Source: a virus. From it: DNA of 59,746 nucleotides. Where the stretch lies: positions 1-59,746 of IMG/VR virus record IMGVR_UViG_3300030060_003581; one strand, 5' to 3'. The notes beneath the pieces were generated by a model that saw nothing but the letters and a program-made list of their open reading frames with translations, was not told the DNA's origin and did no database searches. The position numbers and the translations under genes are program-made. Positions 1 to 59,746 of the stretch are shown piece by piece; within the stretch, counting starts at the first letter, position 1, and every line of letters starts with the position of its first letter.

Positions 1-141
1 CTCTAGGTGAGTAGCCTGTTTGCTATGCAAGTGTTCGTTAGCGATAAGGATGCCGTGTAAGTCCCTTTGCACCGAATCGAACATTTCCATACCAACGGCT
101 AAGGTTTGAATACCAAGACCAAACTTTAGGAATCCGCCCAT
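1..141. repeat. Left copy of 141-bp terminal redundancy
   Basis: Bases 1-141 match 59606-59746 with two differences (positions 6/59611 and 64/59669). The coding frame of the tape-measure gene continues across the join. Both differences are synonymous on the minus strand (CTA/TTA Leu and AGG/AGA Arg), which suggests population variation rather than sequencing error. The simplest reading is an assembly overlap on a circular or circularly permuted genome; a true packaged terminal repeat is possible but would have to cut a tail gene. Confidence 0.95.
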
Positions 142-1395
142 ATACTGAAACATTCCAATCATTCGACCGATACCTTCGCTCACTTCTGCACCGAACATAC
201 CGGTGAACATATTTTGCATTTCAAGTATATCGTTTCGTGCCTTTTGTGCGCCTATTTGGAATGGCAACAAAGCCTCGCCAAGCGTTGCCTTTAGGTTTTC
301 GGCTTCTGCTTCTGCCGCCTCCATCTGATAAGCAAGAGCCTCCATAGCGTCTTCTGCTTGTGTTGTTGCAGAATCATAGCCTTCTAAACCATCTGCCGCT
401 AAGGTCACAACTCGGCTTTGGTTTTCCATTAACTTGATGAAACGGACATAGTGCCTGTTACCAGCAATAGTCTGTGCTATATTCTGCTTCATAGCGGAGG
501 ACATATTATGCCAGCCCTTGTCAACCAAGTCCTGTATAATTTCCTTCATCGTTAACATTTCGCCGTCAGCATCTCTAATGGTAACTCCCATTTGCTCTAA
601 CTGAGTTCTTGCGCCGTTAATGTCACCACCCATACGAGCGTAAATCATACGCAAGGCACGACCAGCCGCCCCCGCTTCTTCACCGGATTCGAGCAGAACC
701 GCAGACATAGCGGCCATATCGTGAAATGTTTCGCCTACCAACGCACCCTGCGCCGAGAAGTTAGTCATAACTTCAACCAATTCACCTTCAACCGCTACCG
801 ACCGGTTAGCAATTGTGTTAAGTGCGTCAAGAGCATAAGCGGCATTCTCAGTCAATACTGCTTCTTTTTCTAATTGACTTAGCCTTTGGAACTGACTAGC
901 GTTTAAGTCGCCATACAACACGCCTGTTTGTTGTTGCAGTTTGATGATACCCTTCATGGCTTCTTCTGATGTAAGGTCAGATATGTTAGATAGGATTTCA
1001 GCCTGTCTAACTAAGAACGGGATATTTTCATTACCTACAATTTGACCTACCTGTGCGGCTCTTGAACCTGCGGCCAACGCCTCAGTTCCAACTTTAGCGA
1101 ACTCTAAACCTACTTGTTTAAGTTCATCAGACATGCCTTCAATGTCATCACCGGAATAGAACTTAGCAAACTCAACTTCGGCTTTGCCCATTTCAATAGT
1201 AATCTGCCTAATTTCATTTAGAAATACACCGATAGCCATTGTCACATCTTCAACCGGCTTTATCATGGCCTCGAAAGAGTCGAGAGTAACCGCCCTCATA
1301 ACATTCATTACTGTTCTGTGGTCGTGAATTAACTTACGAGCGTTAAATCCAGCGACTACATTGAAGAATACTTGGGATGCACCTACTCTTGTCAT
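1..1395 (-). CDS. Tail tape measure protein, N-terminal part (gene spans the join)
   Basis: The frame is open from ATG at 1395 to the window edge and continues at 59605, giving a 1,314-aa protein. This part holds the TP901-type tape-measure core: an alpha-helical segment with NTIANRSVAVEGELVEVM, then SGEEAGAAGRALRMIYARMG and IAGNRHYVRFIKLMEN, the usual landmarks of the family. Tape-measure proteins fill the tail lumen, set tail length and pass into the host envelope during DNA entry. The start is preceded by GGGAGAGTGAT at normal spacing. It lies just downstream of the tail assembly chaperone pair, its standard position. At about 0.15 nm per residue the tail would be near 200 nm long. Confidence 0.92.
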   Translation of the reverse strand, partial: MTRVGASQVFFNVVAGFNARKLIHDHRTVMNVMRAVTLDSFEAMIKPVEDVTMAIGVFLNEIRQITIEMGKAEVEFAKFYSGDDIEGMSDELKQVGLEFAKVGTEALAAGSRAAQVGQIVGNENIPFLVRQAEILSNISDLTSEEAMKGIIKLQQQTGVLYGDLNASQFQRLSQLEKEAVLTENAAYALDALNTIANRSVAVEGELVEVMTNFSAQGALVGETFHDMAAMSAVLLESGEEAGAAGRALRMIYARMGGDINGARTQLEQMGVTIRDADGEMLTMKEIIQDLVDKGWHNMSSAMKQNIAQTIAGNRHYVRFIKLMENQSRVVTLAADGLEGYDSATTQAEDAMEALAYQMEAAEAEAENLKATLGEALLPFQIGAQKARNDILEMQNMFTGMFGAEVSEGIGRMIGMFQYMGGFLKFGLGIQTLAVGMEMFDSVQRDLHGILIANEHLHSKQATHLE

Positions 1396-1399
1396 GTTA

Positions 1400-1702
1400 T
1401 CACTCTCCCGTAGTATGAACAGGTATGCCCCGTTGTTTTAATAATTCGACTACTTCGCTATCAGAAGCAGTAGTAGTTTGGCCTTTTTGCCTTCTTTGTC
1501 TGACACGCTCCATCATGGCTTTGCCGTCTTTATCGGCTTTGCCTGTGGCGTCTTTAACTTGGTCGTGCATATCGTTTAACACGGCAAGGTCATACTCGAA
1601 CTTTAGCATCCCGCCCTCTCCTGTATATTTCATCAATAAATCGCTGGGAACAGCGCCTTTGTATGACGAACATAAGGCAGGGGCTACCTTGCCTAAGAGT
1701 CC
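1400..1702 (-). CDS. Tail assembly chaperone extension (gpT-like, -1 frameshift product)
   Basis: This frame is reached by -1 slippage on CCCTTTG near the end of the upstream 115-aa gene and stays open for 100 codons, ending four bases before the tape-measure start. No start codon with a good ribosome site was seen at its head; the first ATG inside it is at 1633. The protein is charged and helical, with a basic middle (RVRQRRQKGQ). In lambda-like tails the G and GT proteins coat the tape measure during tube assembly, and the T part recruits the tube protein. Position, slip site and open frame all fit this role. Fused length would be about 216 aa. Confidence 0.8.
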   Translation of the reverse strand, partial: GLLGKVAPALCSSYKGAVPSDLLMKYTGEGGMLKFEYDLAVLNDMHDQVKDATGKADKDGKAMMERVRQRRQKGQTTTASDSEVVELLKQRGIPVHTTGE

Positions 1703-2040
1703 AAAGGGATTGCACCCTCCGGTTCGTCAATACCCCGCACAAAGTTAAATACACTAAGTAGTTCATCTTTGTCGAGCATATTTACATCGAAATCATCGGG
1801 TAGGCAAGGTGGAATCATTTCTCTCATCTGAGAGTTAACATCACCGCCAGCATCTTCAAGAGCGGTCATAAACTCCTCTTGTTGTTCGTCAGTCCATTCT
1901 TCTTGGTCTAAGCCAAAGTGCTTAAACTTTCTAAATGTTTTGGCTAATAAGGTTTCAAACTTGAGGCGTTCCATACCGGAGGCTTGGCGCACCCAAATCT
2001 TCTTTGTTCCAATTTCAAACTCTTTCTTTAGTATCGGCAT
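1693..2040 (-). CDS. Tail assembly chaperone (gpG-like)
   Basis: A 115-aa acidic helical protein sits between the tail tube and tape-measure genes, the normal place of the gpG chaperone. It includes RQASGMERLKFETLLAKTF and an acidic DQEEWTDEQQEEF stretch, typical of phage tail chaperones. The start at 2040 is chosen because the virus's usual ribosome site, AAGTGATAAAG, directly precedes that ATG; an upstream in-frame GTG at 2049 lies within that site and is unlikely to be used. It probably binds the tape measure before tube polymerisation. A slip site near its 3' end makes a longer GT form. Confidence 0.78.
   Translation of the reverse strand: MPILKKEFEIGTKKIWVRQASGMERLKFETLLAKTFRKFKHFGLDQEEWTDEQQEEFMTALEDAGGDVNSQMREMIPPCLPDDFDVNMLDKDELLSVFNFVRGIDEPEGAIPLDS
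1702..1708 (-). other. Programmed -1 ribosomal frameshift slippery site CCCTTTG
   Basis: In the minus-strand reading frame the sequence is C CCT TTG, an X XXY YYZ heptamer. It lies two sense codons before the zero-frame TAG at 1693-1695. Slippage leads into a stop-free -1 frame. This is the conserved arrangement of siphovirus tail chaperone genes. Confidence 0.82.
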
Positions 2041-2233
2041 CTTTATCACTTTTCTTTACTTTACTTTTCTTTGCTGGCTTTTTTGCCTTTGTTGTCTTTT
2101 TCTTTACTTCGACAACAGGTTCTTCAACGACTACCGGTTCTTCAACTACCGGCTCGTCGTCTTGAATAGAGAGTCCTTTTGTTAGGACTACTGATTTTAC
2201 TTTTCCAATTATTTTTCCTACTGATTTTCGCAT
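2015..2233 (-). CDS. Lysine-rich small tail-module protein
   Basis: A 72-aa protein of unknown role. After a basic helix (MRKSVGKIIGKVKSVV) it has an acidic Pro-Val-Glu repeat (EPVVEEPVVVEEPVVEV) and a very lysine-rich tail. The start at 2233 follows AAGGTGATTAAG, a near-invariant ribosome site in this arm. It overlaps the next gene by 26 bases and lies between tail-tube and chaperone genes, so a structural or assembly role is likely. The low-complexity sequence allows no family call. Confidence 0.65.
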   Translation of the reverse strand: MRKSVGKIIGKVKSVVLTKGLSIQDDEPVVEEPVVVEEPVVEVKKKTTKAKKPAKKSKVKKSDKDADTKERV

Positions 2234-2243
2234 CTTAATCACC

Positions 2244-2438
2244 TTATTGGTCTTCATACATTATGTAGCAGACTACTCTATTATCATGTATGTTTCTAAC
2301 AATGTTTAATTCATACAAAGTATCGTTACCTGCGAGATTAGCCCTTAGATAAGTTTGAACTGAGGTATGAATATCTGCCATAGTGCCTTCAATCGCAACA
2401 ACAGTTATTTTGCTTGGGTCTTGAACAGGGCTTGCCAT
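2244..2438 (-). CDS. Small conserved-looking tail-module protein
   Basis: A 64-aa protein with mixed alpha/beta character (ITVVAIEGTM, LYELNIVRNI, RVVCYIMYEDQ). The start follows AAGGTGGTTTAG at correct spacing. It sits tightly between the tail tube gene and the lysine-rich gene, so it is probably cotranscribed with tail genes. No family recognised. Confidence 0.7.
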   Translation of the reverse strand: MASPVQDPSKITVVAIEGTMADIHTSVQTYLRANLAGNDTLYELNIVRNIHDNRVVCYIMYEDQ

Positions 2439-2448
2439 CTAAACCACC

Positions 2449-3549
2449 TTAGATTTCAGAATACTTTACACCGGTAGCAAGGTTACTTGAATCCGCAGTT
2501 TGGGTCAAGATTACTCTTGACATATTATCGAAATTATCAACAAGAGCCACGAAGTTTAGACTCAGTGTTTGTGTGTCACGACCGCTTACATTTGAGGTAG
2601 GTGCTTCCCAGCGAACCTTACGAATGTCTACGCTAAGGCTTTGTGTGCCGTTAGTAAAGTCAAGGCTCATGGCTGGTAGGAATGAAGCAGCAGAACTGCC
2701 GTCATACAACTTACCACCGGTTGTTAGAAGCATATCATAGCCCGGCACATTTGTTGCGCTTGTTGTTGAAGCGTCTGAGAACTCAACTGTTCCTGTGATT
2801 TCACGCATCTGTGGTTCGGGTTGACGAATGTAAGTTCTGTCACCGATTGAGCAAGCCGCATCAGTGTCAAGGTTCATGTTGAAATCAATACTGATAGACT
2901 TAATCTTGGTTGATGAAACTTCTGCCGAACCTGTTTCGGAGAAGTTAACTGTTCCGTCTGCGAAGTGGAATCCATCAACTGCCGCACCACTAAAGGTAAC
3001 TGAGGACTCTAGTGTAGCAACGCCGGATTCTCTCTTGCCGCTGAAGTCAGCACTTACTGTGACATATTCTCCGTGAGCCGCAGATATACCGAGCCTGTTA
3101 ATACACATACCTGTGTAGGTGTGTTCTTTTTCCTCACGACCTACTTCAATAGTGAAAGAAGGTAGGACATTTGTTTTATCCTCAGTCCATGTGTGGACAA
3201 AGTTGCTAATTGTGTAACCGCCGCCGGAAGGAGGCTCGTTTGCAGTGGAGTCGCCGTAAATACCATAAAAACACAGTCCGAGCAAGTCGTCCGGTTGCGC
3301 TACGAAGTTTATTCCACCTTCTGAGTATTCCTTTCCATTAACAGATTTTTTTGCACCGTATCGGCTCATATCGCTTCTTGTCATTAAGTCAAATCTATAT
3401 TGTATGCTTTCGTCATCAACTTCGCCGTATATCTTATTAGTTCCACTACCGCCGCTTAGAGCCGAAGCAGTTCCGTAAGTTCTAACACCGGTGCTTGTAG
3501 TATGTTCCGGTGTGATTGCGAGGTATCTATATGTAAAATTAGAGGTCAT
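2449..3549 (-). CDS. Major tail tube protein
   Basis: A 366-aa, beta-rich protein at the position of the major tail protein, upstream of the tail chaperones. The N-terminal third has the tube-like pattern SVNGKEYSEGGINFVAQPDDLLGLC followed by a Gly-rich loop; two similar beta domains can be made out. Tube proteins of this fold polymerise as hexamer rings around the tape measure. The absence of any sheath gene next to it supports a flexible, non-contractile tail. No ribosome site stands out beyond ACAGGTGAAGGTAA upstream of the ATG. Confidence 0.75.
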   Translation of the reverse strand: MTSNFTYRYLAITPEHTTSTGVRTYGTASALSGGSGTNKIYGEVDDESIQYRFDLMTRSDMSRYGAKKSVNGKEYSEGGINFVAQPDDLLGLCFYGIYGDSTANEPPSGGGYTISNFVHTWTEDKTNVLPSFTIEVGREEKEHTYTGMCINRLGISAAHGEYVTVSADFSGKRESGVATLESSVTFSGAAVDGFHFADGTVNFSETGSAEVSSTKIKSISIDFNMNLDTDAACSIGDRTYIRQPEPQMREITGTVEFSDASTTSATNVPGYDMLLTTGGKLYDGSSAASFLPAMSLDFTNGTQSLSVDIRKVRWEAPTSNVSGRDTQTLSLNFVALVDNFDNMSRVILTQTADSSNLATGVKYSEI

Positions 3550-3596
3550 TTACCTTCACCTGTCTAACGCTACTAACGGTTTGTTATTTGAAGGTT

Positions 3597-4685
3597 TCAT
3601 CTGTGCAGCATGTTCAGACGCCTCATATAAGTTAGTTCCATGCGGTGAACACAGATAACTTCATCATCGTCAGTTTTAGTGTCAAAATTAATTGTGTAGT
3701 CAATTAGACTGTCGGTAGTTCCTTGCAGACCGGTGTTAGTGTATAACTCATCAAATGCGTCACCTGCTATCTCCATAGCAGTTCTGTATGAGTTTTCATA
3801 ATCAGTTCCTCTTGTAGTTATGAATAGGATTACTTGATAGTTTTGTGTTATTCGAGTTCCGCCTAGCGTGTCAAACTCGGGCGACTCTAGTGATTGTAAG
3901 ATTACATGGATTGTTGGCGGGGCTAATCGTGATACCATCTGAGAGGATATGTCGTAACCATACACAATAGATGAGTTATTCACCATGTTTTTAAGGAAGA
4001 ATCTTTTACTGTCTTTTAGTCTTTCGACTAGAGAAAGACCCATACGAAGCAAAGAGTCAGATACAAAGGAACTTGTGGATAATTCATCAGGACTGAACGC
4101 ACCCATGTTGGTAACATAGACATTATTCCATAGAATCGTTCCATCGGTGTTGCCCCACTGTATTGTCTTGCTACTACCGGTGCTTCCGGTGACTTCTAAA
4201 TAATTCGTTTGAGCGTCAGAATCCTCAATAATCTCACGCATATACAGTCTTGCTTTGCCTGTGGAATCAAGAGTTAGCCTTAGAATAATAGGCACTGCGT
4301 CAAAACTGTCTGCTTGTGACAAATCTAATTCTCTCGATGTAACAGTCGAAGTTCCTACCAACTTTACTTTGTTTGCGTCAGAAGTCGCTTGGACTTCTGC
4401 TTTGTGTGTCCCATTATCTAATTTTAATAATACTGTCCCGTCTGCTGGCGTAGCAGTATATTTGAAGCATACAATAATACTGTATTCGTTTGTAGTAGGA
4501 GTTACCGACCATAGTTGACCACTACCTGCGCTGGCAATCTGCCAAGAGTCACCAACGGCTGAACCATCACTGCCTGTTCCTGTTAAGGTAAAGGACTCGT
4601 TATCTTGCCCAAACTCAGTCAAACTTGCAGGGTTGCCCCCGTTCATACGAGAAGTCCAATACTGATTAGTAGTTGCTATTGCCAC
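3597..4685 (-). CDS. Tail terminator-like protein with N-terminal lectin-like domain
   Basis: About 362 aa. The C-terminal 150 residues (DSLLRMGLSLVERLKDSKRF, then IHVILQSLESPEF, YQVILFITTRGTDYENSY and AMEIAGDAFDELY) look like a tail completion/terminator protein, which fits its place between the gp10-like and tail tube genes. The N-terminal 200 residues are a beta-rich, LamG/concanavalin-like segment (ATPADGTVLLKLDNG, PIILRLTLDSTGKARLYMRE) that could bind sugars on the capsid neck. The start is uncertain: GTG at 4685 follows GGGGGTGGTG, while TTG at 4721 and ATG at 4645 are alternatives. It overlaps the upstream gene. Confidence 0.65.
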   Translation of the reverse strand: MAIATTNQYWTSRMNGGNPASLTEFGQDNESFTLTGTGSDGSAVGDSWQIASAGSGQLWSVTPTTNEYSIIVCFKYTATPADGTVLLKLDNGTHKAEVQATSDANKVKLVGTSTVTSRELDLSQADSFDAVPIILRLTLDSTGKARLYMREIIEDSDAQTNYLEVTGSTGSSKTIQWGNTDGTILWNNVYVTNMGAFSPDELSTSSFVSDSLLRMGLSLVERLKDSKRFFLKNMVNNSSIVYGYDISSQMVSRLAPPTIHVILQSLESPEFDTLGGTRITQNYQVILFITTRGTDYENSYRTAMEIAGDAFDELYTNTGLQGTTDSLIDYTINFDTKTDDDEVICVHRMELTYMRRLNMLHR

Positions 4686-5262
4686 CAGCACCACCCCCGT
4701 ATGCTTTGTTAAATGCGTCAACTATTGCTGCCCCTATTTTTGGCTTTGCTCTATCTCTAGCAAAACTCAAGAAGTCAACAGGTTTGTAACCGGGGTGAAC
4801 CATATTCTTACCGGTCTTTGCGTTAATAAATCCTGTCGAACCACTGCCGCCGCCAAAGGTAGCACTGTTTTCTATGGTCTTAAATGTGAATGGATATGCG
4901 AAAGGAGTTGCACCGTATTCTAGTAGTTGCGCTAATTTACCGCCACGACTACCACTAACTCCACCTTCGTCAATAGGATGAGAACCAAAACGAACCATAG
5001 CCTGTTGATTTTGGTCTTCTCCTATCTCAACTATTAATGAGTCTGCCACTTTGTTAGCCATGTTTTGTTGTCTAACTGACGATTGTTGCTTTAGGTGTCC
5101 TTGAGTTGGCCCGATTTCTCCTTTGAGAACATCGTATATTGCCTGTGCCATAATCTGCCCGGCAGTTCTCTCCATCTCCTTGATAGCCGCCTTTGTCTGA
5201 CGAGTATCAATAGTTAGGTCGAAACCCATGTATCGGTCTTTTCCAGCAGAACCCCTTAACAT
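4666..5262 (-). CDS. HK97 gp10-like neck/tail-component protein
   Basis: A 198-aa protein with the gp10 pattern: an N-terminal helix (TRQTKAAIKEMERTAGQIM), a basic linker, then GGKLAQLLEYGATPFAYPFTFK with a hydrophobic and Gly-rich loop after it. This family joins the connector to the tail in HK97-like siphoviruses. It lies between the gp6-like connector and the terminator-like gene, the canonical order. The start at 5262 follows GGTGGATTGAT. Confidence 0.7.
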   Translation of the reverse strand: MLRGSAGKDRYMGFDLTIDTRQTKAAIKEMERTAGQIMAQAIYDVLKGEIGPTQGHLKQQSSVRQQNMANKVADSLIVEIGEDQNQQAMVRFGSHPIDEGGVSGSRGGKLAQLLEYGATPFAYPFTFKTIENSATFGGGSGSTGFINAKTGKNMVHPGYKPVDFLSFARDRAKPKIGAAIVDAFNKAYGGGAGGNSNY

Positions 5263-5263
5263 A

Positions 5264-5794
5264 TCAATCCACCGAACCTAAGTGAGCCAGCCTTGTCAAG
5301 TTCATAGTCGCTCGCTGGCGAAGGACATTAGACCTAACAGGGTCAGCACCCGAGGTGTGGAACGCTGATTCGTCTTCAAGATAAATAGAAGCCGCTAAGT
5401 CAGCGCATATCTCCTTTATGACATGAGCCATCTCGCCTTCTATCACCTTAGTTGCGGTATTATGGTCGTATGAAACTCCTGTCACTCCTGTTAGGTCATT
5501 ACTACTTTTTCCCGACCACTTAAACGAATCGCCATCAATGCTGCCGTTGCCAGCAGTTGAGAATGAAGAAGCGTCAGCAAGTGTAATTGTAGTTGCGCCT
5601 GTTGTAATAGCGCCGTTTAGAGTTGATTCTGCTATATCTGAGGATGGGGCGCTGCGACCATAGTTTCTAAACTCTTGGTCTATTGATATACTTGCCCTTC
5701 TAATCGCACTTGAAATGCGAGTAGCGGCTCTATCACGCTGACCGGAATCAAGTCCTAGCCTAATAGAAACATCAGAAGCCTCACAGTATCCCAT
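5264..5794 (-). CDS. Head-tail connector (gp6/gp15-like adaptor)
   Basis: A 176-aa protein. The N-terminal 45 residues (GYCEASDVSIRLGLD, then AATRISSAIRRASISIDQEF) match the helical head of connector adaptors, which bind under the portal ring. A short beta insert (TTGATTITLADASSF) precedes the C-terminal helix. Start ATG at 5794 is chosen because AAGGTGGTTAAG precedes it. The place ahead of the gp10-like gene supports the call. Confidence 0.68.
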   Translation of the reverse strand: MGYCEASDVSIRLGLDSGQRDRAATRISSAIRRASISIDQEFRNYGRSAPSSDIAESTLNGAITTGATTITLADASSFSTAGNGSIDGDSFKWSGKSSNDLTGVTGVSYDHNTATKVIEGEMAHVIKEICADLAASIYLEDESAFHTSGADPVRSNVLRQRATMNLTRLAHLGSVD

Positions 5795-5804
5795 CTTAAC
5801 CACC

Positions 5805-6002
5805 TTACAAAATTAAACTACCTACATCAACACCGAAGGATGCCGCAATAAAGATAATTAGGATTCGCACACTACCATGTAGTTTAGCAAGCGATACCAT
5901 CATCTCCGTTTGAGCCTCCCCCATCTTTTCTAATAATTCCTCATGCTTGTCTATGCGCTTTTCAATATTATCGAGGCGCACTCCATGAGTAGTTCTTGAC
6001 AT
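5805..6002 (-). CDS. Small coiled-coil membrane protein (XhlA/holin-like)
   Basis: A 65-aa protein: an N-terminal amphipathic coiled coil (RLDNIEKRIDKHEELLEKMG) followed by one C-terminal membrane helix (VRILIIFIAASFGVDVGSLIL). The layout resembles XhlA/hemolysin-type phage proteins that act with holins. Start ATG at 6002 follows GGAGTGAT. It sits in a cluster of five tiny genes; a role in host membrane permeabilisation at lysis is inferred, not shown. Confidence 0.7.
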   Translation of the reverse strand: MSRTTHGVRLDNIEKRIDKHEELLEKMGEAQTEMMVSLAKLHGSVRILIIFIAASFGVDVGSLIL

Positions 6003-6007
6003 ACCAA

Positions 6008-6184
6008 TCACTCCAACTTTTCAGTAACTTCATCAACAACTTCTTTAATGTCGTCAACTATGTCATCTAGTTCGTCAAGAGTTATCTTGCCATCGTCAAG
6101 ATAGTATTTTTTGTATAGTCTGTATGCCGCAGTAGCGACTATTCCCGCTACACCAACATATAATGCCACTGTTGTTATATCCAT
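6008..6184 (-). CDS. Small membrane protein with EF-hand-like DGKITLDEL tail
   Basis: A 58-aa protein: one N-terminal membrane helix (TTVALYVGVAGIVATAAYRL), then LDDGKITLDELDDIVDDI and an acidic helix. DGKITLDEL matches the second half of an EF-hand/dockerin calcium loop but lacks its first acidic ligands. Similar topology is common in small phage holin-like proteins. It overlaps the downstream gene's ribosome site. Confidence 0.62.
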   Translation of the reverse strand: MDITTVALYVGVAGIVATAAYRLYKKYYLDDGKITLDELDDIVDDIKEVVDEVTEKLE

Positions 6185-6352
6185 TTATTCATCACCTTTG
6201 TATTCTATTTGTTTTACTGCCGAGGTCGGTATAAAAGTAAAGGGCTTGCTCTCGCCTACCCTATATACTGCGTAACCATAGTCTGTCTTTTCAATGTTCA
6301 CATTGGTATAACACCTTTCGGGAGGAATATATACTATTTTTCCTAAGCGCAT
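6185..6352 (-). CDS. Small beta-rich protein of unknown function
   Basis: A 55-aa protein (MRLGKIVYIPPERCYTNV...) that looks like a small barrel of beta strands. The stop codon abuts the next start (TAA then ATG), and GGGGGCTAAAAA precedes its own start. No family recognised; tight packing supports it being a gene. Confidence 0.55.
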   Translation of the reverse strand: MRLGKIVYIPPERCYTNVNIEKTDYGYAVYRVGESKPFTFIPTSAVKQIEYKGDE

Positions 6353-6456
6353 TTTTTAGCCCCCGTAATTAAATCCTTCTTTTGTTTTTTTTCGGCCTTA
6401 TCCAAGTCTTTTGACTTTGCATCAAACCACGCATCTAACATCTTACATCTTGTCAC
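6343..6456 (-). CDS. 37-residue basic protein
   Basis: A GTG start preceded by AAGGAGTGAGTAAA, then 37 codons (VTRCKMLDAWFDAKSKDLDK...). Highly charged, lysine-rich. It overlaps the next gene by 10 bases, and its ribosome site lies in the end of the upstream gene. Coding status rests on the ribosome site and tight spacing only. Confidence 0.45.
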   Translation of the reverse strand: MTRCKMLDAWFDAKSKDLDKAEKKQKKDLITGAKKCA

Positions 6457-6457
6457 T

Positions 6458-6625
6458 TTACTCACTCCTTAGAGATTCTATATGCTCAGCCGTAGGACAT
6501 GGGCATATATCCGTAGGCCATAAATCTAATCGTAGGTAATCTTCTCCGCCGTCATTGTGTAATACATGACCGTTCTTGAGAACTTCACGGTAGTTTTCCA
6601 ATAATACTTCATAATAACTTTTCAT
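6458..6625 (-). CDS. Small acidic protein downstream of fibre gene
   Basis: A 55-aa protein (MKSYYEVLLENYREVLKNGH...) with one CPCP motif. Its ATG overlaps the stop codon of the 956-aa fibre-like gene (ATGA), and GGTGAAATTAGC precedes it, so translational coupling is likely. No family recognised. Confidence 0.6.
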   Translation of the reverse strand: MKSYYEVLLENYREVLKNGHVLHNDGGEDYLRLDLWPTDICPCPTAEHIESLRSE

Positions 6626-9492
6626 GCTAATTTCACCATAATAATTGCGTTTGCGGGATTTCCACCGCCATTTTTTATTCTATACTTTCTTCCGTTGTGT
6701 GCATGGTCATTAATTTTGTGTTTTATCTGCAAAGTATCACCATCTGCTAAAGTAATAATTGAAGTGCAATCAAAATGGTCGTCTACCCAAAAACCATTCT
6801 TTTGTATTCTGCCAAAACCTTCCATAGTTAAACCATGATACATAAGTATTTGGAGTGTTATTTTCTCACCACTTACTTCTGCAATAGAAGTGCCGGTTGT
6901 CGAATCCCCAAAGTGCAATCTTGCATATACAAGATAAGTGCCAGCAGTTGAAGCAGTAGCAGTAAATGTGCCACTACTAAATCCGGTTAATGTTCCCGTT
7001 CTTGTAAATCCGCTTGAATCATCAACGGCAAGTATATTGTCTGTTGATTCTGCTAAACCATTAACAGCAGTTGTCAATTCCCATCTGCCCCATACAGAAG
7101 TAGCGTCAGCAGTTAAATAACCTGCATCATTAGCAAAAGCACTAACAGCACCGCCAGCCGGAATAAAGTTGGCTATGGCCGGTGGCTCTAAAAAACCTAA
7201 ATCATTAGTCAAAGCACTTACGGGGTCGTTGGGTTGTAATGCAGAAGCGGCCAAAGAACCTTGAGCCGCAGTAGCAAAGTCAGAAGCACTTTTAGCACTA
7301 TCTTTGACTAATTTACCTGTCGTGCCATCAAAAGCAACAAAGTTGTTGTTAGTAGCGGAGGAAGGCCCGACTACATCACCACTACCACCACCACTTGCTG
7401 CCGCCCATTTAACACCGGATGCCTCGCTACTATCGGCAGTTAGGACATGATTGTTACTCCCTACTGCCAAGCGTGTAACAGTATTGTCAGCAGTTGCTAC
7501 AAAAATATCTCCTTTTGCATCAACATCGGTTTCCATTACCGCACCTGCGGCATCAACATTAGTTGCGTCGGTTACATCTGCGTTTGGTTCAATGTTGTCT
7601 AACTTTGCCCCATCAACTGACAAGTCCCTACCATCAACGGTTTGACTACCGGACATAGTAATGTTGCCTGTCATCTGACCGCCTGCTTTTGGCAAAGCCG
7701 CATCAGCAGTTGCCCCTTGTGCCGCAGTAGCGTAATCGGCTGAATCAAATGCTTTGACTTGAGCAAGATTTGTAACTTCACTATCCATTAGTGCGCCAGC
7801 CGCAGTTACATTTGTCGTGTTTGTAGGAGTTGCGCCATCAGTAACATTCAGATGGGATAGCATATTTGTTTTATTGACACCGAGAGCGATTGTTCCGCTT
7901 GTTGTAATAGGAGAACCCGAATCAACTTCTATACCATCTGAGCCTGTTACGGCAACGCTTGTAACTGTTCCGCTACCACCGCCGCCACCACCTACGGCAC
8001 TTGCGCCAAACATTAGTGAGCCGGAACTGTTAACCCATATTGTATCGGCAGTTCCGGGGTTTGCGCCCACTCTCGTAAATTGCATACCTGTTGGGTCAAT
8101 AAGACCGGTTACTGTTAACTTACCATCAACAGTTAATGTGGAAGATGATGTAGTCCATGTTAACTTAGCGTCACTTATGAATTGACCTGCATAATCAGCA
8201 AGTTGAACCCTACCTGCATCTCCATGAGAAGGAGTGAAAGGATAAGTGTCAGTTACTATTGATGTATAGACTCCTTCTGCTACTTGTGAAAAGTTCCAAG
8301 CACCATTAATAGTCGGTCTATTTATACATATTATTGTTGATGTATTTCCTCCGCCTTTTGTATCAGCACCTATTAACTGTGCGCCACTTTCAACAGTTAA
8401 AGAATTAACATTTAGTGTTCTGCCTAAAGGAATGCTACAAATACGCCCTGCGCTATCGGGTTCATCAAGAACTACATTATACCAAGCAGCAGTAAAAGTT
8501 CCGTCGCCAGCACCGTAAGAAGGGCTGCCTGTAATTGGAAATGCAAACGCACTATTCATTTTGAAATGCCAAGTGGAAAAGCCAGCGTCAAATCTTGATG
8601 GTGTAAAAGTAAAACCGGTAGTTAATAATTTGAATACTTTTTTGAAGTCGTTTCTAGGGTCGCTTAAAGTGCCTGCGGCAGTAGCACTGCTGTTTGAAAC
8701 ATTTAGTGAATAAAATGATACTGCTTCGTGAACAGGAGAAGTAGGGGCGGCTTTGTAATCCCACTGTAAAGTAGCCGCCGCAGTGACAGTAGTTTTGGGA
8801 TAAGGCCCGTCATCAAAGGATATAGTTTGTGCGCTATTAAAATTGTAAGTTAAGTCGTCTTGATTCAAAACCTGTGCGTTATCGCCATTAGTAATATACC
8901 AATTATTAGTTCCGGGTGTGCCTTCAAATCGTAAGGTTTTATTACTGCCTGTGCTATTTTTGATAGTTCCGTCTAAAGATAGACTATTTAGTGTAAGAGT
9001 AGCGGCCTGCATATCAATAGAGGATTCTGATACTATTGAGACTGTTGCACTTTTTGCTTCATCAGTCAAAGTGCCTAAAATAGTAATAATGTTTTCTGAT
9101 ACATTTACTATATGGTAAGTCCCGTTATTTGAAGTGCTACCCGTAACTGTTATCCACATACCTGTTACAAAACCAAGTCTTTCAAAGTTTTGGCTATCAT
9201 GTTTTATTTCCTTTGAAGATGCAGTAAATGATATTTCATTAGAAGTTTCAGCAGTTTGGTATTTATATCCATCGTGAACAGTTATACTATTTACCTGTGC
9301 AATATCCCAAACGCATTCAGCAAAACCAAGTTGACCCCCTACTGAATCGGGGTGTCCAAAAACACAATCGTCACTTGGGCCCGGAACGGTTGTCACGCTC
9401 ATACTGCCCGCCGAAACACTCCAATTAGAAGCAGTGTTGGCATTAGGAACGCTTGCACTCCCTTGAAGTGCAACCCAATATTTAGTAGCCAT
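6622..9492 (-). CDS. Large fibre/adhesin-like virion protein
   Basis: A 956-aa protein rich in Ser, Thr, Gly and Ala. The first 60 residues (ATKYWVALQGSASVPNANTA) resemble the N-terminal domain found in many phage appendage proteins. The middle contains fibre-type repeats (NVTAAGALMDSEVTNL, TVDGRDLSVDGAKLDNIE, NVDAAGAVMETDV). The last 150 residues look like a C1q/TNF-type jelly roll (STAGTYLVYARLHFG ... NPANAIIMVKLA), a common host-binding head. The likely role is receptor binding or capsid decoration. Unusually it lies among head-completion genes rather than after the tape measure. Confidence 0.78.
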   Translation of the reverse strand: MATKYWVALQGSASVPNANTASNWSVSAGSMSVTTVPGPSDDCVFGHPDSVGGQLGFAECVWDIAQVNSITVHDGYKYQTAETSNEISFTASSKEIKHDSQNFERLGFVTGMWITVTGSTSNNGTYHIVNVSENIITILGTLTDEAKSATVSIVSESSIDMQAATLTLNSLSLDGTIKNSTGSNKTLRFEGTPGTNNWYITNGDNAQVLNQDDLTYNFNSAQTISFDDGPYPKTTVTAAATLQWDYKAAPTSPVHEAVSFYSLNVSNSSATAAGTLSDPRNDFKKVFKLLTTGFTFTPSRFDAGFSTWHFKMNSAFAFPITGSPSYGAGDGTFTAAWYNVVLDEPDSAGRICSIPLGRTLNVNSLTVESGAQLIGADTKGGGNTSTIICINRPTINGAWNFSQVAEGVYTSIVTDTYPFTPSHGDAGRVQLADYAGQFISDAKLTWTTSSSTLTVDGKLTVTGLIDPTGMQFTRVGANPGTADTIWVNSSGSLMFGASAVGGGGGGSGTVTSVAVTGSDGIEVDSGSPITTSGTIALGVNKTNMLSHLNVTDGATPTNTTNVTAAGALMDSEVTNLAQVKAFDSADYATAAQGATADAALPKAGGQMTGNITMSGSQTVDGRDLSVDGAKLDNIEPNADVTDATNVDAAGAVMETDVDAKGDIFVATADNTVTRLAVGSNNHVLTADSSEASGVKWAAASGGGSGDVVGPSSATNNNFVAFDGTTGKLVKDSAKSASDFATAAQGSLAASALQPNDPVSALTNDLGFLEPPAIANFIPAGGAVSAFANDAGYLTADATSVWGRWELTTAVNGLAESTDNILAVDDSSGFTRTGTLTGFSSGTFTATASTAGTYLVYARLHFGDSTTGTSIAEVSGEKITLQILMYHGLTMEGFGRIQKNGFWVDDHFDCTSIITLADGDTLQIKHKINDHAHNGRKYRIKNGGGNPANAIIMVKLA

Positions 9493-9498
9493 TTAACA

Positions 9499-9891
9499 TC
9501 AACTCGTTGATAGACGAGTTTTTGTTTTACCACTTGCGTAGGCTGAACCTTCACCTTCTGCCACTAACTTTAGAGCATCTGCGGCTCTTTTTTCATATAC
9601 TTTTATTTGTTCAGCAAACCTACGGTCATATACACTGCGCTCATCTTCGCTATAATATGTAGGAACGGTATTAATAAGAATGTTAAGACAGTCAAGAGCA
9701 ACCAGCATTTTAATTGCACCTTCTTTGAGGTCAGTAGTCACTTGGTTATCCGCCTGCACTCCATACTTAGAGCCTCTAGCGACTTTATTGACTTCGTTAG
9801 TTCTAATACTAATCATTTCAGTGATAGTTCCTTCTGTCAAACCCTTTGGCCTGTTAAGAAGGTCACGAATATTATCAGTTGTTACTGCCAT
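9499..9891 (-). CDS. Probable head-completion/connector protein
   Basis: A 130-aa helical protein (MAVTTDNIRDLLNRPKGLTEG) with a long central helix pair (GAIKMLVALDCLNILINTV) and a charged C-terminus. Gene position two places after the major capsid gene, and the N-terminal pattern of connector adaptors, suggest a head-closure role. The family is not certain. Confidence 0.55.
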   Translation of the reverse strand: MAVTTDNIRDLLNRPKGLTEGTITEMISIRTNEVNKVARGSKYGVQADNQVTTDLKEGAIKMLVALDCLNILINTVPTYYSEDERSVYDRRFAEQIKVYEKRAADALKLVAEGEGSAYASGKTKTRLSTS

Positions 9892-10231
9892 CAGTCACAC
9901 CTACGCCCCATCTGTCGTTAAAGTCTTTTGGAACATCAAGCACTACTGAGCCTTCGGGTGGCTGGTCTGCCCTTCCCATAATTAATACTAACTGTGATTC
10001 AGCAATAAGCCTACCAAAACGGCTATCGGGAATCCAATATAGCGTATCAAACTGCATTAAGTTTGCTGGGTTATCCGGCTTACGGCTTGGTGGCAGGGCT
10101 AGTCTAAGAAGGAAGCCACTACCACTAAGCCAATGCTCAACCATATGCTTTAGGTCATTGACCTTAGCACCTTTAGGTGCTACTATACCACGACTTTTTA
10201 GTGTCTTGAGTAGTTTTATCTTGTCAGACAA
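9875..10231 (-). CDS. Capsid-proximal protein with SAP-like N-terminus
   Basis: A 118-aa protein. Residues 4-35 (IKLLKTLKSRGIVAPKGAKV, then DLKHMVEHWL) resemble a helix-extension-helix SAP-type motif, sometimes used to touch DNA. The rest is a compact beta-rich domain. It starts just after the major capsid gene and overlaps the connector gene by 17 bases, so a head role is likely. Confidence 0.5.
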   Translation of the reverse strand: MSDKIKLLKTLKSRGIVAPKGAKVNDLKHMVEHWLSGSGFLLRLALPPSRKPDNPANLMQFDTLYWIPDSRFGRLIAESQLVLIMGRADQPPEGSVVLDVPKDFNDRWGVGVTDGSNN

Positions 10232-10244
10232 GTATAACCCTCAA

Positions 10245-11171
10245 TCACAAGCAACCGGTGATAGTGCATATTCGCATGGTCTTGCCAGCAGCAGCACCGT
10301 CTTGGTGTTCGTGGATAACGCTTCCCATGTAGGAAGTTAGCAACCATGAGAACCCGACACCCTCGATACGAGTTAGTTCAGTCTCTTGGAATCCAGCACC
10401 GTTGTATTGGAATAGTTCAGCAGTTTCAGCGCCCGGAACCATCAAGATAGCACCGACTGTTCCAGCACCAGCAGCAGGGATAGCGTTTGTGCCACCGTAG
10501 TCACGGGTGTAGTATACATCAAGTCCGATTTGAGAGTTTAGTCTCTCTTGTAGGGACATTAATACATTTGTGTAAAGACGGGTGTTTAGCATATCTCCAC
10601 GAAGTTCAGCAGGTAGGACTAATGCTAGTCTCTCGTTACCGGAAACTCTTGCGTTCTTGAAAATCAAGTCCATAGCGTTTAGAACATCTGCTTCGGGGTC
10701 TGCACCACCAGCACTCCAAAGAGCAGTAGCCGCTTGGGACTGACCTGCGCCAGCAACCAACTTTGTTAGAACATGGTTGTCGATTAGGTCTGCTCTTGCT
10801 TGGATGATAGCCAACTGTTGCCTGTTCATGTTGTCCCATGTCTCTCCACGAAGTAGTGTTGAGTCTAGGAAAACACATCGGCCTTGTCCCTTCTCAAGTT
10901 TGACTGAGTAGTTCTCAGTTCCAATCTTGGTTGGGTCAACAACTGCGTTGTCATCTAGTGGGTATGTGAATGTTCCACTTGCACCTGTATACCAAGTGAA
11001 AGTAAGCCAATTTACATTTCGTGTTCCAACTAGGTTAGTAGCAATCGCAATTGTAGTGGATTGCAGTTGGATAAAGTCTCTCAGTGTTTGCTCTAGCACT
11101 GCGTCACCCTTGCCGAAAGGCCCGGTTGCAGCAGATACATTTAGTATTTTTTCTAATGATTCGTTTGCCAT
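10245..11171 (-). CDS. Major capsid protein, HK97-like fold
   Basis: A 308-aa protein whose order, size and segments fit an HK97-type major capsid protein: an N-arm, an E-loop region (NWLTFTWYTGASGTFTYPLD), a spine helix (WDNMNRQQLAIIQARADLID), a P/A-domain segment (DPEADVLNAMDLIFKNARV, LALVLPAELRGDMLNTRLY) and a C-terminal strand (GVGFSWLLTSYMGSVIHEH). Start ATG at 11171 follows AAAGGAGATGAGAA, among the strongest ribosome sites in the genome; the ORF could extend to 11204 but without such a site. It follows protease and decoration genes, as expected for maturation by cleavage. Confidence 0.82.
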   Translation of the reverse strand: MANESLEKILNVSAATGPFGKGDAVLEQTLRDFIQLQSTTIAIATNLVGTRNVNWLTFTWYTGASGTFTYPLDDNAVVDPTKIGTENYSVKLEKGQGRCVFLDSTLLRGETWDNMNRQQLAIIQARADLIDNHVLTKLVAGAGQSQAATALWSAGGADPEADVLNAMDLIFKNARVSGNERLALVLPAELRGDMLNTRLYTNVLMSLQERLNSQIGLDVYYTRDYGGTNAIPAAGAGTVGAILMVPGAETAELFQYNGAGFQETELTRIEGVGFSWLLTSYMGSVIHEHQDGAAAGKTMRICTITGCL

Positions 11172-11188
11172 TTTCTCATCTCCTTTAA

Positions 11189-11599
11189 TTAAGCCGCCCT
11201 GCAAAGGACAGGAATCAAATCTCCGCTAGCAGGGGTTATTCCGTCTTCACCCATGTAGTAGCCCACAAACTTTGCCCCGGAGGCAGTAGTGTGAACAAAT
11301 CCATCATTGTTGTCATCAACATACAATGATTCTCCGGTCTTTAGCGCACCGCCGCCGACACACTTAATCATTTGAACGCCGGTCAAAGGAACAATACTTA
11401 CTGTTCCTGTTCCAGCGGCTTCTAGTGCGCCTGCTGCATCTCTGCTTGATTCGTCTATTGTTACACCGATTGGCACATCTGCTTTCGCAGTTGTAATCAT
11501 AATACCAGCAGCATTATACTTGACTAGCAAGCCCATGCTTGAAAAGGTATTCTGAATGTCCGCACAGTTAACAGGGTCAATTCCGCTATACATACTCAT
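11189..11599 (-). CDS. Head decoration/capsid cement protein
   Basis: A 136-aa beta-rich protein with VPIGVTIDESSRDAAGALEA, GTVSIVPLTGVQMIKCVGG and GESLYVDDNNDGFVHT, the pattern of DUF2190-like capsid cement proteins that bind capsomer contacts. It sits directly upstream of the capsid gene, between protease-scaffold and capsid, as in many siphoviruses. Confidence 0.75.
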   Translation of the reverse strand: MSMYSGIDPVNCADIQNTFSSMGLLVKYNAAGIMITTAKADVPIGVTIDESSRDAAGALEAAGTGTVSIVPLTGVQMIKCVGGGALKTGESLYVDDNNDGFVHTTASGAKFVGYYMGEDGITPASGDLIPVLCRAA

Positions 11600-11614
11600 T
11601 TTTCATCATCTCCA

Positions 11615-13891
11615 TTATTGTTTTAGTTCCTCATAGGTTTTCGCAGGTGTTTCATCAGATGCGATAAAGCCGTTGTAGGCATTTACCCATGAATTGTAAC
11701 ACCTTGAATACAAGGATTCTTTTGACTCAACGAGTGTTCCGTTGAGGTAGTTTGCGACAACAGGTTCTTCTGTTACGCTTTCTTCGACAGGTGCTTCCGG
11801 TGAAACACTTGCTTCGACAGGTGACATTTCGACCGCAGGTTCTTCAACTGCTGGTCGGGATGCTTCCCAAGAAGCAATCATGCTTTCTAGGGTTTCCATT
11901 GTAAAGTCATCATGGCCGCTAAGTCCTAAGTCGGATGCTTTGCGAACCAATTCCATTCTATCTTCTTCGGCTCTTGCAGTTTCAGCAGCCTCGAACTCAG
12001 CGATTCGAGCCTTCTCCAAAACAAGTGAAGCCTTTAGTGCTTCAATCTCGGAAGCCATATTATCAATCTCGTTATTATCATCGGTCATTTCATTCACCTT
12101 CGATTGGTTCACGCTACTATTGGTTTGATACTTAAAGTTTTCATTGGCTTCAACCCTTTCGACCCTTTCTATATTGGCATCCTTATATGCCGGTCGATGG
12201 ACTATTGCTAAGTGGTCGAACTTAAAATCGTCTGCGAACCACATAGTTGGGCGACCACCTTCAACTTCTGCTTCGATAACTTCCGAAGGAACTCCTGTGC
12301 CACCAATAGATACTCCATAATCAGTCTTCATCCATAGACCGGACTCAAGAGCCTCGAATAGTTCGGGTCTGCGAACTTCTGCTACATACTTTACTACATA
12401 GCCTCCGTTCCTTTCGTGATAAGAACCCTTAGTAACTGTTCCTACCACTGCTTCATCAACTCCACCACTCATGTTGCGGGTAAATCTGCCACCTTTTGCT
12501 TTAGGATGATTTAATGTTACATCAGCACCTACCATATCATCAGCAAGTCTTTTAGCCAACTGTGGTCTAATACCCCATGAGTTCTTGTTAACTCCTTCGT
12601 GGAATGCAATACCGCTAATTCTTACAATAGTTTCTCCGGTAGTAGCAACAATAGAAGTCTCGACTTCAAGAATATCAATGTCTAAAGTAACTGCTACTCT
12701 AACACATTTACCATTACGCATTTCCTTACCGGGTGGACAAGTATCGCCATTATGATAATTACTCATGTAATCATCATCTTTGTCTTTGTATCCTTCAACT
12801 TCTTCACGCTTTGGTGGAATGTCCTTGCCTTTATTCTTTTCCATGTATTCTTCATGGGTCTTGCCGGGCATATATACCTTCATTCCATCTTCCTCATGCG
12901 TATGAATACCATCAAGCCCCATTTCCTTAGCCCTATCCATAGCCTCGCCCGGATTGTCAAATACATCTTTGCGAATCATCTTGGATATAAACTCCTCAAA
13001 CATCTGTTCCTCAGATGCTTTTCGTGGGTGTCCCTTTGGCAGCAAGTCGTTATCCTGTGTGTATTTAGGATTGGATGGCTTGCCACTTCTAACTAACTTT
13101 AGGAATGCGTTAACTCTAGCCATAGACCATGCGGCTCTTGAAACTCCGGGTCTGTGGGAAGTCGAGTATGCGCCTGCGCCCCTACGATAAACTGCCTTGA
13201 GCATACCAAGTGTTACTTTGCGGTCAGACTTTTCATTGTGTTCTGATACCTTCTTTTTTAGTGAGTTAGTAACTGATTCTGAAAAAGTAACCTTGCCCTT
13301 TGAATCTTTAGCAGAATCCTTTTTGTTTTTTGGAGAACCTTTGATTCTATCTTTTTTAGGTGCTGGTGTTGAGCGAGGGTCGTCATTTGCTTCGACCGGC
13401 TCATCATCACAACAGTCGCTACCGCAACCGCAATCTTCATCGGCCTTTACCTTAGCGCCACTGCGCCATTGATAACAAGACCAATATCGGGCTTTCCATT
13501 TTGGCCCCGGACTATCGCAGTTGTGACGAGAACGGAAGTTTTTACGCCTCTCGGGGTCGTCACGCTTGATTTCCATATTAGGGTCTCCAAAGCGAACTAT
13601 GACTACTTTGCCGGACTCATTCTTTGTGTATACTGCAAACTTTTTGCTTTCGCCCGGTGTGCGGAATGGCTTGTTAAGTGTTACTTTACGACCTTGATAT
13701 TCAGCCGCCGTTACATCTTCTGCGCCCCAATCTTCATATTCTTCTGTGGCGGTTTTGTCTTTATCCTCAAAGTAAGAACTGCACACTGCTGCTCTTTGCT
13801 GAGGGTTGCCGAACTCGTCAAGCATTTTATCATCTCCCATACAACGGGACATGAACTCGTCTTTGCTTTCTCCTTCTTTTGGTGTAGGCAT
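11615..13891 (-). CDS. Prohead protease fused to scaffold, with N-terminal phage domains
   Basis: A 758-aa modular protein. Residues 1-45 (SKDEFMSRCMGDDKMLDEF) and 98-143 (RFGDPNMEIKRDDPERRKNF ... GPKWKARYWSCYQW) are modules common in phage capsid-maturation proteins. Residues 225-285 carry another (LKAVYRRGAGAYS...SRAAWSMARVNAFLK). Residues 400-585 form the serine protease: likely catalytic His462 (LNHPKAKGGRF) and Ser528 (YGVSIGGTG), ending FDHLAIVHRPAYKDA. Residues 600-700 are a coiled-coil scaffold, then an acidic, Pro-rich tail. A Cys cluster lies at 154-161. It should guide prohead assembly, then cut scaffold and capsid. It lies just before decoration and capsid genes. Confidence 0.85.
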   Translation of the reverse strand: MPTPKEGESKDEFMSRCMGDDKMLDEFGNPQQRAAVCSSYFEDKDKTATEEYEDWGAEDVTAAEYQGRKVTLNKPFRTPGESKKFAVYTKNESGKVVIVRFGDPNMEIKRDDPERRKNFRSRHNCDSPGPKWKARYWSCYQWRSGAKVKADEDCGCGSDCCDDEPVEANDDPRSTPAPKKDRIKGSPKNKKDSAKDSKGKVTFSESVTNSLKKKVSEHNEKSDRKVTLGMLKAVYRRGAGAYSTSHRPGVSRAAWSMARVNAFLKLVRSGKPSNPKYTQDNDLLPKGHPRKASEEQMFEEFISKMIRKDVFDNPGEAMDRAKEMGLDGIHTHEEDGMKVYMPGKTHEEYMEKNKGKDIPPKREEVEGYKDKDDDYMSNYHNGDTCPPGKEMRNGKCVRVAVTLDIDILEVETSIVATTGETIVRISGIAFHEGVNKNSWGIRPQLAKRLADDMVGADVTLNHPKAKGGRFTRNMSGGVDEAVVGTVTKGSYHERNGGYVVKYVAEVRRPELFEALESGLWMKTDYGVSIGGTGVPSEVIEAEVEGGRPTMWFADDFKFDHLAIVHRPAYKDANIERVERVEANENFKYQTNSSVNQSKVNEMTDDNNEIDNMASEIEALKASLVLEKARIAEFEAAETARAEEDRMELVRKASDLGLSGHDDFTMETLESMIASWEASRPAVEEPAVEMSPVEASVSPEAPVEESVTEEPVVANYLNGTLVESKESLYSRCYNSWVNAYNGFIASDETPAKTYEELKQ

Positions 13892-13895
13892 AATA

Positions 13896-14330
13896 TCACT
13901 TCTTCTTCTTAGGGACTAGTGTTTTAACATCTAATGGCATTCTTAATTTATCCATTTCCTGTGAGTGTTCTTGAGCCATTTGTTGTAGCAGTTGCTCATG
14001 TTTTTGAGCCAACTTTTCTAATTCAATTACATGCTCTTTGTGTGCAGCATCACGGTCACGGTCATGCTTTAGTTCAGTAGGAATATTATCAACTTCTTGA
14101 GTTTGTTCGGACTCCCACATACGCAACACAGTCTGTAATGCTGGCGCAGCAGTTCCGCCGATAATTGCTATTAGTGCGATAAATCCGTCAAGATTCAGCA
14201 ATACAACATCGGGCTTCCATATACCCATAGCAACTACTGAACCACAAGCCATAAGCCACAAATAAATCGCAGGTATAACTGTGCGTTTTACCATCTTATC
14301 GTTAAACGATTGGTTTTTGTTATTCTTCAT
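13896..14330 (-). CDS. Two-helix membrane protein with coiled coil (holin-like)
   Basis: A 144-aa protein with two membrane helices (PAIYLWLMACGSVVAMGIW and GFIALIAIIGGTAAPALQTV) separated by a short turn, then a long charged coiled coil (ELEKLAQKHEQLLQQMAQEH) and a KKKK end. Two-helix hairpins with a cytosolic tail are typical of holins, but the position between GNAT and protease genes is unusual. Its start overlaps the GNAT stop. Confidence 0.65.
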   Translation of the reverse strand: MKNNKNQSFNDKMVKRTVIPAIYLWLMACGSVVAMGIWKPDVVLLNLDGFIALIAIIGGTAAPALQTVLRMWESEQTQEVDNIPTELKHDRDRDAAHKEHVIELEKLAQKHEQLLQQMAQEHSQEMDKLRMPLDVKTLVPKKKK

Positions 14331-14790
14331 TGTCTAACCTCCATATTTGTTTGCCGGTGTCTGATATACTATGGTATAACCACTCCGGCATTAAATCTGA
14401 AACATCGTGTATGCTTTGAACCTTTGTGTAACCTAATTTACTTATTACTGAAATTAGGTTTTGCATTTTAGCATTTTCTATTGGATTTACAACTGTTACC
14501 TTACTTCTATTTTTCATATGCGGTGCGTTGTTTCTATACTCTAATAACAAACTATGTAGTCCTTTTCCTCTCCAACCTTCTCTAACATATGTGTTGCCTA
14601 CAAACGCATAATCACCACTCATCGTCAAAGATGATGTGTATGCAATTGCTTTGTTATTATCAAACAAAACCCAATGACACATTTTATCGAAAATCTGAGG
14701 ATAGCCTTTTTCACTTGCTCTTGGTAATGAAGAACCCCAAACACGCTCTAGTTCTTCATGTGTTAGTGCAAAATCAAACCTAAGATTCAT
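14320..14790 (-). CDS. GNAT-family N-acetyltransferase
   Basis: A 156-aa protein with the GNAT core: strand beta4 (DYAFVGNTYV), the acetyl-CoA loop VREGWRGKGLHSLLLEYR (RxxGxG-type), and a following strand (KVTVVNPIENAKM). It would move an acetyl group from acetyl-CoA to an amine, perhaps on a capsid or host protein. It lies between portal and membrane protein genes in the late operon, so a virion substrate is possible; the substrate cannot be read from sequence. Confidence 0.8.
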   Translation of the reverse strand: MNLRFDFALTHEELERVWGSSLPRASEKGYPQIFDKMCHWVLFDNNKAIAYTSSLTMSGDYAFVGNTYVREGWRGKGLHSLLLEYRNNAPHMKNRSKVTVVNPIENAKMQNLISVISKLGYTKVQSIHDVSDLMPEWLYHSISDTGKQIWRLDNEE

Positions 14791-14798
14791 ACAATCAC

Positions 14799-16181
14799 CT
14801 ACTGAATATCATTTGGTTTGTTTTCATTTTGTCTAGGTAAATCACCCATTCCTGTTTTAGTAGGCGCTTTGTATCTTTGACTACCTAGTTCCGCTGATTC
14901 TCTAGGCAAACTTAGTTCTTCCCTTGCCTCATTGAGCGTAGTGATACCTGCTTCATAAGCCAATACGACCCTACGGGTAGTATCAAACTCGGATTCTTCA
15001 TCTAGTGGGTCAAACATAATTACAGGAATGTCTGCATTTTTATGTTCTATTCCCAATAACTCTAAGTGCTTTGAAAATAAACTGCTTATTGACTGTGCTA
15101 ATACATTCTGTAATCTGCGGATAGATTGCACCGACCACTGAGAAGCGTTAAATGTTGCCGCAAAGGTTGAACCACGCTCTTGACCCATAGAAACTCTTGG
15201 GACATGAAGCACTGCTGAAATGTCAGCATTTACATTGTCAAGGAATGACGAGTTATCGGGGATTGTATTTTTCAAATCCACGAACTTCATATCAACATAG
15301 TGTGGTAGGATAGGCACTTGGTCTGAGCGTAGCCCATCAAGAAGTGAACCTACACTATCCATAATGTTTTCAAGGCGCTCAGAAGCCTCATCCGGGTCTT
15401 GTATATTTGCGATTGCTTCCGGCCCAATTGTGACATACTGCTTGGTTAGGCTATCTTCTAAAGCAATACGATTATTCATGCTGTTATACTTAGCACGAAT
15501 CGCTTGTTTTAGTGCGGAGAATCGGGACGCACCCCAAATACCGTAAGTCCAGCGTCCCATGCTATCAATATACCAATTAGAACGGTAGTCTATTTTAATG
15601 TGCAGTATTTCATTTGCTGGATACTTTGCACTATTCATAGCATTTTCCTTGTAAAGATAAAACTTAGGTTCCATGATAGCATATTCTTTTGTAGCCGAAA
15701 ACGGTATCTTTCTATCATCAACTATGGTAATGTAACTTATTGGCAAAGATTGTAGTCTTGTTATACCAACTCCTGTTTTACCTACTAGTTTGCTAATATC
15801 ATTTCCATAAACCATTAAGTTTCTCATAGCGTTGATTAGAAAATCATCAAAATCAAGAGTATTTTCTGTCAAATCTTTGATTGCGTTTCTAATCTGTGCG
15901 TTTCTGCCACCAACTATTGTGTATTTATTAGCAGTTAAAGCAATAGTTCTAACTGCTCCGTTTAGTTCGGGGTCAAAATTAAGCATATCGTCATACAAAT
16001 CAAACTCATTTGTATTATTAAATGTGCTTTGGGTCATATCCTCAGTATCTTTTACGATATTACTAATACCAGCAGACATAACTTCAAACGGGCTTTTTAC
16101 ATTTGCTCCAACAGTAGTTCTAAGAGGAACTGATTCTGATGCCTCGGTCTTAGCAGTTTTCCAAAAGTTATACCACGCCAT
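14799..16181 (-). CDS. Portal protein
   Basis: A 460-aa protein immediately after the terminase region. It shows portal landmarks: FDPELNGAVRTIALTANKYTI near the N-terminus, then DFDDFLINAMRNLMVYGNDI and SLPISYITIVDDRKIPF, a stem/crown region (GSTFAATFNASQWSVQSIRR) and EAGITTLNEAREELSLPR near the end. The portal forms the dodecameric DNA gate at one capsid vertex and docks the terminase. Confidence 0.88.
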   Translation of the reverse strand: MAWYNFWKTAKTEASESVPLRTTVGANVKSPFEVMSAGISNIVKDTEDMTQSTFNNTNEFDLYDDMLNFDPELNGAVRTIALTANKYTIVGGRNAQIRNAIKDLTENTLDFDDFLINAMRNLMVYGNDISKLVGKTGVGITRLQSLPISYITIVDDRKIPFSATKEYAIMEPKFYLYKENAMNSAKYPANEILHIKIDYRSNWYIDSMGRWTYGIWGASRFSALKQAIRAKYNSMNNRIALEDSLTKQYVTIGPEAIANIQDPDEASERLENIMDSVGSLLDGLRSDQVPILPHYVDMKFVDLKNTIPDNSSFLDNVNADISAVLHVPRVSMGQERGSTFAATFNASQWSVQSIRRLQNVLAQSISSLFSKHLELLGIEHKNADIPVIMFDPLDEESEFDTTRRVVLAYEAGITTLNEAREELSLPRESAELGSQRYKAPTKTGMGDLPRQNENKPNDIQ

Positions 16182-16208
16182 GAAAAAACCTACTTATTGT
16201 GTGCTATT

Positions 16209-16331
16209 TCAAGGTTCTTCATGCCAAATAGACTTTTTTGGCTTTTTTCGTTTATAAATTAATATAGAAACACCAAGCCAAAACAAAACTTCGAGAATTA
16301 AAAGTCCTATTCCTATCCCAAATAACTCCAT
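16209..16331 (-). CDS. 40-residue single-span membrane protein
   Basis: One membrane helix (LFGIGIGLLILEVLFWLGV) then a basic tail (YKRKKPKKSIWHEEP). The start is preceded by AAGGTTATGATAAC, overlapping the terminase stop, so coupled translation is likely. Function unknown; it lies between terminase and portal. Confidence 0.6.
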   Translation of the reverse strand: MELFGIGIGLLILEVLFWLGVSILIYKRKKPKKSIWHEEP

Positions 16332-16335
16332 GTTA

Positions 16336-17853
16336 TCATAACCTTACATATTTGCCTTTGGTTGGTCTGCGGTTTATACCTTTTGGTTTTTTGTTTCCTT
16401 TAGTTCCCCACCCACCCATGCTAGTTTTTTTAGAAATCATAGGCATTAGGTCATTTGTTTTTGATTTGAATTGGTCTATTGCGTGTGCAAAAGCCATAAC
16501 TGTATCGTTATGCTTGCCCACATCAACAATATCACCGTTTTTCCAAACATGCGCTTCTAATTCATCAAGAATAATGTTGACTTTTTTTCGTGTAGCGTCA
16601 TCTCCATATGGAAATACTACTAATTCTCTCTCAAACCAAACTCGCAACCTATTCATTAATCCTTGCTTGAGTCCTTTGTTGGATGCTTTAGATGGCTTGT
16701 AATCAACAATTGCGCCTTTTTGCTGAATAACTGTTTCGTAAAGTCGCTGAAAACCTACATCTTCTGCTGCTACTGAACATTTGTATAACTTTGCCCACTC
16801 AATAATAACATCTGCTTGTCTATCCGGCGGGAAATCATTTTTGCGCCACATATCAACAAAATGCACATACCCCTGTTCATCTTGGCGCAAACATATTAAG
16901 ACGGAGTAATCTTTGCCTATACCATGAGCGGGGTCGAATCCGAGGATGAAGGCACTATTGTCCAATTGACTGTTGAAACCACCAACGGCAGTTATGTCTA
17001 TGTTTTTTCTGATGAGATGCCTATTGAACACTTGGGAATCATCGTCCACGACCTTACACAAATACTCCTGTGCGAAAGCGAGGTCGTCGTCTATGCTGAT
17101 TTTCTGTTCCAGCAAAAACTCGGTGGGTCTGAACTCGGCCCACAATGGCAATAAAGGAATATTATCGGGGTCTGCTCTATGCTCATCCCAATTGGGAAAT
17201 GCAGACCAAACTCCCGATTTCCAAACTGCTTTTGCTTTTTCAGATAACATTTCAGTATGATAAAGGTCAGTATGAGACATAGGTGTGCCTACGCAAAATA
17301 ATGATGTGCCGGGGTCTAACATAGGTGTGATTACCTTCTTGAACCACTCAGCAACAGTCTCCATAGTCATGTCACCCATCTCAGCAAGCACATCATCAAG
17401 TGCTACTACCGCAGGGTGTTCACCACGAATAGCAGAACCTACACCGGTTGCTTGAATCCAAGCCCCATTTGTAAATTGTATTCTATTTTTATTTGACTTT
17501 TTTTCATCAAGATACTTTCGTAGTTCGGGATGCCTACGCATATCCGTTTTGATTTCCTCAAGACGATTTGTAGCCTGCCGTATGCTTGCTGAAAATAACC
17601 ATACTTCCATAGGCTGACCGTTGCGCCTTTCAAACAAACACATATGCAGTAGTTTAACTCGAAGTGTAGCAGACTTACTGTGAGAACGGGGGGCAATAAT
17701 ACAGACACGGTGGACTTGAGCGCCCTTTCTATTACCGTATAGTTCCATCCATTCCCCTATATGGTCTGCCCATTTATATTCGGGAGACAACCATTCGTAA
17801 AAATGTCTTATGTCGTGGCGTGAACGCTCGAAGTTAAAGTTAGGCATTACCAT
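16336..17853 (-). CDS. terL: Terminase large subunit
   Basis: A 505-aa packaging motor. The ATPase half has a variant Walker A (IIAPRSHSKSAT, about 52-63), Walker B with catalytic acids (VVALDDV, 149-155) and a coupling motif (FCVGTP). The RNase H-like nuclease half carries FILGFDPAHG, SVAAEDVG and GKHNDTVMAFAHA, the three acid-bearing motifs. It packages DNA through the portal and cuts concatemers. The start ATG overlaps the stop of the upstream Cys-rich gene (TAATG) and follows GGTGAG. Confidence 0.92.
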   Translation of the reverse strand: MVMPNFNFERSRHDIRHFYEWLSPEYKWADHIGEWMELYGNRKGAQVHRVCIIAPRSHSKSATLRVKLLHMCLFERRNGQPMEVWLFSASIRQATNRLEEIKTDMRRHPELRKYLDEKKSNKNRIQFTNGAWIQATGVGSAIRGEHPAVVALDDVLAEMGDMTMETVAEWFKKVITPMLDPGTSLFCVGTPMSHTDLYHTEMLSEKAKAVWKSGVWSAFPNWDEHRADPDNIPLLPLWAEFRPTEFLLEQKISIDDDLAFAQEYLCKVVDDDSQVFNRHLIRKNIDITAVGGFNSQLDNSAFILGFDPAHGIGKDYSVLICLRQDEQGYVHFVDMWRKNDFPPDRQADVIIEWAKLYKCSVAAEDVGFQRLYETVIQQKGAIVDYKPSKASNKGLKQGLMNRLRVWFERELVVFPYGDDATRKKVNIILDELEAHVWKNGDIVDVGKHNDTVMAFAHAIDQFKSKTNDLMPMISKKTSMGGWGTKGNKKPKGINRRPTKGKYVRL

Positions 17854-17999
17854 TATCTCACCACTCTCATGTTACCACAGTAAATACTTCGCTTTTGTTT
17901 GGGACACCATTTGGTGCATGAAGTGTAACAAGCGTTTGCTTCACGACCACAGTTGTTACATTTGCGTAACTTTCTATGGAATCTGTGTCCTCCGGCCAT
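17853..17999 (-). CDS. 48-residue Cys-rich basic protein upstream of terminase
   Basis: Too short for many callers: MAGGHRFHRKLRKCNNCGRE, followed by CYTSC, WCP and IYCGN motifs. Seven or so positives at the N-terminus plus paired cysteines suggest a small zinc-binding nucleic-acid protein. The start is preceded by GAGGGTTAATC and the stop overlaps the terminase start. It could assist packaging, but small terminase subunits do not usually look like this. Confidence 0.65.
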   Translation of the reverse strand: MAGGHRFHRKLRKCNNCGREANACYTSCTKWCPKQKRSIYCGNMRVVR

Positions 18000-18001
18000 G
18001 A

Positions 18002-19387
18002 TTAACCCTCATGCACTACCGGTGCGAATAGAGAACCTATGTATCCTTCCTTCTTGTCAATCAAGTAAGCAGCCAAACCTGCGGTGCTTGTAGTGTAGCC
18101 GCTTCTTGCATGGTATCTATCGTGACCTGCAAGGGATGGCATTTGCACAATAAGGCATCCGTCTTTTTCAGTTAGGCGTTGATGATGAAGGTGTCCGTGA
18201 AACCATACTCTATGCTCAGTGTCGCCCCATTCCTTCTTTGCTTCATTAGCCATTAGGCCAGCAAGACTAATTGAACGCTTTAGTCCGTCACCATGAGTGA
18301 ACCCAAGTAAGGTTGAGCCATATGTTAGATAGCGCCTGTTCATAGAGGATATTGTGATTGTTACATCTTCAATGTCCTCATATGCTGCTGATAGATACAT
18401 CATAAGTCCAATAGTCGAATGACGGTCGTGGTTGCCCGGCATCATTACTACTTCAACAGGTGCAATCTGTCGCATTAAGTCAATGTGTTCTCGGGCTAAC
18501 TTGCATCCTGTGATAAGGATTTGAGCCGGAGTAGCACACATATCTTGCGGAGTTCCCTTTGTAGTAGCACCATAATCATTATCAACATGGAACCAATCAG
18601 AACCAGCACCAACATAGATTTTGTCGGGCGCAGATGGTAGTCTGCTAACAAGGCTTTCGGTCTTTTCCATAAGGCGCTTTCGTGCCTCATCAAAGTCGTA
18701 AGTCTCTCCTACTTCATCCTCCCAGCCGTATTTGCCCCAATGGAAATCAGTAGGGCAGACTACAAGAGCATATGGTGTTGGTGCAACAGGTAACTTTAGT
18801 TTTGGAACCGAGTTACTTGCTTTCGGTAGGTCTTTTAGGTAGTTTAGTTTGTAATTTAAGTCACGCCACTTGACGGCATCTTCCTCAATGGCCTTACGCT
18901 CACGCTTGTATATTTGCTGAGCAGCGTTATGTTTGCGAGCCGCAAGCAGTTCGTCAATATGTTTTTCTGAATCGCCTAGCAGTTGCTCGTTTGTTAGTGG
19001 GACAGTATTATGTGTAAAGCCGTGAACTCGCTTGTAAGCCATAAAGTGTTCAACCGGCATATCGTATTTTAGTGCAATTTCAGCACCGGTCATTTCGCTA
19101 CCACCGTGACTAGAATAATCTTTGAGCATGGCTCGGTGTTGCTCACCGGACATGACTATTTCACCCGTTGCTATATGTGTTGTATAGGTGTCGGAAGACT
19201 CGTCATACTCGTATGATTCGTTTTGACAAGATGCCTCATGCCTAATCAGCCTTGCTTCCCAAGCCTTTACTGTAAGTTCGGGATATAGTTTGTTTAGGTG
19301 TCGGGCATAACCAAGTCTTGTTCCGGGGTGTTCGTCTAAGTGCTTTTCGATGGTTATTGTATAGTCCATTAATATACGGGTGTTCAC
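18002..19387 (-). CDS. Metallophosphoesterase with N-terminal helix-turn-helix region
   Basis: A 461-aa protein. The C-terminal half has all calcineurin-like motifs in order: PTDFHWGK, VGAGSDWFHVDN, MMPGNHDRHS, GFTHGDG and VWFHGHLHHQ, the metal-binding His, Asp and Asn set. It should cleave phosphodiesters or phosphomonoesters. Residues 80-140 (EQHRAMLKDYSSHGGSEMTG, IALKYDMPVEHFMAYKRVHG) look like a DNA-binding helix-turn-helix, as in small terminase subunits. Being first in the late operon ahead of terL, it may supply the missing TerS function. The start is GTG with AAGGTGG unusually close, so it is uncertain. Confidence 0.8.
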   Translation of the reverse strand: MNTRILMDYTITIEKHLDEHPGTRLGYARHLNKLYPELTVKAWEARLIRHEASCQNESYEYDESSDTYTTHIATGEIVMSGEQHRAMLKDYSSHGGSEMTGAEIALKYDMPVEHFMAYKRVHGFTHNTVPLTNEQLLGDSEKHIDELLAARKHNAAQQIYKRERKAIEEDAVKWRDLNYKLNYLKDLPKASNSVPKLKLPVAPTPYALVVCPTDFHWGKYGWEDEVGETYDFDEARKRLMEKTESLVSRLPSAPDKIYVGAGSDWFHVDNDYGATTKGTPQDMCATPAQILITGCKLAREHIDLMRQIAPVEVVMMPGNHDRHSTIGLMMYLSAAYEDIEDVTITISSMNRRYLTYGSTLLGFTHGDGLKRSISLAGLMANEAKKEWGDTEHRVWFHGHLHHQRLTEKDGCLIVQMPSLAGHDRYHARSGYTTSTAGLAAYLIDKKEGYIGSLFAPVVHEG

Positions 19388-19490
19388 GCCACCTTATCAA
19401 TGTTTTCCAAAAAAATATTAAAAAAAACGCATGGTGCTTGGCTGTCGCTATATGTGCCATAGATGTGATTTTTGGCGGATGCTAACGCAG
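19388..19490 (-). promoter_or_regulatory. Probable late-arm promoter region
   Basis: Between the small 141-aa gene and the first late gene the minus strand reads ACATATAGCGAC (near 19455), then a T-rich run (GTTTTTTTTAATATTTTTTT) and AAGGTGGC before the GTG start. A TATA-like box about 60-70 bases from the start could begin the long late transcript. The T-run could also act as a second terminator for the gene upstream. Confidence 0.4.
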
Positions 19491-19522
19491 TAAAAAAGGT
19501 GGGCAGTTTCGAGTGATGCCCA
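19491..19522 (-). terminator. Terminator after the 141-aa gene
   Basis: On the minus strand an inverted repeat TGGGCA...TGCCCA (arms 19517-19522 and 19500-19505) is followed by CCTTTTTTAC. It lies just after the stop at 19537, matching a hairpin plus U-tract terminator. Confidence 0.55.
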
Positions 19523-19536
19523 GCACTTTCCAGACC

Positions 19537-19962
19537 TCAAAGGTGGAACTCGTTCATTACCTCCTTCATCATGTTCAAGAGTTGTCCGTGTGTTCCCTGT
19601 TGGGTCACGAAATCAGCCAATTCGCTCTTGGTGTTGTTTATCTTCTCATCCAACTCGCTGATTGAGTTGTATATCTCCTTCTCAATGTTGATGTTAGCCA
19701 ATGCTTCACTCAGTTGTTCGTGTGTTACAGATGTTGTTTCTGCTTCAACTGCCGTGTCTTCCACATCATCCAATCTGCTGAACATACTGTCCACCTTTTC
19801 CCAAAGTGCATCTAATCTTGCCAATATGGCTTGTTGCACCTTGATACTTTGTTCCATCTTCACTTGCACAGTTCTCTCGATGTTAGGTTGTATCATGGTT
19901 ATTATCCATGCCAACATCGTATCGAGAACCGCTCTCTCGGTTGTTGTCGTCTTGTCGCTCAT
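19537..19962 (-). CDS. Coiled-coil protein of unknown function
   Basis: A 141-aa acidic, almost entirely helical protein (MSDKTTTTERAVLDTMLAWI..., then long heptad-like stretches such as LDALWEKVDSMFSRLDDVED). The chosen start at 19962 follows TTGGAGATTGAG; the frame extends upstream without a ribosome site. It has its own TATA box (near 20028) and terminator, so it is an independent unit next to the late operon. No family recognised. Confidence 0.75.
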   Translation of the reverse strand: MSDKTTTTERAVLDTMLAWIITMIQPNIERTVQVKMEQSIKVQQAILARLDALWEKVDSMFSRLDDVEDTAVEAETTSVTHEQLSEALANINIEKEIYNSISELDEKINNTKSELADFVTQQGTHGQLLNMMKEVMNEFHL

Positions 19963-20019
19963 GCTTCTCAATCTCCAATTATTTCTTCGCCCTGCTTCGG
20001 GCATTTGGGACACGGGGGA

Positions 20020-20038
20020 GTTTGCTTATATATCCTCC
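20020..20038 (-). promoter_or_regulatory. TATA-box promoter of the 141-aa gene
   Basis: The minus strand reads GAGGATATATAAGC about 65 bases before the start at 19962, leaving a roughly 40-base leader with a ribosome site. Spacing suits archaeal transcription. Confidence 0.5.
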
Positions 20039-20124
20039 CTCGATTTGCATTAGATTTTGCTTGTTTTACAGACATTTTTGATTCGCCGAGCAACAAATCA
20101 ACAGTATGTAAATAATGTATAAAC

Positions 20125-20144
20125 AGTCTTATACAATAATAAGG
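20125..20144. promoter_or_regulatory. Operator-like repeat, copy 1
   Basis: AGTCTTATACAATAATAAGG, identical to the copies at 20518-20537 and 21041-21060. It contains an imperfect palindrome (CTTAT...ATAAG) with the AGTCTTA half-site also seen in perfect palindromes at 25.8-26.0 kb. It lies between a T-tract terminator and the next minus-strand promoter. Confidence 0.65.
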
Positions 20145-20156
20145 CATCTATACCCA

Positions 20157-20207
20157 CATAAAAAAAGAGAGAAAAAAAGAGAGAAGCGGGAGGCCGAAGC
20201 CCCCCGC
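20157..20207 (-). terminator. Hairpin plus pyrimidine-tract terminator, copy 1
   Basis: On the minus strand a GC-rich hairpin GCGGGGGGC-TTCG-GCCTCCCGC (one mismatch, TTCG loop) is followed by TTCTCTCTTTTTTTCTCTC. It directly follows the stop of the 75-aa gene. The pyrimidine tract recurs in almost the same form at the two other cassettes. Confidence 0.75.
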
Positions 20208-20223
20208 CCCTCAAAGTCCCTGC

Positions 20224-20451
20224 TCAAGCAGGTCTGTTTAGGTAATATTCACTACCGTTGTCGGATTGCTCAATTTCCATGATTATATCATCAATCATGT
20301 TATCTTTCAATTCCTTGTATGACATGGTTGGATATTCCAACAATTGCCACCTTACGCTCTTTCTTAGGATTTCGCCTAAGTCACTGTCGCTCATGCTCTT
20401 AACAATCTCAACGATTGCTAATGCGTCTTTGTCTATTTTCTGTTCGCCCAC
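20224..20451 (-). CDS. Small acidic helical protein
   Basis: A 75-aa protein (VGEQKIDKDALAIVEIVKSM...) with a GTG start preceded by TTGAGGCGAC. Acidic and helical, no family recognised. It is a single-gene unit: TATATA box at 20487-20493 upstream, strong terminator downstream. Such isolated small genes near a regulatory block are often host-takeover proteins; that is inference. Confidence 0.6.
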   Translation of the reverse strand: MGEQKIDKDALAIVEIVKSMSDSDLGEILRKSVRWQLLEYPTMSYKELKDNMIDDIIMEIEQSDNGSEYYLNRPA

Positions 20452-20484
20452 TTTGGTCGCCTCAATTTACCCGACAGGGTTTCC

Positions 20485-20495
20485 ACATATATACC
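20485..20495 (-). promoter_or_regulatory. TATA-box promoter of the 75-aa gene
   Basis: Minus strand GGGTATATATGTGG lies about 36-44 bases upstream of the GTG start, with the operator-like repeat (20518-20537) just upstream of it. Confidence 0.5.
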
Positions 20496-20517
20496 CTTCG
20501 ATTCTGATAATCTATAT

Positions 20518-20537
20518 AGTCTTATACAATAATAAGG
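20518..20537. promoter_or_regulatory. Operator-like repeat, copy 2
   Basis: Exact copy of AGTCTTATACAATAATAAGG, placed between the terminator cassette at 20555-20609 and the promoter at 20485-20495. Confidence 0.65.
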
Positions 20538-20554
20538 CTCGCTGTCCCACGAAA

Positions 20555-20609
20555 GGGAGAGAGAAAAAAAGAGAGAGAAAGGGGGGGCGTTTTGGCCTCA
20601 GTCGCCCCC
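20555..20609 (-). terminator. Hairpin plus pyrimidine-tract terminator, copy 2
   Basis: On the minus strand GGGGGCG...CGCCCCC arms (20603-20609 and 20583-20589) are followed by TTTCTCTCTCTTTTTTTCTC. It lies after the 90-aa gene. Confidence 0.7.
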
Positions 20610-20682
20610 GTGACCGCCTCCATCGGTCAACTGCGGAATCATTCCGGTGATTCGTTCCTCGCTTCTTAACATCAGTATGAAA

Positions 20683-20955
20683 TCAATTTTGTTGATTTCT
20701 GATAACTTCGGTTAAAGTGTCTCTAATTGCACACAGACTCAAGTCTGCTTCCTTCTTAGTCATACCTAAATAACGCCCTAGGTATAGTTGGTTGTGCCTG
20801 CGCTCTTTGGTGATAACCCATAACTTGAATGAAATCCCGTTATATTTTGAACCAATCTCCAAATGCAGTTCGTCCGTGCTTTCAATTATACCTAATACTG
20901 TGAGTTTATCCTCAATGATTGAAGTAGTCGCTTTTAACACTCTTTCAGTTGCCAT
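20683..20955 (-). CDS. Small protein of unknown function
   Basis: A 90-aa alpha/beta protein (MATERVLKATTSIIEDKLTV ... KLWVITKERRHNQLYLGRYL). Start ATG at 20955 is chosen for the strong site GGGGAGGTGAGAAAGA; the frame extends further upstream but without one and through the terminator cassette. Own promoter near 21015 and own terminator. No family recognised. Confidence 0.7.
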   Translation of the reverse strand: MATERVLKATTSIIEDKLTVLGIIESTDELHLEIGSKYNGISFKLWVITKERRHNQLYLGRYLGMTKKEADLSLCAIRDTLTEVIRNQQN

Positions 20956-21009
20956 ATTCTTTCTCACCTCCCCGCCTGTGTCTCGTCGGATATTATGAAC
21001 AGCCAAGCC

Positions 21010-21020
21010 ATAGTATATGA
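21010..21020 (-). promoter_or_regulatory. TATA-like promoter of the 90-aa gene
   Basis: Minus strand TTCATATACTATGG lies about 60 bases upstream of the start at 20955, downstream of operator copy 3. Confidence 0.42.
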
Positions 21021-21040
21021 AGCCAGCGACTCTAACATAT

Positions 21041-21060
21041 AGTCTTATACAATAATAAGG
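21041..21060. promoter_or_regulatory. Operator-like repeat, copy 3
   Basis: Third exact copy of AGTCTTATACAATAATAAGG, again between a pyrimidine-tract terminator and a promoter. Copies 2 and 3 are both preceded by ATAT. Confidence 0.65.
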
Positions 21061-21078
21061 ATATTTGCACTCCACAAA

Positions 21079-21134
21079 GGAGAGAGAAAAAAAGAGAGAG
21101 AAGCCCCCCACCCCGCCGAAGTGGGATGAGGGGC
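21079..21134 (-). terminator. Hairpin plus pyrimidine-tract terminator, copy 3
   Basis: Minus strand GCCCCTCATCCC ... GGGGTGGGGGGC (12 pairs with wobbles, TTCG in the loop) followed by TTCTCTCTCTTTTTTTCTCT. It ends the 112-aa gene. Confidence 0.7.
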
Positions 21135-21179
21135 GAAATCGACAATTTTGTCGTATACAATACTACTACCTACCAAGAA

Positions 21180-21518
21180 TCAAATCTTGTATAGGGATAG
21201 GTTCCAAGCGTTACCTAGTTCGTAATAGTAGCCTTCTTTTTCTAGTATGTCACTGAACTCTAACTGAAGTTTAGCATCGTGTTCGCTAAACCAAGCATCG
21301 TTCATTACTGCATACAGTCCACCTTCAAAGGACATGCTGATGGTGTCATCATTAGCATACTCGAAATAATCACTGCCCTTAATGTCGGTTAGGACAGTAT
21401 AGTTACCGTCGCTATTGTAATCCCAGCATCTATTATTCCAATATATCCTTGTATCGTGATAGATTTCATGTCTCTTTAGGAAACGATGAATCTTCATTAC
21501 TAACGCATATTTTCTCAT
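21180..21518 (-). CDS. Aromatic-rich protein of unknown function
   Basis: A 112-aa protein with many Tyr, Trp and Asp residues (KIHRFLKRHEIYHDTRIYWN, WDYNSDGNYTVLTDIKG, EKEGYYYELGNAWNLSLYKI). Start follows AGGAGGTATAACAA, an excellent ribosome site. Own promoter probably at ATATTATATGC near 21570 and own terminator downstream. No family recognised. Confidence 0.75.
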   Translation of the reverse strand: MRKYALVMKIHRFLKRHEIYHDTRIYWNNRCWDYNSDGNYTVLTDIKGSDYFEYANDDTISMSFEGGLYAVMNDAWFSEHDAKLQLEFSDILEKEGYYYELGNAWNLSLYKI

Positions 21519-21780
21519 TTGTTATACCTCCTGTTGTTTGCTCCAACAATACACCCGAGGAGGCTCTTGCATATAATATGTCCGTCAAGTATAGTTGCGC
21601 TATAACGCACCATAGTAGTATGTGTATGTATAGGGAGAGAGAGTTTTCTATATATCTTATAGTAGTAAGTCTTATGTGGCAAATTGCCGTTGGGAGAGAG
21701 AAAAAGAGAGAGAAAAGTTGGTTGAAATCGGCTATTTTGTTATTTTTTGTTATCTTTTTTTTACCACCAAAACCGTTGCA
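21519..21780. promoter_or_regulatory. Divergent intergenic region with fourth GA/CT tract
   Basis: Between the leftward 112-aa gene and the rightward leader. It holds a TATA-like ATATTATATGC (minus), a partial operator half (AGTAAGTCTTATG at about 21665) and a GGGAGAGAGAAAAAGAGAGA tract (21692-21711), followed by an AT-rich stretch. I see no convincing gene in it. Confidence 0.5.
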
Positions 21781-21799
21781 CTGCATAATTGTCTATTGA

Positions 21800-22190
21800 A
21801 TCTATATAGATGAAGTTTATACCAAATCGTGTATTCGCTTACATTGTCGGGGGCGACCCCGACCGAAGCAACTTGCGGCATCATCGGGTTCACTCCGAGA
21901 AGGCCACTCGATTGGGGGTTCGCTCTCAACACAAGTCCTTGGGCTGGATACCCAAGGCACTCTAGGTATCGCCACAGGCCACAGTCGCTAGAGGGGAGTG
22001 ACACCACTCAATGTGAGGGTATGCAAATCAGCATATGTCGAACACTGATTAACACAGTGTTACACTACGAATATTCTCAGTGGACTGAGCCGTAGTGATT
22101 TGTGACAAACCAAGACCAAGTGGGGAATCACTCCCACCTATTCATTCAATCCTATTCCTTTGATTGAGGAGATTCCTCAATCGTTTATCA
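21800..22190 (+). ncRNA. Structured leader or small RNA with tandem hairpins
   Basis: After a TATA-like CTATATAG (21802-21809) there are six perfect inverted repeats in 216 bases: GTCGGGG-GCGA-CCCCGAC (21846-21863), CCTTGGG/CCCAAGG (21937-21957), CTCTAG/CTAGAG (21960-21993), GAGTG/CACTC (21996-22009), TATGC/GCATA (22020-22035) and AACACTG/CAGTGTT (22041-22061). A further GATTGAGGA/TCCTCAATC hairpin lies at 22162-22182, just before the next gene. An 88-codon open frame crosses the area but lacks a ribosome site. It may be the leader of the amidoligase mRNA or a free viral RNA. Confidence 0.5.
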
Positions 22191-22200
22191 CAGTCCAACT

Positions 22201-24753
22201 ATGGACAAGGAGATGCAAAATATGTATGCAGCAAACGGAACAGGCGACAGTGTGGTAGGACTACTTCCACTTCTATGGGTATTCATGCTCATGGCAGCGG
22301 TAGTCATTACCATCACTAGAAACAGAATGAATAGACAGATGACAAAGCGTATCGGCTTAGAACTTGAAGTTATCAAGCAAGCACATGCCCGAGAAAGCCC
22401 AAATCAAAAACTTGCTACTTGGCTTGAAATCAAGGGCAAGGAATGGCGACAAATGCAAAAGGAATCATCCTTATTGCATAAACTCAAAGTTCGCTTCATG
22501 GGATACACCCATGAGGTAATTAGTGGCACTAAAATCGTCACTGATTCGTCACTAAATAGTGGCGGCATTGAGATAGTATCACCACCTTTGGAGGGCAATA
22601 ATGCTGATGAATGGATAGACCAAATAGCCTACGGGCTGAAAGGTGTTGCCAATGTTGACTCGTCAACGGGACTTCACCTTCATATTGGACTTAGAGCCCC
22701 GAGTAATAATTGGAGTTCGCATGAATCAGATATTCTAGGGTTAACGGAAGGTAGCGAATACCGTCATGGCTTTTACTTAGCCAAAGCGGTTCTAGGTGCG
22801 ACATTGTTGACCGTTGCTCTATGGCAGCCGGTCTATAACCGAATGGTGGCTAAGTCACGACGAAACGGTCAGTGGAGTCGTGATGTATCCTTCATCCTAG
22901 GCAAATCATTTGTCTCAAGATACTTCCATGAACACAAGGAAAACGGCTACGATGCGGATAAACATGTTCGCTTCCTAAACAAAGTCGCAGACTACTTCAT
23001 TGGAAATGGAGATAGATATTATTGCGTTAATTCGCAAGCCTTTGAGCGATATGGAACCATTGAGTTCCGCAGCCATCAAGGCACAACCAATGCTCGCAAA
23101 ATCAAGGGCTGGGTTGATATGCACTATTTGTTAGTTCAACGATGCACAAATGAGTCGTGGTTAGACATTTTAGACTATAACCATGAATCAATCACAGACT
23201 TCTTTGGGTTCTTAGGAGTGTCACCATCAGACGACCTGTTTAGGCAGCAAGTCAGAAGGATTCGCAAACTAAACCCAAACAATCTCAATACAGTGTTTCA
23301 GCATGACCCACAACTAGGACTAGAACATCTATTCCAACACAGTGATTCATGCTCGGTATGCAAGTCAACAACTTGCGACCACGATGATGAATGCGGTTCT
23401 AAACCAAGTGTCAAACTTGGCAATCAAATCGCAAGGCATTTCGTCCAAAGTCGTCACATGAACTGTGATAACTGTGGTGAATACTCACTGCGAGATATAG
23501 AGCGAGGCGGATATGACATAGATTGGTATGACAATCATGCCGATGCTTACTGTCCGTCGTGTGATACTATACGGTCATTCTCAATGTCAACTACTTGGCT
23601 TGGTGGACTGTTCTTGTCACTAATGTTTGGTATCAGCCCAATGCTACTACTTACGGTAGGGTGTGGGATTGGTGCTATTCATGTAGCAAGGCGAAAGTTC
23701 CGAGAGCGAAACCTAGCAACCAAGTTGCTTAGGGCACTTCAAGTGAGAGGCGGCCAAGCCGCTGGATATGCCTTCAACAAAGGCAAGCAAGTCTTCTATC
23801 TGAAAATGGCAAGACCTGCTTCCTATGTAGCAAACAAAATCCGAAAGGACATTACTCCCAAGGAAACAAATTGGTGGCTCGGTCACACAAGGTTCGCTAC
23901 TCATGGAGCAAACAATGACAAGAATGCACACCCACATTTTAGTCGTGAAGTGGATATAACCCTAGTTCACAACGGGGTAGTTCACAACCACGACGATGTG
24001 TGGAAGGCACTCGGCCAAGAGCCAACCGGCGAGGTTGATTCACAGGCCGTAGCACAGTGCTTACAGGTCGGTGGCATCGAGGAAGTTGTCAAACACTGCG
24101 AAGGGTCAATGTCACTCATATGGCATGACAAACGCAGCGGAGAAGGCACTCTGAAATGTTGGACTAACGGTGGAAATCCATTAGTCATGGGTCGAATAGA
24201 CGATAGCAAGACGGGTGCGGTAGTAATCGCATCAACTGAGGCTATACTCAAGCAAGCCGTCGGCAAGCGACTCAAGACCTCATGGGATGCTACCATAGGC
24301 CGTGAATACACAATCCAAGCAGATGGAACGATAACCAAGCGTGACATTGAGGGTAGTGAAGCAACGGCTGGTATCACATACGATTGGAGGACATACACAT
24401 ATCTCCCCAAGAAGACAGTTACCAAAGGTGGCAAGCAAACTCCCGTCAAGAAGCAATCAAAACCGAAGCCGGTTAGGAAATACAAGCCTAGGCCGCCAAG
24501 GTGGGTTGTTGACCAAGCCAAGTCCGACTTAGAACTTGGCGAAATGGGCTTCCCAAGCCGAGCCGGTTATCACGGCTATGACGCCAAGAAGCACATGGGA
24601 GTTCGTCCCGATGGTGGCATGTATGACCTACCACAATATCTGAACCCATACGCATATGCGGATGACCTAGTGGAAGTCCTTCGGGGCGACCATGAGGGAT
24701 TCGTAGCGACCAATTGGGATTCATGCGAGTGGCGTGACTACTACATCAACTGA
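22201..24753 (+). CDS. Membrane amidoligase fused to class II glutamine amidotransferase
   Basis: An 850-aa composite enzyme. A membrane helix (about 18-38) precedes an amidoligase domain (PF12224-like, about 48-320): GLELEVI, DSSLNSGGIEIVSPPL, STGLHLHIGL and GTIEFRSHQGTTNARKIKGW. Cys-rich zinc-ribbon-like segments follow (384-398, 421-454), then a hydrophobic stretch (466-487) ending VGCGIG. Next comes a glutamine amidotransferase II domain: ALQVRGGQAAGYAF, GHTRFATHGAN (561-571) and LVHNGVVHNH (588-597). Members of these families hydrolyse glutamine for ammonia and form amide bonds with ATP. The tail is basic and Pro-rich. A second ATG at 22222 has the better ribosome site (AAGGAG). Substrate unknown. 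Confidence 0.82.
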   Translation: MDKEMQNMYAANGTGDSVVGLLPLLWVFMLMAAVVITITRNRMNRQMTKRIGLELEVIKQAHARESPNQKLATWLEIKGKEWRQMQKESSLLHKLKVRFMGYTHEVISGTKIVTDSSLNSGGIEIVSPPLEGNNADEWIDQIAYGLKGVANVDSSTGLHLHIGLRAPSNNWSSHESDILGLTEGSEYRHGFYLAKAVLGATLLTVALWQPVYNRMVAKSRRNGQWSRDVSFILGKSFVSRYFHEHKENGYDADKHVRFLNKVADYFIGNGDRYYCVNSQAFERYGTIEFRSHQGTTNARKIKGWVDMHYLLVQRCTNESWLDILDYNHESITDFFGFLGVSPSDDLFRQQVRRIRKLNPNNLNTVFQHDPQLGLEHLFQHSDSCSVCKSTTCDHDDECGSKPSVKLGNQIARHFVQSRHMNCDNCGEYSLRDIERGGYDIDWYDNHADAYCPSCDTIRSFSMSTTWLGGLFLSLMFGISPMLLLTVGCGIGAIHVARRKFRERNLATKLLRALQVRGGQAAGYAFNKGKQVFYLKMARPASYVANKIRKDITPKETNWWLGHTRFATHGANNDKNAHPHFSREVDITLVHNGVVHNHDDVWKALGQEPTGEVDSQAVAQCLQVGGIEEVVKHCEGSMSLIWHDKRSGEGTLKCWTNGGNPLVMGRIDDSKTGAVVIASTEAILKQAVGKRLKTSWDATIGREYTIQADGTITKRDIEGSEATAGITYDWRTYTYLPKKTVTKGGKQTPVKKQSKPKPVRKYKPRPPRWVVDQAKSDLELGEMGFPSRAGYHGYDAKKHMGVRPDGGMYDLPQYLNPYAYADDLVEVLRGDHEGFVATNWDSCEWRDYYIN

Positions 24754-24806
24754 GCATCTGTCTATCACTAATGCCTAGCAAGATAAACCGCAAATGCGGT
24801 CTTTCG

Positions 24807-24836
24807 GATGGTGGGGGTGTTCGCACCCCCATCATC
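24807..24836 (+). terminator. Long TTCG-loop hairpin after the amidoligase gene
   Basis: A 13-pair stem, GATGGTGGGGGTG-TTCG-CACCCCCATCATC, with one wobble and a TTCG tetraloop, about 55 bases after the stop codon. No long T-run follows, so it may stabilise or process the mRNA rather than stop it. A smaller ACCGCAAATGCGGT hairpin precedes it. Confidence 0.6.
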
Positions 24837-24892
24837 CTCCCAACCAACTCCTTGTCTGAATATCCTTTATCCAACTCCCTACGGTGAGCATT

Positions 24893-25165
24893 ATGGTAAA
24901 ACGAAACATAACCATGAAGTTCTGCCCGATGGTCGAGTGTGCCAAGATAACGCCACACTCATATGACGACGGTAGCAAGCAAGTCGAATGCGACGGTGCT
25001 TGTTCAGTCAGACGCCAAGAACAATGGCGACTATCAGTGCAGAAGCAAGAGCAACCAAAGCCGAAACCTAAGCCGGAATACAAGTTGGTTATACCACCCG
25101 AGTATAGCCACATGACGGCTGAGGAATACGAGGAATACCTACGCAGTTATCTGTGGGAAGGTTGA
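24893..25165 (+). CDS. Small basic Cys-containing protein
   Basis: A 90-aa protein (MVKRNITMKFCPMVECAKIT ... ECDGACSV) with paired cysteines CPMVEC and CDGAC, a lysine-proline linker (EQPKPKPKPEYK) and an acidic end (MTAEEYEEYLRSYLWEG). ATG at 24893 follows ACGGTGAGCATT. Probably a small zinc-binding protein. The region 25166-25312 before the next gene holds no convincing gene. Confidence 0.62.
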   Translation: MVKRNITMKFCPMVECAKITPHSYDDGSKQVECDGACSVRRQEQWRLSVQKQEQPKPKPKPEYKLVIPPEYSHMTAEEYEEYLRSYLWEG

Positions 25166-25312
25166 ATCGTAACTTCGGTAATTTGAGAGGAAATGGAACT
25201 ACCCCTGCCTTATGGGGTCGCAGTTGGCTTTGAGGTAGCCAAGGCCGGACTGAGGACAAAACCGGCATCCAATTCACAATTTCCTACTCCCTAACGGGAG
25301 GGTGAACATAAC

Positions 25313-25480
25313 ATGGGGCGAAAGCAAGTTAACCCGCAAGCGAGAGCAAAACAAGTGTCGGTATCACTACCGACATTCATCATTGAAATGATGGATGAAC
25401 AGTGTGCTAAGACCGGAATAAAACGGTCAACGATTATGCTACATGCACTTGAATTGTATCTTGGCATCGGTCAAAACTGA
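25313..25480 (+). CDS. Ribbon-helix-helix (CopG/Arc-type) DNA-binding regulator
   Basis: A 55-aa protein: a basic N-terminus, the DNA-contact strand KQVSVSLPTFIIEMM, then GIKRSTIMLHALELYLG, the standard ribbon-helix-helix pattern. Start follows GGGAGGGTGAACATAAC. Such proteins bind palindromic operators as paired dimers. Palindromes with half-site AGTCTTA lie 320-510 bases downstream and identical repeats 4-5 kb upstream, so it is a good candidate for their binding protein; the link is inference. Confidence 0.78.
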   Translation: MGRKQVNPQARAKQVSVSLPTFIIEMMDEQCAKTGIKRSTIMLHALELYLGIGQN

Positions 25481-25510
25481 AACCAACCATTGAACACACC
25501 CCCAACAAAC

Positions 25511-25642
25511 CCACTGATAGTGGTCTCCTCCAAGGAGGAAGATAATCCACACAGATGTGTGGCCGAGAATGGGCGTAATCTCGGACATCAACCGCCCCAT
25601 CACATTCACAATAGATTAGCAGGGATTTTTTCTGTTTTCTGT
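25511..25642 (+). ncRNA. Tandem hairpins after the regulator gene
   Basis: Perfect short inverted repeats follow one another: CCACT-GAT-AGTGG (25511-25523), TCCTC-CAAG-GAGGA (25526-25539), CCACAC-AGAT-GTGTGG (25547-25562), CCGAGA...TCTCGG (25563-25584), then GCAGGG...CCCTGC (25619-25650). No convincing gene. Likely a structured 3' end or a small RNA ending at the terminator at 25661. Confidence 0.45.
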
Positions 25643-25660
25643 TACCCTGCGAATCTAGTC

Positions 25661-25725
25661 GAGAGGGGTCGAGGGGACTATTCACCCCCTCGGCCTCTCA
25701 CCATTTTACTGTTATTTTTTTTAGT
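25661..25725 (+). terminator. Strong rightward terminator
   Basis: A two-part stem (GAGAGG...CCTCTC outside, CGAGGGG...CCCCTCG inside; arms 25661-25676 and 25686-25699) followed by CCATTTTACTGTTATTTTTT. It should end the amidoligase-regulator transcripts. Confidence 0.75.
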
Positions 25726-25757
25726 AGTATATGTAAGATAGTATGAAGGGGAAAAAG

Positions 25758-25801
25758 GAGAGAGAGAGAGAGAGAGAGAGAGAAAGTTACGAGAGAGAGA
25801 G
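25758..25801. repeat. (GA)n tracts
   Basis: A pure GA run of 13 units (25758-25783) and a second run (25791-25801), followed further on by GAGAGAGAGA at 25915-25924 and shorter GAGAGA pieces at 25940, 25957 and 25990. Polypurine runs of this kind can form triplex DNA, and on the other strand give pyrimidine tracts like those of the minus-strand terminators. Confidence 0.85.
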
Positions 25802-25818
25802 GTCTTACTTAGTAAGAC
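25802..25818. promoter_or_regulatory. Perfect palindrome, operator candidate
   Basis: GTCTTACT-T-AGTAAGAC, 8-bp arms with a single central base. Shares its half-site with the three 20-base repeats at 20.1-21.1 kb. Confidence 0.65.
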
Positions 25819-25901
25819 TTGCAGATTTGCGCTGCCCATATACGAAAGAGAATCGGGACAGGAAAAGGGGGGAAATGGATTGGGGGCTGGCATTAAAATA
25901 A

Positions 25902-25914
25902 GTCTTAGTAAGAC
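25902..25914. promoter_or_regulatory. Perfect palindrome GTCTTAGTAAGAC, operator candidate
   Basis: Six-base arms around a central G, flanked on the right by a GA run; same half-site as its neighbours. Confidence 0.6.
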
Positions 25915-25970
25915 GAGAGAGAGAGCGTCCCATCCCCTTGAGAGAGCGTTTCGTTAGAGAGAGAAAGGTA

Positions 25971-25989
25971 AGTCTTACATAGTAAGACT
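25971..25989. promoter_or_regulatory. Perfect palindrome AGTCTTACATAGTAAGACT, operator candidate
   Basis: Eight-base arms with a three-base centre, flanked on both sides by GAGAGA. The longest of the palindrome family. Confidence 0.65.
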
Positions 25990-26351
25990 GAGAGAGAGAA
26001 TATAAACTTTACGGAAAGAGTCGAATTAGAGAGAAAACGAGGCACTGCGAGCCTATATCTGCAAGAATCTGAGCAAAAATGCAAAAAATCTCGGCAATTG
26101 TGTATGATGGAGTAGGTAAATCAGGTGTTTCTAGCAACACCTAGTATCTCCTACTACCACCTACATTGAAGTAACAACTCCCACGATTTCCGCACGAACT
26201 CGGCAAATCCGGCGACACACCCACAAGGCCAGCCGAAATCTATACATACACAACGGCGCAGTGTGCGCCCCGACCTATCAAACTTTAACTACCAACTACG
26301 CCAACAACTTGATATACCGGCAGCCCCCTAATTAGAAGCAAGGTGAGCAAG

Positions 26352-26465
26352 ATGAACCAACTAACAAACATAAAAACTAGCGAGTGCGGAATATACTGCG
26401 CTACTTGTAACTACAATGTAGCCTTTTGGTCGCACGAAACTTGCGAGAAGGAGGAATTGGCATGA
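26352..26465 (+). CDS. 37-residue Cys-rich protein
   Basis: MNQLTNIKTSECGIYCATCN... with four cysteines (12, 16, 19, 31), suggesting a tiny zinc finger. Preceded by AAGGTGAGCAAG, the virus's usual site and spacing. Its stop overlaps the next start (ATGA). Confidence 0.62.
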   Translation: MNQLTNIKTSECGIYCATCNYNVAFWSHETCEKEELA

Positions 26466-26569
26466 TTCGAGTCAACCACAAGATTTGGGCGGTTTGGGTC
26501 GTGGTAACACTGCCAATCGCTATACTGAACCTGCTTTTGTATATCACAGGAGTAGTTCAACTAAAGTAA
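26462..26569 (+). CDS. 35-residue single-span membrane protein
   Basis: MIRVNHK, then one long membrane helix (IWAVWVVVTLPIAILNLLLY). AAGGAGGAATTGGC precedes the ATG, which overlaps the upstream stop. Function unknown. Confidence 0.65.
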   Translation: MIRVNHKIWAVWVVVTLPIAILNLLLYITGVVQLK

Positions 26570-26570
26570 A

Positions 26571-26597
26571 GTATATATAGGGGCAACCCCCATATAC
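26571..26597 (+). promoter_or_regulatory. Type I early promoter, copy 1
   Basis: GTATATATA followed at once by GGGG-CAA-CCCCC and ATAT. The same TATA-dyad layout recurs at 27444, 28120 and 30419. The dyad lies between TATA box and expected start point, where a repressor could act. Confidence 0.65.
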
Positions 26598-26649
26598 TAA
26601 ACATGGGGCGACACCCGCCCCGACACAGAAAAAAACAGGAGGAATATAC

Positions 26650-26826
26650 ATGGAAAAAACATACACAGTAACAATAACATACGAAGCAACAATAACGACC
26701 GAACAGACCGCAGAGGACATTGAGAATGCCCTTTGGGTAGGCGACCTTGAGATAGGACGGTTAGACATTATGCCAAGCACAAGCATTCGTGGAGATGCGG
26801 TGGACTACGACATACAGGAGGAATAA
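26650..26826 (+). CDS. Small acidic protein of unknown function
   Basis: A 58-aa, beta-then-alpha protein (MEKTYTVTITYEATITTEQT, then AEDIENALWVGDLE). The pattern recalls small phage proteins with a single beta hairpin and helix. ACAGGAGGAATATAC precedes the start. First gene of a promoter-led group. Confidence 0.68.
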   Translation: MEKTYTVTITYEATITTEQTAEDIENALWVGDLEIGRLDIMPSTSIRGDAVDYDIQEE

Positions 26827-26828
26827 AC

Positions 26829-27161
26829 ATGACACCTAGGGCAACAACAGTTACAGAACTAGAGCAGATGCTAGGAAAAGTTCAGCACGAACTAGACAAC
26901 ATAAATGAGTCTAGCATACCGCAGGGCAGCCTACTCTTTTGGAAGGTGGCTCTTGAGACACAGATACGAGACATAGGGGAATCTAAGAGTAAAATACCTT
27001 CGGACTTCACTCAGACATCGGACTTCAATGAGAACGGCTGGCTTGACGATGTGATATATGTTGAGGGTCAAGCGTATCGGGCGGGTTACGGCAGACCTAG
27101 AACTTTCAGACACAGAAGGATTCTGAGACCCATACCAAGGAATGAGGGGGACTCACAATGA
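26829..27161 (+). CDS. Protein of unknown function
   Basis: A 110-aa protein with an N-terminal coiled-coil (VTELEQMLGKVQHELDNINE) and a basic C-terminus (YGRPRTFRHRRILRPIPR). The start has the recurrent site AGGAGGAATAAAC. No family recognised. Confidence 0.7.
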   Translation: MTPRATTVTELEQMLGKVQHELDNINESSIPQGSLLFWKVALETQIRDIGESKSKIPSDFTQTSDFNENGWLDDVIYVEGQAYRAGYGRPRTFRHRRILRPIPRNEGDSQ

Positions 27162-27346
27162 TGACAGACATGAGAGGAATTGCTGGCGTGTGGATTGACC
27201 TACATGGCCGCAAGGTATTCAAACACAAGATTGACAACACTCAGTATGCGCCTACAAACGCTTACGGTGGCAATAGCACATGGTATCTGATGATTGAGCA
27301 AGATGGTCGGACTTGGCTTTGGGACGGCTGGATTACGGAGGGATGA
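27158..27346 (+). CDS. Small beta-rich protein of unknown function
   Basis: A 62-aa protein (GIAGVWIDLHGRKVFKHKID ... WYLMIEQDGRTWLWDGWITE) rich in Trp and Gly. The start ATGATG overlaps the upstream stop, so either ATG may be used. No family recognised. Confidence 0.62.
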   Translation: MMTDMRGIAGVWIDLHGRKVFKHKIDNTQYAPTNAYGGNSTWYLMIEQDGRTWLWDGWITEG

Positions 27347-27349
27347 AAA

Positions 27350-27508
27350 ATGTCAGCGTGGTTACACATACAACAGGCTTACAAATGCCGCAACTGCGGC
27401 GAAGTCAAACTGAGGCATTCGTGGGAAAAATGCGATTGCCAAAGTATATATAGGGGAAGCCCCCATATTACAAATAGAGGCGGGACACCTGCCAACAAGG
27501 AGGAATGA
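27350..27508 (+). CDS. Small zinc-ribbon-like protein
   Basis: A 52-aa protein with CRNC and CDC pairs. GGAGGGATGAAAA precedes the ATG. Its last 22 codons are also the promoter of the next gene (TATATATAGGGG dyad), so the C-terminus is probably shaped by the DNA element rather than by protein function. Confidence 0.58.
   Translation: MSAWLHIQQAYKCRNCGEVKLRHSWEKCDCQSIYRGSPHITNRGGTPANKEE
27444..27470 (+). promoter_or_regulatory. Type I early promoter, copy 2 (inside a coding end)
   Basis: GTATATATAGGGG-AAG-CCCCCATATTA, same layout as copy 1, lying within the 3' end of the zinc-ribbon gene. Confidence 0.65.
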
Positions 27509-27510
27509 AC

Positions 27511-27696
27511 ATGACAAAAAATAAAATGATTTTAGCGCAGATGAAAAGACAACTGAACATACTCGAAGGAGTTAGCACAGATTTGCTTTCATTGAAGAAC
27601 ATAGGAATGATAGATAGTGACGACTATTCAGCAATAGACCACCACATTTGGTCAATAGAATCGCTGATAAAACACAATATGGAACAGGAGGAATAA
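27511..27696 (+). CDS. Small helical protein of unknown function
   Basis: A 61-aa helical protein (MILAQMKRQLNILEGVSTDL...). Start at 27511 follows AAGGAGGAATGAAC; the frame opens slightly earlier without a site. Confidence 0.68.
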   Translation: MTKNKMILAQMKRQLNILEGVSTDLLSLKNIGMIDSDDYSAIDHHIWSIESLIKHNMEQEE

Positions 27697-27698
27697 AC

Positions 27699-28199
27699 AT
27701 GAGAACAGAACGAGAATACGGACTAGAAGCAAGAATAATACTGAAAAAACTACAAGACGCAGGGTGCGAGTTAATCAAGACAGGCGACTCATATGGGGAT
27801 GAATACTACGACATACCATGTAAGGGACTGAGTATTGGTAAAATCGCATACAACCTATGGAATCTTGAGGACTCAATGCTGCTTGTCAGAAACCCCGAAG
27901 GGCATTTGGCATGGGCAAGATTCATCTTCGGCAACGGCTGGGGTGAATTGGTTGGTGACTACTCAACCAACCTGCTAGGCAAATCTTTGCCTTGGGAAGA
28001 ATCACGAAAGCGTGAGCAAGAAGTAGGGATATGGGACTACCAAGATTGGAGAATCAACGATGTTCTCGACTTCTTTGGAATCAAAAAGAAGTTCACAGAC
28101 ATAATTGATGAGGCGACAAGTATATATACCGATGACCCCCATATTAGTAATGAGGGCGGCGACTCAGACAACGCCGACACAAAAACACAGGAGGAATAA
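27699..28199 (+). CDS. Protein of unknown function
   Basis: A 166-aa protein (MRTEREYGLEARIILKKLQD..., later LDFFGIKKKFTDIIDEATS). Start at 27699 follows AGGAGGAATAAAC; an in-frame upstream extension overlaps the previous gene and lacks a site. Its last 27 or so codons contain the type I promoter at 28120, as in the zinc-ribbon gene. No family recognised. Confidence 0.7.
   Translation: MRTEREYGLEARIILKKLQDAGCELIKTGDSYGDEYYDIPCKGLSIGKIAYNLWNLEDSMLLVRNPEGHLAWARFIFGNGWGELVGDYSTNLLGKSLPWEESRKREQEVGIWDYQDWRINDVLDFFGIKKKFTDIIDEATSIYTDDPHISNEGGDSDNADTKTQEE
28120..28147 (+). promoter_or_regulatory. Type I early promoter, copy 3 (inside a coding end)
   Basis: GTATATATACCGATGACCCC then CATATTA: TATA box and C-run as in copies 1 and 2, but with the G-run replaced by CCGATG. 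Confidence 0.55.
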
Positions 28200-28201
28200 A
28201 C

Positions 28202-29458
28202 ATGAACAAAAAAGCAACAACAATAAGAATGACGAAGAACGAAAAGGACAATATGCAACTGCATCTTGCCGCCCGAGGGCTAGGAGAAGTGCAAGCGGCA
28301 ATCGCCAATGAGTTCAACAGACAACACGCCGACTTCGACTGCAACGCTGAGTTTGATGGCAATTGGCCTAACAAGACGCTGAAAAAGGGTCTCAAAATGG
28401 AATCATATAGTATCGGAAGGGGCTCATTTCCACAAATCTCGGTCAACTTCGCTTGGACACCGGAGTATGTCAAGAAGCAGACCGAAGATGCCAAGAGGCT
28501 GAATCGCAGGCCGTATCTATACGGTGCAGGTCAATACCGACCACACAACCCAGCGATTACTGACAAGGCTGGCAAACCAACCAACCATGATGACGGCACA
28601 CCTAAGCACCGCTGGGAGTGGACGCCATACATCGAAGCAGGTATCGAAACCCACATGGACAACTGCTTGAAGGCGGCAATTGCAGCCACAAAGCGTGACT
28701 TGACCGAGAGCGAAGTAAAATACGGTCGTGACGGGAGAGCGCAAGAGGTATACAATATCGTGCAAAAACTACAAAGATTTCAAGCCTACATCGAGTTGGA
28801 CAATAGATACTACGGACACCCAGCAAGAACCCTTGTATCAAAGCGAGCAAACCCATACTCAAACCAGCACTATGTCTTGCGTGGAGAGGGCTGGAACTCA
28901 AGCGATAGCGACTACTACACATACCGCCTACTCGGGCTTGGTTTGAAGTGGTCTGTAATCAACAAGGGCAAACAGATTCTCGAAGCATTAAACAATATGC
29001 ACACTGCTTACAACAGATACCTTAGTAAGAAAAGTAATCAGAAATACACTCAGACCAATGTAGGTAACTACGAGAAGAATGTGGGACTCAACGAGCAAGC
29101 CTACGAGGACTTAATCAAGAGGGTCACTAACGATGGCGAAATCACAGTGGAGAATGCTATCCAAAACGACAACACAAAGAGGAATGCGGTCACTGAATAC
29201 TTCAAGAACATACCACACCCTGATATGCTTCACGGAGGCACAGTGACACCTTCATTCTGCATGATTTCGGTTAGCGAGCGTATCACCGCCGCCAAGAACC
29301 GCATCGTGCAAAGCAAGGCTATATTAGCCCGTGAGCAAGGTCGTCTGAGTGAAGAAACATCAGACCTACCTAAGTTGGAGTGGCAAATCGCACTGATGAA
29401 AGTCGAAAAAGTAGCCACACAATACGGACTACTAAACAACGGAGGGGAGGAAGAATGA
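28202..29458 (+). CDS. Large early protein of unknown function
   Basis: A 418-aa soluble, basic protein and the largest product of the tiny-gene array. It starts with a lysine-rich helix (MNKKATTIRMTKNEKDNMQL) and contains RYYGHPARTLVSKRA, NQHYVLRGEGWN and a C-terminal coiled coil (RITAAKNRIVQSKAILAREQ). No catalytic motif or family recognised. It has its own promoter (28120) and the site AGGAGGAATAAAC, so it is likely well expressed early. Confidence 0.78.
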   Translation: MNKKATTIRMTKNEKDNMQLHLAARGLGEVQAAIANEFNRQHADFDCNAEFDGNWPNKTLKKGLKMESYSIGRGSFPQISVNFAWTPEYVKKQTEDAKRLNRRPYLYGAGQYRPHNPAITDKAGKPTNHDDGTPKHRWEWTPYIEAGIETHMDNCLKAAIAATKRDLTESEVKYGRDGRAQEVYNIVQKLQRFQAYIELDNRYYGHPARTLVSKRANPYSNQHYVLRGEGWNSSDSDYYTYRLLGLGLKWSVINKGKQILEALNNMHTAYNRYLSKKSNQKYTQTNVGNYEKNVGLNEQAYEDLIKRVTNDGEITVENAIQNDNTKRNAVTEYFKNIPHPDMLHGGTVTPSFCMISVSERITAAKNRIVQSKAILAREQGRLSEETSDLPKLEWQIALMKVEKVATQYGLLNNGGEEE

Positions 29459-29622
29459 ACACGCACTGCTCGTATAACCAATATCAGAAAATCGAGTGGG
29501 TGCATTGGGCATTACAAGAGGCCATCAATGGTAATACTGATGAGGCTATGTTGACACAGGCGTTGGAGTTGGTCGAGGATATTAGGGAAATTGTGGTAAC
29601 GGAGGTGATGAAGAATGATTGA
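29455..29622 (+). CDS. Small acidic helical protein
   Basis: A 55-aa helical protein (YQKIEWVHWALQEAINGNTD, LTQALELVEDIREIV). ATG overlaps the upstream stop; GGAGGGGAGGAAGA precedes it. No family recognised. Confidence 0.65.
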   Translation: MNTHCSYNQYQKIEWVHWALQEAINGNTDEAMLTQALELVEDIREIVVTEVMKND

Positions 29623-29794
29623 CGAAGGACAGACCTGTGCTTACTGCGAAGAAGCAATTGAAGGGGAAGTAACAATGACTACCTACGGAACACCGTATCA
29701 TCATTACTGCGCTGACAAATTGATTACCATGAAGCATCAAGGCTACGATGGTCTTGACGAAGAAGATATTGCATATTGGGGTGAGGAAAAATGA
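29615..29794 (+). CDS. Small zinc-finger-like protein
   Basis: A 59-aa protein with CAYC and HHYC, which resembles half of a LIM/PARP-type zinc knuckle, followed by an acidic helix. GGAGGTGATGAAGA precedes the ATG; overlaps both neighbours. Confidence 0.65.
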   Translation: MIDEGQTCAYCEEAIEGEVTMTTYGTPYHHYCADKLITMKHQGYDGLDEEDIAYWGEEK

Positions 29795-30075
29795 AACTGA
29801 GCGAAAGCCGAATGTGGTGGAGTAAAGAGCATAAGGAATGGTATGTGCAGGTTGCATCAGACCATGAGCGAGCCATGTTCCGCCCCGATTGGTGGGAGGG
29901 AACTGAAAAAGTTCTCAGCAAAGGCTACGATTACAGTAACAAGTATGGTTGGTTCATCATTGTCGGTGTGCCACTCAAGCAATACTTGAAGCACCACCCC
30001 GAAGATGTGTATTTAGCACAGGGCGTGTTAGATGACATCAAAAAGCGTGACGATAGGAGGCTTAACAATGTCTAA
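29791..30075 (+). CDS. Protein of unknown function
   Basis: A 94-aa, Trp/Lys-rich protein (MKLSESRMWWSKEHKEWYVQ..., GWFIIVGVPLKQYLKHHPED). Start overlaps the previous stop (ATGA). No family recognised. Confidence 0.65.
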   Translation: MKLSESRMWWSKEHKEWYVQVASDHERAMFRPDWWEGTEKVLSKGYDYSNKYGWFIIVGVPLKQYLKHHPEDVYLAQGVLDDIKKRDDRRLNNV

Positions 30076-30178
30076 CGATACAGGCTATGTAATAGTGATT
30101 GAGGAACTGATAAAGCAACTCGTAAAAACGAGAGGACAGTTGGCAGAAGCCCTTGAAAAATTGGAGGCGTTAGAATGA
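30068..30178 (+). CDS. 36-residue coiled-coil protein
   Basis: MSNDTGYVIVIEELIKQLVK..., one amphipathic helix. Preceded by ATAGGAGGCTTAACA and overlapping both neighbours, so likely coupled. Confidence 0.55.
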   Translation: MSNDTGYVIVIEELIKQLVKTRGQLAEALEKLEALE

Positions 30179-30411
30179 TGAGCGACCACCAAGATTCAGA
30201 ACACTTCATGGGAGTGCGTAGCGAAAGCGAGTTGCTCGACATGCTTGACCGAGCCGAGCGCAAACAAAATGAACATTACGCATACATACATATCGTGAGT
30301 AAAAAGGCTCGAAAGATGTATCACATGAGGAATTACAAAGCACTTGAGGGCGTGGTAAAGACACTGCGCTGGTGCTTGGGTGACAAGGAGGTTGAACACC
30401 CATTAGAGTGA
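30175..30411 (+). CDS. Small helical protein of unknown function
   Basis: A 78-aa helical protein (SELLDMLDRAERKQNEHYAY, ARKMYHMRNYKALEGVVKTL). ATGATG at the start overlaps the previous stop; either ATG may serve. No family recognised. Confidence 0.62.
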   Translation: MMSDHQDSEHFMGVRSESELLDMLDRAERKQNEHYAYIHIVSKKARKMYHMRNYKALEGVVKTLRWCLGDKEVEHPLE

Positions 30412-30418
30412 CCGGTGA

Positions 30419-30444
30419 CTATATATACCGGAAGCCCCAATATA
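30419..30444 (+). promoter_or_regulatory. Type I early promoter, copy 4
   Basis: CTATATATACCGGAAGCCCC then AATATA, closest to copy 3. A ribosome site (AGGAGAGGAATGAT) follows before the next start. Confidence 0.58.
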
Positions 30445-30464
30445 GAAACAAGGAGAGGAATGAT

Positions 30465-31037
30465 ATGAACATATTTGTATTACACGAAAACCCAATACTA
30501 GCAGCAACAATGATAGACGACAATAGGCTGCCTAAAATGGTAACTGAAAGCGCACAGATGCTTGCATCGGCGCTGATTAGACACGGTGCTACACCGGACT
30601 CTATGCCACTTACCAAGGCAGGGACACCATACAAGGGAGGTTATCACAATCACCCTTGCACAGTATGGGCTGGTGATTCGCTAGGCAACTTCGCTTGGCT
30701 GATGACTCACGGCCTGTCGTTGGCACATCAATACGAGCGATTGTTTGGCAGGCAGCATGCTTGTGACAAGGCTATGAGGGAGATGGTAAAAAACCCTGCG
30801 ATTGAGAACATGGGCAGTGACGAACTGACTCCATTCGCAAGAGCATTTGACAGGGAAAACAAAGACCTTGACGAACTGTATGACGAGGAAAAATATACTG
30901 CGGTCGAAGCGTATCGCATATACTACAAGACCAAAGCAGACAGTCCGGCAGGTATCAAATACGAGCGTGTCGCTATGCCGGAGTGGTATAATGACAGTAA
31001 GTATATTTACGGAGTAAATTACGAGGTGAGAACATGA
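30465..31037 (+). CDS. Widespread phage protein of unknown function
   Basis: A 190-aa protein of a family seen in many marine phages: MNIFVLHENPILAATMIDDN at the start, then KMVTESAQMLASALIR, YHNHPCTVWAGDSLGNFAWL, HQYERLFGRQHA, and TAVEAYRIYYKTKAD...MPEWY at the end. The conserved His, Cys, Trp and Asn residues suggest an enzyme, but no activity is known to me. Start 30465 follows AAGGAGAGGAATGAT; a longer in-frame start would run through the promoter. Confidence 0.75.
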   Translation: MNIFVLHENPILAATMIDDNRLPKMVTESAQMLASALIRHGATPDSMPLTKAGTPYKGGYHNHPCTVWAGDSLGNFAWLMTHGLSLAHQYERLFGRQHACDKAMREMVKNPAIENMGSDELTPFARAFDRENKDLDELYDEEKYTAVEAYRIYYKTKADSPAGIKYERVAMPEWYNDSKYIYGVNYEVRT

Positions 31038-31330
31038 GAGTAATGGTAGTCATACCAAGCGGATTGGAAATGCAACCATCTCCAAAATTACTCAATGACG
31101 GAGTAAGTGCGGTTGAGGCCGCACAGTATATACTAAACACTGACACAGTGGAAACGCATAAGATTGCTGAGCATGTGTATGCCTACACACATGAACAGGA
31201 TGGAACATACGAATACAATGGGCGAGTAGCCTATGTAATCAAACAAGTATTTGGAATACTGACGGCACTTGAGGGTGAAGTCTGTATTCTATTAGAAGAA
31301 GGCGCAGGGGAGGAACACTTATTAGGGTGA
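31034..31330 (+). CDS. Protein of unknown function
   Basis: A 98-aa alpha/beta protein (MRVMVVIPSGLEMQPSPKLL...), start overlapping the previous stop. Its 3' end runs into a TATA-poor type I-like dyad (GGGTGAAGCCCCCATA at 31324-31340). No family recognised. Confidence 0.62.
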   Translation: MRVMVVIPSGLEMQPSPKLLNDGVSAVEAAQYILNTDTVETHKIAEHVYAYTHEQDGTYEYNGRVAYVIKQVFGILTALEGEVCILLEEGAGEEHLLG

Positions 31331-31360
31331 AGCCCCCATAGTAAAAAACAGGTGAGGAAC

Positions 31361-31768
31361 ATGAACGAAGATATTATGATAACCGATATAGGGCGAGCGA
31401 GAGCGATATATGACGAACTAAATGACCGATGGGAAGTGGAAATCTTATCAGAAAACCGTAGCGGCTTACGCAAGGTTCACGGTGAGGTGGCTATATTCTG
31501 TAAGAGTAATGATATGAGACTTGGCATACTGCAACAAAAGACTGTCAAATACGACAAGATTGAACAAGTGAGGGTTGACAACCCCGAGTATCAATCAGAT
31601 GAACTAGCAGCAAAGTTTCGTTGGTTTGATGAACAAGCGGAACTTACAGATGAAGATAAGGCGGAGAAACAAAAGGCGCTTGACAGTTTTATGAGAAGAT
31701 ACAATTACCATGAAAGAGCAGTTCCCGAGTGGTCTGCAAAATGCCTAGTATGGAGAGGGTCACAGTGA
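31361..31768 (+). CDS. Protein of unknown function
   Basis: A 135-aa protein (MNEDIMITDIGRARAIYDEL ... KFRWFDEQAELTDEDKAEKQ). Start at 31361 follows CAGGTGAGGAAC. Mixed beta and charged helical sequence; no family recognised. Confidence 0.66.
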   Translation: MNEDIMITDIGRARAIYDELNDRWEVEILSENRSGLRKVHGEVAIFCKSNDMRLGILQQKTVKYDKIEQVRVDNPEYQSDELAAKFRWFDEQAELTDEDKAEKQKALDSFMRRYNYHERAVPEWSAKCLVWRGSQ

Positions 31769-31884
31769 CTAGAAAGATTATGATGTGTGGTCAGTGTAAC
31801 CAACCAATGATATTACATGAGCATGAGGGCGTGACTAGAATCTTTGCCCCTTGCGATTGCCACAAAAGAGGTGACGGACAATGA
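31765..31884 (+). CDS. 39-residue zinc-ribbon-like protein
   Basis: GTG start overlapping the previous stop, GGAGAGGGTCACA before it. CGQC near the N-terminus and CDC near the end form a short zinc ribbon. Overlaps the next start (ATGA). Confidence 0.55.
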   Translation: MTRKIMMCGQCNQPMILHEHEGVTRIFAPCDCHKRGDGQ

Positions 31885-32147
31885 AAAAGTATAGTGAATA
31901 TTTAGCAGAACAGTATGAACCACTAACTGCCGAAGAATGGAAGTTTTGGTTTGAAGCATCGGAACATGGCATGGATGCAACTAACGAAGGATTGAATCAA
32001 CTTGTTGACGAAATCGCATACCTACGAAGCGTATTGGCCGAGTGCTATATGTGGATGGGGCGAAAGGTTCATAGTGGTTCAGTTACTAAGAAGTATCAGT
32101 GGGCTATGCGTGAGGCTTACAGAATTAGACAGGAGGATAAAGAATGA
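31881..32147 (+). CDS. Small helical protein of unknown function
   Basis: An 88-aa helical, acidic protein (MKKYSEYLAEQYEPLTAEEW ... EIAYLRSVLAECYMWMGRKV). Overlaps both neighbours by four bases. No family recognised. Confidence 0.65.
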   Translation: MKKYSEYLAEQYEPLTAEEWKFWFEASEHGMDATNEGLNQLVDEIAYLRSVLAECYMWMGRKVHSGSVTKKYQWAMREAYRIRQEDKE

Positions 32148-32422
32148 GAATAGATATAGACAAAGGAAAAAAACCAACAACAATAGAAGCGACATACTCG
32201 GCTTGGGCTGAGTGGGACTTGACTGAACTAGAAGGCTACGATGACATAGTGTGGCAAGATGTGGAGGCTATTTGGATAAAATACACAATGGCTGAGATAC
32301 ACATGAAAGACGGCACTGTGCATCATTTAGGCATGAGTGAAGTCAAGGCTGACGAGAAGTGGCCTATCGCCATAGATGTGTATGACGAGAACTACAATCA
32401 GTTAGGAGGGGGAGTCGAATGA
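32144..32422 (+). CDS. Small acidic protein of unknown function
   Basis: A 92-aa protein (ATYSAWAEWDLTELEGYDDI, AIWIKYTMAEIHMKDGTVHH) with alternating strands. Ribosome site GGAGGATAAAGA. No family recognised. Confidence 0.62.
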   Translation: MRIDIDKGKKPTTIEATYSAWAEWDLTELEGYDDIVWQDVEAIWIKYTMAEIHMKDGTVHHLGMSEVKADEKWPIAIDVYDENYNQLGGGVE

Positions 32423-32532
32423 ACATCAACAACATTGTCAGACAGACCATCGTGTTTGCTGACGGCAGTATGTGTATCATGGTGCGTCAGCCTAACGGCA
32501 CGATGACAACAGAATGGAGGAATAGAAAATGA
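32419..32532 (+). CDS. 37-residue beta-hairpin protein
   Basis: MNINNIVRQTIVFADGSMCI..., start overlapping the previous stop and preceded by GGAGGGGGAGTCGA; stop overlaps the next start. Confidence 0.52.
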   Translation: MNINNIVRQTIVFADGSMCIMVRQPNGTMTTEWRNRK

Positions 32533-32744
32533 GACAGTTAGTTGAAGCGTCAAGGAGATTGCTCAAGTATGTCCGTGTAACCAACAACGGCATGATACCG
32601 ATTGATATTTGGAATGATGCTAAGGTAATCTTTGACTACGCCACTGAGGCTGAGTTAGAGGACAGTTATTGGGACATACAGATGGCCGAGGCTGAGAAGT
32701 ATGAAGAAGATAGAATGAGAATCGAGATGGGTGATAACCTATGA
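32529..32744 (+). CDS. Small acidic helical protein
   Basis: A 71-aa helical protein (MRQLVEASRRLLKYVRVTNN ... WDIQMAEAEKYEEDRMRIEM). Overlaps both neighbours; GGAGGAATAGAAA precedes it. No family recognised. Confidence 0.62.
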   Translation: MRQLVEASRRLLKYVRVTNNGMIPIDIWNDAKVIFDYATEAELEDSYWDIQMAEAEKYEEDRMRIEMGDNL

Positions 32745-33019
32745 GGGTTAGAAAACTCAAGGGAGGCTACGCATCACCGACCGGCAAACTCTATGAGTTT
32801 GTTGAGGCCGAGTGTGAGTGTTGTAATGTGCAAGGTATGTTAACCGAATCACTGAAAAGAACTGATACCCATATGGGTGTCAAAAAGGTTTATGACATAC
32901 GCCCTCCTACCATCTATTACAAGGTGGATGAGGAAGGGTTTCAATACGATGCCATGTGTGGCTTCTGTATCGAGGAACTAGATGACACGGATACCAAGGA
33001 GGCTCTTGGGCAATCTTGA
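32741..33019 (+). CDS. Small Cys-rich protein
   Basis: A 92-aa protein with CECCNVQG and CGFC pairs framing a basic strand (GVKKVYDIRPPTIYYKV), suggesting a zinc-bound fold. Last gene of the overlapping array; the structured element at 33047 follows. Confidence 0.65.
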   Translation: MRVRKLKGGYASPTGKLYEFVEAECECCNVQGMLTESLKRTDTHMGVKKVYDIRPPTIYYKVDEEGFQYDAMCGFCIEELDDTDTKEALGQS

Positions 33020-33034
33020 TATAGTGGCGTGACC
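33019..33034 (+). promoter_or_regulatory. Type II promoter variant
   Basis: ATATAGTGGCGTGACC, close to TATATAGTGGCGAGG at 40480 and TATATACTGACGAG elsewhere. It would start transcription near the 33047 stem or its downstream genes. Confidence 0.5.
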
Positions 33035-33046
33035 AAAGTTTGTATT

Positions 33047-33123
33047 GGGGAGGGGGTTAGAACTTCTATGTTCTATTTCCTCAAACTTGGTTGCTTGCTT
33101 CGTTCCTCGCTTGCCCCCTCCCC
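33047..33123 (+). ncRNA. Long-range G/C inverted repeat, structured RNA candidate
   Basis: GGGGAGGGGG (33047-33056) pairs perfectly with CCCCCTCCCC (33114-33123), enclosing a 57-base loop that itself has AGAAC/GTTCT. It begins 13-15 bases after a promoter-like element and ends just before the ribosome site of the next gene. It may be a leader structure or terminator; the G-runs could also form a quadruplex. Confidence 0.5.
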
Positions 33124-33143
33124 ACCAACTTTGAGGTGATATT

Positions 33144-33425
33144 ATGAGAAGAAGTAGTAAGTTTATTTTTGCAGATGAAGTAGCACGAATGTTGATTGAA
33201 AACCCGAAGGGTATGTCGTCATACGAGATATACAATAAACTCGTTGATGACAACTTCAAGTGGTTGCCGTCACGGAACACCATTGGCTCTAGGCTGAGCG
33301 CAATAGGTGGCTTCGAGGCAATAGGAGTAACCACAGGGTATTCTCTAAGAACAACAAGAGAGGTAACGATGTGGACTCTTGACTTGAAAAAGTTTAATGC
33401 TTGGAGGTATAAGGATGCTCGGTGA
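33144..33425 (+). CDS. Winged-helix DNA-binding protein
   Basis: A 93-aa basic protein with a winged-helix pattern: FADEVARMLIENPKGMSSYE, IYNKLVDDNFKWLPSRNTIG (recognition helix SRNTIGSRLSAIGG) and a wing (VTTGYSLRTTREVTMWTL). Ribosome site TTTGAGGTGATATT. Probably a viral transcription or replication regulator next to the candidate origin. Confidence 0.65.
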   Translation: MRRSSKFIFADEVARMLIENPKGMSSYEIYNKLVDDNFKWLPSRNTIGSRLSAIGGFEAIGVTTGYSLRTTREVTMWTLDLKKFNAWRYKDAR

Positions 33426-34179
33426 ACCGGCCATCATACCTTTGAAGCACATTGAATACACCATCACACACCCATACACCCGCAATCATAGAGGGGAGTG
33501 GGTGCAAAAGCCTTACATTGTAATAAAAGGTAGGTATAAAACCTACACTTTGTTAGGAAAAAAGGTGATGTGGTCGTATTTTGATGCACTTTTCAGTAAA
33601 GAACCGCTGCCAAGGCAGGCCGTCAATGACGACATATTCTCTCCCGAGATTGACTCTCCATCGTTGTTTAGTTTGCTAGACGACTTTACAAGCGAGAGCA
33701 TATCCGAAGGGACTGAATACTTGATAGCATACCATGTTGATGGTGACATTACTTATGTCGAGCCATTTGACCAAGGGCTTGTGACCGATATAGAAATGAT
33801 GTATCATTATCTAAAGAGTGAGGGATTGACTCCCGAGAAAAAACCATTCTTGTATAGGGGCAACAATGCGTCTATCAGACCATCAGTTTGTTTTCAATAC
33901 AATGATTGGGACATTTACTTTGTTGACATAGGCACTCGCTGGTATATACGAGGCGAAGGCTTGGCGTCAACAGGCAGAAGAATAGGGCTAACTATGCCCG
34001 AGAGTATTCTCAAGTCAAAGAAGAATGATGTAGCGAATGCTTTCAAAAGATTATTGTCTTATGCTGATAGCGTCAGACCAAATAAATTACATTGGCCTGC
34101 GACCGCACCACGATTACCAAGTGGACTCAAGACGCATGAGCAAGACCGATTATTAGTAAATAGGAGGTCGAATATATAA
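33415..34179 (+). CDS. Protein of unknown function
   Basis: A 254-aa protein (GEPAIIPLKHIEYTITHPYT ... NRRGEW-like strand-rich start), with long stretches of mixed strand and helix and a basic C-terminus (RLPSGLKTHEQDRLLVNRRS). Start at 33415 follows GGAGGTATAAGG and overlaps the previous gene. It lies directly before the AT-rich candidate origin; no family recognised, so an origin-binding role is only a guess. Confidence 0.7.
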   Translation: MLGEPAIIPLKHIEYTITHPYTRNHRGEWVQKPYIVIKGRYKTYTLLGKKVMWSYFDALFSKEPLPRQAVNDDIFSPEIDSPSLFSLLDDFTSESISEGTEYLIAYHVDGDITYVEPFDQGLVTDIEMMYHYLKSEGLTPEKKPFLYRGNNASIRPSVCFQYNDWDIYFVDIGTRWYIRGEGLASTGRRIGLTMPESILKSKKNDVANAFKRLLSYADSVRPNKLHWPATAPRLPSGLKTHEQDRLLVNRRSNI

Positions 34180-34440
34180 TACTTATCGTATTAAGTTAAT
34201 TAAGTTTAGAACTTCAAACTTAAAAAAAAGCAATACGGAATGCTACAACCGCTAATTAAGTTATTATGTCTAATATGTTTATCATTAGGCCACTAATACT
34301 ACTTAGTTATATTATAGTTATATTATTAAATTAATAACTTAATAGACTAAAAAACTTAATTCAGCATATCGGGATTCAGTAAAGCGTTTATTTAAGTTAC
34401 AGAATCTAAACTTAATGAACTTAATTCGGTAACTGTTAAA
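34180..34440. other. AT-rich region with TTAAGTT iterons, candidate replication origin
   Basis: A very AT-rich gap holding nine copies of a 7-mer within 234 bases: TTAAGTT at 34191, 34200, 34256, 34392 and its complement AACTTAA at 34217, 34336, 34353, 34409, 34418. The last two and the one at 34353 sit in AACTTAAT contexts. It separates the early genes from the replication genes. Iterons plus an easily melted tract are the usual form of a theta-type origin; a multi-site operator is the alternative. Confidence 0.5.
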
Positions 34441-34452
34441 TACTGACGAGGG
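34436..34452 (+). promoter_or_regulatory. Type II promoter, copy 1
   Basis: TTAAATACTGACGAGGG, 31 bases before the next start; shares ACTGACGAG with copies at 39548, 44220 and 46502. Confidence 0.6.
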
Positions 34453-34467
34453 ATTGGTGATAATTAC

Positions 34468-35280
34468 ATGAGAACAAACAAAGGAACAATTGACCTATAT
34501 CATGCTGAACCGCTACCAAGTGTTGACAAAGTAATCGTATTCGCAGAAAACGAGTTCGGTCTTGCATCACTGATGGCAGTTAGGACTGTTATAGGAGAGC
34601 GAGAGCCGGATGCAATAGCATTGAGTCATCTATTACCTGAAATGGGATTCAATTCAGCACCCGACATGAAACCTATTGGCTGGGAAATACACTTTGAAAA
34701 GACCAATGACGAAACCATAGCATATGTTACGGTTACTAATTGGCCTACGATACAGTTATTCCCACCGGAACAAACCAAAAATACATGGATATACACATAT
34801 CCGCCTGTTAGAGATTTTGTTGAGTTGATGAAAGACAATGGTGCAAAGGAGTTACTATACATCTCAAGCACTACTATACATGAGGCGTTGAACCCCGAAG
34901 TGTTTGAGTTGCTTTCTCCAAAAAAGGTAAAGAGTTATGTGTTTGGTAGCGATAAAAACACTAAGCATAATCTATTCTTTACTCCGCCAACATGGTTATT
35001 CCCATACTTGGCACACTGTATGAACTATGAACACAGTGAGATTATACTATCGGGTTGTGAGAATGGTGCTGAAATAGACGAACAGGCAGGCTGGACTTTG
35101 ACTAAGTATCTGTCATCAGTGATTGGTGAAAAAATCAAGAAGCCTCTATACAATAGAGTCGTAAAACAATTACGCAAGGAGGCTGAAAGAATTGCTGAAC
35201 TAGAGTCCGAAGTAACCGAGGCTCTAAAGAAGCACGAAGAACGGGCAGGTAGCAAGCCAGCAGAACATATGTGGGGCTGA
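34468..35280 (+). CDS. PAC2-like (proteasome assembly chaperone-like) protein, tentative
   Basis: A 270-aa protein. The order of segments resembles PAC2-family proteins: VDKVIVFAENEFGLASLMAV near the start, a central strand-helix (FVELMKDNGAKELLYISST), and a late SEIILSGCENGAEIDEQAGW then TLTKYLSSVIG. The last 60 residues form a coiled coil. PAC2 proteins act with archaeal proteasomes or in unknown roles. First gene of the replication block, under a type II promoter. The match is by eye only; it could be another Rossmann-like protein. Confidence 0.45.
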   Translation: MRTNKGTIDLYHAEPLPSVDKVIVFAENEFGLASLMAVRTVIGEREPDAIALSHLLPEMGFNSAPDMKPIGWEIHFEKTNDETIAYVTVTNWPTIQLFPPEQTKNTWIYTYPPVRDFVELMKDNGAKELLYISSTTIHEALNPEVFELLSPKKVKSYVFGSDKNTKHNLFFTPPTWLFPYLAHCMNYEHSEIILSGCENGAEIDEQAGWTLTKYLSSVIGEKIKKPLYNRVVKQLRKEAERIAELESEVTEALKKHEERAGSKPAEHMWG

Positions 35281-35284
35281 TAAA

Positions 35285-36571
35285 ATGAATATCTTTGAAA
35301 CTATGAGAACTTATGTGAACAGAAATCACTATGTTGATGTTGATGATAAGATACCTGTGTTCCTATGCTCAATAGGCACACACATTTTCAACGGCCTAAA
35401 CAAGTGCGGAACTTGTCCTTTCATACCGACGGGAGAAGAAGGTGCGTTTGCCATAGACTCTTGTATTCTAAGGCACGATAAAGCGCCTCTATACACCCCT
35501 ATGAGCCACATAGCAGACACTAGGCTACATATCCTCATGCGAGGTATGAAAGGCTCGGGAAAGTCCGTTCTAATCAATTTATTTTTAGCGCCCGGAACGG
35601 GGTTACTAAACAATCCATTGAATGCTGACATAGGTATGGCTTTTAGAACTGACATTGGCGCTAACTCTATTACAGAAGCAGGTATGTTTGGGTCTGTAAA
35701 TGAAGAAGGTGAAATCATGGGCAGACCTTTAGCAAGGGAAATGTGTGGTGGCTTCTTGGGCTTCGAGGAGTTTTCATCACTTGTTGATGCTGGCAGAAAA
35801 GACCACAGTATAGACATGACTAATCAACTTCTAACAAGCACAGATAATGGTCGAGTTAGAAAGGCTATGAGAGCAGGTTGGGTTCAATACACAACACGCT
35901 TTACTCTATGGGCTGGGACTCAGCCCGGTCGTTTCGAGATGGAGTCCGGTATGGATAGAAGGTTCTTCATTATTGATATTAACATGAACCCCAAGAAGGA
36001 GATGCAATTTAAGAAGGCACAGGCTAAACAGGCTAGCATGACTAACGCTGAAAGGGCTGAGTTGGCTGGGCTGGCTATTGAGATTAAAGACTTCTTTACC
36101 GAGAGGACTATGGAAGTTATTATGAATCCGCCAACCGGAGTTAGATTTGACGAGGCACTAAACGAGTGGCTTTACAAGCCCGAAGTTCGTAGTCACGAAG
36201 CCGACCTGTTCCGAAGGTTGGCTTTGGGATATACAATTATGTCGCCCGACTACGAAGGAGGCGACTTATTGTTTGTCAAAATGACTGATGAACTACGCCA
36301 AATCTTAGACTCTAGTTTGGAAATGAGGCGTGGTGTGATGGAGTCTGACATAAACCTAATCAAGACTGCGTTTTGGAACACTGAACTAACACGCACTGCT
36401 CTTATCAAAGAAGTAGCAAGGATGATTACTCCCGGAGACTACCAAGCGGCTAAGCGTTGGGTTGAAGATAATCTTTTAATACAGGCGTGGTATAGTGAAG
36501 AACGCAGTAGCGCAAGCGGTCGAGGCCGCAGGGGCGTTAAGGTATTTATCGGATATAAGGAGGATGATTAA
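35285..36571 (+). CDS. AAA+ ATPase, MCM-like replicative helicase candidate
   Basis: A 428-aa ATPase. Walker A is GMKGSGKS (87-94), Walker B GFLGFEEF (156-163), a sensor-1-like LWAGTQPGRFE (209-218) and a double-Arg finger GMDRRFF (223-229), in the order and spacing of MCM-type AAA+ modules. The N-terminal Cys set (CGTC, 41-44) might bind zinc. Full archaeal MCM is longer (about 650 aa), so the N-terminal DNA-gripping domain is reduced or absent. In this block of replication genes, a DNA unwinding role is the best guess; a different AAA+ role cannot be excluded. Confidence 0.6.
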   Translation: MNIFETMRTYVNRNHYVDVDDKIPVFLCSIGTHIFNGLNKCGTCPFIPTGEEGAFAIDSCILRHDKAPLYTPMSHIADTRLHILMRGMKGSGKSVLINLFLAPGTGLLNNPLNADIGMAFRTDIGANSITEAGMFGSVNEEGEIMGRPLAREMCGGFLGFEEFSSLVDAGRKDHSIDMTNQLLTSTDNGRVRKAMRAGWVQYTTRFTLWAGTQPGRFEMESGMDRRFFIIDINMNPKKEMQFKKAQAKQASMTNAERAELAGLAIEIKDFFTERTMEVIMNPPTGVRFDEALNEWLYKPEVRSHEADLFRRLALGYTIMSPDYEGGDLLFVKMTDELRQILDSSLEMRRGVMESDINLIKTAFWNTELTRTALIKEVARMITPGDYQAAKRWVEDNLLIQAWYSEERSSASGRGRRGVKVFIGYKEDD

Positions 36572-36572
36572 A

Positions 36573-36914
36573 ATGAAAAGACGAAAAAAAGCGTGGCGTA
36601 ACGCCGCATACGAATACATCAAGAAGAATGGCGCATCAACTTCTGAGAGGTTGATTTCGGATATGAAAACCAAAAGAGGTAAATTATGGTCTGAAAGTAA
36701 CAAGGGGGCAGCACACGCTAATGGTGCATCTCAGTTATTGAAATCAGACCCACGATTTACATGCACTTGGGTTAAAAGAACAGTTTGCACAGGTGTGGTC
36801 GGTGCCAATATGGGCGGTCGTGGGAGTCGAAGCAGACAATATTCTAATTACAAGGTAAGGGAATGGAGGATTATTGATGAAGAGTCGCAGGCAGATTCAG
36901 AACAGATTGAATGA
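36573..36914 (+). CDS. Basic winged-helix-like protein
   Basis: A 113-aa basic protein with AAYEYIKKNGASTSERLISD and ANGASQLLKSDPRFTC, like a small winged-helix. Start at 36573 is set by AAGGAGGATGATTAAA; longer in-frame starts overlap the helicase gene. Likely DNA-binding. Confidence 0.6.
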   Translation: MKRRKKAWRNAAYEYIKKNGASTSERLISDMKTKRGKLWSESNKGAAHANGASQLLKSDPRFTCTWVKRTVCTGVVGANMGGRGSRSRQYSNYKVREWRIIDEESQADSEQIE

Positions 36915-37521
36915 TGAAGCCGATAACACGGACTTCTTAGCCGCCCTTGAGTGGGTGCTTGAGCCTATCGGTTGCCCTATGTGTAATGTAGGAAACCGCA
37001 GGGACTTAGAAGTAAAGGTTCACAGGGGAGAAGTTACTCCTACATTCCTTGAAACTAAGAACCAATGGCCGGTAGGAACGGTAATGTCTCACATGGATGA
37101 ACACCTTGAGTATGACCCTGCTGAAGCGGCGCACATGGAAAAAATGCGTGGCGAATCTATATCCACGCTCAATGTAGCCGAGGACTTAGCACAAAGGCTT
37201 GTGTCTTGGGTAGGAGAACTAGAGGCTCGCAAGATAGAAGAAGGACTTACTTCTGAGTGGATTGGTGACGCAACTAAACTGCTGAATCAAGGTCAAGGTT
37301 TCCTAAAACTAATAGGTCAACTCAAGAAGGAGATTGGTGTTGATTCCCAATTGTTACTTGCTGACCGCAAGGTTGAGAACATGATGGGGATACTTGTTGA
37401 TGTTCTGAAAAACGAACCAATTTATTTAGACCAAATACAGTTACGCTTGGCTACACTAACTGCGCCAACAAACCACATACAGGAGGCTGACTTCGAGGTG
37501 GTGGAGGATGGCGAAAGTTAG
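36877..37521 (+). CDS. Zinc-site helical protein of unknown function
   Basis: A 214-aa protein with CPMC (near 34), then HMDEH (near 73-77), a likely zinc site, followed by a mostly helical body (AEDLAQRLVSWVGELEARKI, MMGILVDVLKNEPIYLDQIQ). Start 36877 follows ATGGAGGATTATTG. No family recognised; context suggests replication or recombination. Confidence 0.62.
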   Translation: MKSRRQIQNRLNDEADNTDFLAALEWVLEPIGCPMCNVGNRRDLEVKVHRGEVTPTFLETKNQWPVGTVMSHMDEHLEYDPAEAAHMEKMRGESISTLNVAEDLAQRLVSWVGELEARKIEEGLTSEWIGDATKLLNQGQGFLKLIGQLKKEIGVDSQLLLADRKVENMMGILVDVLKNEPIYLDQIQLRLATLTAPTNHIQEADFEVVEDGES

Positions 37522-37699
37522 ATGCAAGATGGCGGGTTGTAAATCAGAATTAACTGACCCAACCAAGGGCTATTGTAGCCGACACATTTATCATGTGGAG
37601 AGGTTAAAGGACACTGTGGAATGGTTAACATGGAGGTATGAAATTGAAAAGTTGGAGAACCAAATCGAGGAATATGTTGAACACTCGACCGATATATGA
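37508..37699 (+). CDS. Small zinc-finger protein
   Basis: A 63-aa protein: VRCKMAGCKSELTDPTKGYC, SRH, then a coiled-coil helix. C-x4-C...C-x2-H could bind zinc. Overlaps the previous gene by 14 bases; GAGGTGGTGGAGG precedes it. Confidence 0.62.
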   Translation: MAKVRCKMAGCKSELTDPTKGYCSRHIYHVERLKDTVEWLTWRYEIEKLENQIEEYVEHSTDI

Positions 37700-37913
37700 G
37701 GCCGAGTTTCCGGCGTTAGCAAAGGCTATGGTCGAAGACGGACTAACCTTTAGAATTGTTTCTAAAGGTAATGGTTATCAGTGGCTTGTTGCTGATTATG
37801 AAATCCCGGCAAAGAGTGTTCGTCAAGTTTGGGGCTTAACGGCTCATCAAATGAGAAGACTCATTGATTGGCTGCTCGCTGGGAGTTACACGGAGTTGAT
37901 AGAATGGGAGTAA
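37674..37913 (+). CDS. Small protein of unknown function
   Basis: A 79-aa protein (FPALAKAMVEDGLTFRIVSK ... LTAHQMRRLIDWLLAGSYTE). The start is uncertain: ATG at 37674 (after GAGGAAT) or 37638 (after GGAGGT, spacing too short). No family recognised. Confidence 0.58.
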   Translation: MLNTRPIYEAEFPALAKAMVEDGLTFRIVSKGNGYQWLVADYEIPAKSVRQVWGLTAHQMRRLIDWLLAGSYTELIEWE

Positions 37914-38572
37914 TTATATTCACTAATGATGACAAGAATTATAGAAAGGGTAATTTCATTACTATGTATGGTGACATAACAGTGTCGCCGTCAGCACCCG
38001 ACACTACATTTATCTTACACAACATGAAGTTTAGTGAGGCAGATGTTTTGTATTGGTCTCCAATAGTAGCATACCGCATGGTAGTAGTTGTTGATAAGCC
38101 ACCTAAACTGAGCAGTAAGGTTGATGACTGTGTAATCATAGACCAAAACCTAAAGGTCGCTGACACTGATTATTCTAGGGCTATTCGTGCTGCTCTATGC
38201 TGGGCTGACAGGGATAGGGCATACAATGTCCTAAAACCCATACCGCTACCGCTAATGAATGCGTTTGTTAAAGTCAATGTGGACTCTATGAGGATAGGTA
38301 AGTTGCTGGCACAGTGCCGATACACTCTCCACGATGACTACACAAGGGCGGTTTTAGCCTACGGTATTAATCCTGTTTCTAATTTTAAGTGGCCTAAGAA
38401 GTCAAATAAAAACGACTATATACTGCCGAGCAACATGAGGAAATCAGACAAGCACCTAGAGGTGATACTCAGCAACGATACTATTGTATCTAACGCTATC
38501 CGCAGGGATAACCCCGAGTCATTACCGAAGGGCTTGCCTAAACGAAAACAAGAGGCGATAGAATGGCTATGA
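37904..38572 (+). CDS. Protein of unknown function in replication block
   Basis: A 222-aa protein. The N-terminal half is strand-rich (FITMYGDITVSPSAPDTTFI, AYRMVVVVDKPPKL); the C-terminal half is helical (YSRAIRAALCWADRDRAYNV, GKLLAQCRYTLHDDYTRAVL). The two-part layout is compatible with a degenerate clamp-loader or polymerase accessory subunit, but I do not recognise the family. Start follows GGAGTTGATAGA and overlaps the previous gene. Confidence 0.62.
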   Translation: MGVIIFTNDDKNYRKGNFITMYGDITVSPSAPDTTFILHNMKFSEADVLYWSPIVAYRMVVVVDKPPKLSSKVDDCVIIDQNLKVADTDYSRAIRAALCWADRDRAYNVLKPIPLPLMNAFVKVNVDSMRIGKLLAQCRYTLHDDYTRAVLAYGINPVSNFKWPKKSNKNDYILPSNMRKSDKHLEVILSNDTIVSNAIRRDNPESLPKGLPKRKQEAIEWL

Positions 38573-38925
38573 ATGAATTATTTGTGTATGGAACACTAAA
38601 GCGAGGCTACCACAATAACGACCTGTTGGGGGATTCCCAACTACTAGGAGACTACGAAACACTACCCCGTTGGGGTTTGGTTTCATTAGGTTCCTTTCCC
38701 GGCATGGTTGCTGGGAATAAAGCAGTAAAGGGTGAAGTGTATTTGGTGGATGATGAAACACTAGCAGCAGTTGATTTACTAGAGGGCGTTGCTCATGGTT
38801 TATATCAGCGTAGGAAAATATGGATTAAAAGTCCTGTTACCTTAGTTAAGCGTGAAGTATATGCTTACATTTACAATGACATTGTGTTTAACTCGGCAGC
38901 AAGTATGATGGATTCGTGGGACTAA
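38563..38925 (+). CDS. Gamma-glutamylcyclotransferase-like (AIG2/GGCT) protein
   Basis: A 120-aa protein with the family's signature: FVYGTLKRGYHNN (7-19), SFPGMV (44-49), GEVYLVDDETLAAVDLLEG (catalytic Glu74) and YQRR (81-84). GGCT-fold enzymes cyclise gamma-glutamyl amines and release 5-oxoproline. In bacteria and phages this fold is found alongside amidoligases and class II amidotransferases, both present here in one protein at 22.2-24.8 kb. Substrate unknown. Confidence 0.85.
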   Translation: MAMNELFVYGTLKRGYHNNDLLGDSQLLGDYETLPRWGLVSLGSFPGMVAGNKAVKGEVYLVDDETLAAVDLLEGVAHGLYQRRKIWIKSPVTLVKREVYAYIYNDIVFNSAASMMDSWD

Positions 38926-39110
38926 TGAGTTTTGCAGTATTTGGACTGTGGTTTATACTAATTTACTACACAGTCTTTTTATTCTTTGACCCCGAGTATA
39001 ACCAACCGGTTGACATGGGAACTTTGAAGTCTGAGGCATATGCTTTTGATGATGACTCGGATAATTTAGATATGGCACAAGCGGCCTTATTTATGAGCGT
39101 CAACGAATGA
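38925..39110 (+). CDS. Small single-span membrane protein
   Basis: A 61-aa protein, N-terminal membrane helix (SFAVFGLWFILIYYTVFLFF) and an acidic cytosolic or external tail. Start overlaps the GGCT stop (TAATG), so they are translated together. Confidence 0.65.
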   Translation: MSFAVFGLWFILIYYTVFLFFDPEYNQPVDMGTLKSEAYAFDDDSDNLDMAQAALFMSVNE

Positions 39111-39547
39111 GGGTAATATACCAAACACTCATAAGTCACTTCATGTCGGCCAACAATAACAACAAGCGTGTCCGACGGGCGATAGTCGAAATACTATTCA
39201 ATCACGGGGCATGCACAAGAGAACAGGTAGCAGAGCATCTGCAAACTTACAAAGGTGTTAAGAATGTTCCTTCCGGTAATTCTATATCGGCTCTTATGTC
39301 GAAAAATCCGCAGTGCGTTATTGTCGGTCGTCAAAAGGTTGAGATGACTAATGGTATTAATACTCATCATATGATGTTTGATGTTGACCGTAAAGTAATC
39401 AAGACCAAGGATGATTTAATTTTCACAAGACCAATATCGGTTATGACTCCTAGCGAAAAGCAAAAGGCAGTGCAGTGCAAGTGTTGTGGTAGGACTAGAA
39501 TAATGCCTACTGATGAGGCCAAGTGTTTGTCTTGTATTCGTAAGTAA
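39107..39547 (+). CDS. Winged-helix plus zinc-ribbon DNA-binding protein
   Basis: A 146-aa protein: a winged helix (VRRAIVEILFNHGACTREQV, GNSISALMSKNPQCVIV) and a C-terminal zinc ribbon (CKCCGRTRIMPTDEAKCLSC). Probably a transcription factor for the replication block. An internal ATG at 39143 could be a shorter start. Confidence 0.65.
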   Translation: MRVIYQTLISHFMSANNNNKRVRRAIVEILFNHGACTREQVAEHLQTYKGVKNVPSGNSISALMSKNPQCVIVGRQKVEMTNGINTHHMMFDVDRKVIKTKDDLIFTRPISVMTPSEKQKAVQCKCCGRTRIMPTDEAKCLSCIRK

Positions 39548-39561
39548 TATATACTGACGAG
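39548..39561 (+). promoter_or_regulatory. Type II promoter, copy 2 (clamp loader)
   Basis: TATATACTGACGAG, 28 bases from its first T to the start at 39576. There is no ribosome site, so a leaderless transcript is likely. Confidence 0.7.
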
Positions 39562-39575
39562 TCCAAGTATAAACC

Positions 39576-40475
39576 ATGAACCAAATATGGGCAACGAAGC
39601 ACAGGCCAATACACCTTGATGATTTCAAGGGACAGGAACACATTGTAAAGGAAATGAAATACATATTGTATGGCACTGCTAAAATGCAGCACTACATTTT
39701 CTTTTCCCCCGAACCGGGGACAGGTAAGACTACAATGGCTCATATTCTAGCAAAGCAGTTGGGATATGAAATACATCAATACAATGCTTCATCTAAGCGT
39801 CAGCGTGGCATAGAGTTTATCGAGGAGGAGTTAGCACCTATGACTCGGCTCGGTCAGTATGAAACAATTTATTTCTTGGACGAAGCAGACCAACTAACGC
39901 CTGCCGCACAGTCGGCACTCAAGGGTGTGATTGAGGATGCACAGGGCTTTTTTATTCTTACTTGTAATGACCTAAGCAAAGTCAGCCCTTGGCTTCAATC
40001 CCGTTGTCAAGTGCGAACCTTTGTTCCTATACTAGATAGTGATATGCGAAAGCGCCTATCTAGTATTGATGGGACAGAAGGTTTCCAAACTCCTATTGAG
40101 GATATTAATGCGATAGCAAAGGCTAACAAGGGTGACTTGCGTAACGCAATAAATACACTACAAGCCTACCATTCTATCCCCGAAGCAGACAGGCAATCAT
40201 TTTTATCAAGGATAGGTGAGCCTCCTGTTGATGCACAGAAGATACTTACGCTTTGTATGAAGGAGCAGAATGTTGAAGATGCCGTCAAGTTGATGGGTTC
40301 TTCTAACCTTAGAAAGACAATAGACGCCGTGTTTAGATACGGTATTGATTCTCCCGCTAAGCCAACCAGCAAACTAAAGTTGGTTGAGGCAGCCACCCAA
40401 GCGCACCGTGATTTACTCATGGGCGTTGAGTCCCACTATGTAGTGTGGGATTTTTGTAGGAGGCTAGCGTCATAA
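39576..40475 (+). CDS. Clamp loader, RFC small-subunit-like
   Basis: A 299-aa AAA+ protein: LDDFKGQEHI at the start, Walker A SPEPGTGKT (44-52), Walker B IYFLDEAD (98-105), sensor 1 LTCND (128-132), the SRC arginine finger (142-144) and LRNAINTLQAY (sensor 2 region). It should load the PCNA-like clamp using ATP. Archaea pair this subunit with a large RFC, which I do not find here, so it may work alone or with host RFC-L. Confidence 0.9.
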   Translation: MNQIWATKHRPIHLDDFKGQEHIVKEMKYILYGTAKMQHYIFFSPEPGTGKTTMAHILAKQLGYEIHQYNASSKRQRGIEFIEEELAPMTRLGQYETIYFLDEADQLTPAAQSALKGVIEDAQGFFILTCNDLSKVSPWLQSRCQVRTFVPILDSDMRKRLSSIDGTEGFQTPIEDINAIAKANKGDLRNAINTLQAYHSIPEADRQSFLSRIGEPPVDAQKILTLCMKEQNVEDAVKLMGSSNLRKTIDAVFRYGIDSPAKPTSKLKLVEAATQAHRDLLMGVESHYVVWDFCRRLAS

Positions 40476-40479
40476 AGCA

Positions 40480-40494
40480 TATATAGTGGCGAGG
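40480..40494 (+). promoter_or_regulatory. Type II promoter variant, copy 3
   Basis: TATATAGTGGCGAGG, matching the 33019 variant. A ribosome site (TAGGTGAGAAAA) lies between it and the start at 40520. Confidence 0.55.
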
Positions 40495-40519
40495 ATAAAG
40501 GATAAGATAGGTGAGAAAA

Positions 40520-41725
40520 ATGGATTTAGACCAAATGATAACCCGTATAAGCAAGAATGTAGGAACGACAGAAGAAGCACTACGCTCTCGTATGGAGACT
40601 GTGTTAGCGGAGAACCGCAACACATGGCTAGATGCTGGTAAAAGTGAGGATGATTGTAACTTAAATGCACTCAGAATCTCCGGCAGACAGATTAAGAGCG
40701 AAGGCGAAAGACTAAAGCGAAGTGGCGCTACACTGTATGAAGGAATGTTCGTAAGTGTCCCGAGATACAAAGATTGGGCAGACCTAGCATACAAAAAAGC
40801 CGCTGGCACTATTAGTCAAGGTAACGAAACTGTTATCGAAACACTGATTGAAGAAGGTAATGTAATTCTTTATGAGGATAATAACGATGGCACTTTTACC
40901 AAGAAGTATAATCCTTCATTGGCACAGAAGGCTGATTTCCAAAGTGGAATGGCCGAGACTGAAATCAGTGAACTACCAAAGCACACATATGATGCTGGCA
41001 ACGGCATTCACTTCCACTTGGTATGGGATAAGAACAACCCTAAGTTCCCGTCGGGGGATGACAATTGGAAATATGGTAAGCCACGACCACTGAGCGAAAA
41101 GGACAGGACTTGTATGTTCTTAGGCAGAACACAGGGCAGCAAAGATGACATGAGAGTTATTTCTATGAGGTTCAATGGTGCGCTAGCGGAGACACAATTC
41201 CCTGCTTTCGTAGCCGGAACTATACCTATGAGACCAGCAAGGAACGCTGACTTAGCATATGGTAAGGCTGGCGTGTCTGTGTTCAACCGTGACGATACTG
41301 TTCAAAGTTCTTTCAGTAGTGCGCCCGATGCACTAATCGCTGGACTAGACCAAATCAAGACTCTTGAGAATGGATTACAAGACATTGAAGCGTATGTAGG
41401 CTCACTGTCTGACAAGGAACGCTGGGATGCTTTGGCTGCTGCAATAGTCGAGGTAATTCACATAGACCCTAGAGACAATGGTGGTTATATCATTACCACA
41501 GGCGACCTAGATATTATGTCAACTGCTGGCACTGTTGACATTTATGTTCCGGCTCAACAAGAATCACTTGTTGACTTCTCAGTTGGTAGCACACTAATGC
41601 TAGTAGGCTCTCCATACATGAGTCGTGACGGTGAGGCAAAACTAGCAGTAACAGGCTGGTGGTGCGCTGAATCTTTAGTTGCATCAGCACCGGAGACTTC
41701 TAACGACGACGGAGGGTGGGACTGA
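40520..41725 (+). CDS. RPA-like single-stranded DNA-binding protein
   Basis: A 401-aa protein between clamp loader and RecA-like ATPase. The C-terminal part has an OB-fold pattern (YIITTGDLDIMSTAGTVDIY, STLMLVGSPYMSRDGEAKLA) and ends acidic (SNDDGGWD), as many single-strand binding proteins do. The N-terminal half is helical (ITRISKNVGTTEEALRSRME) with GNGIHFHLVWDKNN. It probably coats single-stranded viral DNA. Start at 40520 follows TAGGTGAGAAAA. Confidence 0.6.
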   Translation: MDLDQMITRISKNVGTTEEALRSRMETVLAENRNTWLDAGKSEDDCNLNALRISGRQIKSEGERLKRSGATLYEGMFVSVPRYKDWADLAYKKAAGTISQGNETVIETLIEEGNVILYEDNNDGTFTKKYNPSLAQKADFQSGMAETEISELPKHTYDAGNGIHFHLVWDKNNPKFPSGDDNWKYGKPRPLSEKDRTCMFLGRTQGSKDDMRVISMRFNGALAETQFPAFVAGTIPMRPARNADLAYGKAGVSVFNRDDTVQSSFSSAPDALIAGLDQIKTLENGLQDIEAYVGSLSDKERWDALAAAIVEVIHIDPRDNGGYIITTGDLDIMSTAGTVDIYVPAQQESLVDFSVGSTLMLVGSPYMSRDGEAKLAVTGWWCAESLVASAPETSNDDGGWD

Positions 41726-42651
41726 TGAGTTGGGCTACTACTTCCGCTAAAACCGAGGCTGCACCTAGAAAGACATTCGGTGTCGAGCATTACCGTAACC
41801 TATACGCTCAAAAGCGTGAGGCTCTTGCGCCTATTAGAATGGCGCTTGTTGGTAAGGAAAACACTGCGAAAACAGGTTTGGCTACTGAACTAGCCCTTGC
41901 TCATACTGACAAGGATATAGTTATCATTGACTGTGATAACTCAGCACAGAACACTGTTGATTACCTAGTCTCAGAAGGCAAGGTCGAAGCAGGTCGCATT
42001 AGAATTATCCCAATTATTGATGAGTTGGATGATGCTATGTGGAATGAAGACAACACTACAAATTGGATGGCAGTAGTTGACAAGATTGAGTGGTTCGCAT
42101 CCTTCTTGGGTGAAGATAAAGATGTGGGCGCAGTTATCTTTGATGGCGGCTCAACATTCCTCAAGTGGTGTGAGTTTGTAATGACAGACAGACTACTAAG
42201 GCGTGGTGTTATCAATGACAGTGGTGACGGATTCAATCAGAAGGAATGGCGTGAGCGTAACAGTGTATTCAAGGGTGTCCTTGACAGACTTACTGCGCTA
42301 CCAATCCCATACATCTTCTATACTTTCCACTTGAAAGACCAAAAGCAATACATGGATATTGGCGACGGAACTAAGGCGCTAATGAAAGTGGGCGAAAAGG
42401 TTGATTGGGTTGACGGCACACAACGCTTCGTGTCCCAACAGGTATGGCTAAAGCGATACACAAAAAAGGGTGACAAGGCGGCTGGTGTTGAGGCAGACAA
42501 GACACTAGGAGTTAATGAGTTTGCTATTCGTGCCAAGATTGAAGAAATGAAAGGCCGTAACATGGAACACTTGGGTAAGACCTATGAAGTTCTAAATGTT
42601 AAAGATAGCAAAGTCACTTGGAATGGACTACCTTTGGAGTGGAAAACATGA
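41725..42651 (+). CDS. RecA-superfamily ATPase (RadA/Sak4-like)
   Basis: A 308-aa ATPase: Walker A LVGKENTAKTG (41-51; a variant with Asn-Thr-Ala), Walker B DVGAVIFDGGS (132-142) and IPYIFYTFHLKDQK after it. Size and order fit phage Sak4-type single-strand annealing/recombination ATPases. Its position next to the ssDNA-binding protein suggests a repair or recombination-dependent replication role. Start overlaps the upstream stop. Confidence 0.72.
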   Translation: MSWATTSAKTEAAPRKTFGVEHYRNLYAQKREALAPIRMALVGKENTAKTGLATELALAHTDKDIVIIDCDNSAQNTVDYLVSEGKVEAGRIRIIPIIDELDDAMWNEDNTTNWMAVVDKIEWFASFLGEDKDVGAVIFDGGSTFLKWCEFVMTDRLLRRGVINDSGDGFNQKEWRERNSVFKGVLDRLTALPIPYIFYTFHLKDQKQYMDIGDGTKALMKVGEKVDWVDGTQRFVSQQVWLKRYTKKGDKAAGVEADKTLGVNEFAIRAKIEEMKGRNMEHLGKTYEVLNVKDSKVTWNGLPLEWKT

Positions 42652-42836
42652 GTAAAGATGACGAAATCAAGGCTCTCAAGCAAAAGATTTCTCGCTTAGA
42701 GCGTGATATTGACGACATGATGGGTAGGTTCTCTATGGTCGGTAAAGTTTGGGAGGCCGTCAAAGAGTTACAAGACCACGCCAATAGAAAGGGCGACTTC
42801 TTGGCACACACCCTGTTATACAGGGAGGTTAGATAG
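42648..42836 (+). CDS. Small coiled-coil protein
   Basis: A 62-aa protein (MSKDDEIKALKQKISRLERD ...), one long coiled coil. Start overlaps the ATPase stop (ATGA). Adaptor role possible; no family recognised. Confidence 0.62.
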   Translation: MSKDDEIKALKQKISRLERDIDDMMGRFSMVGKVWEAVKELQDHANRKGDFLAHTLLYREVR

Positions 42837-43649
42837 ATGAAAGCGCCTCGGGATTTGCTATTACAGTTGCTAAGTGTCACTAAGCGTGAGCAGGCCATCA
42901 ACGGCAAGACTCAACCGCAAGTGACAGGTTGTGTGTTGGTTTTGGCTGACAACAGGGTTTCGACTACTAGCATTGTAAAGGATGGGAAAACAAGTCTCTC
43001 GAGGTTCTCTTTTGTTCGGGAACAAGACGGTGAAGAATTAATTCCTGTGCCGGATATTGACAGACTACTTGGTGTGTTAAAATACCATGCTGATGTGGTA
43101 ACTCTAACTCACAGTAAAGAGTCGGGTAAGGTTCTTATAAAATCTAAAAACAAGCAGACTACTTTGGTGGGTGGGCTTGACTCTAAGGCTTTCCCCAACA
43201 GTCAGCAGACGCTACTCGAATGGCATAAGACTTCTGTTGAAAGAGCAAAGCAGATAGATGCTGCAAAAAGGTCTTACAAGTTACAGACGGGCGCTATCCG
43301 CAAACCATTTTATTCAATAACAATGCCAGCAACAGAAGTGTATGATGCTCTTAGATGTGACGGCATAAACGGACAGAAACTAAACCGATACACATTTACT
43401 GTTAAGAATGAGTTACTGTCGGTATCTGTGGGCGACCACTTCAAAGGACTTACTGAGAGTGAGTTAGGCAAATGTCCCGGTGTTAAGGACTTTACTGCTA
43501 CTTTTGAGGGTGGTCTTGAGAATATACTCAAACACTATACCGGCGACATGATGCTATCCTTCATAGACTTTAGAGAAGAAGGGCAGGGAATTAGGCTTAT
43601 GCTTTCATTTGCTAATGGGGATTGGGTTTTCCAAGCGGGTGTATTGTAA
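42837..43649 (+). CDS. PCNA-like DNA sliding clamp
   Basis: A 270-aa protein with two similar halves. The first contains ELIPVPDIDRLLGVLKYHAD, VTLTHSKESGKVLIKSKNKQ and GLDSKAFPNS; the second has YTFTVKNELLSVSVGDHFKG and LENILKHYTGDMMLSFI. These are the strand-helix patterns of PCNA. A trimer would ring DNA and tether the polymerase. Start follows GGGAGGTTAGATAG. It is more diverged than the clamp loader. Confidence 0.72.
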   Translation: MKAPRDLLLQLLSVTKREQAINGKTQPQVTGCVLVLADNRVSTTSIVKDGKTSLSRFSFVREQDGEELIPVPDIDRLLGVLKYHADVVTLTHSKESGKVLIKSKNKQTTLVGGLDSKAFPNSQQTLLEWHKTSVERAKQIDAAKRSYKLQTGAIRKPFYSITMPATEVYDALRCDGINGQKLNRYTFTVKNELLSVSVGDHFKGLTESELGKCPGVKDFTATFEGGLENILKHYTGDMMLSFIDFREEGQGIRLMLSFANGDWVFQAGVL

Positions 43650-43984
43650 TGGCTAGATACACCACTCCTAAAGGGATTACATTCAAGCAATTCGAGGAAG
43701 TCTTGTCCGTTCCAATACTAAAGGAATATATGTATTCGAGAAAGCGCAAAAGAAGGGTTAGGTATCTGTATGCTTGTTTAGTTTATTTTGATATGAAACA
43801 CGGTGAGTATTACACTAGCCAAAACATATCTGAAATGGGTTTGAAATACAATCCTTTAGGGGCAAGTGCGCTATCATTATCCACACAAAGCATAGGTCAG
43901 CATATGGCAACTATGTGTAGGTTGGGGATAGTTAATTTTATTACAATAAAGAGTAAAAGACATTATTATAAGGTGATAGAATGA
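43649..43984 (+). CDS. Winged-helix-like protein
   Basis: A 111-aa basic protein (KEYMYSRKRKRRVRYLYACL ... LSTQSIGQHMATMCRLGIVN, FITIKSKRHYYKVIE). The C-terminal part looks like a winged helix. Start overlaps the clamp stop (TAATG). Confidence 0.58.
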   Translation: MARYTTPKGITFKQFEEVLSVPILKEYMYSRKRKRRVRYLYACLVYFDMKHGEYYTSQNISEMGLKYNPLGASALSLSTQSIGQHMATMCRLGIVNFITIKSKRHYYKVIE

Positions 43985-44202
43985 GAAAATGCAGTAAATG
44001 TGGACATATAGAAACTAGCGAAAGAACTACCCAATACCAAAACAAAGATTGGCTATACGAGCAGTATGTTACTAAGCGTAGGTCTATGAAAGACATAGCA
44101 GACCAATGTGGAGTATCCTCTATGGCTATCAATAATTGGCTAAAGCGGTTTGATATAAAAACTAGAGGTCGTGGTGTCCGTTCCGGCTTGTTTGATATAT
44201 GA
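43981..44202 (+). CDS. Zinc-knuckle plus helix-turn-helix protein
   Basis: A 73-aa basic protein: CSKCG at the N-terminus, then YVTKRRSMKDIADQCGVSSM and AINNWLKRFDIK, a helix-turn-helix as in transposase or homing-type DNA-binding modules. Probably a regulator of the polymerase unit that follows. Confidence 0.68.
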   Translation: MRKCSKCGHIETSERTTQYQNKDWLYEQYVTKRRSMKDIADQCGVSSMAINNWLKRFDIKTRGRGVRSGLFDI

Positions 44203-44219
44203 AACATTGTAAGAACTAC

Positions 44220-44233
44220 TATATACTGACGAG
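44220..44233 (+). promoter_or_regulatory. Type II promoter, copy 4 (polymerase)
   Basis: TATATACTGACGAG, 28 bases before the polymerase start, the same spacing as at the clamp loader. No ribosome site, so a leaderless message is likely. Confidence 0.7.
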
Positions 44234-44247
44234 ACCTATTTAACGGT

Positions 44248-46494
44248 ATGCAAGTAACACATACAAGCGGAAGAAAAGTAACTATCAGAAGGCGTGACCC
44301 CGACACTCTTGAGCGCATTCAAGAAGTGATAGAGGCTTACCCCTACTGCTTTGTTCCTACTGAAAAGTTAACTGATACTTACGGTTTGGTAAGGGTCGAA
44401 GAAGGATTTGAAGGAGTATATGGCACTAAGTTATCTAAGGTGTATTTTAGAAACGAATACGACCGTAGGGATTGGGCTAGGGCTAACCACACTTGGGAAG
44501 GCAGTATGCCTTTTACTAACCAAGTTCTTATTGACAGGTTGAAGGACAATGAACCATACCCTAATTACGAACACAGGATATGGTATATTGACGGTGAGTG
44601 GAAAAAAGAGTCTGAGGAAATAACTATCCTCAGTGCTTACGATTCCTACACCGGTAAAATGTTCACATGGGTTCAGCACCCCGATATTGAGCCGGGATAC
44701 CATAGTAGTTTGCCCTGTAAGAATCACCCCGATGGTTTGAAAGAAATCCATTTCGATACAAAACTGAAAGCGTTTGCTAATGAGCGTCAACTGCTGGCTG
44801 ACTTTGCAGCACATATGGCTAAACATGACCCCGATGTGTTGACCGGTTGGTATTTTGTTGACGCTGATGTATCAACAATCAGCACTCGTATGCGTAGGCT
44901 TGGGCTTGACCCACGCAGATTATCGCCGCACAATCAGCATAACTACAAATACAGTGCTACTGAAAAGCGTTGGACTCAGCCCATTCCCGGTCGCATGTGT
45001 ATTGACTTGATGATTGCATTCAAGAAGTTATGGACTATCAAAAACGGTCAATTAGCAGGGCAAAAGTTAGATGATGTTGCGGAGTTTGTATTAGGTGAGC
45101 GCAAGGTCGAGTTAGAAGATGGGCATGATACCTATTATACCGACATAGGCACATACATTGACTACAATAGACAAGATGTGCGTCTTTTACCTAGACTAGA
45201 TGAGGAAATAAATGCTATCAATTACTACACTTCACTGCAACACTTAGTTCAGTGCGACATAGAGACTACTCCTTTGACCACGCTGCCCTCGTCATGCCTA
45301 TTCTTACAGGATGAACAGTTCGATGGTCGCATTCCCGATAACCCAAGGTTCAACAAGATTGACTACGAGGGCGCTGACATACAAGAGCCTGTTCCGGGTC
45401 GTTATGAGAACATGGCAATCATGGACATTAAGGCCATGTATCACTCTAATGTAAAGTTGCATAACATATGCTGGACTACTCTTAGTGACGACGGAAAAGA
45501 CTGTGGTAATGGCAGTAAGTTCTCACAGGAAAAGTCGGGATTGTTAGGTAGGACTATGGATAAATTGACAGTCAAGCGTAATGAATACAAGGCTTTGATG
45601 AAACAGGCCACCACTGCTGCTGAGAAGCGCAAGTGGGATGCTATGCAGTTTGCTACCAAATCAATGGTTGCGTCCCTATATGGTGTATCCGGTGACTCAA
45701 AATACGGCATGTATCACCCCGATATAGCGTCTGCTATTACATACACAAGCAGGCAGACTTTATTCCGCTTGCGTGATGAGTGTAATGAGCGTGGTTATCC
45801 TGTTAGATACGGACATACCGACTCTATCTTTTGCGAAGTTCCTAGTCCCGAAGAAGGCATGGGACTTGTTGCTAAAATTAACAAGGCTATGCACCCAATA
45901 GAAACTGAGTTCGAGAAGTGGTGTGCTACTATGATACTAAAACGCAAGAATCGTTACGCTGGTAAGGTCACATGGACTGATGGACAGTATCACGACCCGC
46001 AGTATTATTACAAAGGTCTTGAGTTAAAACAAGCCCGTATGCCGAAGGCTATGAAACAGGCTATGGATAAGACCTTGCGTGGTATTCTTGATGGGGCAGA
46101 CCGTCAGCAGGTTGACTCCGAACTTATTTCCCTTATAATGAAAGGAAATGAAGGTCAACTCGGTGAGGACTTGTTGCAGATTGGCAAACTCAAGATGCCT
46201 CTATCCCGTTACAAAAGTATCAGTGGCGCAGCCGCAGGTGCGCTTTGGGCTAAACAATACTTAGATAAGCGATACGAACCGGGCGAGACCTTTTTGACAG
46301 CGATTGGGGCTGGTGGGCAATACTATGCGTTTGACAAACTAAAGGACTTAGAGGGCGTCGCTAAGATTGATTGGTCGGAGATGACTGAGCGATTCATTGT
46401 CAACAAGGCTTGTGACATTTATGACTTGGTTGAATGGGACACTCAGCCGCTATGGAACGCTCATAGAGGCATTGGTAATGTCGAATGGTTATAA
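44248..46494 (+). CDS. polB: Family B DNA polymerase
   Basis: A 748-aa replicative polymerase. Exonuclease motifs: Exo I WYIDGEWK (112-118), Exo II region DVLTGWYFVDAD and Exo III YNRQD (306-310). Polymerase motifs: A MDIKAMYHSN (from 392), B FATKSMVASLYGV (about 467-480), C YGHTDSIF (about 520-527, His in place of the usual first Asp), and KKRYAG-like KNRYAGK, then KGLELKQAR. Proofreading and synthesis both look intact apart from the motif C change. Own promoter, preceded by helix-turn-helix regulators. Confidence 0.95.
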   Translation: MQVTHTSGRKVTIRRRDPDTLERIQEVIEAYPYCFVPTEKLTDTYGLVRVEEGFEGVYGTKLSKVYFRNEYDRRDWARANHTWEGSMPFTNQVLIDRLKDNEPYPNYEHRIWYIDGEWKKESEEITILSAYDSYTGKMFTWVQHPDIEPGYHSSLPCKNHPDGLKEIHFDTKLKAFANERQLLADFAAHMAKHDPDVLTGWYFVDADVSTISTRMRRLGLDPRRLSPHNQHNYKYSATEKRWTQPIPGRMCIDLMIAFKKLWTIKNGQLAGQKLDDVAEFVLGERKVELEDGHDTYYTDIGTYIDYNRQDVRLLPRLDEEINAINYYTSLQHLVQCDIETTPLTTLPSSCLFLQDEQFDGRIPDNPRFNKIDYEGADIQEPVPGRYENMAIMDIKAMYHSNVKLHNICWTTLSDDGKDCGNGSKFSQEKSGLLGRTMDKLTVKRNEYKALMKQATTAAEKRKWDAMQFATKSMVASLYGVSGDSKYGMYHPDIASAITYTSRQTLFRLRDECNERGYPVRYGHTDSIFCEVPSPEEGMGLVAKINKAMHPIETEFEKWCATMILKRKNRYAGKVTWTDGQYHDPQYYYKGLELKQARMPKAMKQAMDKTLRGILDGADRQQVDSELISLIMKGNEGQLGEDLLQIGKLKMPLSRYKSISGAAAGALWAKQYLDKRYEPGETFLTAIGAGGQYYAFDKLKDLEGVAKIDWSEMTERFIVNKACDIYDLVEWDTQPLWNAHRGIGNVEWL

Positions 46495-46501
46495 TAACAC
46501 A

Positions 46502-46515
46502 TATATACTGACGAG
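46502..46515 (+). promoter_or_regulatory. Type II promoter, copy 5
   Basis: TATATACTGACGAG, 29 bases before the next start; a GGTGAT box lies between them but would fall upstream of the expected transcription start. Confidence 0.65.
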
Positions 46516-46530
46516 ACCAAAGGTGATAGT

Positions 46531-46827
46531 ATGGCAGAGAATACAGAGAGAAAGCCGAAGAAGATGACAACACAACAACTAACCTACGCAGTTAATTCGC
46601 TTGAGCAAGCGTTTAACAATATAGCGGCTGCTATTGGCAACGATATGCAGCAAGTAATGTCTATATTGGGTGGGCTATTGCGACATTTCGACCTAATTTG
46701 GGACATTAAATGCCCTTCATGTGGCGTTGACCTGTCTCATCCAAAACTAGAAGGTGTTCCCGAACCGGACACCTGCCCTGCATGTAATAGTAGTTTGAAG
46801 TTAGAAGATGCGCTAGAAGAAGAATGA
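46531..46827 (+). CDS. Small zinc-ribbon protein
   Basis: A 98-aa protein: N-terminal helix, then IKCPSCGVDLSHP ... DTCPACNSSLK (two CxxC pairs), ending acidic (EDALEEE). A zinc ribbon that may bind nucleic acid or the polymerase. First gene after polB with its own promoter. Confidence 0.68.
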   Translation: MAENTERKPKKMTTQQLTYAVNSLEQAFNNIAAAIGNDMQQVMSILGGLLRHFDLIWDIKCPSCGVDLSHPKLEGVPEPDTCPACNSSLKLEDALEEE

Positions 46828-46857
46828 TTATTAAACAAACGGTAGGTGGGGTAAAAC

Positions 46858-47172
46858 ATGGCACGAATACTTATTACATGCTTTTGCGAGGATTCTGAGG
46901 TAATTTCAGAAGCACTGAGCAAATATGGCAGAAGAGATGTATACTTGGCAATTGACAACACACCAGCGAATCGCTATAAGGCAGAAGCGTTGGGAATTGA
47001 CAGTGGCCTAAACCTTGTTGGGCTCGATGCAGACCATGACTTATATGATGAAGTATTGGAATGTAAAAAGGTCTCTAAGACTACCCCTAAACCTAAAAAA
47101 GAGAAAAGGCCAAAGAAGCCTGCTCCTCTTGACAAGGAAATAGAGGCGGTAGTTGATGAAGAAACCGAGTAA
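46858..47172 (+). CDS. Protein of unknown function
   Basis: A 104-aa protein: an N-terminal Rossmann-like strand-helix (ARILITCFCEDSEVISEALS) and a lysine-proline tail (TTPKPKKEKRPKKPAPLDKE). Site AGGTGGGGTAAAAC. No family recognised. Confidence 0.6.
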   Translation: MARILITCFCEDSEVISEALSKYGRRDVYLAIDNTPANRYKAEALGIDSGLNLVGLDADHDLYDEVLECKKVSKTTPKPKKEKRPKKPAPLDKEIEAVVDEETE

Positions 47173-48118
47173 ATACTCAAAGGAATGGTATGCACAGGAG
47201 GGGGCTAATCACGGCCACCCTAACCCGATAAAGGCAGCAAATGGCAAATGGCCTGTTCGTTTATCTAAGTCGGCATTTATGACTTACTTATCCTGTCCTC
47301 GCAAGTATTGGTGGAACAATGTTGCGGAGATAAGAGCGCCTAGGAATCACTTTATGGTTCACGGAACTGCGGTTCATACTGCGCTAGAAAATCTGTATGG
47401 TAATTGGAAAGACGAAGATGGCGAGTGGTTTGAAGACTTGGCTTTGTGGGATTGGGAAGACAATACTAAAATACACAGGCCGTATTTAGAATGGAACCAA
47501 GACCAACAAAATATTTACTTTGATTCTGTCGAGGCACTGATGCAGTTAGAGGCTGAGCGTCTAAATCGTTGGGGCAAAGAGCATTTTGCCCCTGTTGAGT
47601 TTGAAGTCAAACATACTGTCCGTCATCCCGACTCTAACTTCTTGTTAGTAGGTATGATTGATGGCGTCCACAGACACCCCGACGGCGGCCTTGTTATCAC
47701 TGAATTGAAGACAGGTAAGGCTACCAAAGGTAAGTTGACTAAAACACGCAAGGAACTGTGTTTCTATCGCCATATGCTATCGTTATTGGGTCAAGACGAA
47801 GCACTATACTTTTACTACTTGTTCCCCGAATGCAGTAATACTGATTTATACTTAGAATTAGAAGGCAAAAAGGATACTGAGGTTTGGCTTGGTGATAAGC
47901 AAGGTATGGCGGTGCTTGAGAAGGTATCTAAGCGTTCAGTTAGTGCCATGCACAAGTCCTTAGACAAGGCTATTGACGGTATTAACGACAGTCTTTGGAA
48001 TATGAAGTGGAATGATTGGTTTTGTAATGAATGGTGTGAGTTCAATATGTCTTGTGAAGGAGAACTCATAGGTCTTGATTCTGACCCAACACATTCATAT
48101 ACTGAAGTGTGGAAGTGA
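47156..48118 (+). CDS. PD-(D/E)XK nuclease, RecB/Cas4-like with iron-sulphur cysteines
   Basis: A 320-aa nuclease: LSKSAFMTYLSCPRKYWW (36-53), GTAVHTALE (70-78), the catalytic core LLVGMIDGVHR ... VITELKTGK (Asp169, Glu183, Lys185) and LCFYRHMLSL (QxxxY-like). Cys47 plus Cys290, Cys294 and Cys300 fit the four-cysteine iron-sulphur set of Cas4/AddB-type nucleases. Likely trims DNA ends for recombination or packaging. Start follows GAGGCGGTAGTTG. Confidence 0.82.
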   Translation: MKKPSKYSKEWYAQEGANHGHPNPIKAANGKWPVRLSKSAFMTYLSCPRKYWWNNVAEIRAPRNHFMVHGTAVHTALENLYGNWKDEDGEWFEDLALWDWEDNTKIHRPYLEWNQDQQNIYFDSVEALMQLEAERLNRWGKEHFAPVEFEVKHTVRHPDSNFLLVGMIDGVHRHPDGGLVITELKTGKATKGKLTKTRKELCFYRHMLSLLGQDEALYFYYLFPECSNTDLYLELEGKKDTEVWLGDKQGMAVLEKVSKRSVSAMHKSLDKAIDGINDSLWNMKWNDWFCNEWCEFNMSCEGELIGLDSDPTHSYTEVWK

Positions 48119-48123
48119 CAAAT

Positions 48124-48318
48124 ATGACAACATATTGTAAGCATTGTGAGGCTAAGATGATAGAAGAAGTAGCGTTCTTGGTAACAGGACAGGTAAATGG
48201 GCCGAGACAGTCTATTACCTTGCTGGTGTGCGAAGAATGCGGATATACTGTAAAGGAGGCAAGCGAAGATGATAACATTTCCGAGGGAAATAGGACTGAA
48301 AAGGGCAGTGGTGAGTAG
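48124..48318 (+). CDS. Small zinc-ribbon protein
   Basis: A 64-aa protein with CKHC and CEECG pairs (MTTYCKHCEAKMIEEVAFLV ... LVCEECGYTVKE) and a polar tail. It overlaps the primase by 50 bases in another frame. Confidence 0.6.
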   Translation: MTTYCKHCEAKMIEEVAFLVTGQVNGPRQSITLLVCEECGYTVKEASEDDNISEGNRTEKGSGE

Positions 48319-49288
48319 TCATAGAGACTATATATCCTATGTTAAAAAAATGAGGACTAAAACTTCTTGTTACACAAGCCTGTATTCTTTTTCTGAGATG
48401 GATAATAACTATAAACCGGACTACCGATATGCAGTGATAGACCGAGCATGGTGGGATTTTGATGCGGGAGAAAAAGGAGGAATTGAACAGGTCAAGCAAG
48501 ATGTCGCTAAACTCATCTCTAGGTTGGAGGGCGACATTCGGCTTGTGGCAACAGGTCGAGGCTTCCATGTCCACCAGATTTTCAATAGACCGGTCATTGG
48601 GGCGCAATATAGGCTACCGCTGGAACACTACCAAAGACGAAAAGCAAGAGGACTAGTTACGCTTGACGGCGTAGGCTTTCCCGAAAAACTTACTCGCATT
48701 CCTAACACATACAATCCCAAGCGTGGGCGTTGGTGTGTAGTTATTCCTACACATGAGTTTATTAACAACCCTATGGACTACGATATTCCAAAGCAGCCGT
48801 ATGCTTTTGATAGAAAATATCATCCGTTTGGCGAAATTGATTTTAATATTGAAAGATTTGATTTCGAGTCATGGTGTAGCAACTATCAACCGATTGATGA
48901 TGACTACTGCACCGATAGTATAGAGTTAGATGAGTCAATGCTAACTGCTGGCACAGTTCCTATTATGCCTTGCTTGGCTAAAGCAATACACCAAGACAAG
49001 CCTAATCATCATGTTAGGGTTGCGTTAGTTCAGCATATGGCTGATACGCTAAGAGACTTTGCAGACCCCGAGGCAATCAGCATAGAGCAAAGGAGACAGA
49101 TTGAGGATGAGATATTCAACTTTGTCAAGGGTCTTAATTGGTCTAATTGGAATGCCACTGCTTCACGCAAAGGGATTAAAAGCACTATGAAGTATAGACG
49201 AGTGCCGTCGTGTTCATGGTTTGCTGCTAGAGGTATGTGTGGTGGAAAATGCTGGCGATATGACGGAACTGTGGACTTTTCTGAATGA
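48269..49288 (+). CDS. Archaeo-eukaryotic primase with PriL-like cysteine domain
   Basis: A 339-aa primase. N-terminal part is PriS-like: WDFDAGEKGG (Asp63, Asp65), ATGRGFHVHQIF (His100, His102) and LTRIPNTYNPKRGRW. The C-terminal part has Cys235, Cys315, Cys324 and Cys328 (MPCLAKAI ... PSCSWFAARGMCGGKCW), like the iron-sulphur domain of PriL. So catalytic and large-subunit roles seem combined in one small protein. It makes primers for the polymerase. Start follows AAGGAGGCAAGCGAAG. Confidence 0.8.
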   Translation: MITFPREIGLKRAVVSSHRDYISYVKKMRTKTSCYTSLYSFSEMDNNYKPDYRYAVIDRAWWDFDAGEKGGIEQVKQDVAKLISRLEGDIRLVATGRGFHVHQIFNRPVIGAQYRLPLEHYQRRKARGLVTLDGVGFPEKLTRIPNTYNPKRGRWCVVIPTHEFINNPMDYDIPKQPYAFDRKYHPFGEIDFNIERFDFESWCSNYQPIDDDYCTDSIELDESMLTAGTVPIMPCLAKAIHQDKPNHHVRVALVQHMADTLRDFADPEAISIEQRRQIEDEIFNFVKGLNWSNWNATASRKGIKSTMKYRRVPSCSWFAARGMCGGKCWRYDGTVDFSE

Positions 49289-49321
49289 TGTTAAAAAACA
49301 ACACGGTGCTACGCTTACATA

Positions 49322-50050
49322 ATGCTAGTAGTTGATGACCGAGAGAACGACCTTTTGATTCACAAACTCTATGCTTCTATGGGCAATCACGATGATGGCG
49401 GCCATGTTAAAGTAAAGCGGCTACAATCCGCAGATTACATCATAGGTAACATAGGAATAGAGGCCAAAGAGATAAATGACTTGTATCACTCTATTATGGG
49501 TCACGGTCGCTCTCGGACTATTGTAGGGCAACTGATGGACTTACAGGAAAACTTTGAGCGACCTATGCTTGTAGTTTATGGAACTCAATTAAAACCTTAC
49601 ATTCCCGGGGGCAGACCTAACCGACAACAAATGGCGAGAGAGATAAAGAAGATGAACGCAGTAATCAAAAAGTTCAAGCAGAATCTAATTATACAATTCC
49701 CAAATATACAATACATGGAACTGTCAAGCATGGATGACATGGTTGATTGGCTTTCGTCTGTGCATCACAATTTAAGAATCCGAAGGATGCCTGTCGCAGA
49801 ACCGAGAGAGAAGACAAAAAGTTCCAATAGGAAAATTGATTTGCGAGTTAGAGTCTTGTCATCCATAGAAGGAATATCCGAGAGAGCCGCACATGACTTG
49901 TTAACCGAGTTTGGCTCAATTCCACGCTTGTTGCGCTCTCGCACAAGCCAGCGAAAACTCATGGAGATAGACGGCATAGGGCGCAAAAGAGCCAAGGCTA
50001 TTCTATCCCTGCGTGAACGCTATCCCGACCAGCCCGAACCAAAAGACTAA
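49322..50050 (+). CDS. ERCC4/XPF-type nuclease with helix-hairpin-helix pair
   Basis: A 242-aa protein. The ERCC4 nuclease core has VVDDREND (Asp5, Arg7, Glu8), SADYIIG, and GIEAKEINDL (variant of IERKxxxDL with Ala for Arg). Two helix-hairpin-helix motifs follow (LSSIEGISERAAHDLLTEFG, LMEIDGIGRKRAKAILSL). Cuts branched or flap DNA in repair and replication. Last gene of the rightward arm; its stop overlaps the stop of the leftward hub gene. Confidence 0.9.
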   Translation: MLVVDDRENDLLIHKLYASMGNHDDGGHVKVKRLQSADYIIGNIGIEAKEINDLYHSIMGHGRSRTIVGQLMDLQENFERPMLVVYGTQLKPYIPGGRPNRQQMAREIKKMNAVIKKFKQNLIIQFPNIQYMELSSMDDMVDWLSSVHHNLRIRRMPVAEPREKTKSSNRKIDLRVRVLSSIEGISERAAHDLLTEFGSIPRLLRSRTSQRKLMEIDGIGRKRAKAILSLRERYPDQPEPKD

Positions 50051-53000
50051 CGCCCATAGGTCATACTGCCCGATTGACTTGAACCCGATACGGATTGGGT
50101 GTCAAATGCTATTTCTATCGTGTGTAATGTAAGCGCAGTGTATTGAGCAGTGTCGGGTGAAACACCTGCGGCACGACCAAAAGACACTTGTATGGTGTTG
50201 CCGGTGTTGTTAGCGCCGATAATAGGCTCAGCAAACAATATGGCTTGCACATTAGTTCCTTCTGCCAAAGTAACTGTTTTCGTTATTGAATGACCGGTTT
50301 CACGGCAACTTACTGTTACATCTAACGATGCCACTTGTCCCGACGGGCAAGGCAAAGAGTATAGACTTGACACAGTTACCTTTCTCCCTCTTGGGTTAGA
50401 AGGAACTCTAATGCTTGTAGTGGACTCGTTGTATGCGTTTGTTGCGTCAGTAGCGCCAGCAAACGACACACCTGTTGTTGAGAACATACAGTCACCGGAC
50501 GAAGTAGTAGTAAAGGTATCAGTTCCCGATTCGGGGTCATCGTTTGTTGGTGCATCTGACGGCTTCTTTTGACCTAAAACATTGAACCCTCCGCCTGTAA
50601 CGCTATCATTGTTAAAGTCCATCGAACCCTTTATTCTTTTAGTAAAGTTACTATTGAGGATATTGCTACCTAAAGCAAAGGCAGAACTGTCGTTAAGAGC
50701 AGTTCCTCCAACCTTAAATGCCCCGCTTGTTACGGGGTCGTATCTGCTACCTGCGGTTGTGCCGCTATTTATGGAGGCCACACCGGCTACTCGACCAAAG
50801 CCACCGTTAGAAGGATTACCACCATATTTGTCATTGTTATATCCCTGTGCCCCCTGTTCACCGGGTTTGAAGTTACCGCCTCCGGGGAATGTCTTGCCAC
50901 CGCTACCAGCGTTAGGCGGTAGGAACAGTGCGGCAAAGTGTTGAATATTTCTATTTACATCACGCTCAAGAGTAAATGATACTTGCTCATTTTGTCTTGC
51001 ACTTTGAGACCATTTGATAGATTTTATGAACATAGGTTCTCGAGTCAAACCCATTGAAAGGTCACTGTAACTTACCTGCGTAGCAGGCACGAAGTTTATG
51101 TCATCACAAATATGCAAACGAGGCGCATACCATTCTGCTCTTGTGTTAAAATAAGATGGCTGAGCGCCTTCCGAGTATGGGAATGCCGTTTGGTTTTTGG
51201 GAGTAAAGTCACCAACACCTAACGGGAATAAACTCTCGGACTGAACAACGCTGTAACCGGAATCACCTACATAGTTGCACCTATTCCTTAAATTATTAGT
51301 GCCACATCTATTCTTTGCTACTGCTAACAAATAGTCGTAATTTACAGACAGAATAATTCTTTCACTACCGTCCCTAAGCGACCAATAAGAACTAGGTATG
51401 TCTATCTCATAGAATCCGTTAGCATCCACCGTTACTTTAGTTGAACTTACCGCACTATGAGGAACTCGTCCTTCGGCGTTAGGGTTGCCTTTCCATAGAT
51501 AATCTATTAGTTTAATAGTAAAAACAGGGTTAATTGCATTAGCAGGGTATTCCTCAATACTATCACCATCTCCTACTTCTATTACCATTCTTAAATTGCC
51601 ATCAAAAACATAACCTGTGCCGCTTGCGTTGTCTGCGCCGGATTGAGGATTGTCAGTTATTTTAGGCATATTTCGTGGTATGTGGACTACTTGCACTGCA
51701 TATGATAGTGACCGAGAGCCATACCAATAATAACCCTCATCATAATCGTCAGACCCGCCCCCTAAATATGCGGCGGTCTTTGTTGATTGTCCCGAGCCTT
51801 TTACATCTAAAGCAGACACCATTCCGGGGAATGGGTTGCCCCCAAACAAAGAAGCCCAAGCCCACCCTTTGTCGGTAACATCTGACCCAACCCCACTGTT
51901 AGAATATGGTATAGTTTGTGACCCGTCAGCGACATATCCAAATCTTGCACCTTCGAGCATAAGAGTCTTGTCGCCATACAGATTGTTGGCGCTTTGATTG
52001 TCACTAAATCTTGTTATTTGAGCCTCGACTTGCAGTGGCGCTTGTTTGGTCTTTTCGTATTCTGCCTTAGCGATTGCTAAAGCCTCGGCTTTAGTTCCTA
52101 CTTCGGGCATACTAAGTATATTCCATTTAGGAGTTGAGTTTAATGAAGGGGTAGGGTAGTCAATAAATAGACCAGCCCCGCCATAAAATACTCTAACATT
52201 GGTAAATTGTTTTACTGCTTGTGTCTTAATAGAAGATACTCTTAGATTACCTTCATCAAACATAGTGTTTATATCATATGTGGGTCTAAACGATGGACGA
52301 CCATCCCTGCCCATAATCCAACAGAACATTTGACGCTGACCGTATTTATCACTTGTTCCAGCCAAACCTTGTGTGCTTGAGTATATTGCCCCAAGTGTGC
52401 TATTCCTACAATCATTTACACCACCAAAGTCGTCAACAGTCTGCGCTTCTCTCCACCTACCAAAAATACCACTACTACCCGTAGGAGTGATTGCGTTTAG
52501 TGCAGTAAATGTGCTACTTGTTTTAGCAGTAACAGTAAAGTCCTTAGTTTTGCCCATAAGACCTAACTCATCACAATCTATCACTGTTACTATGTCGCCT
52601 ACCACTAAGTTATGTGGCTTATTAGAACTAAATACTGAACTGCCTCCGCTTGGAGTAGTTATGCCTGTAATAAGACCACTGTATGTCAACGCATCTTTTT
52701 GCGTAGTAGTCATGTTTTTGCTAACAGGTATTGTTGCTATATTTGGAATACCGTAGGCTTTTGCTTGCTTTAACCAAGTCTCGGCTAGTATGTCGGAATA
52801 AGCGCATCTAAACTTATCACTATCATACCAAGTGCCGCTTGCTTTATTTTCAATAAACCCGTTCAAAGACATAATTAATCTCATAGGGAATATATTAGCA
52901 AGACCGCCATAAACTATGGCATCAGAATAACTATTCTCAGCATCCGGGTCTATTTCAATATTAATATGTGATTTATTGTCGTATGCAGGTATAGTTCCCC

Positions 53001-56000
53001 TGCCGCCAAAGTATGTCAAGAACCAAGCGTCGTATCTATTTGGTGTGCTTGATGTAATAGAAGTGCTTGGTGGAGTTGCCCCATAACCTGTTCCATCCCA
53101 CTGCCCATCAGTAGTAGTTGCAGGCACAGGAACACCTAAATTAACTGCGTTTCTAAGGTATAGCGTTCCCGGTGCTTTTACAGTGCAAGTTCCCGAACCA
53201 ATTGTAGTGGCTGGGTTATCTAAAACAATATCCAAAGTAGTAGTTTGAGCATAAGGAGTGGCGAGGCTCGCAGGGTTTTGACTTGCTATCCTATACACAC
53301 CGTCAATCGAAGGGGTAGTAGTTGAGCCACTAATTTCTATCATGTGGCCTGTCCTATATAGCATTCCTATACTTGCCGCCCCTCCCGAACTCTCACTTAA
53401 AGTAACTCGACCAGCACCATTAGCAACGGCTGAAACTCCTGTTCGGCCTGTGGTTTGCAGGGTTGCTTGTTGGGTGGGTGACGCATACGCCGCATAGTGA
53501 AATACAGTTTTTTGTGACTCGGATATTATTTGACCTACATGAAGGTCAGTAGTTTGCAGAACTGCCGGATTATCAAACTGTATAACCCTATCATCAACTT
53601 TTAAGTCCGTAACCAAAACAGTTGTGTCATTAATAAAATACCAAAAGTTAGCGTTCCAACTTGCCTCATCGTCTAAGTTTCTATATGTTGCTGGGGCTTT
53701 AGTCCAATAATTATCAATCATAACAGGGAATCCTTCGGTTTCAACTAAATAGTCTCCTATTTCCCTTCGCCCTCCCGAGGATTGGAATGTCCTACCGCCA
53801 TTAGTCGCAGTGTTCAGATTAAAGAACTTAGATGTGTCAACAATAACAAACGACCCTGCTTTATCCTCCCAATTATGATACTTGTTATTGGATTCACTGT
53901 TAGACCCACCCGAAACCGCAGACCAAGCAACTCCTGTGATTGGGTCAACTTCTGCATCAATCTCCCAAAGGTCAACTTCTTCTCCTATATTCAAATCCGT
54001 AAAGGTGCTTCTTTCGTTAACCGTTGAAATTGCATCATCAGCAATTCCTAAAGACATTTGATAGTTGCCGGAGTATGGTGTCATTAGACCAAACTTATTC
54101 TTTCTAAGCCCAGCATCAGCATCAGCATTACCATCGTTACGCATATCAGCCCAAAGAATCCATATATGCTTGTAGTCCTCGGTGTCTAAATCTCTAAGCC
54201 TAAACTTACTACCGCTTGCGTGGTTGCGTTGGAAAAAGTTAGTTTCGGGTATTGTTAAAACAGTGTTGCCTGCTTTCAAAGTAACATTACTGTAATGGTC
54301 TTGTATAGCATAGTCGGTAGGGACATTAGCATAACTCGAGTTATTGTATAATTCGTGGTAAGTAGCGAAAGGCGTTTCAATTAATGTGGGCTGACTTGTC
54401 TGTGTGACCGCAGTTGACCCCCAAAGAGTAGGCGTGTCCCACCATGCTCTATAACTAGCCATCCCAAAGGCTCCGGTAGCCCCCTTATACTTGATTAGGG
54501 TATACACCCAATAATCAACTCCATTTATATTTTCCTCTTGTGCGGTTTTGGTTCGAGTAGCGCCTATATAGCCGTTGTTTATCAACGCCCATCTGCCATT
54601 TGTAAAGTAACTTGGCAAACCGCCGCCGCTAAGACCAACAAGATTCTCTCCATTCAAAGAAGTTACTAATAAATCTGTATAGTTAGCAGAAGCAGATTTA
54701 GGAACATAGAACTGCATCAAATAAAACATACTTCCCCTACTGAGACCATGAGAAGGGTTAAAGTTAGCAACCGTTCCGTAGTTTGAAGCATTTTTGCCCC
54801 CTCCCGCCAACATTCGACACTGATGAACTCTTAACAAACAAGTGCTACCTATGCTAGTTGATGTGCTTATTCCATCATACACTCCCGCATCAACAAATCC
54901 GTCATCATCAACAAACTCAATGACTCCCTCCCCTTGGGTATCAAAGTCGGGAAAGTAACTATTTAGGCTCATAGTAGTGTCGCCTATGTCAAAATCTGAG
55001 TTTATTTCACACTTATTAGTTTTGTAGCGACTATTAAGTTCCGTAACGCTTAGTGGCGATGATTTTATTTTTGAGAATAAGAACTTAAACCACAGGGACT
55101 TTGAAATATCCTTTATCCATCTGCTATGAATAGCCCTGTGTGCCGCATCTGCGGTAGCGTGACCTGCGGTTATAGCATCATCCCAATCATCATAGGCGTC
55201 ATTTGGCCCCACATCGTCTTCTCCTAAATACATTTGAATAGGATGAGCAGACCTGTTACGCATTCTGCTATCTAAGTGATTTTTGAATACACCCGAGCCA
55301 TCTTCAACTTCGTTAAAGCCTAATCCTTGATTAGCACTCGTTAGAATACTTGCTCCGAAGTTATACATATTTAGTTCGTTTTGTGCCTCGCTTCTGTCAT
55401 ACGCTACTCGCTCAGTAGCGTCTCCCTCTCCATTTTGCCCAAACTCCCAAACAGGCATTTGATTATCTATTTCACTGAAAAAGTCAGATGCACTTAACTT
55501 AATAGTGGGTGTTCTCGATGAAGATTGATTGACATAAGACATAGAATCAATCATCCCTCGCCATATTGGTCTATCAATACTGTTTCTAAACATTAACAAA
55601 CTCCAATCAGCATATGCACTGCCATTAAATAATGACATTATTTTTACATAAGCATTTAACTCGCTATCGTCATCTATTATGGTAAGGTCAACTTTTGAGG
55701 GAGTATTTACTGACGCAGAATATGAAAAGTCTAATGTAGGTGGCATATCGGTAACTGACGGGGAGGGATGGTCGTTTAGAGGCTTAATTAGACCTACTCT
55801 ATCAATTAATACTGATGCCTTGGCTCCGTGCGCCTTTACAGATATAGCCCAACCATACATGTCAGCCGCAGTGAATTGAGTTCCGTCTGCTTTGTTACCT
55901 ATGGCGTTGCTTGTTGATACTGTCGCCCCATTTTTTATTATATCATACACTCCCGCAGTGTAGTTGAAAATAAAATCATAATCATCCCACATATCGTATG

Positions 56001-57045
56001 CTGATTGGTCACTCCAACTTATAGCGGTAGTTGCCGCAGTAGGGTATGCAGATGGAGTTATTTCGTATTCTGCGGCAAAATTAGCATAAGTCGAGTCTGT
56101 GGTATCTGTGCTACTCCAAGCCGTTCCCTCGCCACCAATTGATAACTTTACTCTCCCGTTAGTATTGTCAATTGCTAACGGACATATTCTTATTGTAAAA
56201 ACATCTAAATCGCTTTTGCTATTTAGTGCGCCATCATAAACAAGAGTTGGTCTGTAAGTAGTGCCGCTATCAAATACTTCTTGTATTAAGAAGGGCTTGC
56301 CGGAGGGTGACTTTATTTCCTTCATCCAAGCATAAGGGACATTATCTAAGTCGGTAGTATCAGTTATCTCTCCTGTATAAAATCCAGCCAAATTAGTCCT
56401 TATTGTGTATGCGGGAGTTGATAAAATATTACTGCTTGCATCAAGAGGTAGCCCAGCCTTATTGTATATTGATGCCGAAGTGGGTTGAAGCCTACTGTTG
56501 ACACCTATCTTAGCCCTACCAAAAGAGCCGTCATTTATGCCTATTCCGGCATAATATTTACCCCCTGTGTTGTAACCGTTACAAAACAACATATATCCTT
56601 CTTTTGGCGCATAGTCGCTATCCGTAGTAGTAGTTTTATACGCTTGACCTAACAAACCCAATCCTGTATCGTAGCGTTGCCTGTTAGCGTTCATTAGTGA
56701 GTCGGGGTAGGATAATTGAGCCAACCCATTCCACTTACCGACATAATCTCTGTTTTCGTCAAGGGATGCCCATTCGCTAATACCTTTGTTGAATATGTGT
56801 TGTATGTCAGAAGATACTGAGGAATTGTTAAATCTGCCCGATGCACCGTTACCACGCTCAACCCATGCGTATTTGTAACGGGGATTGAGTGGCGCTAAAC
56901 CTGTAAAGGGGTTGCCATGATGAGTGCTTGATGAGAGCCAAAATCCTCCCGGTGTATTTTTGTCGTCTGCGAGCGTAGTAGCGCCCATGAAGTCGTCATA
57001 ATATCCGGCTAACCAAAAGGTATATTTTCTATCAACTTGTCTCAT
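50047..57045 (-). CDS. Giant tail hub/tip protein
   Basis: A 2,332-aa protein directly after the tape measure, the place of the tail hub or central fibre in siphoviruses. The N-terminal quarter has a baseplate-hub-like pattern (SYSASVNTPSKVDLTIIDDD, LLMFRNSIDRPIWRGMIDSM). The long middle is beta-rich. Near residue 2,000 a Gly-rich stretch (GGKTFPGGGNFKPGEQGAQG) precedes a beta-rich C-terminus that may contact the host. It probably organises the tail tip and joins adsorption to DNA release. Start follows AGGTGAGAATAG. Its size is unusual for a 59-kb virus. Confidence 0.75.
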   Translation of the reverse strand: MRQVDRKYTFWLAGYYDDFMGATTLADDKNTPGGFWLSSSTHHGNPFTGLAPLNPRYKYAWVERGNGASGRFNNSSVSSDIQHIFNKGISEWASLDENRDYVGKWNGLAQLSYPDSLMNANRQRYDTGLGLLGQAYKTTTTDSDYAPKEGYMLFCNGYNTGGKYYAGIGINDGSFGRAKIGVNSRLQPTSASIYNKAGLPLDASSNILSTPAYTIRTNLAGFYTGEITDTTDLDNVPYAWMKEIKSPSGKPFLIQEVFDSGTTYRPTLVYDGALNSKSDLDVFTIRICPLAIDNTNGRVKLSIGGEGTAWSSTDTTDSTYANFAAEYEITPSAYPTAATTAISWSDQSAYDMWDDYDFIFNYTAGVYDIIKNGATVSTSNAIGNKADGTQFTAADMYGWAISVKAHGAKASVLIDRVGLIKPLNDHPSPSVTDMPPTLDFSYSASVNTPSKVDLTIIDDDSELNAYVKIMSLFNGSAYADWSLLMFRNSIDRPIWRGMIDSMSYVNQSSSRTPTIKLSASDFFSEIDNQMPVWEFGQNGEGDATERVAYDRSEAQNELNMYNFGASILTSANQGLGFNEVEDGSGVFKNHLDSRMRNRSAHPIQMYLGEDDVGPNDAYDDWDDAITAGHATADAAHRAIHSRWIKDISKSLWFKFLFSKIKSSPLSVTELNSRYKTNKCEINSDFDIGDTTMSLNSYFPDFDTQGEGVIEFVDDDGFVDAGVYDGISTSTSIGSTCLLRVHQCRMLAGGGKNASNYGTVANFNPSHGLSRGSMFYLMQFYVPKSASANYTDLLVTSLNGENLVGLSGGGLPSYFTNGRWALINNGYIGATRTKTAQEENINGVDYWVYTLIKYKGATGAFGMASYRAWWDTPTLWGSTAVTQTSQPTLIETPFATYHELYNNSSYANVPTDYAIQDHYSNVTLKAGNTVLTIPETNFFQRNHASGSKFRLRDLDTEDYKHIWILWADMRNDGNADADAGLRKNKFGLMTPYSGNYQMSLGIADDAISTVNERSTFTDLNIGEEVDLWEIDAEVDPITGVAWSAVSGGSNSESNNKYHNWEDKAGSFVIVDTSKFFNLNTATNGGRTFQSSGGRREIGDYLVETEGFPVMIDNYWTKAPATYRNLDDEASWNANFWYFINDTTVLVTDLKVDDRVIQFDNPAVLQTTDLHVGQIISESQKTVFHYAAYASPTQQATLQTTGRTGVSAVANGAGRVTLSESSGGAASIGMLYRTGHMIEISGSTTTPSIDGVYRIASQNPASLATPYAQTTTLDIVLDNPATTIGSGTCTVKAPGTLYLRNAVNLGVPVPATTTDGQWDGTGYGATPPSTSITSSTPNRYDAWFLTYFGGRGTIPAYDNKSHINIEIDPDAENSYSDAIVYGGLANIFPMRLIMSLNGFIENKASGTWYDSDKFRCAYSDILAETWLKQAKAYGIPNIATIPVSKNMTTTQKDALTYSGLITGITTPSGGSSVFSSNKPHNLVVGDIVTVIDCDELGLMGKTKDFTVTAKTSSTFTALNAITPTGSSGIFGRWREAQTVDDFGGVNDCRNSTLGAIYSSTQGLAGTSDKYGQRQMFCWIMGRDGRPSFRPTYDINTMFDEGNLRVSSIKTQAVKQFTNVRVFYGGAGLFIDYPTPSLNSTPKWNILSMPEVGTKAEALAIAKAEYEKTKQAPLQVEAQITRFSDNQSANNLYGDKTLMLEGARFGYVADGSQTIPYSNSGVGSDVTDKGWAWASLFGGNPFPGMVSALDVKGSGQSTKTAAYLGGGSDDYDEGYYWYGSRSLSYAVQVVHIPRNMPKITDNPQSGADNASGTGYVFDGNLRMVIEVGDGDSIEEYPANAINPVFTIKLIDYLWKGNPNAEGRVPHSAVSSTKVTVDANGFYEIDIPSSYWSLRDGSERIILSVNYDYLLAVAKNRCGTNNLRNRCNYVGDSGYSVVQSESLFPLGVGDFTPKNQTAFPYSEGAQPSYFNTRAEWYAPRLHICDDINFVPATQVSYSDLSMGLTREPMFIKSIKWSQSARQNEQVSFTLERDVNRNIQHFAALFLPPNAGSGGKTFPGGGNFKPGEQGAQGYNNDKYGGNPSNGGFGRVAGVASINSGTTAGSRYDPVTSGAFKVGGTALNDSSAFALGSNILNSNFTKRIKGSMDFNNDSVTGGGFNVLGQKKPSDAPTNDDPESGTDTFTTTSSGDCMFSTTGVSFAGATDATNAYNESTTSIRVPSNPRGRKVTVSSLYSLPCPSGQVASLDVTVSCRETGHSITKTVTLAEGTNVQAILFAEPIIGANNTGNTIQVSFGRAAGVSPDTAQYTALTLHTIEIAFDTQSVSGSSQSGSMTYGR

Positions 57046-57055
57046 CTATTCTCAC

Positions 57056-59746
57056 CTATGCACTATTACTCGCATTTATACTTGGGGCTATATCATTCAA
57101 TATGTTTATGATTCTATCTGCGGCCTCACGCTCATTGAAGAAGCCGTTAAAGTTATTCGTCATAACAATATCCATCTTGTTGTATAGCGTTCCTACTCCT
57201 TGCTTTACCACTTGCTTATACAAAGAGCCGGTTACATTACCATACTTGCCTCCAAAGAATAACTCCTCTTTGGCATTACCAAAGTCGTAAATATCATCAG
57301 TTAGGTTTTGTAGTTCTGCGCCTATATCATTTATCAGAACCGCAGTGTCCTCCATTTCGTTACTTGCCGACATAATTTCTGCTACTGTCGCCCCTGTTAT
57401 CACCATATCGTTTAGCATCATTAAGTTGGAATAAACACTTGGGTCAAGAAGAACCTTTAGGCTTTCCTTTTGTGCCTCAGTTAATTGACGACCGGACTCG
57501 AATAAGGTTTGGGCATTTTCGACTAACTGTTCTGAGTTCACTAGATAAGAACCACCAAGGCTTAAATCAATATCAAAGCCCGAATCAGCCAATACTCCTA
57601 AAGCCTCTTGGTTTTCGGATATTCCGTCAGTGTAGTCTTGAAGGATTGGAACTTGGTCGGCTATGACTTGGGTGGTGTTAATTATAAGGTCAATGCTATT
57701 TGTAAAGTAATCTGAAATTACGCTAAAGTCACCAGCCGCTTCTTGTTGGGCGGCATAGTAAGCATCTAACTGCATCTGAGTTACTAATACCGAGTGAGTT
57801 CCGTCAACTACATCTTTTAATACATTAACTATGTTTTTTGCGTTGCCTAACTGACCTTTTTGCCTACTATCTAAGTTGTCGTAATTTGCATTTAGACTTC
57901 TAACCGCTTGGTCTAAGAGTTGCGTGTCCTCCTTCAAATCCTTCACAGTAACTCCATGCAAACCCGTCAACTCAGCCATATACTCAGCATCTTCATTAAA
58001 TAAAGCACTGTTGCTTCGTAGTGTGTCAAGCACTTGGTTATGCGCTTCTTGAGCCTTTGTCACTTCAGAAGTTATTTCAGCCTGTCTTTCCATGCGCTTA
58101 TTCATTATAAACAAAGCACCTGATACTGCTACCATAGGCCCGACAGACTTTAATAGACCTTTTGCATAACCACCTGCGGTTAAGTTACCTTTTTGGAATG
58201 ACACAAGTAGTGCTTTTTGTGTATCGAGAACCCCTGTCATGGCCGTCTTTAACTGACCGAATGCTGGTAGTAAAGAAGTAGTCATCAAAAGAGTAGCGGC
58301 TAAAGCACCGTTAGCGTTTTTGTTGAACATAGGTAACAAAGTAGCCCCGATTGTATTAACTGCCATACCAAGACGCATGAACCCTGCTTGAGAGTCGGCT
58401 ATTAACTTTTTAGTTTTGCCTGCTCTCATTTTCTCCATATCATCCTGTTCTTTTGCATTTAACTTAATTTTTTTGGCTATCTTATCCTCTAACTGTATTC
58501 TTAATTGGGTTTCCTTGTTTGCGTCATCTTGAGCATCTGCACTTCTGATATAAGCGTCAATTAGTTCTTCTTCTAAAGGCAAAATCTCTATCATTATACG
58601 CTTTAGTTCTTCCAACTCAACTCTATTATTTTTTTGTAATGCTAAGTTAGCGTCCATCAACATATTCTCTTCTGTCTTGAGAAGATTCATGGCTTCATTT
58701 CCAATAAGCATATCTGTAATATGCTGATTCTTAGCGTTACTTTCATAGTTTTCCCTACGCAAAAACGCAAGACCTTGCTTTTTCAAAACGAAAGCCTTCG
58801 AGCCGTCTTTCAAAACCTCCGCTTCAACTCTTTGTAAGTCTTTTAGGCCGGGAATCAATTTGGATAAATTGGATAATCTATCTCGGTCGGATTCGCTTAA
58901 CGCTTTATTTTCTGCTCTTAGTTCTCTCGCCTTTGCTCTTAACGCATCATACTCAGCGGTCTGTGCCGCATACTTTTCAGTTAGTTGAGGAACTATGTTC
59001 ATCAAGGCTTTGTTTGCTTCGACATTAGCCATAGCCTCAGTCTGCGTAGTTCCTCTTGTTCCTTCGATTAACTGCATTCCTCTAACTCTTTCGTTTTCCT
59101 GTATGATTGTCTGCATCAAGGTGTGTTGTTCGTGTAACTCACGCTTTTTTGCCCTAAGACTTATCAAATCTTGATTAGTAAAGTTCTGCATAGTTCTTGC
59201 TTGAATAACTACCATTTTGTTATAGGATTCTTCTTTTACGACTCTTGAGTTAAACATAGTATTGAATTGCTTTTCTAATGACAATTCATGCTCTTTCATA
59301 TTTAGATTTGCGTCTAGTGAACGGTCAATAGCAGTTTGCATATTGAGCCTCTTATCAAACATAGAGTTACGCATCAAAGTTATATTACTAAGTTGAATAC
59401 TTGAGGCTACTTCTTCATCCTTTATAGCCTCCCTTCTAGCCTCTATATCGGCTCGCCTCATTCCTATCTTTTCCAATTCCCTTTCTAATATGGTAGCCGA
59501 TAATAGCGCCGCCTGTTGCTTTTCCCTTGCGGCGTTTATCTTTTGGTATTGGTATCTAACCTTACTAAGCAAATACTCCTGTTCCTCAGTAGCCTTTTTT
59601 CCATACTCTAAGTGAGTAGCCTGTTTGCTATGCAAGTGTTCGTTAGCGATAAGGATGCCGTGTAAGTCTCTTTGCACCGAATCGAACATTTCCATACCAA
59701 CGGCTAAGGTTTGAATACCAAGACCAAACTTTAGGAATCCGCCCAT
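57056..59746 (-). CDS. Tail tape measure protein, C-terminal part (gene spans the join)
   Basis: Continuation of the gene that starts at 1395; bases 59606-59746 repeat 1-141, so unique sequence ends at 59605. This part is long coiled coil (RVEAEVLKDGSKAFVLKKQG, ELEELKRIMIEILPLEEELI in outline) with hydrophobic helices near the middle (LMTTSLLPAFGQLKTAM, VGPMVAVSGALFIMNKRM) as usual for tape measures. The ATG at its window edge is internal, not a start. The stop is followed by the hub gene start. Confidence 0.92.
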   Translation of the reverse strand: MGGFLKFGLGIQTLAVGMEMFDSVQRDLHGILIANEHLHSKQATHLEYGKKATEEQEYLLSKVRYQYQKINAAREKQQAALLSATILERELEKIGMRRADIEARREAIKDEEVASSIQLSNITLMRNSMFDKRLNMQTAIDRSLDANLNMKEHELSLEKQFNTMFNSRVVKEESYNKMVVIQARTMQNFTNQDLISLRAKKRELHEQHTLMQTIIQENERVRGMQLIEGTRGTTQTEAMANVEANKALMNIVPQLTEKYAAQTAEYDALRAKARELRAENKALSESDRDRLSNLSKLIPGLKDLQRVEAEVLKDGSKAFVLKKQGLAFLRRENYESNAKNQHITDMLIGNEAMNLLKTEENMLMDANLALQKNNRVELEELKRIMIEILPLEEELIDAYIRSADAQDDANKETQLRIQLEDKIAKKIKLNAKEQDDMEKMRAGKTKKLIADSQAGFMRLGMAVNTIGATLLPMFNKNANGALAATLLMTTSLLPAFGQLKTAMTGVLDTQKALLVSFQKGNLTAGGYAKGLLKSVGPMVAVSGALFIMNKRMERQAEITSEVTKAQEAHNQVLDTLRSNSALFNEDAEYMAELTGLHGVTVKDLKEDTQLLDQAVRSLNANYDNLDSRQKGQLGNAKNIVNVLKDVVDGTHSVLVTQMQLDAYYAAQQEAAGDFSVISDYFTNSIDLIINTTQVIADQVPILQDYTDGISENQEALGVLADSGFDIDLSLGGSYLVNSEQLVENAQTLFESGRQLTEAQKESLKVLLDPSVYSNLMMLNDMVITGATVAEIMSASNEMEDTAVLINDIGAELQNLTDDIYDFGNAKEELFFGGKYGNVTGSLYKQVVKQGVGTLYNKMDIVMTNNFNGFFNEREAADRIINILNDIAPSINASNSA
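59606..59746. repeat. Right copy of 141-bp terminal redundancy
   Basis: Matches 1-141 with differences at 59611 and 59669, both synonymous in the tape-measure frame. See the left copy. Confidence 0.95.

Follow-up and report, generated by a model that had tools for sequence, protein, structure and literature searches.

A viral fusion of an amidoligase with a class II glutaminase, featuring an internal nucleophilic cysteine and putative membrane segments

The window, i.e., the whole 59,746-nucleotide stretch of viral DNA that was analysed, encodes an 850-residue protein in which hydrophobic segment 1, an amidoligase, Cys clusters, hydrophobic segment 2, a class II glutaminase, and a C-terminal tail follow one another. 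The gene opens the rightward gene block at a divergent junction, a syntenic position common to six genomes of approximately 60 kb. The features considered below are the following.

22201-24753, + strand: fused gene, 850 aa, ATG start, exact ORF boundaries
22252-22308, + strand: hydrophobic segment 1 (aa 18-36), a predicted membrane anchor at the N-terminus, in 15/15 homologues
22342-23274, + strand: Amidoligase_2 domain (aa ~48-358), from Pfam, invariant motifs, and AlphaFold2
23350-23586, + strand: Cys-rich, zinc-ribbon-like linker with C384xxC387-x4-C392...C398 and C422xxC425...C451xxC454
23596-23661, + strand: hydrophobic segment 2 (aa 466-487), KD 2.0, in 15/15 homologues
23656-23673, + strand: junction V486-G487-C488-G489-I490-G491 with putative cleavage site G487/C488, from the alignment of homologues
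23662-24360, + strand: class II (Ntn) glutamine amidotransferase domain (aa 488-720), from Pfam, NCBIfam, and Foldseek
24361-24750, + strand: low-complexity basic linker and C-terminal tail (aa 721-850), from alignments
38563-38925, + strand: GGACT/AIG2-like gamma-glutamyl(amine) cyclotransferase, 120 aa (PF06094, 5.8e-21)
39576-40475, + strand: RFC small-subunit-like clamp loader, adjoining GGACT (NCBIfam RFC small subunit, 2.5e-41)
44248-46494, + strand: family B DNA polymerase (PolB), best matches in haloarchaeal tailed viruses
49322-50050, + strand: Hef/XPF (ERCC4) nuclease (NCBIfam Hef nuclease, 4.4e-21)

The identities of the two domains, based on both sequence and fold, are practically certain. 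Pfam detected Amidoligase_2 at 3e-11 (44.1 bits versus a cut-off of 22), and the fused relative L003 reached 88.7 bits (7e-27). The motifs GxExE (E54, E56), HxH (H159, H161), and E288-F-R290-x-H292 are invariant in 15/15 fused homologues, and the metal/ATP-site motifs GxExE, HxH, and ExR are likewise invariant across 18 aligned sequences. The AlphaFold2 model of this domain is confident (pLDDT 85.6, pTM 0.88), and its fold matches in the PDB are mostly of the glutamine-synthetase (GS)/gamma-glutamyl ligase/Dop-PafA type, the best being bifunctional glutathione synthetase (3ln7), YbdK (1r8g), gamma-glutamylmethylamide synthetase (9qur), and PafA/Dop. These GS-fold ligases (E, 7.6e-4 to ~1e-2; TMq, 0.32-0.42) are distant, with ~10-14% identity, and none of the entries is fused with a glutaminase, unlike the viral protein. 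With metal/ATP-site residues in place and matches within the GS superfamily, the amidoligase proposed in the initial annotation stands.

The glutaminase domain was recognized by Pfam as GATase_6 (3.9e-16; score, 59.7 versus a cut-off of 27) and GATase_7 (1.8e-8), and Foldseek matched it to the GlmS glutaminase domain 1xff (E, 6.8e-12; TMt, 0.74). Residues C488, R516-G517, H562-T563-R564, T567-H568-G569, H590-N591-G592, and D613 are invariant in the 15 fused homologues. Among them are those that define class II, i.e., the catalytic Cys (C488), the Arg/Thr-His-Gly glutamine-binding segment (R564/T567-H568-G569), the Asn-Gly oxyanion hole (N591-G592), and the Asp binding the glutamine amine (D613), all present in 15/15. 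Fold and active site are as in the glutaminase domains of GlmS and PurF; however, GlmS, PurF, and AsnB carry their own synthase domain after the glutaminase, whereas the viral protein has no SIS or PRPP-transferase domain and, unlike GlmS and PurF, has an N-terminal fusion partner. Pfam and NCBIfam scans of the fused protein recovered the glutaminase part only, with no synthase domain of the GlmS, PurF, or AsnB type, and the scores lay well under the cut-offs of these families. GlmS identity itself was rejected, as the isomerase domain is missing and the score is 73 bits against a family cut-off of 418 bits.

That both domains form one viral protein, as first read from the letters, is corroborated by Pfam scores above the cut-offs and by 15 fused copies. 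The 14 full-length fused relatives in IMG/VR are 35-65% identical to the 850-aa protein, and dN/dS is about 0.08-0.27 in close pairs of fused genes. Since the 15 copies are independent, all of them retain the catalytic residues of both domains, and dN/dS is low, the fusion is not a product of chance. The alignments also keep a motif in the C-terminal tail, Y/HGYD...G(I/V)RPDG..Y.LP. Two genome-contig scans for cellular relatives gave no fused protein; cellular matches were only unfused or partial, in one Planctomycetaceae bin and one Kangiellaceae bin.

Overlooked by the initial annotation was the position of the nucleophile, which by sequence is internal, at C488, while it normally is the first residue of the protein. 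In class II GATases, the Cys must be N-terminal, which is achieved by autocatalytic removal of a few preceding residues; enzymes in which it stays internal lack activity until they are processed (review, PMC9140057). The unfused class II relatives start with Met followed at once by Cys (12/12), and residue 1 of the NCBIfam glmS and purF models (TIGR01135/TIGR01134) aligns with C488. With C488 internal, the uncleaved fused chain can therefore not work as a class II amidotransferase in the usual way. The sequence VGCGIG is invariant in 15/15, and the hydrophobic stretch upstream averages 35% identity. An internal start yielding a separate GATase was considered and rejected: the V486 codon varies (GTA/GTT/GTC/GTG), so that the junction is no internal start codon, no conserved start codon lies near C488, and from a GTG start Gly would still precede Cys. 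We infer that processing at 487/488 is quite probable. Uncut C488 could be non-functional as a nucleophile, but its conservation speaks against this.

Hydrophobic segment 1 (KD mean, 2.7) is flanked by acidic residues upstream and basic residues downstream (N-out/C-in), and segment 2 ends in V486-G487, with Pro usually 8 or 11 residues ahead of the Cys. In nearly all homologues, the charges flanking either segment point to N-out/C-in, a shared preference that cannot be reconciled with two simple passes and a single amidoligase in the cytosol. For segment 2, a re-entrant course, a buried propeptide, or no membrane crossing at all are conceivable. The fold model has low confidence at residues 462-487 (pLDDT <50), and the full-length AlphaFold2 model of the 850-aa protein (pLDDT 72, pTM 0.47) leaves domain arrangement and segment 2 unresolved. 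Of the anchoring originally put forward, the two conserved hydrophobic segments hold, but their charge flanks conflict with two simple passes; membrane association of the fused protein is likely. The Cys-rich ribbons said to join the domains were found as well, each cluster in 14/15 homologues, C384xxC387..C392 being absent in L014 and CxxC(422/425)...CxxC(451/454) in L003. The linker is the fastest-evolving part of the protein (mean identity 0.21, high dN).

The GGCT-like protein previously noted at 38.6 kb is the GGACT listed above, whose YGTLK motif and Glu74 are conserved in 6/6 homologues. Its gene is not adjacent to the fused gene, sitting 14 kb from it, and is found at the same syntenic position in all related contigs that span the locus. 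Among relatives sampled by PolB, contigs of at least 30 kb contained the fusion in 10/13 cases and GGACT in 12/13, and those lacking either end before the locus, as judged by synteny; every sufficiently long relative thus has amidoligase, GATase II, and GGCT, the co-occurrence that had been anticipated. In a sister group (PolB, 46-52%), the fusion and GGACT were each found in 0/21. As a single gain (or loss) within one clade accounts for the pattern, the co-occurrence of GGACT is phylogenetically weak. That GGACT acts in the same pathway as the fused protein is somewhat more likely than not.

An association of amidoligase, class II GATase, and GGCT in phages was reportedly described by Iyer et al. 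in 2009, and the tie to it made in the initial annotation is borne out by Arthrobacter phage Waltz, where all three are present. The Waltz/Salgado pair, which scores highest in the phage collection (28-30% identity), has the identical three parts in SEA_WALTZ_94-96 (GGACT, amidoligase, GATase), but as three separate adjacent genes, and its GATase begins Met-Cys, with no hydrophobic segment ahead of the Cys. A "peptidoglycan modification cassette" has been described for RIO-1, HP1, phiEco32, LUZ24, and PA11 (PMC5498523, PMC11945000). The amidoligase profile matched phiEco32_84 (E, 8e-15) and HP1_45 (E, 1e-12), and cassettes with unfused parts were also seen in HP1, phiEco32, and Vp_R1. The likeness lies in an Amidoligase_2 homologue, a class II GATase, and GGACT occurring together in one virus; however, the parts of the phage cassette are encoded by distinct genes lying side by side, typically accompanied by ATP-grasp and a COOH-NH2 ligase, whereas here two parts are fused and the third is remote, and hydrophobic segments, Cys linker, internal Cys, and an archaeal-type virus are further differences. 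A scan of the window's proteins, covering part of the small ORFs, gave no ATP-grasp. What is new is that both domains are joined, that hydrophobic segments accompany them, that the nucleophile is internal, and that the virus is archaeal-type; the separate triad is already known from bacterial phages.

We envisage, at roughly even odds, a membrane-associated two-enzyme precursor. Cleavage of the Gly487-Cys488 bond, with the Ntn domain as its most probable agent, would render Cys488 N-terminal and turn the glutaminase on. The glutaminase would free ammonia from glutamine. Hydrophobic segment 1 would keep the ATP-dependent ligase on the inner side of the host membrane, where the ligase would consume this ammonia to amidate or gamma-glutamylate a carboxylate or amine substrate. 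GGACT would open gamma-glutamyl-amine bonds, thereby recycling or reversing the product. Functional coupling of the ligase and glutaminase domains, taken by itself, is somewhat more likely than not.

Nitrogen limitation is frequent in marine archaea, and glutaminase, ligase, and GGACT might feed or rearrange small gamma-glutamyl/amide metabolites for the host cell during infection as nitrogen-metabolism auxiliary functions, with the tether incidental or uptake-coupled. Such a role would agree with the matches of the amidoligase model to small-molecule ligases (bifunctional glutathione synthetase, YbdK, gamma-glutamylmethylamide synthetase), yet we consider it unlikely: a soluble ligase of this kind needs neither a membrane anchor nor Cys ribbons, and the fused gene evolves faster than the replication genes (33-47% versus 68-84%), which is closer to a conflict gene than to metabolism. 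The GATase, amidoligase, GGCT, and glutathione synthase of phage-ZRK32 have been termed nitrogen AMGs, and addition of the phage increased growth with nitrate or ammonium, but this result covers the whole phage, the individual genes not having been assayed apart (PMC10945688).

The conservation of the hydrophobic segments in 15/15 and the location of the gene at the head of the rightward block, as expected of an early gene, would also suit an enzyme that acts from within the membrane to modify lipid head groups, membrane proteins, or the surface layer of the host, blocking superinfection or aiding release; a change of the cell surface against superinfection has been proposed for the bacterial-phage cassettes (PMC5498523). 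However, the two domains depend on ATP and glutamine from the cytosol, so that an outer-surface substrate would need modification before export, and substrate and phenotype are purely putative; we assign this explanation a low probability.

The junction resembles a lipobox in 13/15 sequences (V/I/L at -3, V at -2, G at -1), and together with the inactivity of unprocessed internal-Cys enzymes (PMC9140057) this might indicate that no cleavage occurs, the glutaminase domain then only sensing glutamine, inactive or in a regulatory role, or C488 carrying a lipid that does no more than anchor the protein. This is improbable, as a dead or structural domain would not require R564, N591-G592, D613, and T567-H568-G569 to be invariant; C488 is followed, unlike in a lipoprotein, by the canonical first GATase strand and then basic residues, and a thiol carrying a lipid cannot serve as a nucleophile.

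The virus belongs to a family of marine viruses that look archaeal-type, with its host assigned from gene content and the PolB tree alone. The best PolB matches are haloarchaeal (140 and 119 bits), followed by cyanophage (105) and T4-type (57-66) sequences, and in the tree, which carries a long-branch warning, PolB groups with Hafunaviridae at 100/100, their PolB being only ~24% identical. HRTV-27 has a similar replication gene set, including an ERCC4 nuclease gene, but no annotated amidoligase, unlike the virus here. Shared with Magrovirales and Hafunaviridae are PolB, clamp loader or ERCC4/Cas4-like/primase gene sets, and two opposed gene blocks; magroviruses, however, have 90-110 kb and a full replisome including PCNA, MCM, and ligase, whereas the relatives here have ~60 kb, with RFC, PolB, and Hef found. 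For primase-, helicase-, and PCNA-like proteins, PDB profile searches gave no match, and these are candidates without profile confirmation. An archaeal-type virus, a point that likewise escaped the initial annotation, makes a peptidoglycan substrate unlikely, its hosts probably being without the bacterial cell wall that the phage versions are thought to modify. A bacterial host with a fused peptidoglycan-modification cassette is very improbable: the nearest unfused relatives of the protein do occur in bacterial phages (Arthrobacter, kuraviruses, LUZ24-like), and PolB and RFC-like clamp loaders also occur in T4-like phages, but PolB groups with haloarchaeal viruses, the Hef/XPF nuclease matches archaeal models (4e-21), occurs in HRTV-27, and had no tblastn match in the phage collection, and ATP-grasp is absent among the window proteins scanned.

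The amidoligase/GATase/GGCT triad is common in phages, and its role has so far been guessed to be peptidoglycan modification or nitrogen metabolism; as a conserved set in archaeal-type viruses, it argues against a murein-only role. Tentatively, the self-cleaving, membrane-tethered enzyme and GGACT might mark the membrane lipids, proteins, or S-layer precursors of murein-less marine archaea with gamma-glutamyl or amide groups and remove these marks again, and if this were true, the phage triad would be no peptidoglycan system at root. The fusion provides a physical ground for viewing glutaminase and ligase as a single ammonia-transfer enzyme. The invariant internal VG/C junction predicts membrane-adjacent self-processing, which was not found for class II amidotransferases in the literature searched. 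The viral domain also suggests that glutaminases of a similar kind may lie behind the auxiliary genes of magroviruses that have been reported as "GlmS" (PMC10160649).

The haloarchaeal phiCh1_195/_200 were considered as an unfused amidoligase/GATase pair and rejected, the profile scores of phiCh1_200 being no better than those of shuffles. The motifs GMEIE, SHVHL, and IELR are visible by eye in phiCh1_200.

The gene for the fused protein was located exactly at the coordinates of the initial annotation when its reading frame was checked:
22201-24753, plus strand: fused gene, ATG start, 850 aa, no internal stop

Its proposed combination of an amidoligase with a class II glutamine amidotransferase (GATase) in one chain was borne out by Pfam, with matches to Amidoligase_2 (3e-11), GATase_6 (3.9e-16), and GATase_7 (1.8e-8), all above the curated cutoffs, and by PHROGs, which agree with the Pfam assignment. 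The window comprises one complete virus record (59,746 bases). An initial scan of viral contigs yielded 2 relatives and an alignment-based scan 14 full-length fused proteins (764 to 1022 aa counted from the first ATG; 35 to 65% identity in the best segment); genome scans revealed no fused cellular relative. Since dN/dS is approximately 0.08 to 0.27 in close pairs, the gene encodes a genuine protein under constraint. All 15 sequences follow a common plan, i.e., hydrophobic segment 1, amidoligase, Cys clusters (the previously noted Cys-rich linkers), hydrophobic segment 2, glutaminase, and tail.

The amidoligase catalytic-motif residues, whose absence would have counted against the initial annotation, are present in the alignment of all 15 fused proteins (G52-E54-E56, H159-H161, and E288-R290-H292), as are those of the glutaminase (C488, R516-G517, H562-T563-R564, T567-H568-G569, H590-N591-G592, and D613). 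Modeled alone, the amidoligase domain gave a confident fold (pLDDT 85.6, pTM 0.88). Its top PDB matches were bifunctional glutathione synthetase, YbdK, gamma-glutamylmethylamide synthetase, Dop/PafA, and glutamine synthetases, all distant (E of 7.6e-4 and weaker, TM of approximately 0.3 to 0.4); the unrelated-looking HMG-CoA reductases also matched, with similar E-values and lower probability. The glutaminase domain matched GlmS (1xff; E 6.8e-12, TMt 0.74). The full-length model was poor at residues 462 to 487 and between the domains. Fold prediction of both domains is in accordance with the initial annotation, and the fused chain carries two complete enzyme domains.

Class II amidotransferases are N-terminal-nucleophile (Ntn) enzymes, in which the Cys must be residue 1 and is autocatalytically freed from a few preceding residues (PMC9140057). 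Residue 1 of the NCBIfam glmS and purF models aligns to C488, so the nucleophile of the fused protein lies mid-chain, which the initial annotation missed. While the Cys directly follows the start Met in 12/12 unfused class II relatives (phages and one bacterial bin), the fused proteins carry it just past hydrophobic segment 2. The junction V486-G487-C488-G489-I490-G491 is identical in 15/15, the preceding hydrophobic stretch being only about 35% identical; because the Val codon varies (GTA, GTT, GTC, or GTG), the constraint is on the protein rather than on a start codon. A Gly in the position preceding the nucleophile is also known in further Ntn hydrolases, e.g., proteasome β subunits. These sequence features suggest that the chain is cut between G487 and C488.

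All 15 fused proteins have both hydrophobic segments. The charge flanks of segment 1 indicate an N-out/C-in orientation, with the ATP-dependent amidoligase on the cytosolic side. The flanks of segment 2 show the same preference, which is incompatible with a straightforward second pass; this segment may instead re-enter the membrane, act as a plug resembling a propeptide, or lie only at the periphery. Its Pro, usually located 8 or 11 positions ahead of the Cys, would fit a kink. Because of this conflict, only a predicted membrane association is retained from the proposed anchoring, without a defined topology.

The GGCT-like protein noted at 38.6 kb corresponds to:
38563-38925: GGACT (PF06094, 5.8e-21)

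Its YGTLK motif and catalytic Glu are kept in six homologues. Related viruses were sampled via the family B DNA polymerase (PolB), and 34 contigs of at least 30 kb were tested for the fusion and GGACT. Within the clade sharing a PolB identity of at least 68%, 10/13 contigs had the fusion and 12/13 had GGACT, and by arithmetic from synteny offsets the contigs lacking the fusion (G025, G026, and G027) or GGACT (G023) stop short of the expected locus. The sister group (PolB 46 to 52% identical) had neither (0/21 each), nor any GATase_6 or Amidoligase_2 match in its 21 contigs. Six genomes of about 60 kb carry GGACT at one place, adjoining the clamp loader gene, and the fusion at a divergent junction. 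The expected co-occurrence in related viruses was thus found, and the presence of GGACT is linked to the fusion; as this stems from one evolutionary event, the support for a joint function is no more than moderate.

The suggested link to a known association also holds, all three parts being established together in bacterial phages. RIO-1-like podoviruses, phiEco32, LUZ24, and others encode GGCT, GATase, amidoligases, and ATP-grasp proteins, a set read as peptidoglycan modification against superinfection (PMC5498523; PMC11945000; PMC3890496). The amidoligase of the fused protein is homologous to phiEco32_84 and HP1_45. In Arthrobacter phage Waltz, GGACT, amidoligase, and GATase are three adjacent genes, whereas the latter two are fused here. 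In the mechanism we favor, the chain would be cut at 487/488, the glutaminase would pass ammonia to the ligase, the ligase would act on the cytosolic side of the membrane, and GGACT would reverse or recycle gamma-glutamyl-amine products. Surface modification or a superinfection block, as initially suggested, is possible but rather unlikely. We give similarly low odds to a nitrogen-metabolic role, by which such genes are alternatively read in phage-ZRK32 (PMC10945688).

Gene content and the PolB tree provide evidence for an archaeal virus. The highest PolB scores were against tailed viruses of haloarchaea (HRTV-27, 140 bits; HSTV-3, 119), with cyanophages reaching 105 bits and T4-type phages mostly 57 to 66, and PolB grouped with the haloarchaeal viruses in the tree (100/100, with a long-branch warning). 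NCBIfam identified a clamp loader of the RFC-small-subunit type as well as a Hef/XPF nuclease, the latter without a tblastn match in the phage collection; HRTV-27 encodes PolB, a Cas4-like nuclease, an ERCC4 nuclease, a calcineurin-like phosphoesterase, and an archaeal primase. Marine archaea are not known to contain murein.

Lone class II GATases are known from the archaeal Caudoviricetes phiCh1 and ChaoS9 (PMC8651126), and a magrovirus survey counts "GlmS" among the auxiliary metabolic genes of these viruses (PMC10160649); this "GlmS" may be a glutaminase of the fused-protein kind rather than a glucosamine synthase. The literature searched contained no description of an amidoligase in an archaeal virus. 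The uncharacterized phiCh1_200 (L159:29157-30224, minus strand; haloarchaeal virus), beside the class II glutaminase phiCh1_195, has amidoligase-like GMEIE, SHVHL, and IELR motifs; profile comparison gave no support for this assignment. A contig of a Planctomycetaceae metagenome bin (L030:8699-10246) encodes an unfused amidoligase (283 aa) adjacent to a GATase (MCGVFGF...); the pair resembles those of two large phages (L017 and L019) and is possibly phage-derived.

Among the remaining genes, 48269-49288 (+) encodes a conserved 339-aa protein without a profile match in Pfam or PDB, whose WWDFDAG...GRGFHVHQ motif recalls archaeo-eukaryotic primases. Two strongly conserved proteins near the replication genes, encoded at 35285-36571 (+; 72 to 84%, with a P-loop, GSGKS) and 42837-43649 (+; 55 to 68%, in a PCNA-like position), likewise had no profile match. 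The short leftward ORFs at 19537-21518 (-), between the exonuclease and fusion genes, have no homologue in five related genomes and form a hypervariable early-region island. The gene at 30408-31037 (+), present in all six related genomes, has a weak pyrimidine dimer DNA glycosylase match above the Pfam cutoff (PF03013, 7.9e-5) and is a possible UV-repair gene. The products of 50047-57045 (-; 2332 aa, no Pfam family) and 57056-59746 (-; an 896-aa ORF reaching the last base of the record) are highly variable among relatives (30 to 52%) and are likely tail or adhesin proteins.
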